Assembly: GCA_029907205.1 (NCBI GenBank)
Contig: JARYMI010000001.1
Location: 124,001 to 188,000 of the forward strand
Direction of reading: 5' to 3'
DNA length: 64,000 bases
From: Clostridiales bacterium
GTDB lineage: Bacteria; Acidobacteriota; Aminicenantia; Aminicenantales; UBA8522
Positions within the stretch are counted from its first letter, which is position 1. Every line of letters begins with the position of its first letter. The notes beneath the pieces are model-generated. The model was not told the DNA's origin, did not search any database, and was given only the letters and a program-made list of their open reading frames with translations. The position numbers and the translations under genes are program-made. This document shows, one piece after another, positions 1 through 64,000 of the stretch.

Positions 1-453
1 TTTGATTTCATAGCCTTCGCCGGCCAGAAGCTCTGAATAATCCAACTCTTCAATGGCAAAGGGAAGGATTTTTTCTTTTTCCAAAAGGTAACGGATTCCG
101 CCCGCCCTGGCGATTTCTTGGGGTGTGAGCGACAGAAAGCCGATCAGAGTTTGCCAATCCTCGATCGTTGCGTCTTCCCTCGCCTCAAGGCTCAGTATCC
201 GGCGGATGTGGAATAGATGAGCCACCTCCTCCCAGAGCTTGTCTTTTTCCCAAGTCTTGCCGTCTACCACCACCGAGTGAGGAGTGAAAGCGATTTTCAA
301 GCCCGGAGAGAATTTCTGGAGAACGTCCATTTTCTCCTTGAGGTCCTTAATTGATTGCAAAAAGGCGGGATGTTCTTTGGGATAAAGAGAGGCGCTCTTG
401 AGCGCTAGCCTGAAGCTCCTGAGGAAATCCTGGAGAGCCTCTTCTTTATTCAT
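1..453 (-). CDS. hypothetical protein, N-terminal part (runs off window)
   Basis: The complement of 453 down to 1 is an uninterrupted reading frame of 151 codons starting at ATG 453 (MNKEEALQDFLRSF). The gene leaves the window, so its C-terminus is unseen. The start is acidic and helical, followed by a segment like KSASLYPKEHPAFLQSI and a short beta-rich stretch (KIAFTPHSVVVDGKTWE). This kind of N-terminus is met in large HEAT-repeat or HD-domain proteins of anaerobic bacteria, but no catalytic motif is visible. I do not recognise the family and give no function. It points away from the tRNA and radical SAM gene. Confidence 0.6.
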   Translation of the reverse strand, partial: MNKEEALQDFLRSFRLALKSASLYPKEHPAFLQSIKDLKEKMDVLQKFSPGLKIAFTPHSVVVDGKTWEKDKLWEEVAHLFHIRRILSLEAREDATIEDWQTLIGFLSLTPQEIARAGGIRYLLEKEKILPFAIEELDYSELLAGEGYEIK

Positions 454-498
454 CTTTCATGGTGCAGCCAACTTTTTTATTATATCAAATTCAGTGAA

Positions 499-521
499 TT
501 AGGGGGACGCCATACGTAATA
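499..521. repeat. left arm of a 23-bp inverted repeat
   Basis: The 23 bases starting TTAGGGGGACGCCATACG recur exactly as the reverse complement at 2140-2162. The pair encloses tRNA-Asp and the radical SAM gene, about 1.6 kb in all. It resembles a dispersed REP-type or RAYT-associated end sequence, but no transposase lies between the arms. Confidence 0.7.
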
Positions 522-613
522 AACTTAATTTTGGCGCAATTCCGGTTAGCCTTTGCCCTCATTTCCCTAGTGCAATCAAGGGGGATTATAAGGTCAGGCG
601 GCTTTGAGAGGAA

Positions 614-691
614 TGGCGGGGCCGACGAGACTTGAACTCGCGACCTCTGGCGTGACAGGCCAGCGTTCTAACCAAACTGAACTACGACCCC
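614..691 (-). tRNA. tRNA-Asp (GTC)
   Basis: The reverse complement folds as a full cloverleaf. The 7-bp acceptor stem is GGGGTCG/CGGCCCC with one G-U pair, the D arm begins TAGTTCAG, the anticodon stem is TGGCC with loop CTGTCAC (anticodon GTC), and the T arm is GCGAG-TTCAAGT-CTCGT. Discriminator G and an encoded CCA end the gene at 614. Unlike tRNA-Val and tRNA-Glu further along, the CCA is encoded. Confidence 0.95.
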
Positions 692-912
692 GCCGGAGGG
701 TAAAAAAATTATAATCGGAACAGCGATGCTTTGCAATCCCTCGGGCAACGCCCCCAAGCTCTGTAATTAAATTTGGATCATCTCCCGATCAGTTGAATGG
801 AATGTGTATAATTATCATGCTTGAAAAAGAGATTGGACATCCGGTATCTCCAATGGAGAGTAGAAATATCACGTCTCTATGGCCTACAAACAAGAAATAG
901 GTTAGATTATGA

Positions 913-1926
913 ATGATGAAAAAATTCTATGTTCAGTGGCATCTGCTCGATCGCTGCCAGCTCCGTTGCCAGCATTGCTACCAGGAAGATTTCTCCGCAA
1001 AGGGAGAATTATCTTGGGACGAGCTCCTGATAGTTGCTCAGAATCTTTTAGCCACGATGGAAAAATGGGCGGCAAAACTCGAAGTAGCCCTGACGGGCGG
1101 TGAACCATTTCTTCAAAAAGAACTTCCCGAACTTTTAGCCATGCTCAATTCATCGCCTCAGGTGGCGGAAATCAGCATCATTACCAACGGCCTCATCTTT
1201 CCTTCGTGGACTAAGGACCTAAAGTCCCGGTCCAAGTTTAAAGGGTTCAAAATCTCCGTTGACGGGACGGCGGCCCGGACAAATGATTTGATTAGAGGTG
1301 AAGGTGCCTTCTTAAAGGTAATGGAGGGAATGAAAAAACTGAAGAGTTTAGGTCTTCCCTTCATCATCATTTTTACGGCGATGAAAAGAAACTGGCAGGA
1401 GGCAGCGCAGCTTTTCGAGTTAGCTAAAGAAACGGGGGCAGCTGGATTTATCATTGAAAGATTCATTCCCTTAGGACAAGGGAAGGACAAAACCAGCGAG
1501 GTTCTTTCTGGAGAGGAATTTTGGCTTCTGTGGCAGCAAATTCTCAGCCGTTGCGGCCTGGAGGCGGAGCCCGAAGAACTTATTCCTTACCGAGCCATTA
1601 AAGTTGAAATTGGCCGAGGCGGCCGGTACCGCGTCTATGGCTCGGAATGCATCGTTCCCCAGGATGGAATGGCCTTGATGCCGGACGGCACCGTTTTTCC
1701 TTGCCGCCGATTCCCTGTCCCCATAGGTAACCTTCTCCAAACGTCGCTCGATGAAATCTGGCAAACATTAGCCCTGCTTAAAGATTTGAGGAATAAAGAG
1801 AAGTTCGAGGGCCGCTGCCGTCTCTGCCCAGTAAGCAATTGCTTCGGTTGCCGGGCCATGGCCTATGCTCTGACTGGCAACCCTTTGACCGCTGACCCTC
1901 ATTGCTGGCTCTCACCTATCTCATAA
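913..1926 (+). CDS. radical SAM/SPASM domain enzyme
   Basis: A 337-residue protein. The radical SAM cluster motif CxxxCxxC is at C15, C19 and C22 (DRCQLRCQHCYQ), followed by the glycine-rich SAM-binding strand TGGEPF. The C-terminal third has the cysteine pattern of a SPASM auxiliary [4Fe-4S] domain, with the clearest residues at C302, C305, C310, C313 and C331 plus two earlier ones in SEC and FPC. The family reductively cleaves S-adenosylmethionine and often modifies ribosomally made peptides or cofactors; here the substrate is unknown. The gene stands alone between tRNA-Asp and htpX, with a weak Shine-Dalgarno sequence. A 27-codon ORF at 817-900 just upstream is the only candidate peptide partner seen, and it is speculative. 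Family assignment is firm; the role is not. Confidence 0.85.
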   Translation: MMKKFYVQWHLLDRCQLRCQHCYQEDFSAKGELSWDELLIVAQNLLATMEKWAAKLEVALTGGEPFLQKELPELLAMLNSSPQVAEISIITNGLIFPSWTKDLKSRSKFKGFKISVDGTAARTNDLIRGEGAFLKVMEGMKKLKSLGLPFIIIFTAMKRNWQEAAQLFELAKETGAAGFIIERFIPLGQGKDKTSEVLSGEEFWLLWQQILSRCGLEAEPEELIPYRAIKVEIGRGGRYRVYGSECIVPQDGMALMPDGTVFPCRRFPVPIGNLLQTSLDEIWQTLALLKDLRNKEKFEGRCRLCPVSNCFGCRAMAYALTGNPLTADPHCWLSPIS

Positions 1927-2139
1927 TTTGATTTTAGATGAGGGAGTCAAGAAGGGTCATCTTGTCTTCGTAATCGATAAAGAGGCTGGCTTTGCCTTTG
2001 TAGCAGAGTCACTGAATAAATTCTTCTGCATCCTGCATATTATGGAAAATGTCCTTTTATCAACTAAATGAGAAAGGAAATTCTCCGTCCTGCCTTTGCC
2101 TCCCGCTGCCCAATGGGGAAGTGCTTTTTGAATTTTGTG

Positions 2140-2162
2140 TATTACGTATGGCGTCCCCCTAA
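2140..2162. repeat. right arm of the 23-bp inverted repeat
   Basis: Exact reverse complement of 499-521. It lies between the radical SAM gene and the 3' end of the M48 protease gene. The intergenic stretch 1927-2139 before it holds no intact gene. Confidence 0.7.
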
Positions 2163-2177
2163 CTTTTCGAAAAAAAA

Positions 2178-3089
2178 TTACATCTTTTCCAGGGCGGCGA
2201 TGCGCTCCTCGATGGGCGGGTGGGTGCTGAAAAGCTTGTTGACAGCGCCGCCAATGTCCTTGAGAGGATTGACGATGTAAAGGTGCGCTGTCGCTTTGTT
2301 GGCGACTTCAAGCGGTTCTTTATCCGCAGCAATCTTCCGCAGCGCTGAAGCCAATCCAGGCGGGTAGCGAGTCAGCATGGCTCCGCTCGCGTCAGCCAAA
2401 AACTCCCGCTTTCTCGACACGGCAAAGTGGATAAGCTGGGCGATGAGCGGCGACAGGATGGCCAGAATAAGTCCTACAACCACGATGATGGCCGCGGCGC
2501 CGCCTCCGCCGCTTCCTCTGCCTTTGCCCCTCCCGATCTTTCGCCCTCTCCCGCCTCCCCACCAGAATGTCCGGAGCATCCAGTCGCTGAGCAAGGCCAC
2601 GACACCCACCATCACCACCGTTAGCGTTTGCACCAAGACATCGTAATTTTTGATGTGGGACATCTCGTGAGCAATGACGCCCTCGAGCTCAACCCGGTTG
2701 AGCTTGTCCAGAAGCCCCGTGGTCACGACGATCACCGAATTTTTGGGGTTCCGGCCAGTGGCAAACGCGTTCGGCGCCGAATCATCGATGATGTAGCAGC
2801 GCGGTTTTGGCAGACCGGCCGCGATGGTCAGTCCCTCGACGACATTATAAAGATAAGGGTAGTCCTTCTTTTCTACCGGCCTAGCCTTGCTCATGGCCAA
2901 AACGATTTTGTCGCTGGCATAGTAGCTTCCAATGGTCATCGCAACCGCGATGATAACTGCCGCGATCAGCCCCTCTGTCCCCATCCCAGCCAACTGCTCG
3001 AAAAGCCAGGCGAGGACGAAGATCAGACAGAGGAAAAAGAAGATAAGGAAGAACGATCTCCACTTGTTGCGGGCAATCTGTTCATACAT
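2178..3089 (-). CDS. htpX: M48 family zinc metalloprotease (HtpX-like)
   Basis: This 303-residue protein has two hydrophobic segments near the N-terminus (about residues 13-32 and 40-58). The metalloprotease motif HExxH is in GVIAHEMSHIKNYD, and a second zinc-ligand region FLADASGA follows another hydrophobic pair. The GRGKGRGSGGGG linker before the third membrane segment is glycine/arginine-rich. Family knowledge: HtpX is an inner-membrane protease that removes misfolded membrane proteins. It starts 3 bases after the lemA stop, so the two form an operon; the LemA-M48 pairing is common. Length matches the family. Confidence 0.9.
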   Translation of the reverse strand: MYEQIARNKWRSFFLIFFFLCLIFVLAWLFEQLAGMGTEGLIAAVIIAVAMTIGSYYASDKIVLAMSKARPVEKKDYPYLYNVVEGLTIAAGLPKPRCYIIDDSAPNAFATGRNPKNSVIVVTTGLLDKLNRVELEGVIAHEMSHIKNYDVLVQTLTVVMVGVVALLSDWMLRTFWWGGGRGRKIGRGKGRGSGGGGAAAIIVVVGLILAILSPLIAQLIHFAVSRKREFLADASGAMLTRYPPGLASALRKIAADKEPLEVANKATAHLYIVNPLKDIGGAVNKLFSTHPPIEERIAALEKM

Positions 3090-3092
3090 AAA

Positions 3093-3647
3093 TTAGAAGC
3101 TGACTTTGACCGGGCCGCGCGCCTCCGGCTCCTCGATCTCGAAGTAATCCCGCTCCTTGAAGTTGAACATGTTGGCGATGATGTTGGAAGGGAAAACCTG
3201 CTGCTTTTGGTTGAACTTTAGCACCGTGTCGTTGTAGAACTGTCTGGAGTAGGCGATCTTGCTCTCGGTGCCGCTCAGCTCCTCCTGCAGCATCAGGAAG
3301 TTCTGGTTGGCCTTCAGGTCGGGGTAGTTCTCGGCCACGGCAAAGAGCGTCTTCAGGGCGCCGGTCAGCATGTTCTCGGCTTGGCCCTGGTCCTTGACCG
3401 AGTTGGCATTAATGGCCTGCGCGCGGGCCTGCGTCACTTTTTCAAATACTTCGCGCTCGTGCTTGGCGTATCCCTTGACTGTCTCCACCAAATTCGGGAT
3501 GAGGTCGTATCGCCGCCTGAGCTGCACGTCCACCTGCGACCAGGCATTCTCGCAACGGTTCCTCAAGACGATGAGCCCGTTATAAATCCCGATGGCCACG
3601 ACGATAACGACGCCGACGACGATAAAAAGAACAAGCAAAGCTCCCAT
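3093..3647 (-). CDS. lemA: LemA family protein
   Basis: A 184-residue protein with an N-terminal membrane anchor ([18 protein letters not shown]) and the LemA coiled-coil body ([20 protein letters not shown], then [13 protein letters not shown]). An upstream in-frame ATG at 3665 would put the strong AAGGAGAG ribosome-binding site inside the coding sequence, so ATG 3647 is chosen. LemA proteins are membrane-anchored helical bundles of uncertain function, usually next to an M48 protease as here. Operon order is lemA then htpX. Confidence 0.9.
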
Positions 3648-3788
3648 GTCTTTCTCTCCTTCCAAGAAAATTCAAGGGAGACGATACCGAATTCGTAAAT
3701 TCGGTCCATATTCCCCGGATTTTCCGATACAGAGAATTAGCATAGAAAGTCGAAGCCAAAAAATCAACAACAAAACTATTTTTTTTCG

Positions 3789-3817
3789 TTGACATGGACC
3801 ACATAGAATGGTATAGT
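3789..3817 (+). promoter_or_regulatory. sigma-70-type promoter for citrate synthase
   Basis: TTGACA at 3789-3794, a 17-bp spacer and TATAGT at 3812-3817. The start of transcription would be near 3824, leaving a 44-base leader before the AAAGGAGG ribosome-binding site of the citrate synthase gene. It is among the best -35/-10 matches in the window. Confidence 0.75.
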
Positions 3818-3867
3818 TTTGTCCCTTAATTCTGGAGGGAAAATACTATGTAAAAGGAGGTTATTTT

Positions 3868-5187
3868 ATGCCTTCATTAAAAGAAAAACTTGCTGCCCAA
3901 ATCGGCCCCATGCGCGAAAAAGTGCAGGGGATCCTCAAGCAGCATGGAGAAATGAAAGTTGGCGATGTTTCCATCGCCCAGGCTTATGGCGGGATGCGCA
4001 GCGTCAAGTGCATGGTCTGGGAAACTTCGGCGCTTGACCCGATGGAAGGCATCCGCTTCCGCGGTTTCACCATCCCAGAGCTCCGGGAGAAACTGCCCAA
4101 GGCTCCGGGTGGAGAAGAGCCGCTGCCCGAAGGTATCTTTTATCTTCTCCTGACTGGGGAATTGCCTACAGAAGCCGATGTCCAGGAAATCACCAAGGAG
4201 TGGCAGAAACGAAGCGCCCTCCCAAAATACCTCATCGACATCCTCAACACCCTCCCTGTTGATATGCACCCGATGACCCAGTTCTCCCACGGGATCCTGG
4301 CTCTCCAGAAAGATTCCATCTTCGCCCAAAGGTACACCGCCGGAATGCACAAGCTGGACTACTGGGATCCAATGTACGAAGATGTCATGAACCTGTTGGC
4401 CAAGCTCCCGCTCATCGCCGCCTACATCTACCGCCGGAGTTACAAGGAGAACAAGCATATTCCCGCCGACCCGAATTTAGACTGGGGCGGCAACCTCGCC
4501 CACATGATAGGCGTCGAACCTGCAGCCTTTAAGGAACTGATGCGGCTGTATCTCGTCATCCACAGCGACCACGAAGGCGGTAACGTCTCCGCTCATACCT
4601 GCCATCTCGTCGGGTCTGCTCTCTCGGACGCTTTTTATTCCCTTTCGGCAGCCATGAACGGGCTGGCCGGACCTCTCCACGGACTGGCCAACCAGGAAGT
4701 TCTCCGCTGGATCATGGACCTGATGAAGGACCTGGGCGGCGTTCCGACCAAAGAGCAATTAGAGAAGTATATCTGGGACACGCTCAACGCCGGCAAGGTA
4801 GTGCCCGGCTACGGCCATGCCGTGCTCCGCAAAACTGACCCGCGCTACACGGCCCAGCGGGAATTTGCCCTCAAACACCTCCCAGATGACCCGATCTTCA
4901 AGGTCGTGAGCATGGTCTATGAAGTCACCCCCGACATCTTGATGAAGCACGGCAAAGCCAAGAACCCATGGCCGAACGTCGATGCACACTCCGGCTGCCT
5001 CCTCTGGCACTACGGGGTTACCGAGTACGATTTCTACACCGTCTTCTTCGGCGTCTCCCGAGCCATGGGCGTTCTGGCTCAGCTCATATGGAGCCGCGCT
5101 CTCGGGCTTCCGATCGAAAGACCCAAAAGCGTCACAACGGAGTGGATAGAGGCCCAGATCAAAGCAGCTGCCGCACCTAAACAGTAG
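3868..5187 (+). CDS. gltA: citrate synthase, mitochondrial (eukaryote-like) type
   Basis: A 439-residue enzyme that condenses oxaloacetate and acetyl-CoA to citrate at the entry of the TCA cycle. Active-site regions are visible: [29 protein letters not shown] (catalytic His), [18 protein letters not shown] (His and CoA/oxaloacetate contacts) and [12 protein letters not shown] (catalytic Asp). From memory of the mitochondrial enzyme, identity is unusually high along the whole chain (for example [15 protein letters not shown] and [14 protein letters not shown]), unlike the standard bacterial type II hexameric form. Such eukaryote-like citrate synthases are described in Geobacteraceae. A near-consensus promoter and a strong ribosome-binding site precede it; a palindromic hairpin follows. 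It is a single-gene transcript. Confidence 0.95.
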
Positions 5188-5212
5188 TCCGCAGGTCGAA
5201 AGACGAATCACC

Positions 5213-5241
5213 GGGGACGGTCCTCTCTGAGGACCGTCCCC
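5213..5241. repeat. palindromic GGGGACGGTCCTC hairpin, copy A
   Basis: The 13-bp arms GGGGACGGTCCTC and GAGGACCGTCCCC surround a TCT loop, just after the citrate synthase stop codon. Near-identical hairpins occur at 50375-50403 and diverged ones at 42075-42103 and 42147-42174. It may act as a transcription end, but the following bases are only moderately T-rich, so a REP-like repeat is the better label. Confidence 0.8.
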
Positions 5242-5354
5242 TCTTCTTGCAGGAGAATTCGGAACCTACGTGTTTGTGTTGCATATCTCTTTGTTTGCAT
5301 AAAGGCACTATCTAGTGAGTCAATAAGCGGTCATAAGAGATGGAGGTCAGGACA

Positions 5355-6401
5355 ATGGAGCTTAAAATCGGTCTTATCGGCTGCGGCACAGTCGGCACCG
5401 GCCTGTTAGAAATCCTGGATAAAAAAAGAGAGTACCTGAGGGACACATTCGATTTTGAGGCCAGGCTTGTCGCCGTCACCGACAAGCTCAAGGGCTCGGT
5501 CTGCATTCCGGAAGGCATCGATATCAAGAAGCTCCTCGACCTCCTCCACCAGGGGGAGAGGATCGACGCGTACCATGGAGAAGTCGGGTCCCACGAGGCG
5601 ATCGACGCCCTGGATCTCATCGAAAAATGCGAAGCCGACGTGATCGCCGAACTCACCTACACGGATATCAAGACAGCCGAGCCGGCTACAAGCTACATCA
5701 AAAAGGCGTTCCGGTCCGGAAAGCACGTGGTCAGCTCCAACAAAGGGCCCGCAGCGCTCCACTACCACGAACTCAAGAAGATGGCTGACAACAATAATCT
5801 TTTTTTCCGGATCGAGGGAACGGTGATGAGCGGAACGCCCGTGTTCAGTTTGTTTGAAAACGGCCTCGTTGGCAACGAGGTGCGCGCCGTCCAGGGCATC
5901 CTCAACGGGACGACGAACTTCATCCTGACCAGGATGGAGCAGGACAGCATGGATTACGCCGATGCGCTGAAGCTGGCCCAGGAACTGGGCTACGCCGAAG
6001 CCGACCCGACGGCCGACGTCGAGGGCTACGACGCCGTGGCCAAGATCGTCATCCTTTCCAATGTCCTCCTTGACGGGAATATATCCCCTGCCGACGTCCG
6101 GAGAGAGGGCATTACGGCTCTGAGCAAAGACCAGGTGCTGGCGGCAAGAGCTGAAGGGTTCCGTTATAAACTTATTGCCCAGGCCAGGAAAGCCGGCCGC
6201 AGGGTTGAGGCCAGCGTTTCGCCCCGCAAGCTTCCCCTCTCTGATCCGCTCGCCGGCATCATGGGCGCCCACAACGCCTTGACTTTCGACCTGGATTTGA
6301 TGGGAAAGATCACCATCCAGGGAGCCGGCGCCGGAAAGATCGAGACCGGCTATTCCATCCTCTCCGACATCCTGGCCATCCACAGCCGCCTGCGCCGATA
6401 A
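5355..6401 (+). CDS. hom: homoserine dehydrogenase
   Basis: A 348-residue NAD(P)-dependent enzyme that reduces aspartate semialdehyde to homoserine on the way to methionine and threonine. The Rossmann motif GCGTVGTGLLEIL is at the N-terminus. Further motifs are SSNKGP (nicotinamide side), NGTTNFILTRM and GYAEADPTADVEGYDAVAK, which holds the catalytic Asp and Lys. No C-terminal ACT domain is present, so this is the short form, not obviously feedback-regulated by threonine. ATG 5355 is preferred over 5340 because GGAGG at 5341-5345 would then be the ribosome-binding site. It is followed by a Cys/Met-type PLP enzyme that could use an activated homoserine. Confidence 0.92.
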   Translation: MELKIGLIGCGTVGTGLLEILDKKREYLRDTFDFEARLVAVTDKLKGSVCIPEGIDIKKLLDLLHQGERIDAYHGEVGSHEAIDALDLIEKCEADVIAELTYTDIKTAEPATSYIKKAFRSGKHVVSSNKGPAALHYHELKKMADNNNLFFRIEGTVMSGTPVFSLFENGLVGNEVRAVQGILNGTTNFILTRMEQDSMDYADALKLAQELGYAEADPTADVEGYDAVAKIVILSNVLLDGNISPADVRREGITALSKDQVLAARAEGFRYKLIAQARKAGRRVEASVSPRKLPLSDPLAGIMGAHNALTFDLDLMGKITIQGAGAGKIETGYSILSDILAIHSRLRR

Positions 6402-6517
6402 GCAGGAGAATTGCATCGTGCACTGTTCTTTTTGTGCGTGGGCAGGGCCTGTTGACGAAAGCCCCCAAAAAAGATAATAAAGATTAAAGCCTTGTTATTT
6501 TTATGTTGGGAGGAATC

Positions 6518-7921
6518 ATGAGTGACGGTCCAATGTACGGCCCGGGAGTCAAGCGCTACATCGAAGAATCAAAGAAGCTCCTCGCCCAGAGACAGGCCTT
6601 GCTCGAACGGGCAAAGAAATATAAATTCGACACCATCGCGGTCCACGGCCTCTATTCGCCCGAAGTGGCCCTCGACCAGAATCAAGGAGCCATCGTCGAG
6701 CCGGTCTATTTTGCCACATCCCAGGCTTACAGGGATTCGGACGAGCTCGAGGCCGCACTGGCCTATCTTATCCCGACCTGGTGTTACACCCGGATCGCCA
6801 ACCCGACAACGTACTATCTTCAGGACGTCCTCGCCCTTCTCGAAGGCTACAAGACGGGCGCTGACACGTCCTGCGTCGTGACCGCTTCGGGCATGTCCGC
6901 CATCGCCCTGGCCACAGACGCCTTCCTGGTCAAGCAGAAAAGCGGCCCCGAAAAAATCAACTTTGTCTCCTCGGTCCAGCTCTACGGGGGGACATTCCAG
7001 AATTTCAACGTGAGGAAGAGGCAGGAGCGGGGAATCGAAGTGCGCTGGGTTCTCAACCCCGACAACCTCGAGGAGTGGAAATCCAGGGTCGATGAGGACA
7101 CCCGCTTTCTCTACATGGAGGCGCCGAGCAACCCGCAGCAGTCGTTTGCCGACATCAAGGCTCTGGCGGGCCTCGCCCATTCGTGGGAAATCCCTTTTAT
7201 CATCGACGCCACCTGCGCCACACCGGCCCTGATGCGGCCGGTCGCTTACGGCGCTGACGTCGTCATCCACTCTCTGACAAAATCGATCACAGCGGGCGGC
7301 CTGGCCATCGGCGGCGCCTTGATCAGCCGCAAACCGATCGTCACCAAGGTCAAAAACGACAACCCGCTCTTCAAGGAGAGCTTCGCTGAGTACATCCAGT
7401 TCCTGCCCTACCGAGATCAAGGCCCTTCGGCCTCACCCATGAACGCGCTTTTTGCTTTGAACGACATCCGGACGTTGCGCTCGCGGATGGACTTGGTCAG
7501 CCAGAACTGCCAGAAGGTGGCGGAATTCCTAAGCCGCCATCCGCGCGTCTACCAGGTTGATTATCTGGGCCTCTCCAGCTTTCGCTTCCACAAGCTCGCG
7601 AAACGGTACATGAAGCTTGTTGACTCAGACGACGGAAAGGGGAATGAAGTGAACCGGTACGGTCACTTGATGAGCTTTCGGGTGGACGGTCCCGCGGAGA
7701 ACGCGCGAAAGGCGTTCGATAAGTTTAAGATAATCTTCAGGGCGACCGACCTCGGCCGGGTCAAGAGCGTGGCCACCATCCCTGCCATCTCGACGCATCA
7801 ACAGCAGGGAGAAGAAGCCCGCCGCCTGGCCGACATTCCGCCGCAACTCATCCGGCTGTGCGTGGGAGCAGAGGACCCTGACGACATCATCGCCGACCTC
7901 GACCAGGCCCTTAAAGATTAG
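6518..7921 (+). CDS. Cys/Met metabolism PLP-dependent enzyme
   Basis: A 467-residue pyridoxal-phosphate enzyme of the trans-sulfuration/O-acylhomoserine sulfhydrylase fold. Markers are AVHGLYSPE near the N-terminus, the PLP phosphate region SGMSAIALATDAF, the aspartate in PFIIDATCATP, and the Schiff-base lysine in VIHSLTKSITAGG. ATG 6518 is chosen because GGGAGGA lies 4 bases upstream; the in-frame ATG at 6503 lies before that site. It follows homoserine dehydrogenase with a 116-base gap, so homocysteine or cystathionine formation from an activated homoserine is likely. Gamma-synthase, gamma-lyase and sulfhydrylase members cannot be separated by eye. At 467 residues it is longer than the typical 390-430. 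Confidence 0.85.
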   Translation: MSDGPMYGPGVKRYIEESKKLLAQRQALLERAKKYKFDTIAVHGLYSPEVALDQNQGAIVEPVYFATSQAYRDSDELEAALAYLIPTWCYTRIANPTTYYLQDVLALLEGYKTGADTSCVVTASGMSAIALATDAFLVKQKSGPEKINFVSSVQLYGGTFQNFNVRKRQERGIEVRWVLNPDNLEEWKSRVDEDTRFLYMEAPSNPQQSFADIKALAGLAHSWEIPFIIDATCATPALMRPVAYGADVVIHSLTKSITAGGLAIGGALISRKPIVTKVKNDNPLFKESFAEYIQFLPYRDQGPSASPMNALFALNDIRTLRSRMDLVSQNCQKVAEFLSRHPRVYQVDYLGLSSFRFHKLAKRYMKLVDSDDGKGNEVNRYGHLMSFRVDGPAENARKAFDKFKIIFRATDLGRVKSVATIPAISTHQQQGEEARRLADIPPQLIRLCVGAEDPDDIIADLDQALKD

Positions 7922-8085
7922 AGGATGTTTTTCTATCAATTCTACCGTTTCTATCGTTTATATCGATTATGTCGATTATACTAACCCTTACTATCTTTGA
8001 GAGGGGCAATCTTTTAGCGCCAGGCTCGCTCGCTCAAGCCACGTGCTAGGGATAGCGTGTATCACTGCGAGAGATGGGGAGGCGT

Positions 8086-9657
8086 ATGAGAAGACGATTT
8101 AGTCTCATGAAGAAAAACTGCCAAACTATCTTAGCCGTGATCCTGGCCGTGGCCTTGGCCTCGACGTCGGCCTGTAAACCGCGCTCTGAAGAAATTGTCA
8201 TTCTTTTTTCTCATGACACTCACGGAACCTTTGAGCCGTATAAACTGAATCAGGAAAACGGCGGGAGATTGGTTGGCGGCATGGAGGCGACGAGTCATTA
8301 CCTAAACGAAATCAGAGCCAAGGAGAAGAACGTCTTTGTGATCGAAGCGGGGGACGTTCTGACTGGCACGCTGGCTTCCGAAATAAAATACAGGGGCGCG
8401 GACGGCGGGGCGATGATAGAGTTCCTGAACAGGCTCGGCTACGACGTCTGGTGTTTCGGAAACCACGATTTTGACAAAGGACAGAAAAATGCGCTCGCCC
8501 TATCAAAACTGGCCGGGTTCCCCACTGTCATGGCCAACATTGTCTATAAGAAAAGCGGCAAGCTTTTCGCAGAGCAGCCCTACCATATCTTCGATGTCGG
8601 AAGAATCAAGCTTGGGGTGATCTGCGTCATGGAAGAACATTTCTTGAGCGAGGTGCAGCAGGACAAGGTCGAAGGGCTGGCTGTCGAGCCCATCATCCCC
8701 ACTCTCAAATCCCATGTTCCTGAGATAGACAGGCAGACAGATTTGATCGTCGTCGTTTCTCACGGCTGGTTTAGCCAGGGTGTGCAGATAGCCGAGAATG
8801 TTCCCGGGGTCGATATTGTCCTGGCCGCTGCCGAGGACGGGAAGTTCGCTGAGGTCAACGGCGTCCTCGTGAAGTCGACCTTTGGCCACCAGAGAACCAT
8901 GGGCTATCTGAAAGTCAAGGTCAAAAACGATGCTGTCAGAAGTTATGAACAAGACCTCATCTGGCTCTGGGCGGACATCGACCTCAAGCCATCACCCGGA
9001 GTTGCAGAACTCGTTCGAGAAATCGAGGAATCCATCGACGCAGAATACGCCAAGGTCATTGGAGAAGCAAAAATGAACCTATCTGCCGGAGAATACCCGG
9101 GAACGGGAGGCCACGGCGAAAGCAACCTGGGAAACTGGATAACCGACGTCATGCGCTGGAAGACGAAAGCCCAGATTGCTTTCCACAACAGCAGAGGCAT
9201 CAGAGCCGATATCGCGGCTGGCCCGGTGAAAAGAGGCGACATCTTCAACACGTCTCCCTTCCACAACTCGCTTGTCGTCTTCAACCTCAGTGGCCGGCAG
9301 ATTAAAGAAGCGCTCGAGCACGATGTCGAAAGAGGCTGGGACAGGCTCCAGGTTTCGGGCATCAAATACAGATATTATCCAAAGCAGGCCAGGCCCTACG
9401 GAGAGAGAGTTTTCCAAGTGGAGGCAGACGGAGAGATCCTCGTCAAGTCCGGAAGAGTCCTCCTGCCTGATAAAACGTACACAGTTGTGGCCAACGATTA
9501 CCTGGCCAGCCAGGCCAGGGAGAAGTACTTCGGGTTTGCGGTGGAGAACTTGAGGAACACAGGCTTCCCTCTGGACATGACGTTGATGGAGTGGTTGGAA
9601 AAGCATCGGGTTATCGATTCGATGGTCGAAGGCCGGATCGTCGAAATCAAGAAATAA
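8086..9657 (+). CDS. 5'-nucleotidase/UshA-like metallophosphatase, probable lipoprotein
   Basis: About 523 residues. An N-terminal hydrophobic stretch (ILAVILAVALAST) runs into SAC, a non-canonical lipobox, suggesting an exported lipoprotein. The calcineurin-like metal motifs are in order: FSHDTHGTFEP, EAGDVLTGT, FGNHDFD and VVVSHGW. The C-terminal 5'-nucleotidase domain shows ESNLGNWITDVMRW, HNSRGIRADI and GDIFNTSPFHNSLVV. The family hydrolyses extracellular nucleotides or UDP-sugars to release phosphate and nucleoside. Starts at 8074, 8086 or 8107 are possible; 8086 has GGGGAGG just upstream, though close. It is monocistronic, with a low-complexity TATCGATTAT-rich stretch before it. Confidence 0.88.
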   Translation: MRRRFSLMKKNCQTILAVILAVALASTSACKPRSEEIVILFSHDTHGTFEPYKLNQENGGRLVGGMEATSHYLNEIRAKEKNVFVIEAGDVLTGTLASEIKYRGADGGAMIEFLNRLGYDVWCFGNHDFDKGQKNALALSKLAGFPTVMANIVYKKSGKLFAEQPYHIFDVGRIKLGVICVMEEHFLSEVQQDKVEGLAVEPIIPTLKSHVPEIDRQTDLIVVVSHGWFSQGVQIAENVPGVDIVLAAAEDGKFAEVNGVLVKSTFGHQRTMGYLKVKVKNDAVRSYEQDLIWLWADIDLKPSPGVAELVREIEESIDAEYAKVIGEAKMNLSAGEYPGTGGHGESNLGNWITDVMRWKTKAQIAFHNSRGIRADIAAGPVKRGDIFNTSPFHNSLVVFNLSGRQIKEALEHDVERGWDRLQVSGIKYRYYPKQARPYGERVFQVEADGEILVKSGRVLLPDKTYTVVANDYLASQAREKYFGFAVENLRNTGFPLDMTLMEWLEKHRVIDSMVEGRIVEIKK

Positions 9658-9683
9658 ATCGGCCTGGAAAAACAGGCGATTTC

Positions 9684-9712
9684 TTGAAATTCAACCTGTG
9701 TTATTCTACAAT
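9684..9712 (+). promoter_or_regulatory. promoter of murA, probably giving a leaderless mRNA
   Basis: TTGAAA at 9684-9689, a 17-bp spacer and TACAAT at 9707-9712. The expected start of transcription is about 9719, one or two bases before the murA ATG at 9721. No Shine-Dalgarno sequence precedes that ATG. Confidence 0.6.
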
Positions 9713-9720
9713 CAAGCCGG

Positions 9721-10983
9721 ATGGAAAAAATCAGAATCCTGGGCAATCCTTCTCTCCGGCTGAAGGGAAAAGTCAGGATCAGCGGGTCAAAAAACGCTGT
9801 GCTCCCGGCTATTGCCGCCGCTCTGCTCACGGAGGAACGCCTCCAATTGCAAAACATCCCGCGGGTGAAGGATGTTTTCACCATCCTCACCTTGATGGAA
9901 GAGCTAGGAGCGCGGTCCAAGCTCAAGAATAACTCCATTTCTATCCGCGCTAAGAGGATTACGTCGGATGAAGCTTCTTACGAGCTCGTCCGCTCGATGA
10001 GGGCGTCCATCCTGGTGCTGGGACCCCTGCTGGCGCGCTACGGGAAAGCCGTGGTCGCCTTGCCCGGAGGTTGCGCCATCGGGTCGAGGCCGATCGACCT
10101 CCACATTAGCGGCATGCAGAAGCTCGGCGCCTCGATCGCGCTCGAGCACGGATATATCAGAGCCGAAGCACCAAGGCTCAGGGGAGCGGACGTCGAGTTC
10201 GAGAAGAAGACGGTCGGCGGCACAGAAAACTTGCTGATGGCGGCCACCCTGGCCCAGGGAGAGACGGTCCTTAGAAACTGCGCGCTCGAGCCTGAGGTTG
10301 TCAACTTGTGCGAGCTATTAGTGAAGATGGGAGCCAGGATCGACGGCATCGGAGAGGAGGTTATCCGCATCCGCGGCGTGAAAGAGCTGGGCGGCGCCAC
10401 TCATGAGATCATTCCCGACCGGATCGAAGCCGGCACATTTCTCGTCGCCGGCGCTCTCGCCCAGGGCGATATCACCCTGGAGAATGTCGATCCCCGTCAT
10501 CTTGTGACAGTCATCGAGAGACTGCTCTTTTCGGGAGCCAGAGTCGATGGCCTCGACGACCGGACTCTCCGAGTTGTGGGCAGCGCGGAGATCAAACCTC
10601 AGGACATCACGACCTCGCCCTACCCCGGATTCCCCACGGACATGCAAGCTCAGTTCATGGTCCTGATGACACAAGCCTCGGGGGTCTCTATCATCACCGA
10701 AACGATTTTTGACCGTCGTTTCTCCCATGTCAATGAACTCCTCCGTCTTGGCGCCTCTATCGAGGTCCATGGGGATAAAGCCATCGTCAAGGGCAAAACA
10801 CCCCTGTCCGGAGCTGAAGTCATCGCCACCGACTTGAGGGCGTCGGCTTCTCTCATCCTGGCCGGCCTCATCGCCCGCGGCGAGACAGTCATCAACGACG
10901 TGGAACACCTCGACCGCGGCTATGAAAGGATCGAGGAAAAACTGAAGCTTCTCGGCGCCTCTATCGAAAGAATAAAATATTAA
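9721..10983 (+). CDS. murA: UDP-N-acetylglucosamine 1-carboxyvinyltransferase
   Basis: A 420-residue enzyme of the first committed step of peptidoglycan synthesis, transferring enolpyruvate from PEP to UDP-GlcNAc. The substrate-binding SGSKNAVLPAIAAAL motif (Lys-Asn) is at residues 21-35. The active-site loop LPGGCAIGSRPIDLH has Cys at 118, the residue alkylated by fosfomycin, so this is the fosfomycin-sensitive type by sequence. The catalytic Asp region is FPTDMQAQFM. Length is standard. It is followed 19 bases later by the UPF0173 hydrolase and may be cotranscribed with it. Confidence 0.96.
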   Translation: MEKIRILGNPSLRLKGKVRISGSKNAVLPAIAAALLTEERLQLQNIPRVKDVFTILTLMEELGARSKLKNNSISIRAKRITSDEASYELVRSMRASILVLGPLLARYGKAVVALPGGCAIGSRPIDLHISGMQKLGASIALEHGYIRAEAPRLRGADVEFEKKTVGGTENLLMAATLAQGETVLRNCALEPEVVNLCELLVKMGARIDGIGEEVIRIRGVKELGGATHEIIPDRIEAGTFLVAGALAQGDITLENVDPRHLVTVIERLLFSGARVDGLDDRTLRVVGSAEIKPQDITTSPYPGFPTDMQAQFMVLMTQASGVSIITETIFDRRFSHVNELLRLGASIEVHGDKAIVKGKTPLSGAEVIATDLRASASLILAGLIARGETVINDVEHLDRGYERIEEKLKLLGASIERIKY

Positions 10984-11002
10984 AAGGCAAGGAGGACTGG
11001 TC

Positions 11003-11656
11003 ATGGAAATCACCTGGCTAGGCCATGCAGCTGTCAAAATCAAAGGGTCAAGAACAGTCTATATCGACCCCTTTCTTACCGGCAACCCCGCGGCGGCCAT
11101 CGCCGCGGACAAAATCACGGAGGCGGACATCGTCATCGTCACCCACTGCCACGGCGACCATACGGGAGATGCCTTTGCGTTGGCCCAAAAAACCGGGGCG
11201 ACCCTGGTGGGCATCCATGAAATCGCTGTCGACGCCCAGGCAGAGGGAATCACCGCTGAAGGGATGAACATCGGCGGGACGGTTGACGTCAAAGGAGTCA
11301 AGGTTCACATGGTCCAGGCTCTCCATTCGGCAGAGAAGGGCTGCGCCGCCGGCGTGGTCGTGGAAATGGACGGAAAGCGGCTCTACCATGCCGGAGACAC
11401 CGGGCTAACTTACGACATGAAGATCATCGGCGAATTTTTCCACCCCGACCTGAGCTTCATCCCCATCGGGGACAGGTACACGATGGGCATTCCATCGGCA
11501 GCCAAGGCCGTCGAATTCGTCCAGACCAAGCGCGTGATCCCCATCCATTACGACACCTTCCCGATCGTCAAAGCCAGCCCGGAGGAATTCAAGCGCCGCG
11601 TCGGCAGCCTGGCGGAGGTCATCATCCTCAAACCGGGAGAATCCTTCACTCTCTAG
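11003..11656 (+). CDS. UPF0173 metal-dependent hydrolase (metallo-beta-lactamase fold)
   Basis: A 217-residue member of the metallo-beta-lactamase superfamily. The N-terminus MEITWLGHAAVKI, then IDPFLTGNP, the metal motif THCHGDHTGDA, and further ligands in LHSAEKG, HAGDTGLTYDM and PIHYDTFP define the UPF0173/YtkL-type group. The substrate is unknown. The ribosome-binding site AAGGAGG is well placed. It lies in the murA transcription unit. Confidence 0.9.
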   Translation: MEITWLGHAAVKIKGSRTVYIDPFLTGNPAAAIAADKITEADIVIVTHCHGDHTGDAFALAQKTGATLVGIHEIAVDAQAEGITAEGMNIGGTVDVKGVKVHMVQALHSAEKGCAAGVVVEMDGKRLYHAGDTGLTYDMKIIGEFFHPDLSFIPIGDRYTMGIPSAAKAVEFVQTKRVIPIHYDTFPIVKASPEEFKRRVGSLAEVIILKPGESFTL

Positions 11657-11700
11657 CCATAGCGTCACCAAACTTCAAGACACTAGCTGGACTCAGAAGA

Positions 11701-12603
11701 ATGGCCGATATCGCCATCATCGGAGCTGGGCGCCTGGGCACGAGCTTAGGCCGAGCACTGGCGGCAAAAGGACACGCCATCAAGGCCGTCACCTGCCGCA
11801 GGACCGCCTCGGCCCGGGAGAGCCGGAAGATCATCGGTCAGGGCGTAAGCACCACGGACAACTCGGCTGCCGCTCGCCGCGGAGACATCATTTTTCTTTG
11901 CCTTCCCGATGAAGATATTCCAAAGGCCGCTGCTGTGCTCTCCCGCTCGCGGATTGAATGGCGCCAAAAAATCGTCTTCCATACGAGCGGCCTGCTCCCG
12001 GCGTCAGTCCTTAAGCCTCTTCAAAATAAAGGCGCTGCAACAGCTTCCTTTCATCCAGTCCAGTCTTTCGCCCGGAAGGAGACTTCGCCTGGCCATTTTA
12101 AGGGAGTTTATTTTGGCCTTGAAGGCGACAGAAAGGCCTGCCGCATAGGAAGAGAGATTGCCCGCGAGTTAGGCGGCCGTGCTTTTCTCCTTTCCGCAGA
12201 GACAAAGCCGGCTTACCATGCTGCCTGCGCTGTTGCTTCTAATTTTCTTGTCGTCCTGTTAGACGCGGCCGTCCATCTTCTCGGCCAGGCTGGGATCGAG
12301 AAAAATAAGGCTTTTAGCCTGCTTTTTCCGCTCGTGGAAAGAACTTTACAGAATGTCAAGAAATTTGACATGCCTGCTTCCCTGACCGGTCCTGTGGCCA
12401 GGGGAGATCACGCTTCTGTCAAGGCTCACCTCGAGGCTCTCCGCCGTCTTCCGGGATACGCCAATGCCTACAAGGCTCTTTCCCTTTTAGCCCTGGAACA
12501 GGCCAAGGCCAGGGGACTGCCGCCTCATAAAGTCAGGGCATTGAAAAAATTGCTGGGAGGTAAACAACCTCTTCATCGAGCTCGACCCCAAAATCTTTCC
12601 TAA
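11701..12603 (+). CDS. Rossmann-fold DUF2520-type protein
   Basis: A 300-residue protein with an N-terminal dinucleotide-binding fold (IAIIGAGRLGTSLGRAL, then FLCLPDEDIP) and a helical C-terminal part containing SFHPVQSFA and a KPAYHAACAVASNF motif. This two-domain layout matches the DUF2520/ProC-like family, a probable NAD(P)-dependent oxidoreductase whose substrate is not known. Its last 71 bases overlap the 3' end of murB, which runs the opposite way. It starts 44 bases after the UPF0173 gene. Confidence 0.8.
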   Translation: MADIAIIGAGRLGTSLGRALAAKGHAIKAVTCRRTASARESRKIIGQGVSTTDNSAAARRGDIIFLCLPDEDIPKAAAVLSRSRIEWRQKIVFHTSGLLPASVLKPLQNKGAATASFHPVQSFARKETSPGHFKGVYFGLEGDRKACRIGREIARELGGRAFLLSAETKPAYHAACAVASNFLVVLLDAAVHLLGQAGIEKNKAFSLLFPLVERTLQNVKKFDMPASLTGPVARGDHASVKAHLEALRRLPGYANAYKALSLLALEQAKARGLPPHKVRALKKLLGGKQPLHRARPQNLS

Positions 12604-13477
12604 CCCTGTCCTTGAGCTCCTGAGCAAGGAGAAGGACATCCCTGGCCCTGGCCCTGCCGAGGTTGATGATGAAATTCGCATGTCCTGCAAACACGGCCGC
12701 ATCCCCGATTTTCAGCCCTTTGGCGCCTGCCTTTTCCAAAAGATAGCCCGCGGCAACTTTGGTCCCGTCGGCCTGGATAGGATTCTTGAAATAGCTCCCA
12801 GCATAGGCTGTTTTCGTAGAAGGATGCCGAGTCTTCCTTTCCTCCAGGTTTTTCTCTATCTCGGCCTTAATTTTCTCCCTGTCCCCTTTCTTGAGCTGGA
12901 AAACGGCTTTCACCAGGGTCAAGTGCCTTTTTTTAAGCGATGAATGCCGGTAGCCGAATTCGAAGTACTTGTTGTCAACCAGGAAATCCCGGCCATGTCC
13001 ATCCATGAGAACGGCTTCTTTTAAAACATCTCCCACCGACCGGCCGAAAGCGCCGGCGTTTCCGAAGATAGCCCCGCCGACTGTCCCAGGAATCCCGGCT
13101 GCAAACTCCAGGCCTCGGAGGCCCTCGGCTGCGGCAAACTCCACCAGGTCTGATAGCGAAGTGCCGCAGAAAGTCTCTACTCTGCCCCCCTTGAGTTTCT
13201 TTATCCCCTGGACTTCGTTCCTGATGATGAGTCCGCGAAACCCCTCATCATCAAATAAAATGTTCGTGCCCGAGCCGATCACATAAAAAGAGAGGCGGCG
13301 GCTTCGGGCAAAACGGATGGAGGACCGGAGCTCTTGCGGGGAACGGGCGGCAAAAAAAAAGTCGGCCCTGCCCCCAATTTTAAAATTCGAATAAAGCCGG
13401 AGGCTAACCGACTGCCGCAGTGTCCGTTTTACCTCCGTCCTGAAAAGGCGGGCAATTGCAGCGCGATCGGGCATCAT
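12533..13477 (-). CDS. murB: UDP-N-acetylenolpyruvoylglucosamine reductase
   Basis: A 314-residue FAD enzyme that reduces the MurA product to UDP-N-acetylmuramate. Visible are the FAD-binding regions YVIGSGTNIL and GLEFAAGIPGTVGGAIFGNAGA, the catalytic tyrosine/serine region in FGYRHSSLK and AYAGSYFKNP (active-site Ser), and an Ala-Gly-Lys-like segment LEKAGAKGLKIGDA. It lacks the large extra loop of type I enzymes, so it looks like type II. The reading frame extends to a TTG at 13504; ATG 13477 is the more plausible start. The convergent 71-bp overlap with the DUF2520 gene is real in both frames. It lies 2.8 kb from murA, which is on the other strand. Confidence 0.93.
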   Translation of the reverse strand: MMPDRAAIARLFRTEVKRTLRQSVSLRLYSNFKIGGRADFFFAARSPQELRSSIRFARSRRLSFYVIGSGTNILFDDEGFRGLIIRNEVQGIKKLKGGRVETFCGTSLSDLVEFAAAEGLRGLEFAAGIPGTVGGAIFGNAGAFGRSVGDVLKEAVLMDGHGRDFLVDNKYFEFGYRHSSLKKRHLTLVKAVFQLKKGDREKIKAEIEKNLEERKTRHPSTKTAYAGSYFKNPIQADGTKVAAGYLLEKAGAKGLKIGDAAVFAGHANFIINLGRARARDVLLLAQELKDRVRKDFGVELDEEVVYLPAIFSMP

Positions 13478-13560
13478 GGTTTCAATTCTATCTGATGAGG
13501 CCAAGAAAAGGAAGGGGGCCTATGGTAGCCTCCTGCACCATGTCCTCTTGGCACGTATTT

Positions 13561-13569
13561 TGCTATAAT
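13561..13569 (+). promoter_or_regulatory. extended -10 promoter upstream of the TPR protein
   Basis: TGCTATAAT is a perfect extended -10 (TG, one base, TATAAT). No good -35 lies 17 bases upstream, as is usual for this class. Transcription would begin near 13576, about 65 bases before ATG 13642. Confidence 0.55.
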
Positions 13570-13641
13570 AGAGGCGGCTTCATATTGACAAGCGGGATTG
13601 TTCAGGTTATCATGCTAAAAATTTTGGTGCGAGGTTTAGCC

Positions 13642-14832
13642 ATGATCAAGAAAGTCGCTCCGCTGCTCGTTCTGAGTTTGATGATTTTCCCACCCCTAAC
13701 AGCGCAGGTCGATCCATGCGACGAAGCCTACATCAAGGCCATGACAGCTCAAACGCCGGCTCAAAGAGCTCAACTGCTCAAGGACTTCATCAGCAAATGC
13801 GGCGGGAAAGGAATCCAGAACGAGAATTTCGCTTACGCCAATCTTTCCCTTATGGAATATCCCGGCAAAACAGCCAAGGATGCTATCGACCACGGAGAAA
13901 AAGCCCTGGCTCTTGGGGGGCTGGATGATCTGACGAAATGCCAGGTTCTTATCCAGCTTTCAGCCCTGTACAGCCAATCTGGACAGAACCTGGAGAAAGC
14001 AAAAACCCATGCCACACAGGTGATCGAAACCGCCAAAGCCGCCAAGGCGAAGGGAGGGGGCATCGAGAGCGCTGCCCAGTGGAACCAGCTCATCGGCGCC
14101 GGACATTTCACGCTCGGCCAGGCTCAGGAAAAGGCCAAGGACTACAAAGGAGCGGTTGACTCTTATGTCGCTTCTTACGGCCTGCTGAAAAACGCCCAGA
14201 TCATTGCGACCGTCAAGAAACTCGGCAAATTGCTCTACGATGCCAAGGCCTACGGAGACGCCGAAAAAGCTTTCAAGGCTTCCTACGCTGCGACCAAGGA
14301 TTTTGAGAGCACACTTTTTTACGCCAAATCCCTTTTCCGTAACAATAAAAACGGCGAATCTCTGACTTATTTCAAGGAGGCCTACGCCAAGCAAAAAAGC
14401 GGCGAGATCGCTTACAACATCGGCATCATCCTGGCGAAAGACGCCAAGGCTAACCCCGCCCTGGCTCCGGAAGCCATCCGTTATCTGTTAGAAGCAAGCT
14501 TCACTTATCCCTCTCAGTCTGAGCAGGCCATGAAGCTGGCCGAAAATCTTTTCTTCCTGTCCAATAAAGAGATCAAGTACAACGAGACGGTGGCTGAGAT
14601 TCAGGCCCGGAGCAAGAAAATTGACGAGCTAACCGCCGCGTACAACGCCAAGTTCGGCGGCAAGGAGGAAGAGGACCTCAACGACGCTGAGAAAAAAGAA
14701 ATGAAAGCCCTGCTGGCCAGCATCGAAGCCGAACAAAAAGCTTTAGAAAGACTCCAGGCCGAGCAGAACATGGCCATCGCCAAGTTCAACAAACTCTTAG
14801 ATGACACGAAACTGAGGCTGGGAATTAAATAA
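13642..14832 (+). CDS. exported TPR-repeat protein
   Basis: A 396-residue protein. MIKKVAPLLVLSLMIFPPLTAQ is a typical signal peptide ending near Ala-Gln, so the protein is probably periplasmic. The body is made of Ala/Lys-rich helix pairs with tetratricopeptide spacing (for example KLGKLLYDAKAYGDAEKAFK and KSGEIAYNIGIILAKDA). A charged coiled-coil tail of about 70 residues follows (NDAEKKEMKALLASIEAEQK). TPR proteins act as scaffolds; no enzyme motif is seen. ATG 13642 has GAGG 7 bases upstream and fits the signal peptide; a longer in-frame ORF runs back to 13456 but lacks support. The promoter at 13561 agrees with this start. Confidence 0.8.
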   Translation: MIKKVAPLLVLSLMIFPPLTAQVDPCDEAYIKAMTAQTPAQRAQLLKDFISKCGGKGIQNENFAYANLSLMEYPGKTAKDAIDHGEKALALGGLDDLTKCQVLIQLSALYSQSGQNLEKAKTHATQVIETAKAAKAKGGGIESAAQWNQLIGAGHFTLGQAQEKAKDYKGAVDSYVASYGLLKNAQIIATVKKLGKLLYDAKAYGDAEKAFKASYAATKDFESTLFYAKSLFRNNKNGESLTYFKEAYAKQKSGEIAYNIGIILAKDAKANPALAPEAIRYLLEASFTYPSQSEQAMKLAENLFFLSNKEIKYNETVAEIQARSKKIDELTAAYNAKFGGKEEEDLNDAEKKEMKALLASIEAEQKALERLQAEQNMAIAKFNKLLDDTKLRLGIK

Positions 14833-14839
14833 TTCCGCC

Positions 14840-16279
14840 TTATTTTTTCTTGGGCCCGAAGATGTTGATGGAAAAGAGGCCCTTGAGTCCCCTTTTTTTA
14901 GCTCCCTTCCCGAGCGCCTCGAGCTCACGCCGGGCCAGGTCGTGATCGTGGTCTAACTCCAGGGCTTTCTGGAATGATTTCGTCGCCTTGGCCAGCAGAC
15001 CTTCCTTTTTATAGAGCAAACCTAAGCCGACATATGCCTCGGGATTCCACGGCTCCAGCTCCCTCGCCTTTAAAAAGTGTTCTTCTGCTTTTCGGTGATA
15101 TGAGGGAATCTTCGCTTCCGTCATGGCCAGAAGCAGGAAATAATCGGCCTTGTCTCTCTTCAAGCTGAGAGCTTCCTCGAGAAGGATGAGAGCATCTTCA
15201 TGCCTTCCAAGGTTATAAAGTGTCTTAGCCTGGCGGAATTTGACGTCCGCTCTCCGGGAAAAATCGCGGCTATCTTCCTTCGCTGCGGCAGGGGACTTCG
15301 CGTCGTACTCTTTTCTCAGCGCCTTGTCGCTTAACGTGCGGTAGGCCTTGGTGACAGCATCAAAGACCTCTCCGATTCGAACTCTGTAATGATCGTTAAC
15401 AGAGCGGTCAAACCTGTCTGGGTGGAACTTTCGCGCCAGTTGAAAATAGGCTTTTTTTATCTCGTCTTCAGAAGCCTCTTTGCCAACATGAAGAATCTGG
15501 TAGTAGTTCATCGAGGTAATCTTCTCGCGGAATTTCAGGATTTCTTCGATTTTCTCCTGAGCTTCCGCGCTGGGGGCCTCCACTCTTTTTTGCGTCTCCG
15601 GCAGAGCCTCATCCTCATCCCGGAGATCAATCATGTTCAAGCAATACAGGAGATACAGAGTTTTCCAGAAAAATTCAGGGTTGTACTTCAGCCGTCGCCA
15701 TAGAGTCTCGCAATTTCCCTCCCCCTCAATCCTGCTCAGCATCTCCTTCTCCTCCTCGGTCAAGAGATGCTGAAGCTTTCCAGCCTTGGATGGATAGGCG
15801 ATCCTCTTGGCGAAATATTTTTGGAGGGCAGGGTCGGGTTTCATGCGCCTGATCCCGTCTTCGATCAAATAGGGAACGTTAATTCTGGTTGCGAAATCTT
15901 GGCCGATGAGCGAAGCCTTTTCATAAAAAGCGATTTCACCGTCGAAATAAGGGAACAGGCTCAACCCGATCTCTCTAATCTGGTAGGTCACACCGTCCTC
16001 TACATTCCTTTGAGAGGTCAGCCCCTTCTTGGTCAAACTCTTGCCGATGGCCTGACCTGGCTCGATGTAGCGCTCAATCTTTGAGTGGGCTTCATCTGAG
16101 ATCTTTCCCAGCTTGAACAGGATCTCGCCAAGCCTCTCCTCGGGAACATTGGTTTTGGCATTGACCAGGTCTCCGTTCTCGAAGAAAAGGACCTTCTGGA
16201 TCGGGCCGCGCTTGAAGATGATCTGCCCACTCAGTTTATTGAAGCAGACCCTGCGAAGGTAAACGGCGATGTGATTCAT
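14840..16279 (-). CDS. DUF4388-like, J-domain and TPR protein
   Basis: A 479-residue cytoplasmic protein with three parts. Residues 1-110 look like a DUF4388/PATAN module (LSGQIIFKRGPIQKVLFFEN, then GEILFKLGKIS). A J-domain sits near residue 265 (NYYQILHVGKEASEDEIKKA) with the HPD tripeptide in KFHPDRFD that stimulates DnaK ATPase. The last 130 residues contain at least two tetratricopeptide repeats (AYVGLGLLYKKEGLLAKATK). Such architectures occur in delta-proteobacteria and Acidobacteria-like lineages and suggest a DnaK co-chaperone or scaffold; the client is unknown. It is convergent with the exported TPR gene, with 7 bases between stops. Confidence 0.8.
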   Translation of the reverse strand: MNHIAVYLRRVCFNKLSGQIIFKRGPIQKVLFFENGDLVNAKTNVPEERLGEILFKLGKISDEAHSKIERYIEPGQAIGKSLTKKGLTSQRNVEDGVTYQIREIGLSLFPYFDGEIAFYEKASLIGQDFATRINVPYLIEDGIRRMKPDPALQKYFAKRIAYPSKAGKLQHLLTEEEKEMLSRIEGEGNCETLWRRLKYNPEFFWKTLYLLYCLNMIDLRDEDEALPETQKRVEAPSAEAQEKIEEILKFREKITSMNYYQILHVGKEASEDEIKKAYFQLARKFHPDRFDRSVNDHYRVRIGEVFDAVTKAYRTLSDKALRKEYDAKSPAAAKEDSRDFSRRADVKFRQAKTLYNLGRHEDALILLEEALSLKRDKADYFLLLAMTEAKIPSYHRKAEEHFLKARELEPWNPEAYVGLGLLYKKEGLLAKATKSFQKALELDHDHDLARRELEALGKGAKKRGLKGLFSINIFGPKKK

Positions 16280-16360
16280 GCCTTCCCTGTCACCTAATTA
16301 TATATAGCTCAGTCGGCCGTCAAATTGCAAACGCTGACAAAATATGCTAATTAGTGTCCT

Positions 16361-17209
16361 ATGAGAATCAGCCTGGCGCAGGTCGCGCCCCGCCTAGGCG
16401 ATCTCCAGAAAAACTTCGAACTTCATCACTATTTTATCGAAAAAGCCAGGAAGAAAAAAGCCGACCTCATCGTTTTCCCCGAGCTGAGCCTCACCGGCTA
16501 CACGCTCATGGACATGGTCCAGGAAGTCGGGCTCAACCCGGCCAAAGCCCCCCTCTTCAAGCGCCTCAGAGCATTGAGCCGCGACATCGACATCGTCCCG
16601 GGGTTTGTCGAAGAGAAAGAACCGGGGCTTTTTTATAACTCGGCGGCCTATCTCTCCAAAGGCCAGATCCTTCACATCCATCGAAAGGTCTTTCTTCCTA
16701 CTTACGGAATGTTCGAAGAAGGGAAATTCTTCGGTCAGGGGAAGAACTTCCGGCCCTTCCCAACGCCCTTCGGGAAAGTGGGGCTGATGATCTGCCGGGA
16801 TTTCCTCAGCTTCGGAGCGGGCTACATTCTTTTTGTGGGGGGAGCCGAGGTCATCATCGTCATCAGCGCAGCCCCTGGCCGGGGGTTTTCAGACGAAGGC
16901 GGGTTCGCCACGAGCCGGATGTGGGAGCTCATGGGAGAAGCGCTGTCCTTTTTCTCTTCCTCTTTCGTCGCCTACTCCAACCGCGTTGGGTTTGAGGACG
17001 GAAAAGCTTTTGCCGGAGGCTCTTTTATTTACAATCCTCTGGGAAACCTTGTCGCCAAAGCTCCCGCCGTTGATGAGCAATTGATAATCGCCGACCTTGA
17101 CCTTGAGGAAGTCCGGAGCGCGCGCAAAAAGTGGCCTTTTAAGAGGGATGACAGGCCCGAGCTTCTTCTCCAGGCTCTCCAAAGGATCGTTTACGATAAT
17201 GAAGATTAA
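16361..17209 (+). CDS. nitrilase-family glutaminase partner of NAD synthetase
   Basis: A 282-residue carbon-nitrogen hydrolase. The Glu-Lys-Cys triad is recognisable: Glu in FPELSLTGYTLMD, Lys in IHRKVFLPTYGMFEEG, and Cys in LMICRDFLSFGAG. The sequence resembles the N-terminal glutaminase domain of glutamine-dependent NAD synthetase, and the next gene, overlapping by 11 bases, is a separate synthetase domain. The likely role is to release ammonia from glutamine for NadE. Most bacteria with the glutamine-dependent form carry both domains on one chain of about 550-680 residues. No good Shine-Dalgarno sequence precedes the ATG. Confidence 0.8.
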   Translation: MRISLAQVAPRLGDLQKNFELHHYFIEKARKKKADLIVFPELSLTGYTLMDMVQEVGLNPAKAPLFKRLRALSRDIDIVPGFVEEKEPGLFYNSAAYLSKGQILHIHRKVFLPTYGMFEEGKFFGQGKNFRPFPTPFGKVGLMICRDFLSFGAGYILFVGGAEVIIVISAAPGRGFSDEGGFATSRMWELMGEALSFFSSSFVAYSNRVGFEDGKAFAGGSFIYNPLGNLVAKAPAVDEQLIIADLDLEEVRSARKKWPFKRDDRPELLLQALQRIVYDNED

Positions 17210-18011
17210 CCCGCCGTTTGTGGAAAAGGTTCTCTGCGCCTTCATCAAAGAAGAGCTGTCGAAATTTCACTACAGCAGGGGAATCATTGGCCTTTCAGGG
17301 GGCCTGGATTCCTCGGTCTGCGCTTTTCTGGCTGCAAAAGCCCTCGGCCCCAAGAATGTCATCGGCCTTATCCTTCCCTACAAAAAGACCTTCAGAGAAG
17401 ACGTCAGGGATGCCCGGTCAGTGGCCAGACGCCTCGGCATTCGCTCCCGCCTCATTGACATCAGCCCGATGGTCGATACGTATTTTTCTCGATTTCCTGC
17501 CAGGGATAAAATTAGGATCGGGAACAAGATGGCAAGAGAAAGGATGTCCATTTTGTACGACTTTTCAGCCAAGGAAAAGGCCCTCATCCTGGGAACGAGC
17601 AACAAAACGGAGCTGCTCATCGGCTACGGAACAATCCACGGCGACACGGCCTGCGCCATCAACCCGCTCGGCGACCTGTACAAAACGCAGGTCAGGGAGC
17701 TGGCTGCTCACCTGGGTGTTCCGGAGAGAATTCTCGCCAAGAAGCCGACCGCGGGGCTCTGGCCTGGCCAGACCGATGAGGGGGAGATCGGCCTCAGCTA
17801 CGAGGAGATCGACCAAATCCTTTTCCAGCTTGTCGACGACAGGCAACCTCCTGAAGCCGTTATCGCTGCCGGGTTCAGCAGAGAATCAGTAGAGAAGATT
17901 CTCTCCCTGATCAGGAATTCCGAGTTCAAAAGAAAAATGCCGCCTATTGCCAAAATATCCTCGCGGACTATCGGGCACGATTTCCTCTATCCTTACGACC
18001 GGAACAGATGA
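17199..18011 (+). CDS. nadE: NAD+ synthetase, synthetase domain
   Basis: A 270-residue enzyme that amidates nicotinic acid adenine dinucleotide to NAD+ using ATP. The PP-loop SGGLDSSVCAFLAAKALG is near residue 30, followed by the conserved TSNKTELLIGYGT and the GDTACAINPLGDLYKTQV segment. GLWPGQTDEGEIG is the C-terminal signature. A longer ORF reaches back to 17097, but ATG 17199, inside the end of the nitrilase gene, gives the standard start and length. Overlap of the two genes implies translational coupling and a two-subunit, glutamine-using enzyme. Confidence 0.93.
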   Translation: MKINPPFVEKVLCAFIKEELSKFHYSRGIIGLSGGLDSSVCAFLAAKALGPKNVIGLILPYKKTFREDVRDARSVARRLGIRSRLIDISPMVDTYFSRFPARDKIRIGNKMARERMSILYDFSAKEKALILGTSNKTELLIGYGTIHGDTACAINPLGDLYKTQVRELAAHLGVPERILAKKPTAGLWPGQTDEGEIGLSYEEIDQILFQLVDDRQPPEAVIAAGFSRESVEKILSLIRNSEFKRKMPPIAKISSRTIGHDFLYPYDRNR

Positions 18012-18014
18012 GGG

Positions 18015-18719
18015 ATGGCCGGAAATCTCTACGTCGTGGCCACGCCCATCGGTAACCTGGAAGACCTGAGCTTCCGGGCCCTCAGGGTTCTAAGACAGGT
18101 AGAAGCTATAGCCTGCGAGGACACTCGGCAGACAATCAAGCTCCTCTCCCGGTATAAAATCAAGAAAAGACTCATCAGCTATTTTCAGCCGAAAGAGGGG
18201 CAAAAGATTCCCCAGATAATTCGCCTTTTGGAGGAAGGCAAGGACGTGGCTTTGGTATCGGACTCCGGAACTCCGGGCATCTCGGATCCCGGCTTCAGGC
18301 TCATAAGGGAGGCCATAAGCCGGGAGCTAAAAGTCATCCCTATACCCGGGCCGTCTGCGCTTACAGCCGCTCTTTGCGCCGCCGGGCTGCCCACCCACCG
18401 ATTCCTCTTTTCTGGCTTTCCTCCAGCCAAGAAGGAACGGACAAAAAAGCTCCTCAAGTCCCTTAGAGATGAGGAAGGAACCATCATTTTTTACCTGCCG
18501 CCGCGGAAACTGGCCGAATTTCTCGAGGCAGTGGAGGAGATTTTAGGAAACCGCTCCTCCGTATTAGCCAGAGAGCTGACTAAAATGCATGAGGAGTTCA
18601 TTCGAGCCGACGTCCGGACGCTGAGAGAAAAACTGGGAAGAATCGTGTTGAAGGGAGAATTCACTCTCCTCATCTGCGGTAAATCAAGAAAAAATGATAA
18701 TCCGGTCTTTTTGGACTGA
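18015..18719 (+). CDS. rsmI: 16S rRNA (cytidine1402-2'-O)-methyltransferase
   Basis: A 234-residue tetrapyrrole-methylase-fold enzyme that 2'-O-methylates C1402 in the ribosomal P site. Markers are the N-terminal NLYVVATPIGNLEDLSFRAL, CEDTRQTIKLL, VALVSDSGTPGISDPGF and IPGPSALTAAL. The normal length is 270-290, so the C-terminal RsmI HTH region is short or missing. It starts 3 bases after the nadE stop, in the same operon. Confidence 0.93.
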   Translation: MAGNLYVVATPIGNLEDLSFRALRVLRQVEAIACEDTRQTIKLLSRYKIKKRLISYFQPKEGQKIPQIIRLLEEGKDVALVSDSGTPGISDPGFRLIREAISRELKVIPIPGPSALTAALCAAGLPTHRFLFSGFPPAKKERTKKLLKSLRDEEGTIIFYLPPRKLAEFLEAVEEILGNRSSVLARELTKMHEEFIRADVRTLREKLGRIVLKGEFTLLICGKSRKNDNPVFLD

Positions 18720-18789
18720 GAGTTTTTATCCTCTCTCGGGAATTTTTAAAAATAAAATTAAATAATTAAATAAATTATTTTAAAAATAC

Positions 18790-18818
18790 TTGACAAAAAG
18801 TCGCTAAGATATTATATT
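18790..18818 (+). promoter_or_regulatory. sigma-70-type promoter of hsp20
   Basis: TTGACA at 18790-18795, a 17-bp spacer and TATATT at 18813-18818, in a very A/T-rich stretch. Transcription would start near 18825, just before the AAGGAGG ribosome-binding site. No CIRCE inverted repeat is seen. Confidence 0.7.
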
Positions 18819-18852
18819 ATTAATGACCTGAATCCAATCAAGGAGGTTAAAA

Positions 18853-19326
18853 ATGGCTATCATCAGATGGGATCCTTTCAGGGATTTAGTAACCCTGAGA
18901 GAGAGGATGAACCGCCTGTTCGAGGATGTCTTTACTTCTGCCCGCGGTGAAGAGAGAGATCTAATCTCCAGCTCCTGGGCCCCTGCTGTCGATATCTACG
19001 AAGACGAGAATCAGCTCGTGCTGACAGCCGAAATTCCTGGGATTGATGAGAAAGACATCGAGATCAAGGTCGAGGACAACACACTGAGCATTCAGGGTGA
19101 AAGAAAGATGGAAAAGGAAACCAAGGAAGAGAATTACCACCGTATTGAGAGAGCCTATGGTTCTTTCACCCGGTCCTTCACTCTTCCCAATTATATCGAC
19201 CAGGAGAACATCCAGGCCGAGCACGCCAACGGCCTGCTGAAGATCACCATGCCCAAGAAGCCAGAGCTCAAACCGCGCAAAGTAAAGATTCTCAAGCCGG
19301 CTGCGGAAGCTAAAGAAAAGAAATAA
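18853..19326 (+). CDS. Hsp20/alpha-crystallin small heat shock protein
   Basis: A 157-residue ATP-independent chaperone that holds unfolding proteins in the cytoplasm. An N-terminal WDPFRDLVTLRERMNRLF segment is followed by the alpha-crystallin domain (PAVDIYEDENQLVLTAEIPG to GLLKITMPKKPE), which contains the family's A-x-x-x-n-G-x-L motif in AEHANGLLKITMP. It is monocistronic, with a strong promoter before it and an intrinsic terminator after it. Confidence 0.95.
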   Translation: MAIIRWDPFRDLVTLRERMNRLFEDVFTSARGEERDLISSSWAPAVDIYEDENQLVLTAEIPGIDEKDIEIKVEDNTLSIQGERKMEKETKEENYHRIERAYGSFTRSFTLPNYIDQENIQAEHANGLLKITMPKKPELKPRKVKILKPAAEAKEKK

Positions 19327-19346
19327 GTCTTTTTCATCCTTTCTCG

Positions 19347-19381
19347 ATGCCGGCAGCCCTCAGGGGCGCCGGCATTTTTTT
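19347..19381 (+). terminator. intrinsic terminator after hsp20
   Basis: An 8-bp G/C-rich stem ATGCCGGC/GCCGGCAT with a 13-base loop is followed directly by a run of seven T residues. On the other strand it also lies just past the comF stop codon, but the T run there is weaker. Confidence 0.8.
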
Positions 19382-19388
19382 CTCTCTT

Positions 19389-20132
19389 TTATGCCTGGGC
19401 AACTGTCACAGCCCGGACTTCTCTCGCTCCCGCTTTTCTCAGGACCAGGCTGCATTCTCGAAGGGTTGAGCCTGTGGTGTAAACATCGTCAACTAAAAGG
19501 ATTGTTTTCCCTTTTAAATCTTTTGCTTTCCTTGCCCGAAAAGCGCCCCGCACATTATTTTCTCTTTCTTCTGCCTCGAGCGACGTCTGCGCCGGAACAT
19601 TTACGACCTTGATTAATCGACGCTCTAAGAGGCTCAAGGACTTGTGTTTGGCCAGGCGTCTGGCCAGAATTTGAGCCTGGTTGAAACCTCGCGCCCTTTC
19701 TTTCCTCGGGTGAAGGGGGACGGGGACGAGCGCCTCAACACCCTCCCAGAGATCATCATCATTCCCCAGGTTGTCGGCAAGAAGATCCCCCAGCCAGTCC
19801 CCCAAGATTTTAAAACCCCGGAATTTGAAGAGGAGGATGACTTCTTTGACGTGACCTTCATACCGCGCGAGAGAGCGGTGTCTTGCCAAAAGCGGCTCCT
19901 TCCCCAGGCAGGTTTGACAGAGATGCGGCTCGACGCCGACCTCAAAAAACCCTCCGCAGCAAGGACAGAAGGGAGCCGCCAAGCGCCTGACTTTCTCCCG
20001 GCAGCGCCGGCAGACGACCTTTTCTCCCGGCTCCTCAAGAAGAGCCCGGCAGAGTTCACAAAAAGACGGAAAAAAAAGGAGTTCGGCTGTCTTCCCCCAG
20101 GAGGAAAGGAGCCGCCGAGAAATAAGCTTCAA
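19389..20132 (-). CDS. ComF family phosphoribosyltransferase-like protein
   Basis: About 247 residues. An N-terminal zinc-ribbon-like set of cysteines (FCELC, CRRC, CPCC, CQTC) is followed by a type I phosphoribosyltransferase fold. The PRPP-binding motif ILLVDDVYTTGSTL is near the C-terminus, and the helix RGFNQAQILARRLA is typical of ComF. In naturally competent bacteria ComF helps DNA uptake; elsewhere its role is unclear. The open frame extends to an ATG at 20225 inside the upstream gene. I prefer TTG 20132, which overlaps that gene's TGA stop and follows GAGGTGG, giving the usual ComF length. Confidence 0.85.
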   Translation of the reverse strand: MKLISRRLLSSWGKTAELLFFPSFCELCRALLEEPGEKVVCRRCREKVRRLAAPFCPCCGGFFEVGVEPHLCQTCLGKEPLLARHRSLARYEGHVKEVILLFKFRGFKILGDWLGDLLADNLGNDDDLWEGVEALVPVPLHPRKERARGFNQAQILARRLAKHKSLSLLERRLIKVVNVPAQTSLEAEERENNVRGAFRARKAKDLKGKTILLVDDVYTTGSTLRECSLVLRKAGAREVRAVTVAQA

Positions 20133-20503
20133 CCCACCTCTTCTTCTTTTTTTTGCTGGCAGTTGATACAATAAGGTGTCCAGGGGAGGACGTTCAACCG
20201 CTTCTTGCCGATCGGCTTGCCGCACATCTGGCAGAGGCCGAACCCCGCCGTCTCCAGACGCCGGAGAGCTGCGTCGAGCAGCGGGAGCTGCTCTCGCTCC
20301 GCGTCGGATAAGCTCAGCAGGAACTCTTTGGTGTACGAGCTCTCAGCTTTGTCCACGACGTCCTGGGCGATGTCGGTCTCCACTTCTTTGCTTTCGTTGT
20401 AGAACTGACTGAGTTTTCTGACGATTTTCTCCTTTTGTTCTAAGAGCATCTTCCGGTAAGCCTGTTTCTCTTTCTTGGTCAACGTGTCCCCCTTATTTGG
20501 CAT
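20129..20503 (-). CDS. DksA/TraR-type C4 zinc finger protein
   Basis: A 124-residue protein. The N-terminal two-thirds form a charged coiled coil (YRKMLLEQKEKIVRKLSQFY), and the C-terminus has the four-cysteine zinc finger GLCQMCGKPI and YCINCQQKK. DksA-type proteins insert the coiled coil into the RNA polymerase secondary channel and modulate stringent-response promoters. The coiled-coil tip carries DIAQDVVDKAESS rather than the classic DxxDxA motif, so potency with ppGpp is uncertain. It is cotranscribed with comF (4-base overlap region), and a promoter candidate is at 20693-20721. Confidence 0.88.
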   Translation of the reverse strand: MPNKGDTLTKKEKQAYRKMLLEQKEKIVRKLSQFYNESKEVETDIAQDVVDKAESSYTKEFLLSLSDAEREQLPLLDAALRRLETAGFGLCQMCGKPIGKKRLNVLPWTPYCINCQQKKEEEVG

Positions 20504-20692
20504 AGTGCATTCCTTTTCTGATCGTCAAAGCCCGGTAGATCTGCTTCAGCAGCGCAACCCGGCTCAACTCTCGAGAAAAACTCATTCGCTGTTTTTTTCC
20601 TCCCAGGCTAGATGATTCTTCTCTGCGTGGCCGGTCCCCCGCCCTGTTCCCTCCTGACTGGACCTGGCCCTCCCTTCGAAAAGGGTCAATAA

Positions 20693-20721
20693 TAAATAAT
20701 GATTTAGAGGGCAAAAGTCAA
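20693..20721 (-). promoter_or_regulatory. candidate promoter for the dksA-like/comF pair
   Basis: On the minus strand TTGACT (20721-20716), a 17-bp spacer and TATTTA (20698-20693). It lies in the 222-base gap after rsfS and would give a leader of about 180 bases. The -10 match is modest, and read-through from the rplU operon is an alternative. Confidence 0.4.
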
Positions 20722-20725
20722 TATT

Positions 20726-21115
20726 TTATTTAAAAATTTTGTTCCCGTAGGAAATCCTCGGAGCATCACCCCACAACTTTTCGAGGGAGTAGTAATCCCT
20801 CGTCCTCCGAGAGAAAACATGGACGATGAAGCTGCCATAGTCAACCAAGATCCACTCGGCCAGCTCCTTGCCTTCGACTCCCAGGGGCCGGAGCTTGTCT
20901 TTCTTCAGCTCCTGTTCGATGTTCTCGGTGATGGCCACGTTCTGCCGGGAGGAGTTCCCGGTCATGATGACAAAATAGTCGGTGAAGGTGGAAATTTCCC
21001 TGAGGTCGAGGACAAGGATGTCTTCGGCTTTCTTTGCTTGGCCTGCCTTGACAGAGAGCCTGACTTCAGGGGGAAGGCTCCTTTTGGAGAATTTTTTCGT
21101 CTTCTCTCCTGCCAT
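20726..21115 (-). CDS. rsfS: ribosome silencing factor
   Basis: A 129-residue RsfS/YbeB/Iojap protein that binds ribosomal protein L14 and blocks subunit joining under starvation. Conserved segments are DILVLDLREISTFTDYFVIMTG, here seen in pieces such as ISTFTDYFVI, then NSSRQNVAI, EWILVDYGSFIVHVF and YYSLEKLWGDA. ATG 21115 lies one base after the nadD stop and follows an AGGAG site; the longer frame back to 21190 sits inside nadD. The N-terminus carries a basic extension of roughly 25 residues. The nadD-rsfS order is widespread. Confidence 0.93.
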   Translation of the reverse strand: MAGEKTKKFSKRSLPPEVRLSVKAGQAKKAEDILVLDLREISTFTDYFVIMTGNSSRQNVAITENIEQELKKDKLRPLGVEGKELAEWILVDYGSFIVHVFSRRTRDYYSLEKLWGDAPRISYGNKIFK

Positions 21116-21116
21116 T

Positions 21117-21776
21117 TTACTCCTGATAAAGTCTATTGTTGTTGATGTATTCCTCGACGGCTTCGGGGACGAGGCCTTTGATAGGCTCACCCCGCCTGAT
21201 GCGGCGCCTTATTTCTGTTGAGGAAATATCCAGGGCCTGGATGTCAACGAGGAAGATCTGATTCTTGCGAATCGAGCTCTGGCCAACCCGGCCAAGTCCT
21301 CGGGCATCGAGAATTTTATCTCTGTACTCGCCAGGAAGCACCTTCTTGGCCTGTCCAAGGCTGTATCCGGGCCGGCTGACAACGATAAAACGGCACTGCT
21401 CGAGGACTTCCCGGTAGGATTTCCAAGTCTCGATCTCCAGGAAGGCGTCAACGCCGACAATGAAAAACAGCCAGGCATCCTGGTAGGCCCTCTTTACCTT
21501 GTCAATCGTGGTGATGGAATAGGAGGTCTCCCTTGCTTCGATTTCGATCGAAGAGGCGGCAAAACGAGGCCAGCCTTGAACAGCCAGCTTGACCATGGCC
21601 AGGCGGTCCGCGGGAGCCGCTATCTCGGTCGTCAGTTTGTGGGGAGGGATGTAGGACGGGATGAAGAGGACGGCCGCGAGAGAGAATTTCTCCTCAATTT
21701 CTTCGGCGGCTCTGAGATGTCCCAAGTGGATGGGGTTAAACGTTCCTCCCAAAAGTCCTATTCTCTCTTCCGGCAT
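21117..21776 (-). CDS. nadD: nicotinate-nucleotide adenylyltransferase
   Basis: A 219-residue enzyme that adenylates nicotinate mononucleotide to NaAD, the substrate of NadE. The nucleotidyltransferase motif GLLGGTFNPIHLGHLRAAEE is at the N-terminus, with PSYIPPHK and the C-terminal ISSTEIRRRIRRG motif. ATG 21776 follows the obg stop by 4 bases; longer starts sit inside obg. Both NAD-synthesis steps are therefore present in the window, on different operons. Confidence 0.94.
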   Translation of the reverse strand: MPEERIGLLGGTFNPIHLGHLRAAEEIEEKFSLAAVLFIPSYIPPHKLTTEIAAPADRLAMVKLAVQGWPRFAASSIEIEARETSYSITTIDKVKRAYQDAWLFFIVGVDAFLEIETWKSYREVLEQCRFIVVSRPGYSLGQAKKVLPGEYRDKILDARGLGRVGQSSIRKNQIFLVDIQALDISSTEIRRRIRRGEPIKGLVPEAVEEYINNNRLYQE

Positions 21777-21780
21777 GATG

Positions 21781-22797
21781 TTATCGGCCGGTGCCCTCCA
21801 GCGTGGCCAGCGTCTCAGCCATGGCCAGGACAAGCTCTTTCAACCCTGTTCCCTGCAAGGCCGAGATGGCATAAAAAGAGTGTTTCTTCTCTCGGGCCAG
21901 CTTCTTCAACGCCTCAAGCGGTTTTCTTTTGTCCTTCAAAAGGTCGATCTTGTTGGCCGCCAGAATCTGCGGCCTTTGAGCCAAATCCGGGTTGTAGGCT
22001 TTAAGCTCTTCGATGATGACGCTGTAATCTTTGACCGGATCCCGGCCGGAGTAGGGAGAGACGTCGACCATATGGACGAGCATTTTCGTCCTTTCGATGT
22101 GCTTGAGGAACTGAACTCCCAGGCCGTGCCCCTGGTGTGCCCCTTCGATCAAACCGGGAATATCAGCCACGACAAAGCTCTTTTCGCCGTCGACGTCCAC
22201 GACGCCCAGGTGGGGGACGAGCGTGGTGAAAGGATAGTCGGCGATGACAGGCCGGGCTGCCGAAATTTTAGAGATCAAAGTTGATTTGCCAACGTTGGGG
22301 AAGCCAACAAGTCCAACATCGGCGATGAGCTTCAGCTCCAGGATGAACTCCCTCTCCTCTCCAGGCCGGCCCTTCTCCGATTCCCGTGGAGTCCGATGTG
22401 TCGGTGTGGCAAAGGAAGCGTTTCCCCTTCCGCCTTTTCCGCCCCTGGCTGCCAGAAATTTCTGGCCGGCGCCGGTAAAATCAAAAAGAACTTCCCCGGG
22501 GTCGGAGCTTTTTACGACTGTTCCGATAGGAACACTCAAAATCAAATCTTCGCCCTTACGGCCCTGCCGGTTAGACCCTTCTCCATGAGCTCCGTTCCGG
22601 GCTTGGTTGATCGGATGAAAGCGGAAAAAGGACAGGGATTTCGCTCTGGCGTCTGCGACCAGGAAGACATTGCCTCCGTCTCCGCCGCGGCCTCCGTCTG
22701 GCCCGCCTTTTGGGACCCCCCACTCCCGCCTGAAGCTCACGCAGCCGTTGCCTCCCTTGCCCGCCCGGAGCGTCACCTTAACCCGATCGACAAACAT
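21781..22797 (-). CDS. obg: GTPase Obg/CgtA
   Basis: A 338-residue ribosome-associated GTPase of late 50S assembly. The glycine-rich Obg domain (RAGKGGNGCVSFRRE, KGGPDGGRGGDGG) covers residues 1-155. The G domain then shows GFPNVGKSTLI (G1), DIPGLIEGAHQG (G3) and NKIDLL (G4), ending with SALQGTGLKEL (G5). No C-terminal OCT extension is present. It sits between rpmA (104-base gap) and nadD, the usual L21-L27-Obg order. Confidence 0.97.
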   Translation of the reverse strand: MFVDRVKVTLRAGKGGNGCVSFRREWGVPKGGPDGGRGGDGGNVFLVADARAKSLSFFRFHPINQARNGAHGEGSNRQGRKGEDLILSVPIGTVVKSSDPGEVLFDFTGAGQKFLAARGGKGGRGNASFATPTHRTPRESEKGRPGEEREFILELKLIADVGLVGFPNVGKSTLISKISAARPVIADYPFTTLVPHLGVVDVDGEKSFVVADIPGLIEGAHQGHGLGVQFLKHIERTKMLVHMVDVSPYSGRDPVKDYSVIIEELKAYNPDLAQRPQILAANKIDLLKDKRKPLEALKKLAREKKHSFYAISALQGTGLKELVLAMAETLATLEGTGR

Positions 22798-22901
22798 GAC
22801 AACTCAGCCGTGAAATCCGGCCATGGTGAATGGCTTGAAGGACAGGCTGGGATCGACGCTTGCTCTCCGAAAGAAATAGGGTCGATCTTTGGCCACCGCC
22901 T

Positions 22902-23156
22902 TTAGGCTGGAATGACTGAGACGAATTTGCCTCTGCTTCCTTTATTCTCAAACTGAACAACCCCGTCTATCCTGGCGAAAAGCGTATCATCCTTGCCTCG
23001 CCCGACGTTAAAGCCCGGCCTGAAGGGCGTTCCTCTCTGTCTGACGATAATCGAGCCCGCCTGAACCTTCTGGCCGCTGAACCTTTTTACGCCCAGCCTC
23101 TTGCCGCAACTGTCTCTGCCGTTTCGAGCGCTGCCGGCGGATTTCTTATGGGCCAT
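22902..23156 (-). CDS. rpmA: 50S ribosomal protein L27
   Basis: An 84-residue basic protein starting [16 protein letters not shown] with [14 protein letters not shown] and [13 protein letters not shown], all typical of L27, whose N-terminus reaches the peptidyl transferase centre. There is no cleavable N-terminal extension of the Firmicutes kind. It lies 12 bases after rplU. Confidence 0.97.
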
Positions 23157-23168
23157 TTCCTCCTCCTC

Positions 23169-23738
23169 TCACTTGGTCTTTTTTTTCTCTGATACCCTGG
23201 CTGGGGTCTTTGTCTTTGCTCTGGCTGCCCTCTCTTGCTTCTCCGGTTTGGCGGCTGCCCGGGCGGCCTCTAACTTTTCCGGTCTGTCCGCTTTCTTCTT
23301 CGGCGGAACCTGAACCTTCTCTTCTACTCGAGGCGGCATTGTTCCGGTTTCTTTTCTCCCCGTCGGGGCAACTCCTGCCGACGTCTTTTCCGCGGCGACA
23401 ATTTCTTCCGCAGCAAGCGCTGTCACATCTGGAATGATCTTTTCGACCCTGACCCTTGTCAACTGTTGGCGGTGACCCCTGGTCCGCCTGAACTGTTTTC
23501 TTCTTTTTTTCTTGAAGACGATGACCTTTCCGTCCTTGAAATCCTCGATGACCTCAGCCCTGACGAGAGCTTTTTCGACAAACGGCATTCCGATGAGAGT
23601 CTCTTTGTCATCCGCAATGAGAAGGACCTGGCTGAAATCGAATTTCTGGCCTGCTCCGGCCGGCAGCTTCTCAACGTCGAGAACGTCGCCCTGCTGGACC
23701 CGGTACTGCTTGCCCCCGGACTTGATGATTGCGAACAT
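23169..23738 (-). CDS. rplU: 50S ribosomal protein L21 with long C-terminal tail
   Basis: The first ~103 residues are ordinary L21 (MFAIIKSGGKQYRVQQGDVL, then KKKRRKQFRRTRGHRQQLT). After the normal end near VEKIIPDV comes about 85 extra residues of low-complexity, Lys/Ala/Glu/Pro-rich sequence (for example PPKKKADRPEKLEAARAAAK and KTKTPARVSEKKKTK). Such a tail is probably disordered and RNA-binding. ATG 23738 has AAAGGA upstream; the ORF to 23786 is not needed. It is first gene of the rplU-rpmA-obg-nadD-rsfS unit. Confidence 0.95.
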   Translation of the reverse strand: MFAIIKSGGKQYRVQQGDVLDVEKLPAGAGQKFDFSQVLLIADDKETLIGMPFVEKALVRAEVIEDFKDGKVIVFKKKRRKQFRRTRGHRQQLTRVRVEKIIPDVTALAAEEIVAAEKTSAGVAPTGRKETGTMPPRVEEKVQVPPKKKADRPEKLEAARAAAKPEKQERAARAKTKTPARVSEKKKTK

Positions 23739-23776
23739 CTTTTTTCCTTTATCGAGAATCCTGAAATTCGGCCCTA

Positions 23777-23805
23777 AATTTAACATAGAGCTCCACTTCT
23801 GTCAA
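23777..23805 (-). promoter_or_regulatory. promoter of the rplU-rpmA-obg operon
   Basis: On the minus strand TTGACA (23805-23800), a 17-bp spacer and TAAATT (23782-23777). Transcription would start near 23770, about 30 bases before the rplU ATG. Confidence 0.55.
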
Positions 23806-23824
23806 ATTTTCGCCCCGCTCTTTC

Positions 23825-23853
23825 TTGACAGAGAAACCCTATTCTACTACCTT
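23825..23853 (+). promoter_or_regulatory. candidate promoter of tRNA-Val
   Basis: TTGACA at 23825-23830, a 17-bp spacer and TACCTT at 23848-23853, ending 21 bases before the tRNA. The -10 is a weak match, but the -35 is perfect and the position suits a tRNA gene. Confidence 0.45.
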
Positions 23854-23874
23854 AGTGATGCGGAAATAAAAAAC

Positions 23875-23946
23875 GGGCGGTTAGCTCAGCGGTAGAGTAT
23901 CGGTCTTACAAACCGGGGGCCGCAGGTTCGAACCCTGCACCGCCCA
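23875..23946 (+). tRNA. tRNA-Val (TAC)
   Basis: A complete cloverleaf: acceptor GGGCGGT/ACCGCCC, D arm GCTCAGCGGTAGAGT, anticodon stem TCGGT/ACCGG with loop CTTACAA (anticodon TAC), T arm GCAGG-TTCGAAC-CCTGC and discriminator A. The CCA tail is not encoded. Confidence 0.95.
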
Positions 23947-24018
23947 GACCGACCTTACCCGAGACGTCAACCTTTGTTCCCCTCCGGCCTGCTCGAAAGA
24001 CGCCGACAGTTTTCAGGC

Positions 24019-24042
24019 CCCCCTTTGATTGGTCAAAGGGGG
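24019..24042. repeat. 10-bp perfect hairpin in the tRNA-Val/kinase gap
   Basis: CCCCCTTTGA, loop TTGG, TCAAAGGGGG, followed by TAGGGGGATTT. There is no T run, so it is a poor terminator; it looks like a dispersed intergenic repeat. The remaining 23947-24231 gap shows nothing else I can name. Confidence 0.5.
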
Positions 24043-24231
24043 TAGGGGGATTTAATGCATAAAAAACGATGCCCAAAGGCGTCTTTCGTTGAAAAGGGTA
24101 GGCGTGGTTAACAGGGAGTCTCCTCTTTATGGGTGAGGCCGGAGGCCCAAAAATTCACCCCCTAAATCATACCTGGCGATGATGTCATTTTGTTTTTTAT
24201 TGTCCCATAATCAAACCCATCGGAGAATCCT

Positions 24232-25881
24232 ATGAAGCAAGCCCCGCCTTTGATCCAGAGCAAGAAGAAAACAAAGCTGAAAAATAAAACACCTCAACAT
24301 ACAAAAAAGGCTCTCGCCAGGCTCGAGCAGCGGCTTTACGAGCTCGAAAGAAAAGAGAGGAAACACCGCCTGACTGAAAAGGCCCTCCGGGAGAGTGAAG
24401 AGAAGTACCGGACCGTGGTCGACCGCGCAAACGACGGCATCGCCATCATCCAGGACAAGATCGTCCAGTTTGCGAACCCTCGGCTGTTGGAAATAGGCGG
24501 ATACTCAGCCGAGGAAGTCATCGGCCGCCCCTTCACGGATTTCCTGACAGAAAAAGAGCTTCAGCGCATGCTCACGGCTTATGAGCGCGGCCTGGCTGGA
24601 AACAACGGCCAGACGAAATTCGAGGTTTATCTCCGTAAGAAACATGGCGACCCTTTTATTGCCGAGATCAACTCGAGCATCATCCGCTACAAAAATAAGG
24701 AAGCGGCCTTAATCCTGGTAAGGGATTTTACCCAAAGGAAAAAAACTGAAAGGCTCAAAGAGTCGATTTTCCGCATTTCCGAAGCCGCCATCTCCTCTGA
24801 AAGCCTGGATGATCTCTACCTCTCCATCCATCAGGTCATCTCGAATTTGATGCCGGCCAAAAACTTCTACATCGCCCTGTATGACTCTGGGGCCGACCTC
24901 CTGAGTTTTCCCTACTTTGTCGATGAGTATGACCCACCGCCGCTGCCCAAGAAACCGGGAAAAGGCCTGACCGAGTACGTGCTCAGGACTGGCCGTCCCC
25001 TTCTTGCTTCACCGGAAGTCTTTGCCGAGCTCGAAGCACGAGGCGAAGTGGAATCTATCGGTGCCCCCTCTATCGATTGGCTGGGCGTGCCCTTGATCAT
25101 CAACGGCACGACGATCGGGGTTTTGGTTGTCCAGAGCTACACAGAAGGGACTCGCTACGGCAAGGATGAAATGGACATCCTCAAGTTTGTCTCTGACCAG
25201 GTCGCCATGGCTGTCCACCGCAAGAAATCAGAAGCTCAAATTAAAGCTTCTCTTGAAGAGAAAGAAGTGCTGCTGCGCGAAGTCCACCATCGGGTCAAGA
25301 ACAACATGCAGGTCATTTCTTCTCTCCTTAACCTCCAGTCCCGCCTCATCGCCGACCCCGCCGTCCTCGAAATGTTCAAGGACTCCCAGCGCCGCATCCG
25401 CTCCATGGCCCTCGTCCATGAACGCCTCTACCATTCCTCCGACCTCTCGCGCATCGAGTTTTCCCACTACCTTCGCAACCTCGCCACCCATCTCTTCAAC
25501 TCTTGCCAGGCCGACTCCTCCCGCATCCATCTCAGGTTAGACCTCGAAGAGGTCTTCCTCAACATCAACACGGCCATCCCCTGCGGCCTGATCGTAAACG
25601 AGCTCATCTCCAACGCCCTCAAGCACGCTTTCCCGGAGGGCCGGAGCGGTGAGGTGGCGGTAGAGCTCCGTCGAGTGGAAGGAGATGGCTACCTGCTAGG
25701 GGTAAGGGATAACGGCGTGGGCGTCCCGGAGGGGCTGGACTTCCGTCAGACAGAGACGTTAGGCCTTCAGATCGTCGTCACCCTGGTCAGCCAGGTCGCG
25801 GGGGAGCTCAAGATCGATCGTCAAAACGGCACGGCCTTCACGCTCGTCTTCAAGGAGCTGCCAATGAAAAAAAGGGCCTAA
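24232..25881 (+). CDS. PAS-GAF sensor histidine kinase (HisKA_2 type)
   Basis: A 549-residue soluble kinase with no membrane segment. A Lys-rich start and coiled coil (about residues 1-55) lead to a PAS domain (YRTVVDRANDGIAIIQDKIV), a GAF domain (residues about 180-330, ending QVAMAVHRKKSE), then HisKA_2 with the phosphorylatable His in LLREVHHRVKNNMQVISSLL (about residue 352). The HATPase domain has LIVNELISNALKHAF (N box) and VRDNGVGVPEG (G1). It is 4 bases upstream of a REC-PAS-HD-GYP protein, its likely partner, so the pair could control cyclic-di-GMP turnover in response to a cytoplasmic signal. Confidence 0.9.
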   Translation: MKQAPPLIQSKKKTKLKNKTPQHTKKALARLEQRLYELERKERKHRLTEKALRESEEKYRTVVDRANDGIAIIQDKIVQFANPRLLEIGGYSAEEVIGRPFTDFLTEKELQRMLTAYERGLAGNNGQTKFEVYLRKKHGDPFIAEINSSIIRYKNKEAALILVRDFTQRKKTERLKESIFRISEAAISSESLDDLYLSIHQVISNLMPAKNFYIALYDSGADLLSFPYFVDEYDPPPLPKKPGKGLTEYVLRTGRPLLASPEVFAELEARGEVESIGAPSIDWLGVPLIINGTTIGVLVVQSYTEGTRYGKDEMDILKFVSDQVAMAVHRKKSEAQIKASLEEKEVLLREVHHRVKNNMQVISSLLNLQSRLIADPAVLEMFKDSQRRIRSMALVHERLYHSSDLSRIEFSHYLRNLATHLFNSCQADSSRIHLRLDLEEVFLNINTAIPCGLIVNELISNALKHAFPEGRSGEVAVELRRVEGDGYLLGVRDNGVGVPEGLDFRQTETLGLQIVVTLVSQVAGELKIDRQNGTAFTLVFKELPMKKRA

Positions 25882-25885
25882 GCAG

Positions 25886-27259
25886 ATGGAAGGCATCCGG
25901 ATTTTGATTGTCGAGGATGAGGGCCTTGTCGCCCGCGATGTCGAGAACATGGCCAGGAGCGTGGGATACAAAGTCTGCGGCATCGCCAACACAGCCGATG
26001 AAGCCGTCGATATGGCCGGCCGCTTTCGCCCCGACCTTGTCCTCATGGACGTAGTTATCAAGGGAACGCTGGACGGGATCGCTGCAGCCGAGAAAATTTG
26101 GGAATCTTTCCACGTTCCGGTCATCTACGTCACAGCCTATGCCGACGAGTCGACCATCGAGCGGGCCACGATTACCGAACCCTTCGGGTACATTCTCAAG
26201 CCGTTCGACGAAAGAGAGCTCAAAATCGCCGTCGAAATGGCCTTCTACAAATCACGGATGGCCATGAAGCTCAGGGAAAGGGAAGAATGGCTGTCGGCCG
26301 TGCTCAAAAGCATAGGGGACGGCGTCATTGCCACCAGCAAAGAGGGTCTCATCACCTTCATGAACCCGCTGGCTGAAAAGCTCACCGGCTGGAGCTATGA
26401 TGAGGCTTTGAGAAGGCCTTTGGGCGAGGTCTTCAAAGCGGTCGAATTCGCAGGAGGAGCCAAGGCGGCGTCAGAACCCGCCCTCGAACCAACGGACAGA
26501 CACGTCAGGATGCACAGCGAGAGGATTCTTTGCGCCAAGGGCGGGCAGACCTTCCCTATTGAGGAGACGGTCATGCCCCTGAATGCTTCGCAAGGGAACC
26601 TGAGCGGTCACGTCCTGATTTTCCGCGATATCTCCGCCCGGAAACAAGCCGAGCAAGCGCTCAAAGAAAGCTGGGAGAACCTTCGCGAGGCCCTGGAAGG
26701 AGCGATCCAGGCTATGGCCCTGACGATCGAGATCAGGGACCCCTACACGGCCGGTCATCAACGCCGGGTGAGCAAGCTATCTTGCGCCATCGCCAAAGAA
26801 ATGGGGCTGCCGGAGGACCAGATCGAGGGCATCCGCGTTGCCGGCGATATCCACGACATCGGCAAGATCTACGTCCCGGCCGAAATCCTCAGCAAGCCGG
26901 GTCAGATCACAGCCATCGAGTACGGGATTATCAAGACCCATCCCCAGGTCGGCTATGAAATCCTCAAAACGATCAAGTTCCCCTGGCCAGTGGCCCAGAT
27001 TGTCCTCCAGCACCACGAACATTTAGACGGCTCGGGGTATCCGCTGGGCTTGTCCGGCGATCAAATCCTCAAAGAATCTAAGATTCTCATCGTGGCTGAC
27101 ACCGTGGAAGCCATGTCTTCCCACCGGCCTTATCGTCCTGCCCAGGGAATTGACAAAGCCCTCGATGAAATCATTCAGTATAAAGGGCTCTTCTATGATT
27201 CCGAGGCGGTTGACGCCTGTGTAAGGCTCTTTAAGGAAGAGGGCTTTCGGTTTGACTGA
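25886..27259 (+). CDS. response regulator with PAS and HD-GYP domains
   Basis: A 457-residue protein. The receiver domain has the acidic pocket VEDE, phospho-acceptor Asp in LVLMDVVIKG (about residue 54) and the conserved Lys in LKPFDEREL. A PAS domain follows (LSAVLKSIGDGVIATSKEG). The HD-GYP phosphodiesterase domain shows AGHQRRVSKL, the HD of GDIHDIGKI (about residue 322), HHEHLDGSGYP and the GYP signature itself. It should hydrolyse cyclic-di-GMP, gated by phosphorylation from the kinase 4 bases upstream. All main catalytic residues appear intact. Confidence 0.92.
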   Translation: MEGIRILIVEDEGLVARDVENMARSVGYKVCGIANTADEAVDMAGRFRPDLVLMDVVIKGTLDGIAAAEKIWESFHVPVIYVTAYADESTIERATITEPFGYILKPFDERELKIAVEMAFYKSRMAMKLREREEWLSAVLKSIGDGVIATSKEGLITFMNPLAEKLTGWSYDEALRRPLGEVFKAVEFAGGAKAASEPALEPTDRHVRMHSERILCAKGGQTFPIEETVMPLNASQGNLSGHVLIFRDISARKQAEQALKESWENLREALEGAIQAMALTIEIRDPYTAGHQRRVSKLSCAIAKEMGLPEDQIEGIRVAGDIHDIGKIYVPAEILSKPGQITAIEYGIIKTHPQVGYEILKTIKFPWPVAQIVLQHHEHLDGSGYPLGLSGDQILKESKILIVADTVEAMSSHRPYRPAQGIDKALDEIIQYKGLFYDSEAVDACVRLFKEEGFRFD

Positions 27260-27295
27260 GCCCGAACAATTTTTTTCCCAGCAAAGAGAGGAAAG

Positions 27296-27370
27296 CGCCC
27301 CCGACGGGATTTGAACCCGTGTTGCCGCCTTGAAAGGGCGATGTCCTAGTCCTGGCTAGACGACAGGGGC
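27296..27370 (-). tRNA. tRNA-Glu (TTC)
   Basis: The reverse complement has acceptor GCCCCTG/CGGGGGC (one G-U), the anticodon loop CTTTCAA flanked by CGCC/GGCG (anticodon TTC), T arm ACGGG-TTCAAAT-CCCGT and discriminator G. No CCA is encoded. It is paired with tRNA-Lys 11 bases away. Confidence 0.94.
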
Positions 27371-27381
27371 AGGGAACAAAA

Positions 27382-27456
27382 TGGTGAGCCGTGCTGGACT
27401 CGAACCAGCGACACCCGGCTTAAAAGGCCGGTGCTCTCCCTCTGAGCTAACGGCCC
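27382..27456 (-). tRNA. tRNA-Lys (TTT)
   Basis: The reverse complement has acceptor GGGCCGT/ACGGCTC (one G-U), D arm GCTCAGAGGGAGAGC, anticodon stem CCGGC/GCCGG with loop CTTTTAA (anticodon TTT), T arm GCTGG-TTCGAGT-CCAGC, discriminator A and an encoded CCA. It is probably cotranscribed with tRNA-Glu, tRNA-Lys first. Confidence 0.95.
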
Positions 27457-27518
27457 CCGCAAAAATGGAGTATTATTTATAAAGGATTAAGAAAAAAAGG
27501 TCAATATCAGAGCAAATA

Positions 27519-28223
27519 TCAGCTTATCGGCTCGAACTTGGCAATGACCCATCTGCCCCGCCGCGTGAGGTTGATCGCTTCATCCCTGAGCTCGTATCGC
27601 ACCAGGTAAAACCGGTAGGTTCTTGTCTGGCCGTCTTTTCCCACGACTTTAACGTCAACTTCTTTTGAGTGAGCAGTTCCGGTTAGATCTCTGATGTTGG
27701 AAACTTCGCTGCCGGCGCCGAGAGAGAAAATAGAGATTTCCTGTTCCTTCTGGGCGGCGGCTTTGGCCTCATTGTAATCTCTCTGAAGCTGTCGATGAAT
27801 TTCTCTTTCCTGCTCGAAAAGCGCAGTGGCTTCATCCACTTTTTTCTTGGCGGCAGCTCTGGCCGCGCCCGTCCGGGCTGCCTTGAGCTCTTCCTCAGCG
27901 GCGTACTTGGCGTCTTCAGCGTCCATGACCGGACCGACATGTCCTTCCAGCTTCTTTTTCAGCTCCAGTTCCTTCTTGTTCAAATCAGGGAGCTTGGCCG
28001 GCTCGACTTTCTCTTCGCTGACGCTCGTGATCTCCCACGTGTGCACATCAATAGATTGGGGCTCAACGGCCATGGTTGACATGGTCATCGTATCCTTCAG
28101 AGAGATGGCGTGGAAATACCTCTCCAAAAGACCTTTTTCGGGATGCGACTTGCAGCTCTGGAAGGTGATCATGACAGAAAGAAATGAGATGACGCCGATG
28201 ATAATCAGGCCTTTTCTTCTCAT
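27519..28223 (-). CDS. hypothetical lipoprotein with coiled coil
   Basis: A 234-residue protein. MRRKGLIIIGVISFLSVMIT followed by FQSC is a lipoprotein-type signal, so it is probably membrane-anchored. A central helical, Ala/Glu/Lys-rich coiled coil of about 90 residues (KKLEGHVGPVMDAEDAKYAA to QLQRDYNEAKAAAQKEQE) precedes a small beta-rich C-terminus (VDVKVVGKDGQTRTYRFYLV). ATG 28223 is chosen because GGAGGA sits just upstream, inside a longer ORF. I do not recognise the family; no catalytic motif is visible. Confidence 0.7.
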   Translation of the reverse strand: MRRKGLIIIGVISFLSVMITFQSCKSHPEKGLLERYFHAISLKDTMTMSTMAVEPQSIDVHTWEITSVSEEKVEPAKLPDLNKKELELKKKLEGHVGPVMDAEDAKYAAEEELKAARTGAARAAAKKKVDEATALFEQEREIHRQLQRDYNEAKAAAQKEQEISIFSLGAGSEVSNIRDLTGTAHSKEVDVKVVGKDGQTRTYRFYLVRYELRDEAINLTRRGRWVIAKFEPIS

Positions 28224-28319
28224 AGTTCCTCCTTCCAAGAAAGATTGTCTTTATTTTGATCAAATTTTACTTCTTTTTCAAGGAAAAAAGCAAGCGGCAA
28301 TTTTCACCCATTTTTTCAG

Positions 28320-28348
28320 TTGACAAAGAAAACTTTTCTCCTTAAAAT
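28320..28348 (+). promoter_or_regulatory. sigma-70-type promoter upstream of the hdr-mvh cluster
   Basis: TTGACA at 28320-28325, a 17-bp spacer and TAAAAT at 28343-28348. Transcription would start near 28355, leaving a leader of about 150 very A/T-rich bases before hdrC. A second TATAAT at 28469-28474 lacks a -35. Confidence 0.6.
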
Positions 28349-28506
28349 CGAATGTAATTATAAGATAATCTTTAGTATTCCTATAATTAATATAGTTATA
28401 CTAAGAAATTATTGATGCAGGTTTAAATTAAAGCCTTTTTGTCCTCGTTTTTTCGCTTGCAATGATCTTATAATTACACGCTTATCTCTTGGAGCAAGGA
28501 GGATTC

Positions 28507-29085
28507 ATGGAAATCCAGAGGAAAGTCAAGTACGAAGAGGAATTAGACAGACAATTCCTGGGCTTGGTCAAAGAGTTGTCCGGCTGTGAGGAGATCGACC
28601 GCTGCATCCAGTGCGGAACCTGCAGCTCCTCCTGCCCGATGTCGGTCTACATGGACTATCCCCCCCGCAAGATCATCGCCATGATCAAGAACGGGTTCAA
28701 AGAAGAAGCTCTCAAAAGCTTCACGATCTGGCTCTGCCCTTCCTGCTACACGTGCCAGGTTCGTTGCCCTGCCAACATCAAGATCACCGACGTCATGTAT
28801 GCCCTGAAGAGGATGGCTATCGGGGAGCGCGTCTACCCGGCCCGGTTCGCCATCCCCGTCCTTGACAAAGAGATGTCCAAGATCATCGCCTCGAACGGCC
28901 GGAATTCCGAGCTCTGGCTGATCCTCAACCTCTATCTTAAATCACGCAAGCCCTGGGGTCTCCTCAAGATGGCTCCTCTGGGTTTGAAACTCATGAAGAC
29001 AGGCCGAATGAGCCTGAAAAAGGAATCCATCAAAAACAAGGAACAGTTGCGGACTCTCTTAAAAGCCTTGAAGGAGGAAGCCTGA
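28507..29085 (+). CDS. hdrC: heterodisulfide reductase subunit C-like iron-sulfur protein
   Basis: A 192-residue protein with two [4Fe-4S] sites: CIQCGTCSSSCP near residue 34 and CPSCYTCQVRCP near 78. A helical C-terminus contains LYLKSRKPWGLLKMAPLGLK. HdrC carries electrons between the flavin subunit HdrA and the catalytic subunit HdrB. No membrane segments are seen, so it is the soluble form. ATG 28507 is preceded by AAGGAGG. It is the first gene of a 16-gene plus-strand run to mvhA, most gaps being under 12 bases. Confidence 0.93.
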   Translation: MEIQRKVKYEEELDRQFLGLVKELSGCEEIDRCIQCGTCSSSCPMSVYMDYPPRKIIAMIKNGFKEEALKSFTIWLCPSCYTCQVRCPANIKITDVMYALKRMAIGERVYPARFAIPVLDKEMSKIIASNGRNSELWLILNLYLKSRKPWGLLKMAPLGLKLMKTGRMSLKKESIKNKEQLRTLLKALKEEA

Positions 29086-29954
29086 TGAACGGGTATATCT
29101 ACTATCCAGGATGTTCTTTAAAGGGAAATTCAAAGCATTACGAAGAATCTATACTTCCGGTGTTCAGAGAAATCGATATGCAGCTCGACGAGCTCGAGGA
29201 CTGGAACTGCTGCGGCGCGACAGCCTATTTTTCAGTTGACGCCGGAAAGGCGGCAGCCATCTGCGGCCGCAACCTCTCCTTGGCTGAAAACCTCAACAAG
29301 GACATCATCGCTCCCTGCGCCGGCTGCTACCTGACACTCAAGAAATCCAACAAGTTCCTGGCCGGCGGGACCGAAAAAGCCCAAAAAATCCTCCGTGCCC
29401 TGGACAAGGCCGGCTGCAGCTACAGCGGCCAGGTGGATGTCAAACACCCCCTCGAAGTCCTTGTCCAGGACCAAAGGCTCGACAAAATCAAAGCTAGAGT
29501 AGAACGGCCGCTCAAGGGACTGCGCGTCGCCTGTTATTATGGCTGCCAACTGGTCCGGCCGTTCACGGATTTCGACGACCCCGATTATCCCGTGTCTCTC
29601 GACAGGCTTATGGCCGCAATCGGGGCCGAGCCGGTAGATTTTTCCGGCAAGACCCGATGCTGCGGCGGTTCGCTTACAGGCACGATCGAGGAGGTCGGGC
29701 TGAGGCTCAACTACATCCTTCTAAAAGAAGCTAAGAGGAAAGGCGCTGATGTCATCTCGACCATCTGTCCGCTCTGCCAGTTCAACCTGGAGATCCTTCA
29801 GGATAAAATGGTCAAGAAATACAAGGACAACATCACGATGCCCATTCTTTATTTCAGCCAGCTCATAGGGCTGGCCATGGGCTTGCCCAAAGAAGACATG
29901 GGTTTCTCTCGCTCGATCATCGACCTGAAACCGTTGTGGGAGAAAATCGGATAG
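29085..29954 (+). CDS. hdrB: heterodisulfide reductase subunit B-like (CCG domain) protein
   Basis: A 289-residue protein with two cysteine-rich CCG domains that bind the non-cubane [4Fe-4S] clusters of HdrB. Visible motifs are YYPGCSLKGNSKHYEES, DWNCCGATAYFS, and in the second repeat YYGCQLVRP, TRCCGGSL and CPLCQFNLE. In methanogens HdrB reduces CoM-S-S-CoB; in bacteria the disulfide or other acceptor is usually unknown. The start overlaps the hdrC stop (TGATG), implying coupled translation. Confidence 0.93.
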   Translation: MNGYIYYPGCSLKGNSKHYEESILPVFREIDMQLDELEDWNCCGATAYFSVDAGKAAAICGRNLSLAENLNKDIIAPCAGCYLTLKKSNKFLAGGTEKAQKILRALDKAGCSYSGQVDVKHPLEVLVQDQRLDKIKARVERPLKGLRVACYYGCQLVRPFTDFDDPDYPVSLDRLMAAIGAEPVDFSGKTRCCGGSLTGTIEEVGLRLNYILLKEAKRKGADVISTICPLCQFNLEILQDKMVKKYKDNITMPILYFSQLIGLAMGLPKEDMGFSRSIIDLKPLWEKIG

Positions 29955-29964
29955 GAGGACGGAA

Positions 29965-30819
29965 ATGAATCAAAACGGTCAGCCCAGAATCGGCGTTTTT
30001 GTCTGCCACTGCGGGACCAACATTGCCGGCAAAGTCAACGTCAGCGAAGTCGTGGACTTCGCCTCCCGGCTGGATAACGTCATCGTGGCCAAGGAATACA
30101 AGTTCATGTGCTCGGACCCGGGCCAGGAACTGATCAAGCAGAGCATCCGGGAGAACAACCTCAACCGGGTCGTCGTCGCCTCCTGCTCGCCGCTGATGCA
30201 CGAGCCGACCTTCCGAGGCACCACGGCCGAAGGAGGCCTCAACCCCTTCTACTTCCAGATGTCCAACATCCGCGAGCAGGTCTCTTGGGTCACTCAGGAC
30301 GCGGAGCAAGCGACCAGGAAAGCCAAAGCCCTGATTTCGGCCGCCGTCCGCCGTGTCGCCCTCCACGATCCCCTGGCCAGGAAGGAAGTTCCTGTCCGGC
30401 CCGAAGTCCTGATTGTCGGCGGAGGCATCGCCGGCATCCATGCGGCCCTGACCTACGCCAACTCTGGCAAGAAGGTCTATCTCGTCGAGAAACAGCCCTC
30501 CATCGGCGGCCATATGTCGCTTCTCGACAAGACATTTCCGACTCTTGACTGTTCGGCGTGCATCCTCACGCCAAAAATGAGTGAGGTGGGAAAACACCCG
30601 AATATCGAGCTTCTTACTTGGAGTGAAATCGAAGAAATCTCCGGCTACATCGGGAATTTCAAGGCCAAAATCAAGAAGAAAGCCCGCTACGTGGACATCG
30701 ACAAATGCAACGGCTGCGGCGCTTGTTGGGAAAACTGCCCGACGACCATCTCCCCCTCGGAAAGGATCATCCGCAAAGGAGATATCATCATCAAGAAAGT
30801 CGAACGCGAGCATTCCTAA
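29965..30819 (+). CDS. HdrA N-terminal half (FAD and one [4Fe-4S])
   Basis: This 284-residue protein matches only the first part of HdrA. It has the N-terminal RIGVFVCHCGTNIAGKVNV domain, the FAD-binding glycine motif VLIVGGGIAGIHAAL at about residue 149, DCSACILTPKM, and one ferredoxin motif CNGCGACWENCP at about 249, then stops. Full HdrA is about 650 residues. No reading frame continues it: the next gene, 1 base later, is an intact DRTGG protein. The missing C-terminal half is encoded 6.5 kb away, fused to a hydrogenase-type Fe-S domain (37356-39113). The two chains probably assemble the flavin site together. The first 260 residues closely resemble the start of the minus-strand HdrA at 54145-57549. 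Confidence 0.9.
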   Translation: MNQNGQPRIGVFVCHCGTNIAGKVNVSEVVDFASRLDNVIVAKEYKFMCSDPGQELIKQSIRENNLNRVVVASCSPLMHEPTFRGTTAEGGLNPFYFQMSNIREQVSWVTQDAEQATRKAKALISAAVRRVALHDPLARKEVPVRPEVLIVGGGIAGIHAALTYANSGKKVYLVEKQPSIGGHMSLLDKTFPTLDCSACILTPKMSEVGKHPNIELLTWSEIEEISGYIGNFKAKIKKKARYVDIDKCNGCGACWENCPTTISPSERIIRKGDIIIKKVEREHS

Positions 30820-30820
30820 G

Positions 30821-31186
30821 ATGAAACTCAGGGATATCCAGAAACTTCTCGAAGCCGAGCTCATCTGCGGCGAAGAAAGCCTGGATGAAGAAATCGACTA
30901 CGCCGGCGCTTCGGACCTGATGAGCGACGTCCTGGCCTTCGGCAAGCCCGGCCTTCTTCTCATCACCGGCCTGTCCAACGTCCAGTCTGTCCGAACGGCC
31001 GATATCATCGAAGCCAAGGCCATCGTTTACGTCCGCGGCAAGAAACCGGACAAGGACAGTATCGAGCTGGCCAAAAAAAAGGGAATCCCTCTCCTGTCGA
31101 CTCGACTGATGATGTACAAAACCTGCGGGCTTCTTTACAGTCAGGGCCTGTCCGGCATCGGAGAGAGCCAGAAAAAAGAGAGATGA
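30821..31186 (+). CDS. DRTGG-domain protein 1
   Basis: A 121-residue protein starting MKLRDIQKLLEAELICG with a glycine-rich core (YAGASDLMSDVLAFGKPGLL). It matches the DRTGG domain, a small regulatory module found near CBS pairs and phosphotransacetylases and also encoded in [FeFe]-hydrogenase operons of Thermotoga and clostridia. Ligand unknown. The ATG lies 1 base after the HdrA-N stop; an ORF reaching 30581 is an artefact of an open frame. A second copy is at 33007-33348. Confidence 0.82.
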   Translation: MKLRDIQKLLEAELICGEESLDEEIDYAGASDLMSDVLAFGKPGLLLITGLSNVQSVRTADIIEAKAIVYVRGKKPDKDSIELAKKKGIPLLSTRLMMYKTCGLLYSQGLSGIGESQKKER

Positions 31187-31629
31187 GTGAGGAGAATGAA
31201 CTATCCCAGATCTTCGAGATCCTGGGAGGCGACTTTGGCCACGCCGGCAGTGTCTCCACCAAGGTCAAGGAAATCCTCAAGGAAGTCGGCATCGATCCCT
31301 CGATCATTCGCCGGGCCGCCATTGTCGCTTATGAGGCAGAGATGAACGTCGTCATGTACGCGCGCAAGGCTCTCTTTGCCCTCACGTTGACGCCCGGGCA
31401 GATTCACTTCAAGATCGAAGACGAGGGACCCGGCATTCCCGACATAGAGCTCGCTATGCAGGAAGGGTTCTCCACGGCCACCGAGGAAATGCGGGAGATG
31501 GGGTTCGGCGCCGGAATGGGGCTCCCCAACATCCGGAAAAATGCTGACCGGTTCCTGATCTCTTCTCTCGTCGGCAGAGGGACGATGCTCAGCGTTTATT
31601 TTTTTCTTAATCAAGAGAGCAGGGGATGA
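31183..31629 (+). CDS. anti-sigma-factor-like GHKL ATPase
   Basis: A 148-residue protein with the Bergerat ATP-binding fold: N box VAYEAEMNVVMYA, G1 DEGPGIPD and G2 GFGAGMGLPN. It lacks a phospho-acceptor histidine domain, so it resembles RsbW/SpoIIAB-type serine kinases or switch ATPases. It is overlapped by the DRTGG gene before (4 bases) and the hydrogenase-like gene after (4 bases). Such ATPases occur with sensory hydrogenase clusters; the target is unknown. Confidence 0.83.
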   Translation: MSEENELSQIFEILGGDFGHAGSVSTKVKEILKEVGIDPSIIRRAAIVAYEAEMNVVMYARKALFALTLTPGQIHFKIEDEGPGIPDIELAMQEGFSTATEEMREMGFGAGMGLPNIRKNADRFLISSLVGRGTMLSVYFFLNQESRG

Positions 31630-33002
31630 GTCAGTATTATTATCATTCCATCCGCTTTGACCAGGAAAAGTGCAAGGGTCGGATGAAGTGCCTGCGGACT
31701 TGCCCGACCCAGGCTATCCGCGTCAGGGGAAGGAAAGCCGTCATGATCGAAGAGAGGTGCATCGACTGCGGAGAATGCCTCAACGTCTGCCCCTCTGGAG
31801 CCATCGTTCCCCTCACCGACCCGTTCGGCGAGCTGACCAGGTTCCGCCATACAGTGGCCGTCCCTTCTCCTGCCCTCTATGCCCAGTTCGGCCGAGAAAT
31901 CCTGCCCCACAAGATCCTGGCCGGCCTGAAAAAGTTGGGGTTCGACGATGCTTTCGACCTCGCCTACACCTGCGGCGAGGTAAGTTTTGCCATCCAGGAA
32001 TTCCTTCGCGAATACCAGGGGCCGAAGCCCGTGATCTCAAACGCCTGCCCGACGGTGGTCCGTCTTATCCAGGTTAAGTATCCCGACCTCATCGACCTCC
32101 TCATCCCGGTCAACACTCCCCGTGAGATAGCAGCCAAAAACATCAAGGAGAAAAAATCCAAGCAGTACGGCCTGGCCGAGAAAGAAATCGGCACCTTCTA
32201 CATCACGCCCTGCCCGGTCAAAATGATTTCCATCAAGCAGCCGGCCGAGAAAGGAAAATCCTATCTCGACGGAGCCCTCTCCATCAGCGACGTCTACGGT
32301 CCCCTCCTTTCCGCCATGGAAGGCGTGGAAAAAGAAAGCTACCGGAAAGCATTGGAGAGCATTTGCATCTTAGGCATAGGCTGGGCCATGGTCGGCGGCG
32401 TCTGCCGGACGCTCCGGTTACGGAATTCCTTGGCCGTCTCCGGTCTGACCGAAATTATCAAGGTTTTTGACGACATCGAGCGCGGAAGGCTCCGCGACAT
32501 CGATTTTCTCGAAGCTTATTCCTGTCCCCAGGGCTGCGTGGGAGGGTCGCTGACGGTCGAAAACGTTTACAGCTCCTACAACAAAATTCTCAAGCTCATC
32601 GAAACCCTGGAGTTCGAGAAAATAAAGGCCTGCCCTGATATCCGCGAAGTCAGGCGCCTGTACGCCCAAAAATATTTCTTCTTAGATAGAAAGATCGAGC
32701 CCCGGCCGCTCTCGCCCCTGGACGACGACCTGGGCCGAGCCATCAAGAAGAGAAAACAGAAGGAAGAAATCTACGAGGCGCTGCCCAAAATCGACTGCGG
32801 AGCCTGCGGCTCACCCGACTGTCTGACCTTCGCCGAGGATGTCGTCATGGAAAAAGCTCAGCTCTTCGAGTGTGTCTTCATGCTCCCGGAAAGATTCCGG
32901 GAGCTCTTCGAGGAGCTCATCGGCCTGTTCAACAAAGCCCTTTTCATCAACCAGGGGTCCCGACCCGGTGAGAAAGATTATAAGAAGGATAAAAAGGATT
33001 AG
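31626..33002 (+). CDS. sensory-type [FeFe]-hydrogenase-like protein
   Basis: A 458-residue protein. Two ferredoxin motifs (CKGRMKCLRTCP, CIDCGECLNVCP) precede a domain like the H-cluster domain of [FeFe] hydrogenase. Its three motifs are changed but keep the cluster cysteines: SNACPT (C141), TPCPVKM (C196) and SCPQGCVGG (C300, C304). The first motif reads NACP instead of SCCP, so the catalytic proton-relay cysteine is Ala. A C-terminal Fe-S domain has CGACGSPDC. This pattern fits sensory HydS/HsfB-like homologues, not a turnover hydrogenase. It sits between DRTGG and ATPase genes, a known set near electron-bifurcating hydrogenases, and may sense H2 or redox state. Confidence 0.82.
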   Translation: MSQYYYHSIRFDQEKCKGRMKCLRTCPTQAIRVRGRKAVMIEERCIDCGECLNVCPSGAIVPLTDPFGELTRFRHTVAVPSPALYAQFGREILPHKILAGLKKLGFDDAFDLAYTCGEVSFAIQEFLREYQGPKPVISNACPTVVRLIQVKYPDLIDLLIPVNTPREIAAKNIKEKKSKQYGLAEKEIGTFYITPCPVKMISIKQPAEKGKSYLDGALSISDVYGPLLSAMEGVEKESYRKALESICILGIGWAMVGGVCRTLRLRNSLAVSGLTEIIKVFDDIERGRLRDIDFLEAYSCPQGCVGGSLTVENVYSSYNKILKLIETLEFEKIKACPDIREVRRLYAQKYFFLDRKIEPRPLSPLDDDLGRAIKKRKQKEEIYEALPKIDCGACGSPDCLTFAEDVVMEKAQLFECVFMLPERFRELFEELIGLFNKALFINQGSRPGEKDYKKDKKD

Positions 33003-33006
33003 TCCC

Positions 33007-33348
33007 ATGAAACTCAAAGACATTATTGAAGCTCTCGGCCTGAAGGTTTTAACGGCCGCGGATAGACTTGACGTCGAAGCGAGCGGCGGCTATACAAGCG
33101 ACCTTCTCAGCGACGTCATGGCCAACAGCCGAGAAAAGAATATCTGGATCACCCTCCAGACTCATCAGAACATCGTGGCTGTGGCCAAGCTCAAAGACCT
33201 GGCCGCCGTCATCCTGGTCAACAGCCGGACGCCGGAAGCGGAAACCATGAAAAAAGCGGAAGAGGAAAAAATCCCGCTGCTCGGGACGGCCGATCCGGCG
33301 TTCATTATTTCCGGAAAGGTTTATAACCTCCTGGGCCAGAAGGAATAA
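33007..33348 (+). CDS. DRTGG-domain protein 2
   Basis: A 113-residue paralogue of the protein at 30821-31186, starting MKLKDIIEALGLKVL with GGYTSDLLSDVMANSREKN. It shares the MKL.DI start and the .SDLLSDV pattern. The start is ATG 33007, 4 bases after the hydrogenase-like stop. It is probably a regulatory partner in the same signalling block; ligand unknown. Confidence 0.8.
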   Translation: MKLKDIIEALGLKVLTAADRLDVEASGGYTSDLLSDVMANSREKNIWITLQTHQNIVAVAKLKDLAAVILVNSRTPEAETMKKAEEEKIPLLGTADPAFIISGKVYNLLGQKE

Positions 33349-33358
33349 GGAATAAAGA

Positions 33359-34090
33359 ATGCTCAAGGCTTTTCGGGCGGACCTGCACATCCACACCTGC
33401 CTGTCTCCCTGCGGTGAGCTGGAGATGTCTCCTCTGAGCATCGCGCGCACGGCGAGCGAGAAAAGCATCGATATCCTTGGGGTCTGCGACCACAATTCTG
33501 TCGAAAACGTCCCGGCCCTCAGGGAAGCTGCCAAGCCTTTTAAAATCGACGTCCTGGCCGGAATTGAGGTCGCTTCCGAAGAAGAGGTCCATGTCCTGGG
33601 CCTGTTTGATAGCCTCGAAGCAGCCTTCGAGCTCCAGGCCGTCGTCTACGATCACCTTCCCGGGGAGAACGATGAAGAGGCTTTTGGCCTGCAGGTTGTG
33701 GTAAATAGCGAAGGCGAGGTTCTCCGCATCAACAAGAAGCTTCTCATCGGCGCATCAACATTAACTCTGGAAAGAGTCGTGGAGCTTATCCACTCTCTGG
33801 ACGGCCTGGCCATTGCCTCTCACATTGACCGGGAAGGCTTCAGCCTGATCGGCCAGTTAGGGTTTGTCCCGGAAAATATTTCTATCGACGCGCTGGAGGT
33901 TTCCCCCCGGACGCCGTTCGAGGAGGCACAAAGAAAATTCAACTTCGGCTTTCCCTTAACGGCTTCTTCCGACGCCCACCGGCTGGAAGAGATCGGGCAG
34001 GCCACGACTTCGTTTCTTCTCCAGGCTGGAACCGTGGCAGAAATAAAGCTGGCCCTCCAGAAGGAAAGAGGAAGAAAAATCTTAAATTAG
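33359..34090 (+). CDS. PHP-domain metal-dependent phosphoesterase
   Basis: A 243-residue protein with the PHP signature residues: ADLHIHTCLSPCG (first HxH), VCDHNSVEN, Glu in AGIEVASEEEVHVLG, ASHIDREGFS and the final SSDAHRLEEIG. The PHP fold is a metal-dependent phosphoesterase such as nucleoside 3',5'-bisphosphatase or histidinol phosphatase. Inside hydrogenase operons (for example Thermotoga) its substrate is unknown. All expected metal ligands appear present. Confidence 0.88.
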   Translation: MLKAFRADLHIHTCLSPCGELEMSPLSIARTASEKSIDILGVCDHNSVENVPALREAAKPFKIDVLAGIEVASEEEVHVLGLFDSLEAAFELQAVVYDHLPGENDEEAFGLQVVVNSEGEVLRINKKLLIGASTLTLERVVELIHSLDGLAIASHIDREGFSLIGQLGFVPENISIDALEVSPRTPFEEAQRKFNFGFPLTASSDAHRLEEIGQATTSFLLQAGTVAEIKLALQKERGRKILN

Positions 34091-34098
34091 GAAAGAGC

Positions 34099-34647
34099 AT
34101 GGAGGACTTGTCTCTCCACATCCTCGATATCGCGGAGAATTCGATCGAGGCGCAGGCGACGACGATTGAAATCCGTTTGGAGGAAAACAGAAGACAGGAT
34201 CTTTTAACTCTTGAAATTATCGATAACGGCCGGGGCATGGACAAAAAAATGGTCAAACAGGCTGCTGACCCCTTCGTGACGACAAAAAAGACCCGTCGCG
34301 TCGGCCTCGGATTGCCGCTTCTCGCCGAAGCGGCCCGAGCCGCCAACGGCCGTCTCGACCTCGAGTCAAAGCCCGGCAAGGGCACCCGGGTGCGAGCGAC
34401 TTTCCAGCTCAGCCACATCGACCTCAAGCCGATCGGCGACATCGCCCAAACCCTCATCACGCTGATCGTCGGTTATCCCGCAGTGGATATTGTCTACGTT
34501 CACAAAGTCAACGACTCAGAATGTCGGCTCGATACAAAGGAAATCAAGTCCCAGCTTGACGGTGTCCCTCTTCAGTCTCCAGAAGTGCTCAAAATCATAA
34601 GAACTCATATAAAAGAAGGCTTAGACCAATTTAAGGAGGCAAAATGA
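34099..34647 (+). CDS. GHKL ATPase-domain protein (kinase-like)
   Basis: A 182-residue protein beginning with the N box (LHILDIAENSIEAQATTIEI), then G1 (IDNGRGMD), F box-like DPFVTTKKTRRVGLGL (G2) and GKGTRVRATFQ. It is a histidine-kinase ATPase domain without a dimerisation helix, plus about 70 extra C-terminal residues. In the Thermotoga hydrogenase operon a similar protein lies just upstream of the NuoE-like subunit, as here. It overlaps nuoE by 4 bases. Confidence 0.83.
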   Translation: MEDLSLHILDIAENSIEAQATTIEIRLEENRRQDLLTLEIIDNGRGMDKKMVKQAADPFVTTKKTRRVGLGLPLLAEAARAANGRLDLESKPGKGTRVRATFQLSHIDLKPIGDIAQTLITLIVGYPAVDIVYVHKVNDSECRLDTKEIKSQLDGVPLQSPEVLKIIRTHIKEGLDQFKEAK

Positions 34648-35099
34648 ATCACGCTAATATCACGGAGATCCTCAATAAGTATCAAGGTGACGAGAGTTCC
34701 CTCATCGCCATTCTCCAGGATATTCAGGAAGAGTACAGCTATTTACCCAGGGAGGCCCTGGTCCAGGTCTCCAAGGAGATGAACGTTCCCCTGAGCCGCG
34801 TCCTCAGTCTGGCCACATTCTTCAGAGCATTCAGCTTGAAACCCAAGGGCAAGCATTCCGTCCATGTCTGCCTGGGAACAGCCTGCCACGTCCGCGGCGC
34901 CCAGCGCGTCCTGGAAAAGTTCGAACGGGAGCTGGGACTAAAGTCCGGCGAGACGTCCGAAGATCTTCTCTTCAGCCTGGACGCTGTCCGCTGCTTGGGC
35001 TGCTGCGGCCTTGCCCCCGTGGTCCAGGTCGGTGAAGAAGTCCACGGAAAAATCACCCCGGCCAAGGTAACCGGCGTGATCAAGAAATACAGGAAATGA
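34644..35099 (+). CDS. nuoE: NuoE-like [2Fe-2S] subunit (HydC type)
   Basis: A 151-residue thioredoxin-fold protein with the four cysteines of a [2Fe-2S] cluster: VCLGTACHVRG and RCLGCCGLAPV. An N-terminal helical part (SLIAILQDIQEEYSYLPREA) is typical of NuoE and of HydC/HndA in electron-bifurcating hydrogenases. Together with the NuoF-like protein it forms the NADH-side module. It is followed by a second small 2Fe-2S protein and NuoF. Confidence 0.93.
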   Translation: MNHANITEILNKYQGDESSLIAILQDIQEEYSYLPREALVQVSKEMNVPLSRVLSLATFFRAFSLKPKGKHSVHVCLGTACHVRGAQRVLEKFERELGLKSGETSEDLLFSLDAVRCLGCCGLAPVVQVGEEVHGKITPAKVTGVIKKYRK

Positions 35100-35109
35100 G
35101 GAGGTCAGG

Positions 35110-35499
35110 ATGCCCAAATTAACCCTTGATGATCTAGCCAAGATCAGAGAGAAGACGAAAAGGCTGACGACCATCCGCGTAGGAGGAGAATACCGGGCCA
35201 AGGTCTGCGTCCACATGGGAACGTGCGGCATCGCCGCTGGAGCGCGGACGATTATGAACGCCTTGATGAAGGAGCTCGAGGAGCGAGAGATCCACGATGT
35301 CCTCCTCACCAACTCGGGGTGCGCCGGTCTGTGCAGCCGCGAGCCGATGGCCACCGTCGAGGTCGCCGGCCAGGCGCCGGTGAAATACGTCGACCTGACC
35401 GAGAAGAAGATCAAGGAGATTTTTGAAAAACATGTCCTCGGCGGCAAGATCGTCCAGGAATACGCGCTCGGCATCGGCAGCGAGAAGACGGACTATTAA
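35110..35499 (+). CDS. thioredoxin-like [2Fe-2S] ferredoxin
   Basis: A 129-residue protein with VCVHMGTCGIAAGARTIMNA and a second cysteine pair in NSGCAGLCSREPM, the pattern of the stand-alone 2Fe-2S domain found in HndB-type proteins. It is likely an electron-carrying subunit between NuoE and NuoF in the complex. The gene has short gaps on both sides (10 and 12 bases). Confidence 0.88.
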   Translation: MPKLTLDDLAKIREKTKRLTTIRVGGEYRAKVCVHMGTCGIAAGARTIMNALMKELEEREIHDVLLTNSGCAGLCSREPMATVEVAGQAPVKYVDLTEKKIKEIFEKHVLGGKIVQEYALGIGSEKTDY

Positions 35500-35511
35500 G
35501 GAGGCGGAAAC

Positions 35512-37344
35512 ATGGCAGAAATGGCCAAAGAAAAAGCATACCGAATTCATCTGATGGTCTGCGCCGGAACCGGCTGCGTTTCCAACAACGCCTTCGGCAT
35601 TAAGGCAGCCTTAGAGAGAGAGGTTAAGAAGCAGGGTCTGGAAAATGAGGTCCTTATCGTCACAACGGGGTGCAACGGTTTCTGTGAGCGCGGGCCGCTG
35701 CTCGTCGTCCAGCCTGGCAGCATTTTCTATCAGCAGCTAACCGAGAAAGACATCCCTCATCTCGTCGAGGAGCACTTCCTCAAGGGCCGGCCGGTCAAAA
35801 AGCTGATGTATACGCCGCCCAAGGAGAAAACGCCCGTCCCGGTCTTGAGCGACATCGACTTTTTCAAAAAACAGGTCCTCATTGCCCTGCGGAACAGGGG
35901 GTTAATCGACCCCGAGAAAATCGACGAGTACATCGCCCGCGACGGCTACAAGGCCGTAGCCAAAGCCCTGACCGAGATGGCTCCCGAGCAGGTCATCACC
36001 GAAATCGCCAATTCCGGGCTGCGCGGCCGGGGCGGCGCGGGGTTTCCGACGGGCCTCAAATGGCAGATGGTCCGGAATGCTCCAGCGTCGAACGGCAGCC
36101 TGAAATACCTCATCTGCAACGGCGACGAAGGCGACCCTGGCGCCTTTATGGACCGGAGCATTCTCGAAGCCGACCCCCATTCTGTCATCGAAGGGATGGT
36201 CATCGGCGCCAGAGCTGTCGGCGCCAGCGAAGGGTTTGTCTACGTGCGCAACGAGTATCCGCTGGCCATCAAGCGGATGAACATAGCCATCGAACAAGCT
36301 CGCGACTACGGACTCTTAGGGAACAACATCCTGGGCACGGGCTTCGACTTTGACATCAAGATCGTCCGCGGCGCCGGCGCCTTTGTCTGCGGCGAGGAAA
36401 CAGCCCTCATCGCCTCGGTGGAGGGCCGGTTGGGTGAGCCTCGGACGCGGCCTCCCTACCCTGCTCAGAGCGGCCTCTGGGAAAAACCGACGCTCATCAA
36501 CAACGTCGAGACCTGGGCCAATGTGCCCATCATCATCGACCGGGGTGCCAAGTGGTACGCCTCGATCGGCACACTCACGAGCAAGGGGACAAAAGTCTTC
36601 TCCCTGGTCGGAAAGATCAACAACACCGGGCTGGTCGAAGTCCCGATGGGCATCGCGCTCCGAGAAATCATTTACGACATCGGCGGCGGCATTCCGGGAG
36701 GAAAGGAATTCAAGGCCGTCCAGACTGGAGGCCCGTCGGGCGGCTGCATCCCCAAAGAGCAGCTTGACCTGCCCATCGACTACGAAAGCCTGACCGCTGC
36801 CGGCTCGATGATGGGCTCTGGCGGCATGGTCGTCATGGATGAAGACACCTGCATGGTCGATGTCGCCAGATATTTCCTCACCTTCACAAAGGATGAGTCC
36901 TGCGGCAAGTGCACTCCCTGCCGGGAAGGGACCAAGGCGATGTTAGACATCATCACCCGAATCACCGAGGGAAAGGGAACGGAGGAGGATCTGACCCTGC
37001 TTGAGGATATGGCTCACGCGGTCAAGGATTCATCGCTCTGCGGACTCGGCAAGACAGCGCCCAACCCTGTCCTGACGACGCTTCGTTATTTCCGGAATGA
37101 ATACGAGGCCCATATCCGGGACCGAAAATGCCCGGCCCACGTCTGCCGCCAGCTCAACGTCTATACCATCGATGAGAACCGCTGCCTCACTGTCGGCAAG
37201 GGCTGCGACCTCTGCCGGCGCAACTGTGCCTCGGACGCCATCCGGGGAGCGAAGAACGAGGCCCACCGCATCGTCCAGGAGAAATGCATCAAATGCGGCG
37301 TCTGCTACGACGTCTGCAATTTCGGCGCCGTTAAGGTTGATTAA
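35512..37344 (+). CDS. nuoF: NuoF-like NADH-binding flavoprotein (HydB/HndC type)
   Basis: A 610-residue protein. The N-terminal 2Fe-2S domain (CAGTGCVSNNA, TGCNGFCERGP) precedes the NADH/FMN domain: GRGGAGFPTGLKW, GDEGDPGAFMDRS, CGEETALIASVEG and NNVETWANVP. The NuoF cluster motif SCGKCTPCREGTK follows. Two C-terminal ferredoxin motifs complete it; the first is unusual (CLTVGKGCDLCRRNC), the second regular (CIKCGVCYDVCN). In HydABC/HndABCD enzymes this subunit holds the FMN and Fe-S relay used for NAD(H)-ferredoxin bifurcation. Here the catalytic HydA is not next; instead comes the HdrA chimera. Confidence 0.95.
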   Translation: MAEMAKEKAYRIHLMVCAGTGCVSNNAFGIKAALEREVKKQGLENEVLIVTTGCNGFCERGPLLVVQPGSIFYQQLTEKDIPHLVEEHFLKGRPVKKLMYTPPKEKTPVPVLSDIDFFKKQVLIALRNRGLIDPEKIDEYIARDGYKAVAKALTEMAPEQVITEIANSGLRGRGGAGFPTGLKWQMVRNAPASNGSLKYLICNGDEGDPGAFMDRSILEADPHSVIEGMVIGARAVGASEGFVYVRNEYPLAIKRMNIAIEQARDYGLLGNNILGTGFDFDIKIVRGAGAFVCGEETALIASVEGRLGEPRTRPPYPAQSGLWEKPTLINNVETWANVPIIIDRGAKWYASIGTLTSKGTKVFSLVGKINNTGLVEVPMGIALREIIYDIGGGIPGGKEFKAVQTGGPSGGCIPKEQLDLPIDYESLTAAGSMMGSGGMVVMDEDTCMVDVARYFLTFTKDESCGKCTPCREGTKAMLDIITRITEGKGTEEDLTLLEDMAHAVKDSSLCGLGKTAPNPVLTTLRYFRNEYEAHIRDRKCPAHVCRQLNVYTIDENRCLTVGKGCDLCRRNCASDAIRGAKNEAHRIVQEKCIKCGVCYDVCNFGAVKVD

Positions 37345-37355
37345 GGAGGTATGAG

Positions 37356-39113
37356 ATGGTAAACCTGACCATAGACGGAAAAAAGGTCCAGATTGAAGAA
37401 GGAAAAACGATCCTCCAGGCTGCCGCGAAGTGCGAAATCAAAATCCCGACCCTCTGCTATCATCCGGTTGTCGAAGCTTATGGCGCCTGCCGCGTTTGCA
37501 TGGTCGAAGTGACGGTGCGCGGAAAGACAGACCTCGTCACCGCCTGTAACACCAAGGTCCAGGAGGGTCTGGACGTCCAGACCGGTTCAGAGAGGGTCCT
37601 CAAGGCGCGGCGCCTGAACGTGGAAATGCTCATGGCCAGAGCTCCGGCGGCCGAGCCAGTCCAGGAGCTGGCTAAAGCGCTGGGCATCGAGAAAACGCGT
37701 TTCGAGATCAAGGACCCGCAGGAAAAATGCATCCTCTGCGGCCTGTGCGTCCGCGCCTGCGAGACCATCGTCGGCGCTTCCGCCATCAGCTTCATCGAGC
37801 GAGGAACGGAGCGAAAAGTCATGCCTCCTTTCGGCGAGCCCTCTGAGGCCTGCATCGGCTGCACAGCCTGCGCCTATTTCTGCCCCACTGGTGCTATCAC
37901 GTACGAGGATAAGTACGGAAGAAAGGTCATCCATACCGAACTCCATCTCGGCCCGACAACAGCCATCCGGGTGCCGATCCGCCAGGCCGTGCCGATGGTG
38001 CCGCTCATCGACACTGAAGCCTGTATCCATTTCAAGACCGGTGAATGCAAAGTCTGCACCAAAGTCTGCGACCGCGAGGCCATTAACCACGACATGCAGG
38101 ACGAGACTCTCGAAGTGGAGGTCGGGACGATCATCCTGGCCAGCGGCTTCAAGCCTTTTGACGCCAAACGCATCCCGGCTTATGGCTACGGCCACTTCCC
38201 GAACGTTATCACGGCCTTGGAGTTCGAGCGGTTGGTCAACGCCTCGGGGCCAACGGGCGGGAAAATAAAACTGGCCGACGGCACCGAGCCCAAGGCTGTG
38301 GGCATCATCCACTGCGTGGGCTCCCGGGATGAAAATTACAATGAATACTGTTCCCGTGTCTGCTGCATGTACTCACTCAAGTTCGCCCATCTTATCAAGG
38401 AAAAAACGAGCGCCGATGTCTACGATTTTTACATCGACATGCGCTGCTTCGGAAAAGGCTACGAAGAGTTCTACCACCGCTTGCTCCACGAAGGGACAAA
38501 GTTCATCCGGGGACGCGTCTCCGACATCACCGACATGGCCATGACCCAACGGGAGGAAGGGAAACTCATCATCCGCGTTGAGGACACGCTTCTCGGGACA
38601 GTCAGGCGAATCCCCGTCGATATGGTCATCCTGGCCACCGGTCTCGAGCCCAGCATAGACCACAACCAGCTGGCCAAAATCTTCAACATTTCCTGCAGCC
38701 AGGACACGTTCTTCCTCGAGCGGCATCCAAAACTCGCCCCCGTGTCCACCTTCTCTGATGGGATCTACCTCGCGGGAGCCTGCCAGGCGCCGCGGGATAT
38801 CCCCGATACGGTAGCCCAGGCCGGAGGCGCGGCGGCTGAAGCGCTGGCCCTGGCCGATAAGGGAACGTTCGCCCTCGAGCCGGTGACCGCCGAGATCGAC
38901 GAAGACCTCTGCGCAGGATGCCAGCTCTGCGTCAATCTCTGCCCCTTCACGGCCATCACCTACGACAAAGAAAAGGGCATCTCGGTCGTCAACGATGCCC
39001 TCTGCAAGGGCTGCGGCACCTGCGTTGCTGCCTGCCCGAGCGGCGCATCGCACCAGAAGCACTTCCGCGACTCGCAGATCTTCGCCGAGATCGAAGGAAT
39101 CTTTGTGGTCTGA
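37356..39113 (+). CDS. NuoG/HydA-like Fe-S domain fused to HdrA C-terminal half
   Basis: A 585-residue chimera. Residues 1-75 are a NuoG/HydA-type [2Fe-2S] domain (C34, C45, C48, C64). Residues about 120-180 carry two ferredoxin motifs, CILCGLCVRACE and CIGCTACAYFCP. The histidine-ligated cluster motif of NuoG is absent, and there is no H-cluster domain. From about 200 the chain is the second half of HdrA: GTIILASGFKPFD, IHCVGSRDENYNEYCSRVCC, FYIDMRCFGKGYEEF and the FAD-side AGACQAPRDIPDTVAQAG. Two final ferredoxin sites follow, CAGCQLCVNLCP and CKGCGTCVAACP. It lacks the GxGxxG flavin strand, which is in the separate gene at 29965. It probably links the NuoEF side to MvhD and HdrBC. Confidence 0.9.
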   Translation: MVNLTIDGKKVQIEEGKTILQAAAKCEIKIPTLCYHPVVEAYGACRVCMVEVTVRGKTDLVTACNTKVQEGLDVQTGSERVLKARRLNVEMLMARAPAAEPVQELAKALGIEKTRFEIKDPQEKCILCGLCVRACETIVGASAISFIERGTERKVMPPFGEPSEACIGCTACAYFCPTGAITYEDKYGRKVIHTELHLGPTTAIRVPIRQAVPMVPLIDTEACIHFKTGECKVCTKVCDREAINHDMQDETLEVEVGTIILASGFKPFDAKRIPAYGYGHFPNVITALEFERLVNASGPTGGKIKLADGTEPKAVGIIHCVGSRDENYNEYCSRVCCMYSLKFAHLIKEKTSADVYDFYIDMRCFGKGYEEFYHRLLHEGTKFIRGRVSDITDMAMTQREEGKLIIRVEDTLLGTVRRIPVDMVILATGLEPSIDHNQLAKIFNISCSQDTFFLERHPKLAPVSTFSDGIYLAGACQAPRDIPDTVAQAGGAAAEALALADKGTFALEPVTAEIDEDLCAGCQLCVNLCPFTAITYDKEKGISVVNDALCKGCGTCVAACPSGASHQKHFRDSQIFAEIEGIFVV

Positions 39114-39146
39114 CAAAAGGTGGTGGCACATTGATCGGGAGTTGGA

Positions 39147-39152
39147 TATAAT
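39147..39152 (+). promoter_or_regulatory. possible internal -10 before mvhD
   Basis: TATAAT in the 89-base gap between the HdrA chimera and mvhD, the longest gap inside the cluster. No convincing -35 lies 16-18 bases upstream. An internal promoter for mvhDGA is possible. Confidence 0.3.
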
Positions 39153-39202
39153 ATAGCGTTTATTTCTTTGATTTTCGAATTCATAAGATAAGGAGGCTCT
39201 GG

Positions 39203-39649
39203 ATGAGCAACGGAACTTTCGAGCCCAGGCTGGTCGGGTTCCTGTGCAACTGGTGCTCATACACAGGAGCAGACCTTGCCGGCACAGCGAGGATGATCTA
39301 CGCGCCCAACGTCCGCATCATCCGGGTCATGTGCAGCGGCCGTGTCGACCCTCAGTTCGTTCTTAAAGCCTTCAAGGAAGGGGCTGACGGCGTCCTGATC
39401 TCAGGATGTCACCCTGGAGACTGTCATTACAAGGAAGGCAATTATAAGGCTCTCAGGCGGTACAAGCTTCTCTTGAAGATGCTGGATCAATTCGGCATCG
39501 AAAAAGAGAGGTTCCGCTTGGAATGGGTGTCTGCGGCCGAGGGAGTAAAATTCCAGCACGTCTGCAACGAGTTCACTGAACAGGTCCGGAAACTGGGACC
39601 GCTCTATTTGTCCAAGAACGGAGGCAAACATGAGCAACGCGAAGCCTAA
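39203..39649 (+). CDS. mvhD: hydrogenase iron-sulfur subunit MvhD-like
   Basis: A 148-residue MvhD/FrhD-type protein. It has FLCNWCSYTGADLAG, RVMCSGRVDP, ISGCHPGDCHY and a late cysteine in FQHVC, the usual five or more cysteines holding a [2Fe-2S] cluster. MvhD links the hydrogenase (MvhAG) to HdrA. It overlaps mvhG by 20 bases and has a good AAGGAGG ribosome-binding site. Confidence 0.93.
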   Translation: MSNGTFEPRLVGFLCNWCSYTGADLAGTARMIYAPNVRIIRVMCSGRVDPQFVLKAFKEGADGVLISGCHPGDCHYKEGNYKALRRYKLLLKMLDQFGIEKERFRLEWVSAAEGVKFQHVCNEFTEQVRKLGPLYLSKNGGKHEQREA

Positions 39650-40610
39650 GGTTGCTTTTTACTGGTGCTCCTCGTGCGGCGGCTGCGAGGAATCTATTGT
39701 TGACCTGGCTGAAGATATCCTCAAAGTCGTCGCCGCCGTGGACATCGTTTTCTGGCCTGTCGCCCTCGACTTCAAGAAGAAGGATGTCGAGGCCATGCCC
39801 GACGGCTCCATCGCCGTGAGCTTCATCAACGGCGCCGTCAGGCTGAGCGAGCAGGAAGAGATGGTCAAGCTCCTTCGCCGGAAATCCCAGCTTGTCGTCG
39901 CCCACGGGGCCTGCTCTCATCTTGGAGGAATTCCCGGGCTGGGGAATTTCTGGAACAAGGAGACGATCTTCCGGCGCGCCTATCACACGACGCCTTCCAC
40001 ACAGAACCCGGACAAAATCGTCCCCCTGGAGAAAACGGTCCTTGACGGAAAGGAGCTCACCCTGCCCAGGTTTTTTGACACGGTGTATGCTCTCAACCAG
40101 GTTATCGACGTCGATTATTACCTGCCCGGCTGCGCGCCGCCCAGGGATCTCATCCTCAGCGCCGTAGGCGCCATTTTAGAGGGAAAGCTTCCGGCCAAAG
40201 GAGCCGTCCTCTCGCCCAACAAGTCTCTCTGCGACGATTGCGACCGCAACGACAGCAAGCCAGAAAAATTGGTCATCAAGGAGATCAAGCGTCCCTGGGA
40301 AATCATGTTAGACCCAGAAAAATGCTTCCTTGCCCAGGGAGTCATCTGCATGGGACCGGCCACCCGGACAGGCTGCAACGAGCGCTGCATAGAGGCGAAC
40401 ATGCCTTGCCGGGGTTGTTTCGGCCCCACCGACCAGGTCCATGACCAGGGCGCCAAGTTCCTCTCAGCCCTGGCTTCGATCTTAGACACGAACGACGAAA
40501 AGGAAATCGACAAGATCGTCCAGTCCATATCCGACCCTGCAGGAACCTTCTACCGCTTCAGCCTGCCCACATCTATCCTGCAGCGAAGACGCATGGAGGC
40601 CATAAAATGA
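39630..40610 (+). CDS. mvhG: [NiFe] hydrogenase small subunit, MvhG-like
   Basis: A 326-residue small subunit carrying the Fe-S relay from the NiFe site. Cysteine motifs are WCSSCGGCEESIVD (proximal cluster), AHGACSHLGGIPG, PGCAPPRD, CDDCDRN and the C-terminal CMGPATRTGCNERC with CRGCFGPTD. It lacks a twin-arginine signal, so it is cytoplasmic, as in group 3c hydrogenases. It overlaps mvhA by 4 bases. Confidence 0.93.
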   Translation: MSNAKPKVAFYWCSSCGGCEESIVDLAEDILKVVAAVDIVFWPVALDFKKKDVEAMPDGSIAVSFINGAVRLSEQEEMVKLLRRKSQLVVAHGACSHLGGIPGLGNFWNKETIFRRAYHTTPSTQNPDKIVPLEKTVLDGKELTLPRFFDTVYALNQVIDVDYYLPGCAPPRDLILSAVGAILEGKLPAKGAVLSPNKSLCDDCDRNDSKPEKLVIKEIKRPWEIMLDPEKCFLAQGVICMGPATRTGCNERCIEANMPCRGCFGPTDQVHDQGAKFLSALASILDTNDEKEIDKIVQSISDPAGTFYRFSLPTSILQRRRMEAIK

Positions 40611-42067
40611 CTCAACGAATAACCATTGACCCGATCACCAGACTCGAAGGCCACGGCAAAATCGAGATATTTCTCGACGACAAGGGAAATGTCGACCGGG
40701 CCATCCTCCAGGTCCCGGAGCTCAGAGGTTTCGAACAATTCGCCGTGGGCAGGCCGGTGGAGGAGATGCCACGGATCACGCCCCGCATTTGCGGCGTCTG
40801 CCCGACCGCCCACCACATGGCCTCGACCAAGGCTGTCGACGCCGTTTTCCACGTTGAGCCAACTCCAACAGCCCGCAAAATCAGGGAACTCATCTACAAC
40901 ACATTTATGATGGAAGACCACACACTCCACTTTTTCTTCCTGGGCGGGCCGGATTTTGTCGTCGGGCCTCAGGCGCCGGCCGCCGAGCGGAACATCCTTG
41001 GCGTCATCGGCAAGGTCGGCCTCGAGATCGGCGGCAAAGTCATCCGCGTACGACGCGAGTGCCGGGACATCATCAACTACCTGGCCGGAAAAGTTATTCA
41101 TCCTGTCTGCGGGCTCCCGGGAGGCGTCTCCAAGGGGCTGGACGAAGAACACCGGCTGCAATTCTTAGAAACGGCCAAATTCGCTGTCGAATTCGCCCAA
41201 TTCGCCCTCCAGATTTTTGACGATGTCGTCCTGAAGAATAAGGAGTATGTCAGCCTCGTCGTCGGCGACGCTTATAAAATCAAGACGTACTATATGGGCC
41301 TTGTCGATGATAAGAACAAGGTCAATTTCTACGACGGAGCCGTGCGCGTTGTCACGCCGGAAGGGAAAGAGTTCGCTAGATTCCGGCCGCATGAATACTT
41401 GGAGCACATCGCCGAGCACGTCGAGCCGTGGAGTTACATCAAATTCCCGTTTTTGAAAAAAGTCGGATGGAAGGGCTTTACCGAGGGTTCGGACTCGGGC
41501 GTTTACAGGGTTGCCCCGCTGGCCCGGTTGAACGCTTCAGACGGCATGGCCACTCCACTGGCTCATAAGGAGCACGACCGGATGTACGAGACGCTCGGCG
41601 GGAAACCTGTTCATAACACCTTAGCTTTTCACTGGGCCCGCCTGATTGAAGCTCTCCAGGCTGCAGAAGCCATGGTCATGCTGCTCGAGGACAAATCCAT
41701 CACCGATACCAATATCCGCACCATCCCCACCCAGACGCCAACCAAGGGCGTGGGCATCGTCGAAGCGCCGCGTGGAACGCTCATCCACCACTACAAGACC
41801 GACGAGAAGGGAATCGTTGAGGAGGCCAACCTGATCGTGGCCACGGTGAATAACGCTGCGGCCATCAACATGTCCATCGAAAAGGCGGCCAAGGCGTTCA
41901 TCAAGAACGGAAAAGTCTCGGAGGGCCTGCTGAACTTAGCTGAAATGGCCTTCCGGCCCTACGACCCCTGCCATGCCTGCGGAACGCATGCCCTTCCCGG
42001 TGACATGCCCTTGGTCATTAACATTTATGATCGAAACGGAGAGCTCGTCCAGCAACTCAAAAGATGA
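40607..42067 (+). CDS. mvhA: [NiFe] hydrogenase large subunit, MvhA-like (group 3c type)
   Basis: A 486-residue catalytic subunit. The two NiFe-binding cysteine pairs are intact: RITPRICGVCPTAHH near residue 60 and PYDPCHACGTH near 455. The N-terminal RITIDPITRLEGHGKIEI is the standard large-subunit start. About 25 residues follow the last histidine (ALPGDMPLVINIYDRNGELV), as in bacterial MvhA proteins. It oxidises H2 and passes electrons through MvhG and MvhD to the Hdr flavin. Group placement rests on the MvhDG and Hdr neighbours. It ends the cluster; degenerate palindromes follow. Confidence 0.95.
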   Translation: MTQRITIDPITRLEGHGKIEIFLDDKGNVDRAILQVPELRGFEQFAVGRPVEEMPRITPRICGVCPTAHHMASTKAVDAVFHVEPTPTARKIRELIYNTFMMEDHTLHFFFLGGPDFVVGPQAPAAERNILGVIGKVGLEIGGKVIRVRRECRDIINYLAGKVIHPVCGLPGGVSKGLDEEHRLQFLETAKFAVEFAQFALQIFDDVVLKNKEYVSLVVGDAYKIKTYYMGLVDDKNKVNFYDGAVRVVTPEGKEFARFRPHEYLEHIAEHVEPWSYIKFPFLKKVGWKGFTEGSDSGVYRVAPLARLNASDGMATPLAHKEHDRMYETLGGKPVHNTLAFHWARLIEALQAAEAMVMLLEDKSITDTNIRTIPTQTPTKGVGIVEAPRGTLIHHYKTDEKGIVEEANLIVATVNNAAAINMSIEKAAKAFIKNGKVSEGLLNLAEMAFRPYDPCHACGTHALPGDMPLVINIYDRNGELVQQLKR

Positions 42068-42074
42068 AGTTGAT

Positions 42075-42103
42075 AGGGACGACTCTGGAGGAAGGCCGTC
42101 CCT
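42075..42103. repeat. degenerate GGGACG/CGTCCC palindrome, copy B
   Basis: AGGGACG at 42075-42081 pairs with CGTCCCT at 42097-42103; the middle is diverged. It lies 8 bases after the mvhA stop and is followed by TTATTTCC. Confidence 0.5.
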
Positions 42104-42111
42104 TTATTTCC

Positions 42112-42141
42112 TTGAGCATCTTCCTCTCTTTTGATTATAAT
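42112..42141 (+). promoter_or_regulatory. promoter candidate for the kinase/activator pair
   Basis: TTGAGC at 42112-42117, an 18-bp spacer and a perfect TATAAT at 42136-42141. The palindrome copy C (42147-42174) lies at the start of the transcript, before the kinase ATG at 42187. Confidence 0.5.
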
Positions 42142-42146
42142 TAAGA

Positions 42147-42174
42147 GGGGCGGTTTTCTGTGAGAACCGTCCCC
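42147..42174. repeat. imperfect GGGGCGGTTTTC hairpin, copy C
   Basis: GGGGCGGTTTTCT at 42147-42159 pairs imperfectly with AGAACCGTCCCC at 42163-42174 (one bulge). It belongs to the same family as 5213-5241 and 50375-50403 and lies just upstream of the sensor kinase gene. Confidence 0.55.
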
Positions 42175-42186
42175 TAATAGAATTAA

Positions 42187-44169
42187 ATGCATCCTCCTCA
42201 CTTTTCCCTGCGAACAAAGCTCATCCTCAGCTTCCTGGTGGTCATTGTCATCGGCGGCCTGATTTCGCTTTTCTTCGGCCAGCGCTTGGTCAAGAACGTC
42301 CTCATTTCTCAAGCTCAGGCCAAGGTCAACCATGACCTGGCCTCTGCCTGGATGGTCTTCAACGAAAAGCTCAATGACATCAAGGATATTGTCAGCCTGA
42401 CGGCTTCCCGGGAAAGCCTCCATGAAGCCATCCGCAACAACCGGACAGACATCCTCCTCCGCTACCTGAACCGGGTCAGGAACGAGTACGGCTTGGACAT
42501 TCTAACTCTTACAGATAGCCGGGGTCGGGTCATTATAAGGACGAGGAACCCGGAGGTGGAAGGGGATGACCAGTCCGGGGACGAAATCGTCAGCTGGGCT
42601 CTCCAGCCCAACGTCATCGCCTATCCTCAGATTGTTCCAAAGAGCGAGCTCCTTAAGGAAGGTAAGGATCTGGCTGAGAGAGCCTACATGGAGTTTATCC
42701 CTACTCCCAAGGCGGCACCGCGGCCCGAAGACAAGGAAACAAGCGGCCTCATGCTCAAGGCAGCGGCCTCGGTCATCGACGAGAAAGATGATCTCCTGGG
42801 CGTTCTCTATGGCGGCATCCTCCTCAACCGGAACTACGAGATCGTTGACCGGGTCAAGGAAATCGTCTTCAAGGAAGAAAAGTATAAGGGAGTGGAGACG
42901 GGAACGGCGACGATCTTCCAGGGAGACCTGCGGATTTCCACAAACGTCACCGATGCCCAGGGCCAGCGGGCCATCGGTACGCGCATCTCCGAGGAAGTGA
43001 AGAAAGCCGTTCTCGATGAGGCCGAGTCCTGGAACGACCGGGCGTTTGTGGTCAAGGACTGGTACATCACGGCCTACGAGCCGATCAAGAATATCAAGAA
43101 TGAGATTATCGGAATCCTCTATGTAGGAACGCTGGAAAAGCCATACATCGATATCGCCAACCGGGTCATGCTGACCTTTACCATTCTGGCTTCCCTTTGT
43201 GTGATCTTTCTCTTAATAATGCTCTATTTCTCGACGACGAAGATCATCAAGCCGCTCCAGCGCATGGTCGTCGCCACCCAAGAGATTGCCAAGGGAGATC
43301 TCGGTCATAAAGTGGAAATCCAATCGGCTGACGAGGTCGGCTATCTTGCCGCTTCCTTCAATCAGATGACCGAGAAGCTCAAAGCCGCCAACGAAGAGCT
43401 TATAGAATGGGGCAGGACGCTCGAGAAAAAAGTCCAGGAACGGACGAGGGAGCTTACGGAAATGCAGGCCTCCCTCGTCCAGTCTGAAAAACTGGCCTCC
43501 CTGGGCAAGCTGGCAGCTGGCATCGCCCACGAGATCAACAATCCGCTGGGAGGGATCCTCATCTACAGCCATCTCCTCCTTGAAGAGTCCAAGGCAAACA
43601 GCAACCTGGCTGAAACTCTGAAAAAAATCATCAAAGAAACGTCCCGCTGCAAAAACATCGTCAAGGGGCTGCTGGAGTTCGCCCGGCCAAAAGAGCCGGA
43701 GATGGTGCTGACCGACCTCAACGAGGTCGTCAACAAAGCCCTGGCTATTTTTGAACGCCAGGCCCTCTTTCAAAACATCACAATTGAGAAAGATTTCTCC
43801 GACCTTCCCCGAATCGTGGCAGACGGGCCCCAGCTCCAGCAGGTTTTCGCCAACATCATCATCAACGCCGCCGAGGCCATGAACGGAAACGGCCTGCTCG
43901 CCATCAAAACGCTCCTGGACGCAAGAACCGACACTCTGAGAATCGAGTTCAGAGACACGGGACACGGAATCAAGGAAGAGGACCTGCCCCGTCTCTTCGA
44001 GCCTTTCTTCACCACCAAGGAAGTGGGGAAAGGAACTGGCTTGGGCCTGGCCATCAGCTACGGCATCGTCCAAAAACACAATGGGTCTATCGAGGTGAAG
44101 AGTGAAGTCGGGCGGGGCTCCACGTTTACAGTCGTGTTGCCGCTGATTAAGGAAGCGCCAAATGAATGA
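42187..44169 (+). CDS. membrane sensor histidine kinase (extracytoplasmic sensor, HAMP)
   Basis: A 660-residue kinase. Membrane segments are at about residues 12-33 (LILSFLVVIVIGGLISLFFG) and 323-345 (FTILASLCVIFLLIMLYFS), bounding a ~290-residue extracytoplasmic sensor of Cache type (DILTLTDSRGRVIIRT). A HAMP linker (KIIKPLQRMVVATQEIAKGD), coiled coil, and HisKA with phospho-His in LAAGIAHEINNPLGGIL (about residue 447) follow. The HATPase domain has N box NIIINAAEAMN, G1 DTGHGIKEEDL and G2 GKGTGLGLAISYG. It overlaps by 8 bases the NtrC-type regulator that follows, its evident partner. Placement between the two hydrogenase operons suggests control of hydrogenase genes. Confidence 0.93.
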   Translation: MHPPHFSLRTKLILSFLVVIVIGGLISLFFGQRLVKNVLISQAQAKVNHDLASAWMVFNEKLNDIKDIVSLTASRESLHEAIRNNRTDILLRYLNRVRNEYGLDILTLTDSRGRVIIRTRNPEVEGDDQSGDEIVSWALQPNVIAYPQIVPKSELLKEGKDLAERAYMEFIPTPKAAPRPEDKETSGLMLKAAASVIDEKDDLLGVLYGGILLNRNYEIVDRVKEIVFKEEKYKGVETGTATIFQGDLRISTNVTDAQGQRAIGTRISEEVKKAVLDEAESWNDRAFVVKDWYITAYEPIKNIKNEIIGILYVGTLEKPYIDIANRVMLTFTILASLCVIFLLIMLYFSTTKIIKPLQRMVVATQEIAKGDLGHKVEIQSADEVGYLAASFNQMTEKLKAANEELIEWGRTLEKKVQERTRELTEMQASLVQSEKLASLGKLAAGIAHEINNPLGGILIYSHLLLEESKANSNLAETLKKIIKETSRCKNIVKGLLEFARPKEPEMVLTDLNEVVNKALAIFERQALFQNITIEKDFSDLPRIVADGPQLQQVFANIIINAAEAMNGNGLLAIKTLLDARTDTLRIEFRDTGHGIKEEDLPRLFEPFFTTKEVGKGTGLGLAISYGIVQKHNGSIEVKSEVGRGSTFTVVLPLIKEAPNE

Positions 44170-45514
44170 GCCCGCCAACATCCTGATCATCGACGACGAA
44201 GAATCCATGCGAGATTCCATGAGCCAGGTTCTCCGTAAGGAAGGCTACGCCGTCAAGGGAGCGGTTGAAGGAAAAGAAGGGCTGAACCTCTTTAGCCGGG
44301 AAACCTTCCACGTTGTCTTCCTCGACCTTAAGTTGCCGGGCATCAAGGGGATGGAGGTGCTCAGCCGGATCAAGGACACCAGCCCGGAAACGCCGGTCAT
44401 CATCATTACCGGCTACGCCTCGATCGAATCGGCTGTTGAAGCGATGAAGCAGGGCGCATTCGACTACATGGCCAAGCCCTTTACTCCTGAGGAGCTGCGG
44501 GTCGTCACTAAGAGAGCCTTAGACGGCCGGAGACTTCTTTTTGAAAACATGTATCTCCGCCGAGAGCTCGAGGCCAAGACCGAATTCGAGATGGTCATAG
44601 GGAAGAGCAAAGTCATGCGCGACGTGCTCGAGATTGTCAGGCGCGTCAGCCCTACCGAGAGCACGGTCCTCGTCACCGGAGAGAGCGGCACGGGAAAGGA
44701 GCTCATCGCACGGGAAATTCATCTCCACAGCTTGAGACGACAGGCCCCTTTCGTGGTCGTCGACTGCGGGGCCCTGGTCGAGACGCTCTTCGAATCCGAG
44801 CTTTTCGGGCACGTCAAAGGGTCGTTCACCGGAGCCCACGAGACCAAACACGGCCGGTTCGAAGTGGCTGACGGAGGCACAATTTTCTTCGACGAGATCA
44901 GCAACATCGGGCTCAACATCCAGGCCAAGCTGTTGCGGGTCATCCAGGAAAGGGAGATCACCCGGATCGGGTCGAGCAAGCCGATCAAAGTTGACGTCCG
45001 GATCCTGGCCGCAACCAATGAAGACCTGGCTGAGGCCGTCAGAAAGGGGAAATTCAGGGAAGACCTCTTCTACAGGCTGAGCGTCGTCCCGATCCATCTG
45101 CCAACCCTACGGGAAAGAAAGGAAGACATCCCTCTTCTGGTCGAGCATTTTTTGCGCAAATACAATAAAAAGGCCAAGAAAAATATCGAAGGCGTTTCCC
45201 CTCGCGCCATCAGAGCGCTGACCGAGTACGACTGGCCTGGAAACATCCGAGAGCTTGAGAACACGATCGAAAGGGCTGTCGTTTTATCCAAGACAAACGG
45301 CATTGACGTGGAGGACCTCATGTATCACGGGATCAGCGCCTCGACAGGCCTGGCGGGCTCAGCTGGCGGAAAATACAAAACCCTCGAAGAAATGGAAAAA
45401 GAGCACATCAAGGCTGTCCTCCAGTCACAGTTCGGAAACAAGAGCCGGGCCGCTGAGGTGCTGGGGATTGACCGAAAAACTCTCTGGGCCAAGATCAAAA
45501 AGTACAAGATCTAA
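44162..45514 (+). CDS. NtrC-family sigma-54 activator
   Basis: A 450-residue response regulator with three domains. The receiver has DDEESMRDS, phospho-acceptor Asp in VVFLDLKLPG and Lys in AKPFTPEEL. The AAA+ domain has Walker A GESGTGKELIAREIH, the sigma-54-contacting loop GSFTGAHE (a GAFTGA variant with Ser), Walker B GGTIFFDEI, and DVRILAATNEDL. The C-terminal Fis-type helix-turn-helix is NKSRAAEVLGIDRKTLWAKI. It binds upstream elements and drives sigma-54 RNA polymerase when phosphorylated. The next gene, hydB, has a sigma-54 promoter and a candidate upstream site. Confidence 0.96.
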   Translation: MNEPANILIIDDEESMRDSMSQVLRKEGYAVKGAVEGKEGLNLFSRETFHVVFLDLKLPGIKGMEVLSRIKDTSPETPVIIITGYASIESAVEAMKQGAFDYMAKPFTPEELRVVTKRALDGRRLLFENMYLRRELEAKTEFEMVIGKSKVMRDVLEIVRRVSPTESTVLVTGESGTGKELIAREIHLHSLRRQAPFVVVDCGALVETLFESELFGHVKGSFTGAHETKHGRFEVADGGTIFFDEISNIGLNIQAKLLRVIQEREITRIGSSKPIKVDVRILAATNEDLAEAVRKGKFREDLFYRLSVVPIHLPTLRERKEDIPLLVEHFLRKYNKKAKKNIEGVSPRAIRALTEYDWPGNIRELENTIERAVVLSKTNGIDVEDLMYHGISASTGLAGSAGGKYKTLEEMEKEHIKAVLQSQFGNKSRAAEVLGIDRKTLWAKIKKYKI

Positions 45515-45515
45515 A

Positions 45516-45532
45516 TGGGGGAACGTCCCCCA
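45516..45532. terminator. short hairpin directly after the activator gene
   Basis: TGGGGGA, loop ACG, TCCCCCA, starting 1 base after the stop codon at 45512-45514. There is no T run immediately after, so termination is uncertain. The rest of the 299-base gap to hydB holds the upstream element and sigma-54 promoter listed next; I see no other gene. Confidence 0.4.
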
Positions 45533-45610
45533 GGAGTGAGGAAAAATGCCACTGCGCTGGAGACAAACTCTTTTTAACCTAACACCTGTCGAAGTTGATA
45601 TGCTCATATT

Positions 45611-45626
45611 TTATTCTAAATCAATA
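45611..45626 (+). promoter_or_regulatory. candidate enhancer site for the sigma-54 activator (hyd)
   Basis: TTATTCTAAATCAATA lies 40 bases upstream of the -24 element. It matches 13 of 16 positions of TTATTTAATATCAATA at 50564-50579, which is the same distance from another sigma-54 promoter. A TTATT-N7-AATA dyad-like shape is visible. Binding by the adjacent activator is inference. Confidence 0.45.
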
Positions 45627-45663
45627 TATTAGACTTTAATCAGTTCAACCCAAGGGCGTTCAA

Positions 45664-45681
45664 TTAGGCACAGAACTTGCA
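45664..45681 (+). promoter_or_regulatory. sigma-54 (-24/-12) promoter of hydBGDA
   Basis: TTAGGCACAGAACTTGCA: GG (45667-45668) and GC (45679-45680) are separated by exactly 10 bases, with GGCAC and TTGCA as in the consensus TGGCAC-N5-TTGCA. Transcription would start near 45692, about 120 bases before hydB. No comparable sigma-70 promoter is seen here. Confidence 0.7.
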
Positions 45682-45813
45682 TAATCTCTTCATCTACGGT
45701 TGCGGAGTCTGCTTTTTCATGATACAAGAACAGTGTCATCAAAATCGGGCTCTTATATTTTTTGCCCTAACTGAGGGGAAAAACGTATTCGAGCCGACAT
45801 AAGGACGGACAAC

Positions 45814-46872
45814 ATGAGGATATTAAAACTCCAAAAAAACTGCCTTTTCCCCTTCCTTGAAGCGATCTCCAAGGAGGCAGAGCTATGGGCGCCCGTCGCC
45901 AAGGGGGACAAGTTCGCCTTCGACCGCGTCGCCGACTTCTCGCGGATCGCCATGAATGCAACCCGCACGATCATCCCGGCCAAAAAAATCATGGTCCCTG
46001 CCAACTTCAACATGTTTCATTTTACTGAAAAAGGGTACAAGGAGGACCTCTCTCATGTCACCGACAGAATCCTGTTCGGCGTTCATGCCTGCGACATTCA
46101 TGGCCTTTTGACCTTGGACAAGATCTTTACCCAGGTCTATCCCGACCCTTATTATCTCGAGCCCAGGAAAAGGACGATGATTCTCGGGCTGTCCTGCTGG
46201 CCTGACGAGCACTGCTTCTGCAAGTCAACCCATACCCACATCGTCGAGGAAGGCTACGATCTTTTCTTTACTAATTTGGAGTCCTGTTTCCTCGTCTGGA
46301 TTGGCTCCAGCCGCGGCGACGACCTCATCCGGCTGGTTCCCGACCTTTTCGACGAGAACCTGACTGAGAAAGACATCAAGACGTACATCCAATGGCAGGC
46401 CGAAAGAGATAACGCTTTCAAAACAGAAATCCAGTTTGTCCGCCTGCCCGACCTGATGGAGCTCAACTACCGCGCGCCTTTCTGGGAAGAGCTCGGCGCC
46501 GCCTGCCTGGCCTGCGGTTCCTGCACCATGGTTTGCCCGACTTGCAACTGTTACAATGTCATGGATAAGCAGTTCCTGGGCGAAAAACCCGGCCAACGCA
46601 TCCGCCACTGGGATTCCTGCACTCTTCCCGAGTATTCTGAGGTGGCGGGCGGAGAAAACTTCAGGGAGAAAAAGTTCCAGCGTCTCAAACTCTGGTACAC
46701 ACATAAACTCCAGGCGTACGTCTCCAAGTACGGCAAGCCGAGCTGCGTCGGCTGTGGCCGTTGCCTGGTAACGTGCCCGGTCCAGATAAACGTCAAGACG
46801 GTGGCCGCGGCCCTCGAAGGGCAGGAGCCGGAGGCATTCTGGAAAAACCTGGCCAAGGAGGCAACAAGATGA
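45814..46872 (+). CDS. hydB: group 3b hydrogenase beta subunit (Fe-S)
   Basis: A 352-residue HydB/sulfhydrogenase-beta-type protein with two [4Fe-4S] sites near the C-terminus: CLACGSCTMVCPTCNCY (about residue 231) and CVGCGRCLVTCP (about 311). An earlier region has FGVHACDIHGLL and SCWPDEHCFCKS. It carries electrons between the flavin subunit HydG and the hydrogenase pair HydDA. It is the first gene of hydBGDA, overlapping hydG by 4 bases (ATGA). Confidence 0.93.
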   Translation: MRILKLQKNCLFPFLEAISKEAELWAPVAKGDKFAFDRVADFSRIAMNATRTIIPAKKIMVPANFNMFHFTEKGYKEDLSHVTDRILFGVHACDIHGLLTLDKIFTQVYPDPYYLEPRKRTMILGLSCWPDEHCFCKSTHTHIVEEGYDLFFTNLESCFLVWIGSSRGDDLIRLVPDLFDENLTEKDIKTYIQWQAERDNAFKTEIQFVRLPDLMELNYRAPFWEELGAACLACGSCTMVCPTCNCYNVMDKQFLGEKPGQRIRHWDSCTLPEYSEVAGGENFREKKFQRLKLWYTHKLQAYVSKYGKPSCVGCGRCLVTCPVQINVKTVAAALEGQEPEAFWKNLAKEATR

Positions 46873-47729
46873 ACGTTCAAGATAAATCTCCTGCGGAAGC
46901 CAAGCCTTTCAAACCCGAGCCAGCCCGGATTGTCCGCACCTATCATCTGACCGAGGACGTCAAATTCTTTCAGGTCCGATTCGTCGATATGCAAAAAGCT
47001 CTGTCCTTCAATTATAAGCCAGGGCAGTTTGCCATGATCTCAGTCTTGGGGGCCGGAGAGGCTCCTTTCTCAATTTCTTCCACGCCTTCCCGGCCAGGCC
47101 TTCTTGAGTTCTGCATCCGCAGAGCCGGGACCGTTACCAACGCCCTCTTTCGCCTGAAAGAGAACTCGCTCATCGGACTTCGCGGTCCCTACGGCAACGG
47201 TTTTCCGGTCGAGGCGATGACAGGCAAGGACATCCTCATCGTCGTCGGCGGGCTGGGGGCTGCCCCTCTGCGCTCTGTCCTGCTCTATAGCCTTGATAAC
47301 CGCGACCAGTTCGGGCGGGTGGCCGTCCTCTACGGCGCCAAAAGGCCGGCCGAGATGATCTTCAGGGAGGAATATTTTTCTCTGAAACAGAGGAGCGACC
47401 TCGAATGTCATTTAGCTGTAGACGCAGACGATACCGGGAAATGGACGGAGAGAGTCGGCGTGGTGACCACGCTTTTCCCCCATCTTAGGCAAATAGACGC
47501 GCCCAACACCTATGCTCTCGTCTGCGGCCCGCCCGTGATGTATAAATTCGTCATCAAGGAACTGGTCAAGCTCGCCATCCCCAAGAACCAGATCCTGATG
47601 ACGCTCGAGCGGCGGATGAAATGCGGGGTGGGCAAGTGCGGTCACTGCGCCATCGATTACATCTACACATGCCTCGACGGCCCTGTTTTTACCTACTGGG
47701 ATGTCATCCACATGAGGGAGCTTATTTAG
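46869..47729 (+). CDS. hydG: group 3b hydrogenase gamma subunit (FAD/NAD(P)H)
   Basis: A 286-residue ferredoxin-NADP+-reductase-like protein. The FAD site includes GEAPFSISSTPS and RAGTVTNALF; the nucleotide site includes IVVGGLGAAPLRS and LVCGPPVMYKF; the C-terminal [2Fe-2S] site is MKCGVGKCGHC with a later Cys in YTCLDGP. It exchanges electrons with NAD(P)H. ATG 46869 is preceded by AGGAGG; a longer frame starting at 46761 lies inside hydB. Confidence 0.94.
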   Translation: MNVQDKSPAEAKPFKPEPARIVRTYHLTEDVKFFQVRFVDMQKALSFNYKPGQFAMISVLGAGEAPFSISSTPSRPGLLEFCIRRAGTVTNALFRLKENSLIGLRGPYGNGFPVEAMTGKDILIVVGGLGAAPLRSVLLYSLDNRDQFGRVAVLYGAKRPAEMIFREEYFSLKQRSDLECHLAVDADDTGKWTERVGVVTTLFPHLRQIDAPNTYALVCGPPVMYKFVIKELVKLAIPKNQILMTLERRMKCGVGKCGHCAIDYIYTCLDGPVFTYWDVIHMRELI

Positions 47730-47739
47730 GGAGGAGACG

Positions 47740-48522
47740 ATGGAAAAAGAAAAGTTGAAAATCGGGATCTACGAGCTCACCGGCTGCGCCGGCGACGCCC
47801 TCCTCATCGTCGACTGCGAAGAGGAGCTCATGAACATCTTCAAGGCCGCCGACATCGAATCCTTCCTCATGGCCAAAAGCGATAACCGAAACGGCGAGCT
47901 CGACGTGGCTCTGGTGGAGGGCTCGGTCAGCACGGAAAAAGAAAAAGAAGAGCTCCTGGATATCAGAAGAAGGTCCAAGGTCGTCGTGGCCATCGGCAAC
48001 TGCGCCTGTGTCGGCGGGATCCAGGCGGCCTTCCTGGACAAGAAAGACTGGGAGAAGAACTTCAAGAAAGTCTACGGGACCATCGCCTTCACCCACACCA
48101 AGCCTGCCCAGAGCAAGCCGATCGACGCGTACATCCGCGTCGATCATTACCTTCCCGGCTGCCCTATCGGCAAAGAGCAGTTTCTATCGACTTTCGCCCG
48201 GATGGTCGGCGGAAACCCGCCGGAGCTTTACCGCTTCCCCGTCTGCGTCGAGTGCAAATGGCATGAAAACGACTGTCTTCTCAACAAAGATATCCCCTGT
48301 CTGGGGCCTTTGACATTGGCCGGCTGCGGGTCCGTTTGTCCGGATCATAACATTCCCTGCTTTGGCTGTTGGGGCCCGACTGAGGAAGCCAATTTGACTT
48401 CCGAATACCATCTTCTCCTCGATAAAGGCTTCGACCTGGAAATGATCAAGAAAAGAATGGCCAACTACTCGGGGACGAGGATTGCCGAGTTCTTCGCGCA
48501 ATTCAGAAAGGAGAAAAGATGA
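47740..48522 (+). CDS. hydD: group 3b hydrogenase delta (small) subunit
   Basis: A 260-residue [NiFe]-hydrogenase small subunit without an export signal. Cluster ligands are seen in YELTGCAGDALLIVDCEEE, AIGNCACVGGIQAAF, YLPGCPIGKEQ and the three-cluster C-terminal part CVECKWHENDC, CLGPLTLAGCGSVCP and IPCFGCWGPTEE. It relays electrons from HydA to HydB/HydG. It overlaps hydA by 4 bases. Confidence 0.93.
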   Translation: MEKEKLKIGIYELTGCAGDALLIVDCEEELMNIFKAADIESFLMAKSDNRNGELDVALVEGSVSTEKEKEELLDIRRRSKVVVAIGNCACVGGIQAAFLDKKDWEKNFKKVYGTIAFTHTKPAQSKPIDAYIRVDHYLPGCPIGKEQFLSTFARMVGGNPPELYRFPVCVECKWHENDCLLNKDIPCLGPLTLAGCGSVCPDHNIPCFGCWGPTEEANLTSEYHLLLDKGFDLEMIKKRMANYSGTRIAEFFAQFRKEKR

Positions 48523-50255
48523 AGACGATCAGCATCGACCATCTCGCCCGCGTTGAAGGCAATGGCGGCATCTCCGCCACCATCGATGGCCGCGTCGTCA
48601 CCGAAGTCAAGTTCACTGTCAACGAAGGACCGAGACTCATCGAGCGCCTGACGGTCGGCAAGACGCCCGAAGAGGACGTCAGCATCGCTCCCCGGATATG
48701 CGCCATCTGCACTCTTTCGCATAAAAATGCCGTCCTTCGCGCGATGGAGAACGCTTTGGGTGTCAAGGTTCCGGCCAAAGTGACTCTCCTCCGTGAGCTC
48801 ATGCACATGGGCGAGTTCATCGAAAGCCATTCCCTCCATGTCTTCTACCTCGCTCTTCCTGATTATGTAGATTTCCCTAACGCTATCGCCATGGCCTCAA
48901 AATTTCCGTTCGAGGTCAAGATTGCCCTGGAAATGAAGCAGTTCGGCAATCACATCATGAAAGTCTTGAGCGGCCGTTACATCCACGGCGAAAACCCGGT
49001 CATCGGAGGGTTCGGAAAGTACCCCAGCCGGGATGAGCTCATCTGGATTAAAAACCGGGCCGTCCAGTTTATGCCTTTTGTCTTCAGGACTGTAGACCTC
49101 TTCTGCGGGCTTGAGTATCCGACCATCCCCGAAGAGGAGACGGTCTATGCCTGCTGCGAGCCGGGAGACGGAAAATATGGACTCTGGGGAGACGAGATCA
49201 TTCTTTCGACCGGGGAGAAAATTGCCCGGGATGACTACAAGCGCTTGACCAACGAGTTTTTCGTCCCGCATTCCTTCTGCAAGCGCAGCCGGTACAAAGG
49301 AAACACGTATTCTGTGGGCGCTCTTGCCCGAGTCAATGTCCTGGGCGAGAGGCTCGAGGATGAAGCAGGCAAGATGTTCAAGAAATATTTCAACGCCCGC
49401 TGGAAGAAGAATCCTCTCTATCATAACGCCGCTCAGGCCCTGGAAATCCTCTACGCTTTTGAAAGAATCCCTGAGTTGGCAGATGAAGTCCTTCGGCACC
49501 CTGAGGACCCCGCCTTGGTTCCGTACAAGTCCAAGAACGGGAAGGGGACAGGGCTGGTGGAGGCTCCGCGGGGCCTCCTGATCCATCATTATGAAATAAC
49601 CGACGGCGTCGTTGCCAACGTCGACATCATCACCCCGACCGCCCAGAACGCGGAAGAGATCGAAAGGTACTGCTACATTGCAGCCCAGAAGCTTTTAGAC
49701 GAGGGACAGGAGGATAAGATCAGGGACAGGATGGATCTTGTCGTCCGGGCGTTTGACCCGTGTATCAGCTGTTCAGTCCACATGGCCGAGGTCAAGAAAG
49801 CCCCCGCCCAAGACTGGAAAACGAAATTGGCCAGATTGCTCAAGGCTAATCCCGTGTTTATCGGCGTCGGAAAAGAGGGCCGGTCGGATGACCGGGCCGG
49901 CCTTGAACTGGCCCTGGAAATGAGGAAAGCCGGAGTCAAGGACGTCTACCTGGAAACGGAACTCGATGAGGGCCACATCCTGGAAAGATTTTCGGGACGG
50001 CCTCTCCTTTTCCTCGACATCGCCAACATGGGGGAAAAGCCGGGGAAGATCGCCCTGCTCCCCCTTCAGCACGTCTTCTGGAACTCCGTGCTCAGCCACA
50101 GACTCTTGCCCGGCCTCTCGAACAAACTGACCTACGAGGAGGTCCGGCGGTCTTTCATTCTCGCCATTCAACCTAAATCTGTGGAAGGAGGAGATGAGCT
50201 TTCTCTCCCGGTCCGGCAGGCCATTGACCAAATCCTTAGAGAAACGATAGGTTAA
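48519..50255 (+). CDS. hydA: group 3b hydrogenase alpha (large) subunit fused to a maturation-protease-like domain
   Basis: A 578-residue protein. Residues 1-421 are an ordinary group 3b large subunit: APRICAICTLSHKNA and the C-terminal NiFe motif DPCISCSVH (C415, C418, H421). Normally a few cleavable residues follow this histidine. Here 157 more residues form a domain resembling hydrogenase maturation endopeptidases of the HycI/HybD family: VFIGVGKEGRSDDRAGLEL, PLLFLDIANMGEKPGKIALL, VLSHRLLPGLSNKL and ILAIQPKSVEGGDELS. The three metal-ligand positions of HycI (Asp, Asp, His) correspond to D458, D500 and H527. A separate protease gene lies at 52657. How the precursor is processed is not known; intramolecular cleavage or lost cleavage are both possible. 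Confidence 0.93.
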   Translation: MKTISIDHLARVEGNGGISATIDGRVVTEVKFTVNEGPRLIERLTVGKTPEEDVSIAPRICAICTLSHKNAVLRAMENALGVKVPAKVTLLRELMHMGEFIESHSLHVFYLALPDYVDFPNAIAMASKFPFEVKIALEMKQFGNHIMKVLSGRYIHGENPVIGGFGKYPSRDELIWIKNRAVQFMPFVFRTVDLFCGLEYPTIPEEETVYACCEPGDGKYGLWGDEIILSTGEKIARDDYKRLTNEFFVPHSFCKRSRYKGNTYSVGALARVNVLGERLEDEAGKMFKKYFNARWKKNPLYHNAAQALEILYAFERIPELADEVLRHPEDPALVPYKSKNGKGTGLVEAPRGLLIHHYEITDGVVANVDIITPTAQNAEEIERYCYIAAQKLLDEGQEDKIRDRMDLVVRAFDPCISCSVHMAEVKKAPAQDWKTKLARLLKANPVFIGVGKEGRSDDRAGLELALEMRKAGVKDVYLETELDEGHILERFSGRPLLFLDIANMGEKPGKIALLPLQHVFWNSVLSHRLLPGLSNKLTYEEVRRSFILAIQPKSVEGGDELSLPVRQAIDQILRETIG

Positions 50256-50374
50256 GTAGGAATATGATCGGCCTGAATTCTCGTCCTGCGGACAAAGACG
50301 ACCAAGCGATTCTTAGAGAATCGCTTTGACCGCCCTTCTCATACCTGCATCAATCAAACCGCTGGACGATACAC

Positions 50375-50410
50375 GGGGACGGTCCTCTTGAAGGACCGTC
50401 CCCATTTTTT
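50375..50410 (+). terminator. palindromic hairpin copy D followed by T run (after hydA)
   Basis: GGGGACGGTCCT, 5-base loop, AGGACCGTCCCC, then ATTTTTT. It has a strong stem and a T run, so it should terminate hydBGDA transcripts. The hairpin core is nearly identical to copy A at 5213-5241, so a dispersed repeat appears to serve as terminator. The 404-base gap 50256-50659 otherwise holds only the upstream element and sigma-54 promoter listed next. Confidence 0.75.
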
Positions 50411-50563
50411 GTCATTTTTCCTTGTGATCTTTCCGTCAACATGGTAGAATTCTTTTCTCCGGAAACAGCCGAGGAAATATTGGGACAAGCCTGGGGAATA
50501 ATTCCTCAGGCCGCTGGGCGTCGCGATGCGCAAAAGAGAGAAGGGATGGCTGTTAGCTCTATA

Positions 50564-50579
50564 TTATTTAATATCAATA
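50564..50579 (+). promoter_or_regulatory. candidate enhancer site for the sigma-54 activator (rr-hyp)
   Basis: TTATTTAATATCAATA sits in a longer dyad, TATTATT (50562-50568) and AATAATA (50576-50582), 39 bases before the -24 element. It is 13/16 identical to 45611-45626. The surroundings are very A/T-rich, so chance similarity cannot be excluded. Confidence 0.45.
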
Positions 50580-50616
50580 ATATAAATATTGCACCCGGGC
50601 TACCTCAGCGGCACGT

Positions 50617-50633
50617 TTGGCACACAATTTGCT
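50617..50633 (+). promoter_or_regulatory. sigma-54 (-24/-12) promoter of the response regulator/hyp operon
   Basis: TTGGCACACAATTTGCT is close to a perfect TTGGCAC-N5-TTGCW match, with GG (50619-50620) and GC (50631-50632) 10 bases apart. Transcription would start near 50644, immediately before the GAGGA ribosome-binding site of the GTG-started regulator at 50660. This placement also decides that start codon. Confidence 0.8.
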
Positions 50634-50659
50634 TTACTTCCCCTCCTGAGGAACATGTC

Positions 50660-51031
50660 GTGAACACGGGAGAAAAGAGAATTCTGATCGTCGACCCCGA
50701 TCCCAACCAGAGGCGGGACCTGGCCCAGTTTCTTAAGAATGAAAACTACGACCCCGAAACAGCCAGGAACCTCTCCGAGGCTATCAAGAAAGTCTCCGGG
50801 GGAGGTTTTCGCTGTTTGGTCATGGATACTCATCTTCCCGAGATGAAAGGCTATGAAGCTGTTTCTATCCTCAAGAACCTTGACCCAGGGCTCAAGATTA
50901 TCATGACGACGAAGAAAAACACCAAGCGGCTTGAGGCCAAAGTCCGGGAACAGGACATCTTCTTTTATTTTATCAAGTCCTTCGGCAAAGATGAGCTGAA
51001 GCTTGCCATAAAAAACGCTTTTAATCAGTGA
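50660..51031 (+). CDS. REC-only response regulator 1
   Basis: A 123-residue receiver domain starting VNTGEKRILIVDPDPNQRRD (GTG start). The phospho-acceptor Asp is in FRCLVMDTHLPEMKG; the conserved Lys is in FIKSFGKDEL. The acidic pocket reads DPD. The frame stays open upstream to 50441, but that part would precede the sigma-54 start of transcription, and the GAGGA site fits GTG 50660. No output domain is present, so it acts by protein contact, possibly as a phosphate sink or relay. It is followed 13 bases later by another REC protein. Confidence 0.82.
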   Translation: MNTGEKRILIVDPDPNQRRDLAQFLKNENYDPETARNLSEAIKKVSGGGFRCLVMDTHLPEMKGYEAVSILKNLDPGLKIIMTTKKNTKRLEAKVREQDIFFYFIKSFGKDELKLAIKNAFNQ

Positions 51032-51044
51032 AGGAGGAAAGGTA

Positions 51045-51449
51045 ATGAACAAAAGCACCCAGAAAATCCTGGTCATCGATGACGACCCCGATTTCTTAGC
51101 TGCGGTGACTCCGATCCTGAAATCAGCCCTCTACGAGGTCGTGACGGCTACTAACCCACGGGAGGCAAAGGAAAAGATTTTTTCTGAAAAACCCAACCTC
51201 ATCCTGCTCGACATCATGATGGACAGTCTTTTTGACGGCTTCTCCCTCTGTCACGCCATCAAGACTTCGAAAGAATTTAGAGACTATAAAGATACGCCCA
51301 TCATTTTCGTTTCAGCCGTAAAGGAGATTGCCGGCACCAGGTTCCAGTTCAAGGGCGATGAAGAGGGCATGGCCGGCCCGGATGACTATATCGACAAGCC
51401 GGTCAAGCCCGACGACCTGCTGGCCCGGATCGCCAAGCTCATCAAGTAA
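51045..51449 (+). CDS. REC-only response regulator 2
   Basis: A 134-residue receiver domain: ILVIDDDPDFLAAV (acidic pocket), phospho-acceptor Asp in LILLDIMMDSLFDGFSLC, the Thr/Ser region PIIFVSAVKEI and Lys in DYIDKPVKPDDLL. No DNA-binding or enzyme domain is attached. Its GGAGGAAAGG ribosome-binding site is strong. It lies between REC protein 1 and the REC-kinase protein, so a small phosphorelay is plausible. Confidence 0.87.
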   Translation: MNKSTQKILVIDDDPDFLAAVTPILKSALYEVVTATNPREAKEKIFSEKPNLILLDIMMDSLFDGFSLCHAIKTSKEFRDYKDTPIIFVSAVKEIAGTRFQFKGDEEGMAGPDDYIDKPVKPDDLLARIAKLIK

Positions 51450-51553
51450 TAGAGCTCATCCCCTTCTCCATCTCACTCCCGGAGTTCCCTGGGAAACGTC
51501 TGGGCTGAAATGAATCGCGATTTGCGCTAAAATAGAGCACCAGGAGAAAAGCT

Positions 51554-52660
51554 GTGGCCGAAAAAAAACCGACTGTTCTTGTGATTGACGACGAAGAAGC
51601 CATGAGGGATTCCTGCTCCCTCATCCTGGCCAGGGGCGGATACGCTCCCGTGACCGCCGAGAACGGGGAGGTCGGGCTGGAAAAAATAAGGGAACTCAAG
51701 CCCGAAATCGCCCTGATCGACCTGAAGATGCCGGGCATCAGCGGGTTTGAAGTCCTGGAAAAAACGAAAGATATTGACCCCCAGCTCATCCCCATCGTGA
51801 TTACTGGATACGCGACTGTGGATTCTGCCGTCGAAGCCATGAAAAAGGGCGCTTACGACTTCCTGCCCAAGCCCTTTGCGCCTGAGGAACTCCGCTTGAT
51901 TATCAGCCGGGCTCTGGAAAGGCGCCGGCTGGCTATGGAGGCCGAGACACTGCGCCGCGAAAAGAAGCTTATGGAGGATAATTTCATCACTATGGTCACT
52001 CACCAGCTCCGCAGCCCGCTCGTGGCCATCCAGCAGTACTTCGAGGTCATCCTGGCCGGGCTGGCCGGCCAGGTCGACAAAACCCAGCAGGAGATGATTC
52101 TCCGAGCTCGTGAGAGGTTAGACAACCTCCTCGGGCTGATCAACGACTGGCTGGACCTCGCCAGAATCGACCGGGGCCAGATTGTCGACAAGCTCAAACC
52201 CGTGGCGCTCGACAACCTGCTCAAGAAGCAGGTTGAATTTTTGGCGCCCCTGGCGAAGGAGTATGAGGTGAGCCTGGAACTCAAGCCGGCCAAGGGGCCT
52301 GTGCTGGGCGATGAGCAGATGCTGGACCAGGCCTTCTCTAACATCATCACCAACGCCATTAAGTACAACAAGCCAAAAGGCTCGGTGACCATCTCGATGC
52401 ATCATGAGAACAGCTTCATCGTCGTCAAAGTGGAGGACACGGGGATCGGGATTGCCAGGGAACACCTTCCATTCATCTTCGACCAATTCTACCGCGTCAG
52501 CCGCCGGGAGGACCAGAAAATCAAGGGGACAGGCCTGGGGCTCTCGATCGCCAAAAAAATCGTCGAAGCCCACAACGGCTCCATAGAGGTAGAGAGCGAA
52601 CCAGGTCAAGGCTCCACGTTCAGCGTCAGGCTTCCCCGGTCAGAAGATGAAACAAAATGA
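51554..52660 (+). CDS. hybrid response regulator-histidine kinase
   Basis: A 368-residue cytoplasmic protein with an N-terminal receiver (VIDDEEAMRDSCS, Asp in EIALIDLKMPG, Lys in FLPKPFAPEEL) followed by a kinase core. The HisKA region reads DNFITMVTHQLRSPLVAI with the phospho-His in THQLRSP, and the HATPase domain has NIITNAIKYN, EDTGIGIAREH and GTGLGLSIAKK. The start is GTG 51554 after CAGGAGAAAA. It overlaps the maturation protease gene by 4 bases, tying this signalling group to hydrogenase maturation. The signal is unknown. Confidence 0.9.
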   Translation: MAEKKPTVLVIDDEEAMRDSCSLILARGGYAPVTAENGEVGLEKIRELKPEIALIDLKMPGISGFEVLEKTKDIDPQLIPIVITGYATVDSAVEAMKKGAYDFLPKPFAPEELRLIISRALERRRLAMEAETLRREKKLMEDNFITMVTHQLRSPLVAIQQYFEVILAGLAGQVDKTQQEMILRARERLDNLLGLINDWLDLARIDRGQIVDKLKPVALDNLLKKQVEFLAPLAKEYEVSLELKPAKGPVLGDEQMLDQAFSNIITNAIKYNKPKGSVTISMHHENSFIVVKVEDTGIGIAREHLPFIFDQFYRVSRREDQKIKGTGLGLSIAKKIVEAHNGSIEVESEPGQGSTFSVRLPRSEDETK

Positions 52661-53136
52661 AGACTCTTGTTCTCGGTCTGGGAAACGAGATCTACGGAGA
52701 TGACGGAATCGGCATCCAGGTCATTCGCTATCTCAGGGAGGAAACGACAAAAATGCCGACCGGGGATTTCCAGAATGTTGACCTGGAAGAATGCTCCCTG
52801 TCCGGCCTCGCCCTTTTAGATGTTATCGTCGGCTACGACCGACTTATCCTCATCGACACCATCAAGCGGGAGGCCCCCCAAACGGGAAGAATCCATGTTT
52901 TGAGAGAAAGCGATATCAGAGCCGTTCCCGGCCCCTCTCCCCATTACGTCTCGGTGCCGCAGGCGGTCGAAATCGGACGACGCCTCGGCCTTCATATGCC
53001 CTCGCGTATCCGTGTCGTTGCCGTGGAGGCGAAGAACATCCATTCTCTGGGAGAAAAGCTCTCGCAGGAAATGGAAAAAAACATGCCGGCGATTGCCGAG
53101 AAGGTCAAAGAAGTCTTGAGAAAGGCTGAGGATTAA
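52657..53136 (+). CDS. hydrogenase maturation protease
   Basis: A 159-residue endopeptidase of the HyaD/HybD/HycI family, which removes the C-terminal peptide of a NiFe large subunit after nickel insertion. Metal-site regions are LVLGLGNEIYGDDGIGIQV (Asp16), LILIDTIKRE and SPHYVSVPQ (His). Its substrate could be MvhA or HydA; HydA already carries its own protease-like domain, so MvhA is a good candidate. It lies directly before hypB and hypA. Confidence 0.9.
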   Translation: MKTLVLGLGNEIYGDDGIGIQVIRYLREETTKMPTGDFQNVDLEECSLSGLALLDVIVGYDRLILIDTIKREAPQTGRIHVLRESDIRAVPGPSPHYVSVPQAVEIGRRLGLHMPSRIRVVAVEAKNIHSLGEKLSQEMEKNMPAIAEKVKEVLRKAED

Positions 53137-53139
53137 GAA

Positions 53140-53811
53140 GTGGATAAAAAAGAGGTTCTTGTCCGCGAGGAGATCTTAGGCTCAAACAGGAAAATAGCCG
53201 CCGAAACCCGCGTGAGGCTGGAAAAAGAGGGAATCCTGACCGTCAATTTCCTTAGCTCGCCCGGCGCGGGCAAGACGTCGCTCCTGGAAAGGATCGCCGA
53301 AGCGTTGAAAATGAATCACCGCATGGCTGTCATCGAGGGCGATATCGAAACTGACCTTGACGCCGAGCGAATCCGGAAGAAAGGCGTGCCGGCTTGGCAG
53401 ATCACCACCGGCGGCGCCTGCCACCTCGAGGCCAGGATGGTAGCCAGGCTCATTCCCGAAATTCCACCAGAGACCAAGTTTCTGTTCATCGAAAACGTCG
53501 GCAACCTTGTCTGTCCGGCCAGCTACGACCTGGGAGAAAGCCTGCGCTGTGTGCTCCTCTCGCTCCCCGAGGGAGACGACAAACCAAAGAAATATCCCAA
53601 GGCCTTTGCGACGGCTGACTGCCTCATTTTTACCAAGGCCGACCTGCTGCCTGTCGTTCCCTTCGACCTGAAGAGGGCAGAAAAGGAAGCCCTGGAGATC
53701 AACCCGAAGCTCCGCGTTTTCCTGACCTCCGCCCTCAGGGGAGCGGGCATTGCCGAGCTCGTCCGCTTCTTTATTGAGCGTCGCGTCAACATGATTCAGC
53801 GCCATGCATGA
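53140..53811 (+). CDS. hypB: hydrogenase nickel incorporation GTPase HypB
   Basis: A 223-residue GTPase that delivers nickel to hydrogenase large subunits. The P-loop is SSPGAGKTSLLERI; EGDIETDLDAERIRK, the metal-site GGACHLEARMV, ENVGNLVCPASYDLGE and FTKADLLP complete the signature. No His-rich or CxxCGC N-terminal metal store is present. The start is GTG. It overlaps hypA by 8 bases. HypC, D, E and F are not in the window. Confidence 0.95.
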   Translation: MDKKEVLVREEILGSNRKIAAETRVRLEKEGILTVNFLSSPGAGKTSLLERIAEALKMNHRMAVIEGDIETDLDAERIRKKGVPAWQITTGGACHLEARMVARLIPEIPPETKFLFIENVGNLVCPASYDLGESLRCVLLSLPEGDDKPKKYPKAFATADCLIFTKADLLPVVPFDLKRAEKEALEINPKLRVFLTSALRGAGIAELVRFFIERRVNMIQRHA

Positions 53812-54148
53812 ACTTTCTCTCATCGCCAGCCTGTTCGAAATCCTGGAAGAAAAGGCCCGGGACGAGAGAGCTAAAAAAATCGTCCTGGTCAAGCTGAAGG
53901 TAGGAAAACTGGCTGGCGCCGTCCCCGAGTTTCTCGAAACCGCCTTCAATATTTACAAGGATGGGACAATCGCCAGGGAAGCGATCCTGGAAATCGAGGA
54001 AGTCCCCCTCAAGATTCGCTGCCGCAAATGTCAGGCCATTGCCGAAAGGGATGACTTTGTCTTCGTCTGCCCGGCCTGCGGTTCGACAGACCTTGAGACT
54101 CTCGAAGGAACCGAGCTTCTCCTCGAAAAAATGGACCTGGAGGTCTAA
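53804..54148 (+). CDS. hypA: hydrogenase nickel metallochaperone HypA
   Basis: A 114-residue protein beginning MHELSLIASLF, where Met-His-Glu binds nickel. The zinc site is made of CRKC and CPACGS. It partners with HypB in nickel insertion. Length is standard. Its last 4 bases overlap the 3' end of the minus-strand HdrA gene. Confidence 0.95.
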   Translation: MHELSLIASLFEILEEKARDERAKKIVLVKLKVGKLAGAVPEFLETAFNIYKDGTIAREAILEIEEVPLKIRCRKCQAIAERDDFVFVCPACGSTDLETLEGTELLLEKMDLEV

Positions 54149-57100
54149 CTTCCGAGCAGGCCTTCGATCTCGGCAAAAATCTGCTCGTCACGGAAATGAT
54201 TCTGCTGGGAAGCGGCCGAGGGACAGGCAGCGACACAGGTCCCGCAGCCTTTGCAGAGCGCCTCGTTCACTTTGGAGACGCCTTCATCCTCAGAGAACTT
54301 GATGGCCGTGTAAGGACAGAGGTCGTTGCAGAGCCGGCAGCCGGAGCAGAGCTCCGGGTCGATATAAGCCTGGATGGGCTCGATTTCAATCTCTCCCTTA
54401 GAAATATAGGCCAGAATGCGCGCCGCTGCCGAACTCGCCTGGGCCACGCTGTCCGGTATGTCCTTCGGCCCCTGGCAGCATCCCGCGATATAGATTCCAT
54501 CGGTGGCCGTGGCCGTGGGGTCGAGCTTGGGATGCTTCTCCAGGAAGAACCCATCAGGGCTTCTGCTGATGGAAAAGAGCCGCTGGATGTCGCCGGCGTC
54601 GGGTTGAGGCTCGATGGCGTTGCACAGCACGACCATATCAACAGGGATTTCCCGGTACTTTTTGATCAGCGTGTCTTCGCAGCGGATGAGGAGAGTTCCT
54701 TCCTCTTTCTTGGACCAGCCGGCTTGAACCACCTCGGCCACTTTGCCCCGAATGACATTCACCCCCTCTTCCAGGATCCGGGAATAGAACTCTTCATACC
54801 CCTTGCCAAAGGCTCTCATATCAATGTAGAACTCGTAGACTTCGGCGTTTGTCCTGTCTTTGATGAGATGGGCAAACTTGAGCGCATACATGCAACAGAC
54901 ACGGGAGCAGTAGGGATGATATTTTTCATCCCGAGAGCCGACGCAATGGATGATGCCGATGGCCCTCGGCTCCTGGCCATTTTTCAAGACAATTCTTCCC
55001 TGGGTTGAGCCTGTGGAACTTACTATCCTTTCGAACTCAAGGCTTGTATAGACATTATCAAATTCACCATAGCCGTAAAGGCTGAGGGCTTTGGAATTTA
55101 AAGTCGTGTAGCCTGTGGCCAGGAGGATCTGCCCGACCTTGATCTCCTTGATCTCATCTTTCATGCGATGGTTGATCGCTTTCGGCTCACAAACACGCAC
55201 GCACTCTTGGCATTCAACACAGATGCCGCAATTCAGGCAGCGTTCCGCCTCTTTCATCGCCTCTTCTTCGGTAAAGCCCAACTCCACTTCTTCAAAGGTC
55301 TTGAGCCTTTTCTCCATGGTAATCTCGCTCATCTTCGTCCGTGGCACTTTGGGAGTTTCTTTGAAAGTGGGAGCATAGCGATGAGGACGGAAGCTCTCAT
55401 CCCTCTTCGCAAGCTTCTTCGCCCGGGGACTTGTGAAATCCGCGAGCGGCTCATTGTTGAGGTATTTAGCGATGGCTTCAGCGGCGCGCTTCCCATCGCT
55501 CATGGCCGCGATGACAGTGGCCGGCCCGAGGACAGCATCTCCTCCGGCAAAAACTCCTCTGATGTTTGTCTCCAGCGTCTCGGGGTTGACTTCCAGGGTG
55601 CTCCACTTGGTCACCTTGAGGGGATACTTTTCGCTTATAAAGTCAACAACAGGCGCCTGGCTGACGGCAATGAGCAACGTGTCAAAGCCGAGGTCATGCT
55701 CGCTTCCCTCTACGGGCACCGGCCGCCGCCGGCCGCTCGAATCGGGCTCTCCCAGTTCCATTCGGATGCATCTTACGCCGCTAATTTTTCCTTCTTTTCC
55801 TAAAACCTCCACCGGAGCCACAAGGTATTGAATCCCGACTCCTTCTTCTTCAGCTGCTTGAATTTCTGCTTCCTCGGCGGGCATCTCCTTCCGGGTTCGC
55901 CGATACAAGATGGTCACTTCTTTGGCGCCGCAGCGGAGGGCTGTCCGCGCAGCGTCGATGGCGGTATTTCCGCCTCCCACAACAGCGACTCTCTTTCCCA
56001 CAGGTTGAGGTTTTCCGAGGTTGATATTCCGCAGGAAGTCGACGCCGTGAAAGACGCCTTCCAGGTCTTCTCCCGGAATGGCCATTTTTAAGCTTTTATG
56101 TGCTCCTGTGGCAATATAAATCGCCTTATATCCCTGGTTAAGAAGGTCATCGATGACGAAGTCCTTTCCCAGGGCCACATTCGTTTTGATGGTTACTCCC
56201 ATCTTCTTGATATAATCAATCTCTCGGTTAAGGATTTCCCGCGGCAGACGGTATTCAGGAATGCCCAAAGCCAGCATGCCTCCCGCCACCTCGTGCTTTT
56301 CAAAGATGACGGGAGAATAGCCTCTCAAGGCGAGCTCATGGCCGCAAGCCAGGCCGGACGGCCCCGAGCCGATGATGGCAATCTTCTCTTCCTTTTTCTC
56401 CTCCACCTTCGGAGGTTCGACAAGACCCTTGTTTTTGAGCTCCCAGTCCATGACAAACCGCTTGATGTTTTTTATGGCTAAGGGCACATCGACAAACCGG
56501 CGGTTGCATTCAGACTCGCAGGGATGGTAGCAGACGCGGCCGCAGACGAAGGGCAAAGGGTTATCTCGACGAATGAGGCGAGCCGCTTCAGCGAATTTCC
56601 CTTTTGCAACAAGGGCAATATATCCGGCGGCCTCCTGGCCGATGGGGCAGGTCTCGCCGCAGGGGGGACGCTCTTCCTTATCGATAAGGTAGGTGTTGGG
56701 AACGGCCTGGGGAAAGGTCCTGTAGATGGCGCTCCTTCGAACCTGATTCTCTTCAAATGAGTTGGGAACCTGGATGGGACAGACTTTGGCACATTCCCCG
56801 CAGGCCGTGCATTTTTCGCTGACATACCGAGCCTTTTTTTTCACCTTGACGGTGAAATCGCCGATGAAGCCCTGGACATCCTCGATTTCGCTCAGGCTGA
56901 GGAGCTCGATATGTTCATGCTGGGCGACGGAGACCATCTTGGGAGTGAGGATGCAGGCCGCGCAATCCAGGGTGGGGAAGGTTTTATCGAACTTGGCCAT
57001 CTTGCCGCCGATCGTCGATTCTCGCTCGACAAGATAAACCTTGTTTCCGGAATCGGCGATCTCCAGAGCAGCCTGAATCCCCGCGATTCCACCCCCAACA

Positions 57101-57549
57101 ATGAGAGTGGCGGGGTTGACTTTAACCACGACGGGGTCGAGGGGAGCCTGGCGGACGACTCTCCTCACCGCTGCCTTGACCAGGGCTTTGGCCTTTTCGG
57201 TCGCCTCCTCCTTTTTTTGATGAACCCAGGAGCACTGTTCCCGGATGTTGGACATCTGAAAAAGGAATCGGTTCAATTGGGCTGTTTCACAGGCCTTGCG
57301 AAACGTTTTTTCGTGCATCAAGGGTGAGCAAGAAGCGACCACAACCCGGTCAAGCCCCATCTCCTTTATATCCTTGATGATGAGCTCCTGGCCGGGATCG
57401 GAGCACATGAACTTGTACTCCCGGGCCACCGCGACACCGTCGAGTTTGGAAGCAAAATCCGTCACTTCATAGACATCAACCGTCTGAGCGATGTTCAATC
57501 CACAATGGCAGATATAGACGCCAACCTTCACATTTTTCTCCTTGCTCAT
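54145..57549 (-). CDS. hdrA: HdrA with inserted GltD/NfnB-like oxidoreductase module
   Basis: A 1134-residue cytoplasmic flavoprotein. Residues 1-260 are the HdrA N-terminus (VGVYICHCGLNIAQTVDV, FAD motif LIVGGGIAGIQAAL near 150, CTACGECAKVCP near 247). Residues about 295-700 are a glutamate-synthase-small-subunit-like module: PPCGETCPIGQEAAGY, VCGRVCYHPCESECNRR, FAD motif IAIIGSGPSGLACG (about 391) and NAD(P) motif VAVVGGGNTAIDAA (about 521). After CLNCGICVECQECVRVC the HdrA C-terminal half resumes, ending with CSGCRLCNDLCP and CKGCGTCVAACP. It should couple NAD(P)H with HdrBC and ferredoxin through two flavins. It overlaps hdrB by 4 bases. Confidence 0.94.
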   Translation of the reverse strand: MSKEKNVKVGVYICHCGLNIAQTVDVYEVTDFASKLDGVAVAREYKFMCSDPGQELIIKDIKEMGLDRVVVASCSPLMHEKTFRKACETAQLNRFLFQMSNIREQCSWVHQKKEEATEKAKALVKAAVRRVVRQAPLDPVVVKVNPATLIVGGGIAGIQAALEIADSGNKVYLVERESTIGGKMAKFDKTFPTLDCAACILTPKMVSVAQHEHIELLSLSEIEDVQGFIGDFTVKVKKKARYVSEKCTACGECAKVCPIQVPNSFEENQVRRSAIYRTFPQAVPNTYLIDKEERPPCGETCPIGQEAAGYIALVAKGKFAEAARLIRRDNPLPFVCGRVCYHPCESECNRRFVDVPLAIKNIKRFVMDWELKNKGLVEPPKVEEKKEEKIAIIGSGPSGLACGHELALRGYSPVIFEKHEVAGGMLALGIPEYRLPREILNREIDYIKKMGVTIKTNVALGKDFVIDDLLNQGYKAIYIATGAHKSLKMAIPGEDLEGVFHGVDFLRNINLGKPQPVGKRVAVVGGGNTAIDAARTALRCGAKEVTILYRRTRKEMPAEEAEIQAAEEEGVGIQYLVAPVEVLGKEGKISGVRCIRMELGEPDSSGRRRPVPVEGSEHDLGFDTLLIAVSQAPVVDFISEKYPLKVTKWSTLEVNPETLETNIRGVFAGGDAVLGPATVIAAMSDGKRAAEAIAKYLNNEPLADFTSPRAKKLAKRDESFRPHRYAPTFKETPKVPRTKMSEITMEKRLKTFEEVELGFTEEEAMKEAERCLNCGICVECQECVRVCEPKAINHRMKDEIKEIKVGQILLATGYTTLNSKALSLYGYGEFDNVYTSLEFERIVSSTGSTQGRIVLKNGQEPRAIGIIHCVGSRDEKYHPYCSRVCCMYALKFAHLIKDRTNAEVYEFYIDMRAFGKGYEEFYSRILEEGVNVIRGKVAEVVQAGWSKKEEGTLLIRCEDTLIKKYREIPVDMVVLCNAIEPQPDAGDIQRLFSISRSPDGFFLEKHPKLDPTATATDGIYIAGCCQGPKDIPDSVAQASSAAARILAYISKGEIEIEPIQAYIDPELCSGCRLCNDLCPYTAIKFSEDEGVSKVNEALCKGCGTCVAACPSAASQQNHFRDEQIFAEIEGLLGS

Positions 57550-58415
57550 AGCCTTCCTCCGAGAATCTTCTCTCCAACGGGGACAAGGTTTTGGTCAAGC
57601 CCGGCTTCCTTTGGCGTCGAGCCCATGGAAAGAGCCAAAAGTTGTGTGAAAAAGAGGACAGGGATACGGACCTTGACCTTGAATTTCTTGCTGATTTTCT
57701 TCTGATAAGCATCCAAATTGATCTGACACAGGGGGCACGTTGTCACGATGCAATCGGCGCCGTTCTCCACGGCACACTCGAGAATCTCTTTGTTTAGCTT
57801 CAGGGCGACTTCATGAAAGGTTGTCATGAGCATTCCCCCGCAGCAACGGACTTTCACGGGAAAATAGACATTTTTTCCGCCCAACGCTTCAAACAGCTTA
57901 TCCATCGTGGTTGGATTTTCCGGGTCATCGAAGACCCCTTCTGGCCTGACGATCTGGCAGCCATAGTACTGAGCAATGTTGAGGCCCTCCAGGGAGTGCC
58001 TGGCCCTGGAAGCGATCGCATCAATCCCGACATCATTGACGAGGACATCGAGAGGATGCCGGGCCTTGACCTTCAGGTGATAGGACAGGCCGTCTCGTTT
58101 TAAAGATTGGTTGACTTTAGCCTTCAAAATGAAATTTTCTTTTAGAATTTTGTTCGTCTTGTTGAGAATGGTGTAGCAGGAACTGCAGGGAGCGACGACG
58201 TCTCCTCCCATCCTTTCCGCCAGGGCCAGGTTGCGGGCGGAAAAGACAAGGGAAATCGTCTCCTTGGTGGACATGTACATCGTGGCTCCGCAGCAATTCC
58301 AATCCTCGAGCTCAACCAATTCTTCCCCTAAGCTTTGAAAAACCCAGCGCGTCGATAAATCATACGATTTTGCTGACGATTCTAAACTGCAACCGGGATA
58401 ATACAGGTAGGACAT
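57546..58415 (-). CDS. hdrB: heterodisulfide reductase subunit B-like protein 2
   Basis: A 289-residue CCG-domain protein: YYPGCSLESSAKSYDLS, DWNCCGATMYMS, and in the second repeat YYGCQIVRP, VRCCGGML and CPLCQINLDAY. It is close in layout to the HdrB at 29085-29954. ATG 58415 has GAGGAGG upstream; the ORF to 58454 overlaps hdrC and lacks that site. It is the catalytic disulfide-type subunit of the minus-strand Hdr; the true acceptor is unknown. Confidence 0.93.
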   Translation of the reverse strand: MSYLYYPGCSLESSAKSYDLSTRWVFQSLGEELVELEDWNCCGATMYMSTKETISLVFSARNLALAERMGGDVVAPCSSCYTILNKTNKILKENFILKAKVNQSLKRDGLSYHLKVKARHPLDVLVNDVGIDAIASRARHSLEGLNIAQYYGCQIVRPEGVFDDPENPTTMDKLFEALGGKNVYFPVKVRCCGGMLMTTFHEVALKLNKEILECAVENGADCIVTTCPLCQINLDAYQKKISKKFKVKVRIPVLFFTQLLALSMGSTPKEAGLDQNLVPVGEKILGGRL

Positions 58416-58425
58416 TGTCGCCTCC

Positions 58426-59091
58426 TCAGGACACCTTGGCCAAGCCCAGGACATGACCTTTTTGGGGAGCCGCAGGATACACCCCCTCAGGCACGATCAT
58501 CTCCATCACTTCAGCCTCAGCCAGGATGGCCGAAAGCTCTTTCCTTTTTTTTATTCTTGCGGGAAACGGAGCAATTCTTCCTTTCCTGAACAACCGGTAG
58601 GCCAGGGGGAGAAGAGAAAAAAGCTTCAGGGGATTCGTCTTCAGGTAGTAAAGAAGAAGCAGCCCGGCCTCGTAACTTCGACCGTAGCGGTTGATCAGAT
58701 AAACAAAGGATTTTGAGAGAACAAAGATAGGAAATCTTTTGGGAAAAAGCTCCTTCTCCATGGCCATTCTTTTGAGCGCATAGAGAATATCCGTGACTTT
58801 AATGCCCATGGGACATCGAACTGTGCAGGCGTAGCAAGAAGCGCATATCCAGATGGTGCGGCTGTTGAGGATGGATTCCATCGCTCCGGCTCGAAAAAGG
58901 GCGATGATTTCACGCGGCATGACGTCCATCGTATAACTCACTGGACAGGACCCCGTGCACGTTCCGCACTGAATGCATTTCTTGATTTTTTCCCCTCCAG
59001 GTATGTTGGAGACCTGGTAGAGGAAAGCGGCTCGAAGCTCGCTCTCTTTCTTATCCAGGATTCCTGGCTCTTTTAAAACATCGACGGCCAT
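58426..59091 (-). CDS. hdrC: heterodisulfide reductase subunit C-like protein 2
   Basis: A 221-residue protein with two [4Fe-4S] sites, CIQCGTCTGSCP (about residue 39) and CASCYACTVRCP (about 82), and a longer C-terminus than the plus-strand HdrC (EGVYPAAPQKGHVLGLAKVS at the end). Soluble. It is the first gene of the minus-strand hdrC-hdrB-hdrA operon, with GGAGG before its ATG. A weak sigma-54 promoter candidate lies about 110 bases upstream. Confidence 0.93.
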   Translation of the reverse strand: MAVDVLKEPGILDKKESELRAAFLYQVSNIPGGEKIKKCIQCGTCTGSCPVSYTMDVMPREIIALFRAGAMESILNSRTIWICASCYACTVRCPMGIKVTDILYALKRMAMEKELFPKRFPIFVLSKSFVYLINRYGRSYEAGLLLLYYLKTNPLKLFSLLPLAYRLFRKGRIAPFPARIKKRKELSAILAEAEVMEMIVPEGVYPAAPQKGHVLGLAKVS

Positions 59092-59204
59092 CGTGTTGAC
59101 CTCCTCGGGCTTTTTTCAGCATTCCTTGGTATTGTCCGATTAACGTGATTAAACGTCAATTCGGTCAAGGCGCATTCCCAGGCCTCGACATTAGTCAGAA
59201 AAGA

Positions 59205-59222
59205 TTGCAATTTTGATACCAA
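59205..59222 (-). promoter_or_regulatory. weak sigma-54 promoter candidate for hdrCBA
   Basis: On the minus strand TTGGTATCAAAATTGCAA has GG (59220-59219) and GC (59208-59207) exactly 10 bases apart, with TTGCAA at -12. The -24 box is TGGTAT, not TGGCAC. A TTGATATCAA palindrome lies about 45-55 bases upstream. The rest of the 286-base gap (59092-59377) shows nothing else. Confidence 0.4.
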
Positions 59223-59377
59223 ATTGAGGGATAAAAGCCGGTTCTCCGGGATTCCTTTAACCTGTTGATATCAAACAAATAACCGAATCAGAAAATTCTC
59301 GGAATAAGGCCTTAGGAGGTTAAGCTGAGGAGATTTTCCCCAGTTTTGGGAAATTTTCCCAACGCCGCTTTTTTCCG

Positions 59378-62300
59378 CTAAAATCCGGGAGAGAAACTGA
59401 ACTGGAAGTGCCAGCCCTTCCCCGGCCGCTCAAAGGGCTTGACATAATTAACGCCAAGCACCAAGAAACCGAAGAGATTTGCTCTCAATCCAACGCCGGC
59501 ACTCGAGACGGGATGACGGATGGCCTCTTTAAGCTTGATCGGGTATTTTTCATCCCACCAAGCCATTCCGCAGTCATAGAACGCCACGACATCGACCGGG
59601 AAGACTCCATAGTAGCCTCTGCCAATCCCGAGCACTCCAAACAGCGGAAAGCGCAGCTCGATATTGCCAACCAGGATTTTGCTGCCATAGAGCCGCGTCT
59701 GATCAAAGTCCTCATCCGAGCTAAAACTGTAATAATCGTAACCGCGGACGAGGCTTTCGTAGCCGATATAGAGGTACCAAAGCCGTTCGTCCTCCGCTCC
59801 CTTTCCGTAGCGGCCGTAATGAAGAAGACGCAGGGCGAGCGTAAAGGGCCTCGCCGGCATGAAGTACCGTCTGTAGTCGGCCAACACCGAATAATACTTG
59901 ATATTGCCGATCGTCGGGGCAAACTCAATGATATAACTCTGCCCGATGACCGGGCCGGTCGCGCCGAAAATGGCGCTGTCATAGATGAGAGCCGCGCTGG
60001 TCGTCGTGAAGGTGAGACTGTCGGCGGAGTCGAGTTGAAGAATATCCCGGGTCGGCTGGGAATTAGCGACCAGGGAGTAGGCATAGGTAACGACCTCGTG
60101 ATCAAAATCGATATAGCTGAAACCAGTGCTGAGCTCCAGCCGGCGAACTTGATTGAATGGATAAGAAAGAAAGCCCGCGATTTCATAGTTGATCTGCCAA
60201 TAAAGCTCCTCCTGCTCGATGTAGGAGAACTGGCCGTAGTAATCGCCGTAGCCTGCGGAAGAGTACCCATAAACATAAGGGGTGCGCTGGGCGACCGCAC
60301 CCCAGTTCAAACGGTGCTCTGAATTCATATAACCAACGAGGGCAGCGGCATCCTTCAGCCGGCTGCTGGACTGAGCCATCGTGGCGAGCGTGTGGTAGCC
60401 CAGCATATCCGTCCAAAAGAGAGTGACTCCGCCTCCCGTGTAGGTGCCGAACCGATCGACGCCCACGGCAACTGTTGGGGAGCTGACGTAGTCAAGACTT
60501 AGTTTCGGCTTGTAGCCGCTTTCGGGGAATTCCGTCTGTTCCGGAAGCCCGAACAGCGGATTCTTCAAGAGTCCGAGCAGCGCTCCGGCCGGCTGCTCGC
60601 GCGGCGGAAGGACTGAAAGGAGCTTGCCCCCAAACTCGGCAAGAGTGGTTCTGTCCTGGAGGGCCTCAGGTTGATCGATGGAGAAAATGGTGAACTCGCC
60701 CGCGTCATAACCCGAATAGACGAGCCGCCCGGTTTTCTGAGCCACAGAGATTGCCGGACTCAGGTCAGTGATTCCGCTCGCTCCCGTATAGAGGTTTGTC
60801 ACCTGGAATACTTGGTTCGAGGCCAAGTCAAGGCGGTAGATATCTGGCTTCCCGCAGTGGTCGGAAAGGAAGTAGAGACTCCGGGAGTCTGGAGACCACT
60901 GCGGGTTGATGTTTTTGGCTGAAGCGAAGCTCGGAAGCCTCTTTATTTCCTTTGTGTCGGGGTTGATTAAGGCCAGCTCATAATCGCCGTAGCTTAAGAG
61001 GGAGAGGTCTGTGCCGAAGCGGTCGGTCACAAAGGCAATCGAATGTCCGTCGGGCGACCAGGAAGGCTGAAGCTCGGCAAACACGTCATGGGTGAGCTGC
61101 CGCAAGCTCTTTGAGCCCAGGTCATAGACATAGAGGTCTGTCTTGCCCCCAGCCATGGCTGCAAAAGCGATGTGCCTTCCGTCGGGAGACCAGGTCGGGC
61201 TATAAATCTCGCTCAATCCCGGAAACGCGATCTCCTCGACGATCCTTCCATCGGCCGGATCAAGAATATTGAGAACGGGCCGGCCTTTGCTGACAGCGCT
61301 AAAAACAAACCTCTTCTCCTCGAAATCCCAGCTGCCGGCAGACCTGATGAACCCCAGGCTCTCAAATTCGGGGCTGGTAGCTGTACGGGTGATTTTCCTG
61401 ACAATCTTTCCCATCTCGACGTCGGCCTGGTAGAGGTCGATGGCAAAAAGGTCCCTCGTCGACAGGAACATAATCTTTTTTCCGTCTGGGCTGACCGAAG
61501 GCGAAACGTTGTAGATGTTCTCTTCCGACCCTTTAAACAGGATCTTGCTTGACGGGTCGACAAGCTGGGCCTCCTTGAGGAGCGGCTCGTAGGCTGTTTT
61601 ATACGACTGCTGCCAGTCCTTGGATAAAGCCTCAGAGCTGATGCTGAGGACTCTTGTCAGCACGCTTTCCATGTCCTGGGTCCGGCCGACGCTTTTCATC
61701 AGCCGGGAAACCACTTCATCCCCCCACCGGCCGGTGATGTAAGCCCACAAGGCATGGCCGTAACGGTAGGGGAAGTACTTAGAGGTGTTATTCAGCTTTT
61801 TGATCTTGGGGAGGAAGTCTCTCTGGAAGGCGTCCCGCATCCACATCGATGTCGTCGCATCCACCGGACCGATCGAAATGTACTCGGCCATGCCTTCGAT
61901 GAACCAGAGGGGAATCTGTTGAATCCCAGCCGCGGCCGCTGCTCCGCCCGGCCCGCCGATTTTCATAATATCGTACTGAAAAGCGTGAACGAGCTCATGG
62001 CCGATGACGTGGTCGGTTTCGGCGAGAGAAGACCCGACCGGCAGGATGATCCTTCGCTTCAAAGACTCGGTGACGCCCCCCGTTCCCTCTCCGATGATGT
62101 CGGAAATGACGGTTGTCTGCTGGAAATCAGGATTGCTCGCATAGAGGATAAGAGGCTGCCGTCCCTTGAGCTCATGGCTGAGGAGGCGCGAAATCCGGGC
62201 ATACCAGCGCTCGGCCATCCGGGCTGAGATTTCGGCCATCTCCTTGAATTCGGGATAGTAATAGACATCGAAATGTTTGGTCGTGATGACCCTGAAATTG

Positions 62301-62425
62301 AAACGTTGATACTGAACTTTGTTCCGGCCGAAGTATTGGCCAAAAAGGCCGGAATTCAAAATCGTCAGGCTTAAGCTCAAACAGGCAAAGAGGGCCAATG
62401 CCGTCCGTCTCCTTGTGTCGCCCAT
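59378..62425 (-). CDS. peptidase-MA-like/PD40 beta-propeller/beta-barrel envelope protein
   Basis: A 1015-residue protein. A signal peptide (TALALFACLSLSLTILNSGL) comes first. A zinc-peptidase-like region follows near residue 145 with the HExxH motif in VIGHELVHAFQYD and a third-ligand candidate in IEGMAEYIS. Residues about 300-610 contain repeated PD40/TolB-like propeller blades (SPDGKKIMFLSTRDLF, WSPDGRHIAFAAM, WSPDGHSIAFVTDRFG). From about 650 the chain has alternating aromatic beta strands and ends in Phe (FQFSFSPGF), as outer-membrane barrels do. It is likely surface-anchored; substrate unknown. ATG 62425 follows GAGGAG. Confidence 0.82.
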   Translation of the reverse strand: MGDTRRRTALALFACLSLSLTILNSGLFGQYFGRNKVQYQRFNFRVITTKHFDVYYYPEFKEMAEISARMAERWYARISRLLSHELKGRQPLILYASNPDFQQTTVISDIIGEGTGGVTESLKRRIILPVGSSLAETDHVIGHELVHAFQYDIMKIGGPGGAAAAAGIQQIPLWFIEGMAEYISIGPVDATTSMWMRDAFQRDFLPKIKKLNNTSKYFPYRYGHALWAYITGRWGDEVVSRLMKSVGRTQDMESVLTRVLSISSEALSKDWQQSYKTAYEPLLKEAQLVDPSSKILFKGSEENIYNVSPSVSPDGKKIMFLSTRDLFAIDLYQADVEMGKIVRKITRTATSPEFESLGFIRSAGSWDFEEKRFVFSAVSKGRPVLNILDPADGRIVEEIAFPGLSEIYSPTWSPDGRHIAFAAMAGGKTDLYVYDLGSKSLRQLTHDVFAELQPSWSPDGHSIAFVTDRFGTDLSLLSYGDYELALINPDTKEIKRLPSFASAKNINPQWSPDSRSLYFLSDHCGKPDIYRLDLASNQVFQVTNLYTGASGITDLSPAISVAQKTGRLVYSGYDAGEFTIFSIDQPEALQDRTTLAEFGGKLLSVLPPREQPAGALLGLLKNPLFGLPEQTEFPESGYKPKLSLDYVSSPTVAVGVDRFGTYTGGGVTLFWTDMLGYHTLATMAQSSSRLKDAAALVGYMNSEHRLNWGAVAQRTPYVYGYSSAGYGDYYGQFSYIEQEELYWQINYEIAGFLSYPFNQVRRLELSTGFSYIDFDHEVVTYAYSLVANSQPTRDILQLDSADSLTFTTTSAALIYDSAIFGATGPVIGQSYIIEFAPTIGNIKYYSVLADYRRYFMPARPFTLALRLLHYGRYGKGAEDERLWYLYIGYESLVRGYDYYSFSSDEDFDQTRLYGSKILVGNIELRFPLFGVLGIGRGYYGVFPVDVVAFYDCGMAWWDEKYPIKLKEAIRHPVSSAGVGLRANLFGFLVLGVNYVKPFERPGKGWHFQFSFSPGF

Positions 62426-62506
62426 CGCTTGTCTCCTCGTCATGGCTGGATATCAGATGACAATTATTCCTACTATTCCTATCGATAATATATAATTAGT
62501 AAATTC

Positions 62507-63367
62507 TTATCGGGAGCGCTCTTTCGAACTCCATCCGCCTGCTCCCCGGACGTCGCCTCTTTTGCCCGAAGACAACTGAACCTGGGCCCATATCTTAAGA
62601 GCCTCGGGGATTTCGGGCATCTGGCCGAAGCCGCCCATCCTGCCTCCCCCAGGGCCAAATCCCCCGCCGCCTGGACGCATTCCGCCAGGCGACCGGCCTC
62701 GGACCAACCCTGGATCAAGCTTGCCCGTCTCAAACCCGACGCCGATCTTTTTTCCCGGCTGAGCTCCGACAGCGAAGGGCTGCTCGCCCGATTGGAGAAG
62801 CGGAATCTTTAATTCATAAACCAGGAGTCCGCTTGCGGGGACGGCCTTAACCTCGATTCCTTTAGCTTCCTCAACCCTTATTTTTCGAGAGGCTTCCTTC
62901 GTGGATGTGATGATCTCCAGCTCGGCCAAGACCTCCTCTGAAAAATCCTCGGCAGGAATTCCGCCCCATTCTCCGCGCGGCCGCATCGGCCGCTCACCCG
63001 GCGACATTCCCAGCGGATATCTGATCCCCAGGGCTTTGTCCTTTCCCCCCAGAGGATCAAACCAGACTGTCAGGCCCTGCATCATCATCTGGGCTCGCCT
63101 GACGTCATCCTCAGCAATTAGGCAGATATAAAGGTATTCCTGGTCATTAAAAAAACCCAGTGAAACATTTCCGTCCTCAATGATGGAAAGCGCCCCCCGC
63201 CAATCATCGGTGTTGCCGTCGATCACGATTTTAGGCCCGGGCGGAAGGCTTTCCATGACATACGTTGTAAAGGATCTGCAACTCACAAGAGCCAGAACAA
63301 AAAAACACAAAAGAAAATTCCTGGCAGGATATCTGACTTTTTTCACCTTCCTCTCCTTAAACGCCAT
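62507..63367 (-). CDS. lipoprotein with CBM9/DOMON-like domain
   Basis: A 286-residue protein. A basic start and hydrophobic run (FLLCFFVLALVSC) look like a lipoprotein signal ending at the Cys. The core (KIVIDGNTDDWRGALSIIED, VSLGFFNDQEYLYICLIAED) has the IDG..DW pattern of CBM9/DOMON-like sugar- or haem-binding sandwiches. A Gly/Pro/Arg-rich stretch near the end (GGMRPGGGGFGPGGGRMGGF) is low complexity. Function unknown. It lies 81 bases upstream of the large PD40 gene on the same strand, so it may be in the same operon. Confidence 0.7.
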   Translation of the reverse strand: MAFKERKVKKVRYPARNFLLCFFVLALVSCRSFTTYVMESLPPGPKIVIDGNTDDWRGALSIIEDGNVSLGFFNDQEYLYICLIAEDDVRRAQMMMQGLTVWFDPLGGKDKALGIRYPLGMSPGERPMRPRGEWGGIPAEDFSEEVLAELEIITSTKEASRKIRVEEAKGIEVKAVPASGLLVYELKIPLLQSGEQPFAVGAQPGKKIGVGFETGKLDPGLVRGRSPGGMRPGGGGFGPGGGRMGGFGQMPEIPEALKIWAQVQLSSGKRGDVRGAGGWSSKERSR

Positions 63368-63604
63368 CCGTCGCTCTACTGATTTTTCACCTATTAGACA
63401 AGCGGGACTGGGCGATTATTCCGTGAAGCGACGATGGCCAAAGGGACAGCCCAACGCGGACTGAAACTCACAAAAAAATGGCCAGGTTGCACTGGCCATG
63501 AAAAAGGGGAAAAAGGAGGCAACTCGAAGAGCTATCTATTCATCACTCTATTAGACAACCATTCCCTCATTTTTATTCCATTAAACGTTTTATCATCTGA
63601 CTCA

Positions 63605-64000
63605 TCATCCCCAGCCTTCGGGCCTGCCGGGCTGGGGTCTCCGGAGCTGCCGGAATTTTTCTTTTTGATCCTCCGTCAGGACTTTCTCGATCTCCTCCCG
63701 TTTTTTTTCTTCTGCCTGCCTGAAGGAGTCAAGGGCCTCCGGGGAGGGACCTTTTGCCCTGAAAGACTCCATCTGAGATTCGAATTTTTCTAAAATAGCC
63801 CTTATGCTGGCGGCCTGATCCTCCGATAAATCGAGCTCCCTTTGCAGAAGCGCCAGCTCAGACTGTGGGGAAAACGGCCTTTCCATAAAAGGAAAGCCCT
63901 CGGGCGGACGGCGACGAAAAGGAGGTGGTCCCGCGAACATGCCTTCGAGCTGCTTTTTTTGTTCAGCTGTCAGGAGGGGGTCGATTTCCTCCCTGAGCGA
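63605..64000 (-). CDS. Spy/CpxP-like periplasmic protein, C-terminal part (runs off window)
   Basis: The frame is open from the window edge to the stop at 63605, 131 residues; the ATG at 63940 is internal. The sequence is helical and rich in Pro/Arg/Glu, with repeated LTxxQ-type motifs: DPLLTAEQKKQLEGMF, LDLSEDQAASIRAIL and KVLTEDQKEKFRQL. These are typical of Spy/CpxP/periplasmic heavy-metal-sensor family chaperones. The signal peptide should lie beyond the edge. The gap 63368-63604 holds no gene I can name. Confidence 0.7.
   Translation of the reverse strand, partial: SLREEIDPLLTAEQKKQLEGMFAGPPPFRRRPPEGFPFMERPFSPQSELALLQRELDLSEDQAASIRAILEKFESQMESFRAKGPSPEALDSFRQAEEKKREEIEKVLTEDQKEKFRQLRRPQPGRPEGWG

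Follow-up and report, generated by a model that had tools for sequence, protein, structure and literature searches.

Group D proteins are the closest described relatives of the protein analyzed here. They have been called putative H2 sensors, and the TamHydS paper, in the part available, states that all members of the [FeFe] family share the H-cluster since HydE, HydF and HydG are well conserved (PMC8163306). As far as the accessible parts of three papers go, TamHydS of Thermoanaerobacter mathranii (group D/M2e) has two Fer4 modules, an H-domain and a C-terminal Cx2Cx4Cx16C motif without a PAS domain, is missing the relay cysteine, carries a hydroxyl residue at the M353 place and is encoded next to a histidine-kinase-like ATPase (PMC8163306, PMC10407848, PMC13104023). 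In the Bfu family, NuoE/F cores are combined with various modules, NiFe and Fdh among them (PMC9304861, in part); in the portions available, the NiFe or formate module joined to the NuoE/NuoF core of NiFe-HydABCSL and Fdh-Bfu is exchangeable, and their operons carry the regulatory or processing genes HydD, HydP and HisK (PMC9304861, PMC8880783). Two further systems may, by analogy and from partial texts, serve as precedents for what we propose below, i.e. Nar1/CIAO3 of eukaryotes, a cytosolic Fe-S assembly factor with a hydrogenase-like scaffold without an H-cluster, a C-terminal targeting tail and no bacterial operon partner (PMC12991071), and the group C1 proteins of Hydrogenedentota, in which H-cluster motifs are hardly found, H-cluster content is doubtful and the protein is joined to a HATPase domain (PMC11406978).

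The protein of interest is encoded in a stretch of 64,000 nucleotides that was analyzed as a whole (the window). The open reading frame at 31626-33002 (+ strand) starts with ATG and gives a 458-aa product, hereafter the window protein, in which a Pfam scan placed Fer4 modules at residues 9-60, Fe_hyd_lg_C (PF02906) at 75-307 (E 1.2e-27) and the FeS domain PF04060 at 386-418, and found no PAS domain. An earlier sequence-only reading of this DNA had described a sensory-type protein that retains all four [4Fe-4S]H cysteines and has Ala for the relay cysteine; this is confirmed, with the four cysteines at C141, C196, C300 and C304 and Ala at residue 140, which corresponds to C299 of CpI. Their conservation exceeds chance: an alignment of 79 relatives shows no substitution of C141, C196 or C304 and retains C300 in at least 90% of rows. 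The M353 place is occupied by the hydroxyl residue T194. In the first N-terminal cluster motif, Arg takes the place of the second Cys (C16-x2-R19-x2-C22-x3-C26). Full ligand sets are present in the other three sites: the second [4Fe-4S] motif (cluster 2), the H-site and the C-terminal Cx2Cx4Cx16C, which consists of C391, C394, C399 and C416. An AlphaFold2 model built with 79 sequences reached a mean pLDDT of 93.9 and its best VIA-align match was 8zqd_A (Z 33.2, rmsd 2.8, 344 residues). Because the model matches [FeFe]-hydrogenases, the fold of the window protein is predicted to be the hydrogenase fold. The absence of eukaryotic Nar1 chains from the 50 structure matches listed carries no evidential weight, and among the 25 of 57 NCBIfam families listed no model scored above its own cut-off for the window protein. 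By architecture and motif variants, the window protein resembles the group D, TamHydS-type proteins, in agreement with the sensory type originally suggested.

The gene is number 6 in an operon of 16 co-directional genes (all + strand) separated by gaps of -20 to +89 bases. The operon opens with genes for an HdrC-like 4Fe-4S dicluster protein (28507-29085; Fer4_8, E 9.4e-12; NCBIfam CoB_CoM_SS_C 84 bits, below cut-off), an HdrB-like CCG protein (29085-29954; PF02754, 96.2 bits) and the 284-aa N-terminal half of HdrA (29965-30819; aligning with residues 3-260 of HdrA 5odc_A, E 3.6e-100). They are followed by a first DRTGG-domain protein (30821-31186; PF07085 27.4 bits, cut-off 25.2) and an RsbW/SpoIIAB-like GHKL ATPase (31183-31629; HATPase_c_2, E 1.3e-7, and HATPase_c; anti-sigma F factor model 39 bits, below cut-off), with which the gene of the window protein overlaps by 4 bases, suggesting translational coupling. 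Downstream lie genes for a second, DRTGG-like protein (33007-33348), which has no Pfam match and was assigned by weak similarity to DRTGG rows and its conserved place in relatives, a PHP phosphoesterase-like protein (33359-34090; PHP, PHP_C) and a second GHKL ATPase (34099-34647; HATPase_c, E 1.8e-18). The NAD(H)/ferredoxin part comprises a NuoE/BfuC-type 2Fe-2S subunit (34644-35099; PF01257, E 1e-50), a thioredoxin-like 2Fe-2S ferredoxin (35110-35499; PF01257, 25.6 bits), a NuoF/BfuB-type FMN subunit with N-terminal 2Fe-2S and C-terminal Fer4 domains (35512-37344; Complex1_51K, NADH_4Fe-4S, 2Fe-2S_thioredx, Fer4), and a fusion of a NuoG/BfuA-type N-terminus with the C-terminal part of HdrA (37356-39113), in which residues 1-185 match HydA1 (8a6t_A) and residues 198-581 match HdrA 265-640 (8rvv_A, E 9.4e-121). 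The last genes encode MvhD (39203-39649; FlpD PF02662, E 2.2e-56), an MvhG-like NiFe hydrogenase small subunit (39630-40610; Oxidored_q6; VhuG model 221 bits, below cut-off) and an MvhA-like large subunit (40607-42067; NiFeSe_Hases; VhuA model 435 bits, below cut-off). The setting that the sequence-only reading had given, i.e. a NiFe/Hdr operon for a complex without [FeFe] catalysis of its own and with DRTGG, PHP and GHKL ATPase genes enclosing the gene in question, is thus borne out.

HdrA itself is split over 29965-30819 (about residues 3-260) and 37356-39113 (about 245-650) with nine genes between; because its halves are encoded by separate genes, the HdrA flavoprotein would be built from two chains. 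Both halves (283-293 aa and 582-590 aa) were found in 13 of 19 loci checked. By eye, sensor-kinase-like and response-regulator-like genes lie on both flanks of the operon (24232-27259 and 42187-44169), the last of which has a weak HATPase match.

Compared with the described systems, the window protein shares with TamHydS the domain order, the missing relay cysteine, the hydroxyl residue and the adjoining ATPase gene; unlike what the available parts of the TamHydS papers describe, its first Fer4 motif is one Cys short, the operon is of the NiFe/Hdr and not the HydABC type, the residues equivalent to E252, S249 and D265 are replaced, Arg stands at the Q325 place and the genome lacks HydEFG. The NuoE-like BfuC and NuoF-like BfuB subunits link the complex to the Bfu family; unlike Bfu complexes, the operon joins MvhDGA with HdrBC and a split HdrA, and its module includes a group D-like gene, of which the parts of the Bfu papers available make no mention. 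In contrast to the Hydrogenedentota group C1 proteins, the window protein is group D-like, keeps its cubane cysteines and has its HATPase in a separate gene.

Our working hypothesis, to which we assign a probability of about 0.5, is that the window protein carries [4Fe-4S] clusters only, has no [2Fe] subcluster, and serves the bifurcating NiFe-hydrogenase/Hdr complex as its redox sensor or governor; we propose no [2Fe] subcluster because known genes for its synthesis are missing from the genome. Two parts of this hypothesis can be graded separately: the protein very probably contains no H-cluster in vivo and, given this, a regulatory redox role appears somewhat better than an even bet. Specifically, a group D-type [FeFe]-hydrogenase scaffold would have been repurposed to hold only Fe-S cubanes in vivo, i.e. 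at the N-terminal site whose first motif is one Cys short, in the complete ferredoxin cluster, as a [4Fe-4S] cluster in the H-site and as a C-terminal cubane. These clusters may track the ferredoxin/NADH potential of the co-encoded NAD(H)/ferredoxin (Bfu/NuoEF-type) complex. A conformational signal would then reach both GHKL ATPases, of which the RsbW-like one is translationally coupled to the window protein, as well as the DRTGG proteins and the PHP phosphoesterase, and these partners would adjust the activity or assembly of the NiFe-hydrogenase/Hdr complex; the signaling from protein to ATPase is putative. Because the maturases are missing and most of the proton path is replaced (below), we regard the window protein, as judged by its sequence, as a group D-like variant and not as a member of the [FeFe]-hydrogenases. 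In the open-licence literature, as far as its texts were available, our search turned up neither group D-like genes described from genomes without maturases nor DRTGG genes described as adjoining hydrogenases.

In the phylum sample described below, the family of the window protein was defined by phmmer scores of at least 330 bits. In a tree of 111 family members and 14 outgroup rows, 49 rows including the window protein formed one branch (clade II; SH-aLRT 89), and the same split was supported at 96/97 after dropping eight long or near-duplicate rows and the outgroup. Another 58 rows make up clade I, and L221-L224 fall outside both clades and were excluded from the clade counts. The window protein clusters with HydABC-linked Clostridia proteins and apart from A and C types, in a tree that contains no named group D reference. 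HydA was a neighbor in 26 of 58 fetched clade I loci and in none of the 49 clade II loci, where NuoE or NuoF was found in 39, NiFe modules in 15 and molybdopterin formate-dehydrogenase-like modules in 15; in these counts, several partner-less loci end at contig ends. Maturases accompany 41/58 clade I rows and 6/49 clade II rows. The module of DRTGG, HATPase, group D-like, DRTGG, PHP and HATPase genes recurs in both clades in near-fixed order, with DRTGG and HATPase fused into one gene in six loci, and the same DRTGG/HATPase/PHP module adjoins true HydABC operons in Clostridia. Based on this pattern, the constant partner of the family is the NuoE/F core together with the ATPase module and not an H2-forming [FeFe] subunit. 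Two side observations concern single loci. The protein of L014 (Deltaproteobacteria RBG_16_49_23) sits in the Aminicenantes-type clade beside L011 (99*), reflecting either transfer or a mis-binned contig. By eye, the group D-like module of L062, L064 and L065 adjoins NuoEF and a glutamate-synthase-like protein of ~527 aa, and L064 also holds an mvhA-like gene.

These contexts bear on two alternatives in which the protein would have no sensory function. It could be a structural electron-transfer subunit whose cubanes connect NuoF with either ferredoxin or the Hdr branch without any regulation, as the many Fe-S sites, the overlapping position between hdr and nuo genes and the nearby NuoE/F in 39/49 loci would allow. 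We consider this unlikely: the group D-like gene and the DRTGG/HATPase/PHP module stay together even where the catalytic subunit differs, and, according to the available part of the report on it, purified NiFe-HydABCSL of Acetomicrobium consists of five subunits with HydD, HydP and HisK absent (PMC8880783), a comparison that would bear on the window protein directly if that operon has a group D-like gene. Alternatively, the protein could act in a Nar1-like manner as an Fe-S or assembly chaperone for NuoE/F or the NiFe modules. With Nar1 it shares the scaffold and, very probably, the lack of an H-cluster (PMC12991071, in part), its module remains constant across different catalytic subunits and the three-Cys motif could be labile; on the other hand, the neighboring GHKL ATPases and PHP protein look regulatory, and all sites but the first N-terminal motif have full ligand sets, making this possibility rather less probable still.

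The proposed absence of the [2Fe] subcluster rests on the maturases. The host genome (3.26 Mb, 92.75% complete) encodes the window protein as its sole PF02906 protein. Model searches, in which Thermotoga maritima served as positive control and scored over cut-off for HydE, HydF and HydG, gave no match for HydG, none for HydE at E 1e-30 and nothing over cut-off for HydF (best 86.5 vs 325.6 bits) in the host genome; because all 14 control genomes also give HydF matches, over the cut-off in T. maritima and otherwise under it, the sub-threshold matches are other GTPases. Next, we considered a phylum sample of 247 genomes, 56 of which have PF02906, and scored as canonical the 36 genomes with a best match >250 bits, leaving 20. 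HydG was over cut-off in 35/36 genomes with canonical PF02906 vs 0/20 without (Fisher p 2.7e-14), the single canonical exception being G136, a genome of 67% completeness in which HydG gives a partial match. Family members are carried by 23 genomes of the sample. All three maturases are missing from the 18 carriers without a match >250 bits, which are 84-100% complete, and the five carriers with maturases (G021, G030, G068, G196, G231) all have canonical HydA. Of the 18 maturase-free carriers, 16 have no PF02906 type other than the family, while G064 and G211 hold a further, weaker one. HydE, HydF and HydG are likewise absent from nine further genomes, those of the named loci L010-L018, mostly titled Aminicenantes; two of them seem to duplicate G154 and G194, with identical family protein scores, giving seven distinct genomes. 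Separately, in G022 (L080) and G035 (L081) the only PF02906 protein has 676 aa and falls with C-type rows in the tree, and neither genome has HydE, HydF or HydG over cut-off.

Beyond the phylum, profile A1 detected a family member in 78/157 genomes (at least 358 bits) of the class of L019 (Hespellia), which we take to be Clostridia, and in 24/198 genomes (at least 341 bits), plus one truncated, of the Deltaproteobacteria-type phylum represented by G251. The HydG search covered 80 of these 103 carriers and was positive in 40/55 Clostridia and 4/25 Deltaproteobacteria-type carriers; the 36 HydG-negative carriers were retested for HydF and PF02906 types alongside three positive controls. HydF was missing from all 21 HydG-negative Deltaproteobacteria-type carriers, and 20 of them have no other PF02906 type. 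Because two of the carriers without HydG and HydF, G443 (contig 3,416,895) and G427 (3,655,731), are essentially single-contig, and the 18 carriers of the phylum sample that lack a canonical hydrogenase are negative at 84-100% completeness, we rejected incomplete assembly as the general cause of missing maturases. Among the 15 HydG-negative Clostridia carriers, 13 have canonical hydrogenases, and 11 of these also lack HydF. These eleven, with a canonical group A hydrogenase but no HydG/HydF over cut-off, are the essentially single-contig G319 (L226, L227), G390 (L228), G271 and eight more Clostridia genomes; the motifs look intact in G319 and G390, the two read. These Clostridia reflect either assembly gaps or divergent maturases, and the inference from maturase absence is therefore strongest where no canonical hydrogenase is present.

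For TamHydS, the available part of one study proposes E252, E289, S249 and D265 as the group D proton path and reports that E252 variants lose all but <0.01% of their H2 oxidation, while H2 evolution stays at 10-20% (PMC10407848). We mapped this path onto the window protein by spacing (37, 3, 13) and clade I column content, the TamHydS sequence itself not being in the alignment. In clade I, the corresponding columns hold E in 47/58 (259), E in 58/58 (296), S or T in 44/58 (256) and D in 48/58 (272), and the window protein has V259, E296, V256 and S272, so that three of the four path residues are replaced and the group D path is not preserved; V259 stands for Glu at the E252 place, where such a change reportedly abolishes H2 oxidation. 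The E252-type Glu is kept in 20/49 clade II rows, which counts against the [4Fe-4S]-only hypothesis. The Aminicenantes-type clade (14 rows) invariably combines I, M or V at 259 with Arg at 166, which corresponds to Q325 of CpI; Arg166 is found in 39/49 clade II vs 0/58 clade I rows. At the CpI C299 place, 43/58 clade I rows have Ala and clade II is mixed (T, V, A, F, S, Y, L). K199 (the K358-type Lys) and P165 are retained in the window protein, and the K199 equivalent is lost in one formate-dehydrogenase-linked branch. Of three candidate marks, two were rejected and one, pocket relaxation, was weakened. Loss of the E252-type Glu is not a perfect mark of maturase-free genomes (Glu in 30/61 maturase-free and 39/50 maturase-bearing rows). 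Clade II [2Fe]-pocket positions are more variable than all positions (p 0.01), but this weakens to p 0.16 against clade-I-conserved positions, i.e. once prior conservation is controlled, leaving a pocket relaxation that is suggestive only. Cubane ligand loss is not general, as C300 is His in only 2/49 clade II rows, L069 and L072, from genomes with HydE, HydF and HydG. In these two proteins (of G068 and G030), a Tyr at the relay position accompanies the His, despite HydEFG and another, canonical hydrogenase in their genomes.

The sequence-only reading had spoken of an H-cluster protein implying H2 or redox sensing, and had itself named the absence of HydEFG with loss of H-cluster pocket residues as the outcome that would leave a protein holding only Fe-S clusters. 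The maturases are indeed absent; as for the pocket, the proton path is gone at V259, V256 and S272, whereas the cubane cysteines and K199 remain. An H-cluster protein is consequently not what these data favor, and sensing of H2 gives way to the redox half of the suggestion as the better alternative. To be a true H2 sensor, the protein would need a full H-cluster, and the maturases that build it would have to be unrecognised or encoded outside the assembled sequence. In favor of such a sensor, and counting against the [4Fe-4S]-only hypothesis, the four cubane cysteines, K199 and P165 are kept, and the eleven Clostridia with canonical HydA but no HydF/HydG matches imply that an absent match does not prove an absent H-cluster everywhere; moreover, TamHydS spontaneously takes up synthetic [2Fe], according to the part of the report available (PMC8163306). 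Set against this are HydG in 0/20 phylum genomes without a canonical hydrogenase, the two single-contig carriers without HydG and HydF, a proton path lost at 3/4 positions and the additional ties of clade II to formate dehydrogenase operons, and we judge an H2 sensor improbable. Finally, a non-functional hydrogenase relic, for which the absent maturases and lost proton path could be cited, is largely refuted by sequence conservation, given the open frame, 25 invariant columns across 79 relatives and a position in a compact operon that is maintained across several lineages.

We therefore retain the [4Fe-4S]-only redox governor as the preferred reading of the window protein. More tentatively, and with somewhat less than even odds, a widespread clade may have given up the diiron site and serve, in several lineages, as a general redox governor of FMN-type bifurcating complexes with any substrate (H2 through NiFe modules, or formate). 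If true, this would be a bacterial counterpart of the repurposing of Nar1, and even those group D 'H2 sensors' that do bear an H-cluster might in essence be reading the ferredoxin/NADH redox state and not H2. A clade with cubane ligands and regulatory neighbors, without maturases and beside formate dehydrogenases would separate the sensing module from H2 chemistry, so that what HydS-type proteins sense becomes directly testable. The same pattern cautions against scoring genes of this kind as H2-evolving [FeFe]-hydrogenases when they turn up in metagenome-assembled genomes.

Follow-up and report, generated by a model that had tools for sequence, protein, structure and literature searches.

A [NiFe]-hydrogenase large subunit with a C-terminal HycI-like maturation endopeptidase domain in Candidatus Aminicenantes

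Background

In the accepted scheme for the maturation of [NiFe] hydrogenases, a C-terminal extension of the large subunit prevents the active site from closing before nickel has been inserted, after which a nickel-recognising protease removes the extension (PMC12134894). Enzymes of groups 2b, 2d, 4c and 4e mature without C-terminal cleavage (PMC12134894). Maturation proteases bind stably to the large-subunit body and not to its tail (PMC5299533). Complexes of enzyme and substrate are difficult to trap, and for this reason the way in which the protease senses nickel and gains access to the scissile bond has long been an unsettled question. In the group 3b hydrogenase SHI of Pyrococcus furiosus, the protease FrxA must remove the residues -VVRL for activity, and the unprocessed form is inactive (PMC2865534).

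Here we analyse a locus in a 64,000-nucleotide stretch of DNA (the window) in which a hydrogenase large subunit (HydA) and a predicted maturation protease domain share one reading frame. The locus and P. furiosus SHI have in common a beta-gamma-delta-alpha operon, the motif DPCISCSVH and large-subunit bodies that are 38-40% identical by structure alignment; SHI is cleaved after the His of this motif, a position homologous to the predicted site at H421. Whereas the SHI large subunit has the 4-residue tail VVRL and a separate protease, the tail of the window HydA is 157 residues long and contains the protease. This tail shares its fold, whole-domain sequence and Asp/Asp/His ligands with the HycI/HybD endopeptidases (peptidase family A31), but the characterised members of that family are all free-standing, while the fused tail forms the C-terminal domain of the protein on which it presumably acts. 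Hydrogenases of groups 2b, 2d, 4c and 4e resemble the fused HydA in needing no separate protease for the subunit, but they lack an extension, whereas the fused HydA has both an extension and an intact protease domain. Self-cleaving precursors (Ntn hydrolases, autotransporter and polyprotein proteases) also carry a protease within the chain that is presumably cut; this is an analogy only, and cleavage of the fused HydA would, in contrast, be gated by a metal cofactor bound in the substrate domain.

The component families are known but their covalent joining appears, to our knowledge, to be undescribed. No account of a covalent fusion between a NiFe large subunit and a maturation endopeptidase was found in the open-access literature (subscription papers and database architecture pages were outside our scope), a 2025 review makes no mention of one (PMC12134894), and the authors of the preliminary description of this DNA likewise knew of no such case.

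Organization of the fused gene

The fused gene (48519-50255, + strand, as are all features below unless noted) is a single open reading frame of 578 aa without internal stops, its stop codon ending at 50255. D413 is encoded at 49755 and H421 at 49779, with 157 residues beyond H421; coordinates re-derived from this single frame agree with the tail length and positions given in the preliminary description.

By sequence comparison, residues 1-421 (48519-49781, through DPCISCSVH) correspond to the large subunit of a group 3b-type [NiFe] hydrogenase. The full-length chain matches the NCBIfam models ShyA (E-value: 1.1e-107) and HydA (3.1e-105) at residues 4-423, both under the equivalog cut-offs, as well as TIGR00072 (8.8e-9) at residues 448-575. 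The body matches P. furiosus SHI alpha (9nez) in a phmmer search (7.8e-94), and its best Foldseek match is 9nf0 (1.7e-27). Both CxxC motifs of NiFe large subunits are present, RICAIC near the N-terminus and DPCISC near the C-terminus. Within the C-terminal motif (D413-H421, 49755-49781), only the I and V positions vary among fused homologs (DPC[IVLF]SC-x-x-H). The operon is also of the group 3b kind, as the fused gene is preceded at 45814-48522 by genes for the beta (Fe-S), gamma and delta subunits: HydB/ShyB (45814-46872; ShyB 1e-85), the FAD/NAD(P)-binding HydG/ShyC (46869-47729, start codon inferred; ShyC 1.3e-79) and the small subunit HydD/ShyD (47740-48522; ShyD 5e-56). A group 3b feature that the window HydA does not have is a C-terminal extension of only a few residues that is removed after the last His; its extension is 157 residues long.

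The tail begins with an extension-like stretch of ~6 residues, followed by a helical linker of ~17 residues and then the protease. The predicted processing site, H421/M422 (49779-49784), is homologous to the position at which SHI is cleaved before -VVRL (PMC2865534). Residues 422-444 (49782-49850) comprise a putative remnant of a short group 3b extension (MAEVKK) and the linker, with an invariant W433; this reading rests on alignment with unfused tails and on a tail-only model, in which a helix is predicted at tail positions 11-21.

The C-terminal protease domain

Residues 445-578 (49851-50252) form the HycI-like domain according to HMM, profile and predicted fold comparisons. Analysed alone, the window's tail matches TIGR00072 hydrog_prot (5.1e-10; 39.5 bits, cut-off 47.45), TIGR00142 hycI (8.6e-8, under the curated cut-off) and Pfam HycI (6.7e-4; 19.9 bits, cut-off 23). 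Unlike this tail, most orthologous tails score above the curated family cut-offs, and all 27 homologous tails match both TIGR00072 and TIGR00142 (best 2.9e-19). A profile built from the 27 tails and compared with the PDB finds E. coli HycI (2e85, 1.8e-8), Thermococcus kodakarensis HycI (5zby, 2.4e-8) and E. coli HybD (6e-4), the HycI and HybD matches spanning most or all of the protease domain. With the HMM, homolog and PDB profile matches taken together, the similarity is far beyond chance. The tail-only AlphaFold model (pLDDT 83.5, pTM 0.80) gave ten Foldseek matches at E ≤ 0.001, every one a hydrogenase maturation protease, the best being E. coli HycI 2i8l (5.0e-8, TM 0.68).

The putative metal ligands are D458 (in the pair D457-D458, 49887-49892), D500 (50016-50018) and H527 (50097-50099), which we take to correspond to HycI D16, D62 and H90. 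The D457-D458 pair is invariant in 27 homologs and in A3, and D500 and H527 are likewise invariant in homologs, H527 aligning to the HycI His. GxG, DD and GIQP motifs show little or no variation across as many as 27 homologs. Of the features that define family A31, the tail has the whole-domain similarity with an alpha/beta/alpha fold and the Asp, Asp and His residues, which do not vary in complete homologs; it departs from the family in not being a free-standing enzyme, since about 30 genomes encode it as one frame with HydA.

These comparisons of sequence and predicted structure confirm that the 157-residue tail holds a HycI-like hydrogenase maturation endopeptidase domain, while nickel-dependent cleavage by it is inferred. 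The preliminary description had proposed this resemblance to HycI/HybD, with D458, D500 and H527 kept as ligands, and would have been refuted had the tail matched no maturation protease in sequence or structure; the family HMM search (TIGR00072), PDB profile and Foldseek results all side with it. Whether the protease site can reach H421 is unreadable in the full-length AlphaFold model because pLDDT is below 50 at residues 406-423.

Unfused relatives and the short extension

Unfused group 3b relatives in Acidobacteriota have 4-8 removable residues after the last His, or none, as the preliminary description had expected of group 3b HydA; their tails include LVRVRR, MVRVVRRT, LVKVIRK, VVRT, VVRA and LVRV. 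The first ~6 residues of the fused tail (MAEVKK; LVEVRK, TVQVRR and IVEIKK in relatives) resemble LVRVRR, MVRVVRRT and VVRT. Because the start of the fused tail looks like a short group 3b extension, the cleavage site seems, as far as alignment can tell, to have been retained, with the protease attached downstream of it. The earlier suggestion that the cleavable tail had been replaced by the protease thus holds for the presence of the protease but not for a simple replacement.

The closest unfused HydA relative (G159, loci L107/L128; 55% identical) ends in DPCISCSVH followed directly by a stop codon, a natural pre-processed form; this genome has two NiFe large subunits and one protease. Among the relatives, only this HydA is of the tail-less kind found in groups 2b, 2d, 4c and 4e. 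The phylum shows three states: a short tail with a protease gene, no tail, and the protease as the tail.

Several unfused group 3b relatives have a protease gene directly downstream of the large subunit. In another genome (G417:C21, L095/L122), a hydrogenase large subunit with the tail YLKLTLDKE and a protease lie in the same frame with a single stop codon between them. Such arrangements make a fusion through loss of a stop codon easy to picture. The G417 pair itself was rejected as the ancestor of the fusion, its large subunit being only 36% identical.

Distribution, origin and selection

The fused form occurs in about 30 of the 99 related genomes searched, with 62-77% identity over the full length, and the relatives that bear it are labelled Candidatus Aminicenantes. 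Because the fusion recurs in independent MAGs of many genera and in a single-contig chromosome of 4.43 Mb with two fused copies, a frameshift or an assembly artefact of MAGs was ruled out. The tail was not found as a separate gene in any relative read, and the frames that are broken in relatives (e.g. G003, G073 and G075) have their breaks at other places in the gene or close to a contig end, never at the junction. A frameshift or a separate tail gene in close relatives would have spoken against the preliminary description; the relatives carry one frame.

Across 396 genomes of the phylum, all matches to the tail profile above 190 bits are of the fused form and fall in one order (in one, G020, the contig begins inside the gene), while standalone proteases score ≤ 70 bits. 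A scan of 84,980 species genomes with a single tail as query gave no match. An alignment-based scan returned 26 loci, labelled Aminicenantes or Acidobacteria/Acidobacteriota where named; since it relied on one peptide pattern, independent fusions elsewhere are not excluded. Within this scope, the phylogenetic spread, which the preliminary description had proposed to check, is about 30 genomes of one order of Aminicenantes.

In a tree of the body, the fused forms make up one clade (support 84/99, 85% of bootstrap trees), which is consistent with a single fusion event. In a tree of the protease domain, the fused rows cluster with low support, except for one badly extracted row (G321), and the donor of the domain is unresolved. 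Estimated dN/dS is about 0.2-0.27 for the tail in usable pairs versus about 0.06-0.12 for the body (saturated and too-close pairs were left out, including one near-identical pair too close to judge); by this measure the tail is under purifying selection that is weaker than that on the body.

Two fused HydA paralogs (L039 and L044) are present in CP070825.1 (G093). In the copy located at 4.03 Mb, the motif is the variant DPCFSCSSH, and this copy has the lowest protease-family score among the fused copies.

Genomic context

The window encodes a standalone HyaD/HupD-type maturation protease (52657-53136; TIGR00072 3e-29, hupD 2.3e-16) in the same cluster, 2.4 kb downstream of the fused HydA, followed by the nickel insertion genes hypB (53140-53811; TIGR00073 1.8e-75) and hypA (53804-54148; TIGR00100 2.9e-26). 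There is also a second, unfused NiFe large subunit of the VhuA/Mvh type (40607-42067; NCBIfam VhuA 2.4e-130) with an ordinary 25-aa tail past DPCHACGTH, and assignment of the standalone protease to this second hydrogenase fits. Its cluster (34644-42067) contains NuoE-like, NuoF-like, ferredoxin/HdrA-like, FlpD, VhuG- and VhuA-like genes, a layout that resembles those of NADH-linked electron-bifurcating [NiFe] hydrogenases such as HydABCSL; 7t2r was also among the Foldseek matches of the HydA body.

A sensor kinase, an NtrC-type regulator, response regulators and a receiver-kinase hybrid are encoded at 42187-45514 and 50441-52660. Their placement between the two hydrogenase operons and the hyp genes suggests that expression of the operons is regulated. 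Adjoining hypA on the - strand (54145-57549) is a gene for an HdrA-like protein of 1134 aa into which a GltD-type NAD(P)H oxidoreductase module is inserted.

Protease and large subunit gene counts

Under the counting rule used, every NiFe large subunit with a tail, the fused HydA excepted, should be matched by one standalone protease; weak matches of ~445 residues near 25 bits, which are complex I-like, were left out of the large subunit counts. Standalone proteases equal the other NiFe large subunits in 29 of 32 fused genomes. The remaining three (G003, G015 and G076, all fragmented MAGs) have one extra protease, a surplus that is unexplained, and none has fewer. In five genomes the fused HydA is the sole NiFe large subunit and a standalone protease is absent: G017 (93% complete), G042 (91%), G028 (90%), G067 (83%) and G037 (82%). 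All five encode HypD, so the NiFe cofactor pathway is present.

Outside the fused clade, genomes with an unfused HydA that has a tail also encode a protease for it. The sister-class genomes G143, G319 and G444, with a HydA tail of 7-8 aa, have two large subunits and two proteases; G096, G249 and G433 have one of each, and G377 and G426 have three of each. Counts were not exactly balanced in the outgroup genomes G279, G336 and G350, which have many large subunits. Because these counts were made on draft MAGs, the absence of a protease from any single genome could reflect a gap in the assembly. Taken together, the gene counts favour the interpretation that the fused domain stands in for a standalone protease gene.

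Proposed maturation mechanism

We consider it likely that the tail works as a nickel-gated endopeptidase and cleaves the large subunit to which it belongs after H421, although cleavage, its site and its occurrence in cis or in trans are all inferred and there are no biochemical data on the mechanism. Hyp proteins would build the NiFe(CN)2CO centre in the body while the C-terminal extension holds the active-site cleft open. Nickel in the cleft would then engage the Asp/Asp/His site of the tethered HycI-like domain, which would cut the H421-M422 bond and be released as a fragment of ~17 kDa, a processing enzyme used only once, and the new C-terminus would fold in after cleavage. The docking of maturation proteases on the body of the large subunit (PMC5299533) suits a tethered enzyme. 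Cleavage in cis, or in cis plus trans, is somewhat favoured over cleavage purely in trans but has not been shown experimentally. For the narrower proposal of nickel-gated self-proteolysis in cis, with protease and substrate supplied 1:1 by a single gene and fixed across the Aminicenantes order, the chances appear to us to be even.

An active protease might instead work mainly in trans, the attached or released domains cutting other HydA precursors and possibly the other hydrogenase, with the fusion ensuring equal dosage. Known family members cut a substrate that is a separate protein (PMC5299533), and with a linker of only ~23 residues intramolecular reach is not guaranteed. However, wherever a second hydrogenase is encoded, the genome also retains a separate protease for it, which makes broad trans activity unlikely without excluding cleavage between HydA copies; we regard a mainly trans mode as unlikely, though it must be kept in mind. 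The conserved ligands would also fit a nickel-binding or folding module (a sensor or chaperone) that never cuts, the mature enzyme keeping its tail, and groups 2b, 2d, 4c and 4e show that maturation without C-terminal cleavage is possible (PMC12134894). This is improbable in our judgement: fused genomes need no extra protease for HydA, and the closest unfused relative without a HydA protease (G159) lost its tail altogether. The preliminary description had listed self-cleavage in cis, nickel sensing by the fused domain and permanent retention of the tail as outcomes. Of these, the genome counts favour processing of the subunit by its own domain, without distinguishing cis from trans, and permanent retention is disfavoured because unprocessed P. 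furiosus SHI is inactive (PMC2865534) and one of the SHI alpha structures has a sequence that stops exactly at CSVH.

The standalone protease at 52657-53136 could in principle act on HydA, which is one point against self-processing, beside the scores of the window's tail below the Pfam HycI and TIGR00072 cut-offs, and would leave the fused domain a vestige. We find this very hard to reconcile with the five fusion genomes that lack a standalone protease, with the invariant ligands of a tail under purifying selection and with the gene counts, in which other large subunits account for the standalone copies apart from one extra in each of three fragmented genomes. No more credible is internal initiation at ATG 49782 (M422), by which the protease would also, or only, be made as a separate product. 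ATG is the codon for residue 422 in the window and also in roughly half of the relatives, but no ribosome-binding site is evident just upstream, and in homologs the residue varies (M/L/T/I/S/A), being L, T, I, S or A in many, so that M422 is not a conserved start codon.

If self-proteolysis in cis is correct, the fused HydA would be the first hydrogenase with a cleaved extension that nevertheless needs no separate endopeptidase. With enzyme and substrate naturally joined 1:1, the protein lends itself to cryo-EM or crystallography, and cleavage in cis could be tested with a single gene. The genes also offer a compact set for producing an NAD(P)-linked hydrogenase with no cognate protease added. 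The occurrence of three tail states in one phylum allows an evolutionary study of the purpose of the cleavage step.

In-frame TGA codons in other large subunits

Vhu/Mvh-type NiFe large subunits with an in-frame TGA were observed in three genomes of one Acidobacteriota family: L146 (G350:C11:59000-61300), L147 (G279:C59) and L148 (G336:C369). The codon is the same in all three (RICGV-TGA-P), at the second Cys of the N-terminal RxCGxC motif. In known [NiFeSe] enzymes, selenocysteine lies in the C-terminal motif. In L146 and L148, where the C-terminal motif is inside the stretch read, it contains only Cys (DPC[LF]SCATH). The position of the TGA suggests that it may encode selenocysteine at an N-terminal NiFe ligand, although data on the selenocysteine machinery are lacking. 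The hairpins predicted past the TGA differ among the three loci.
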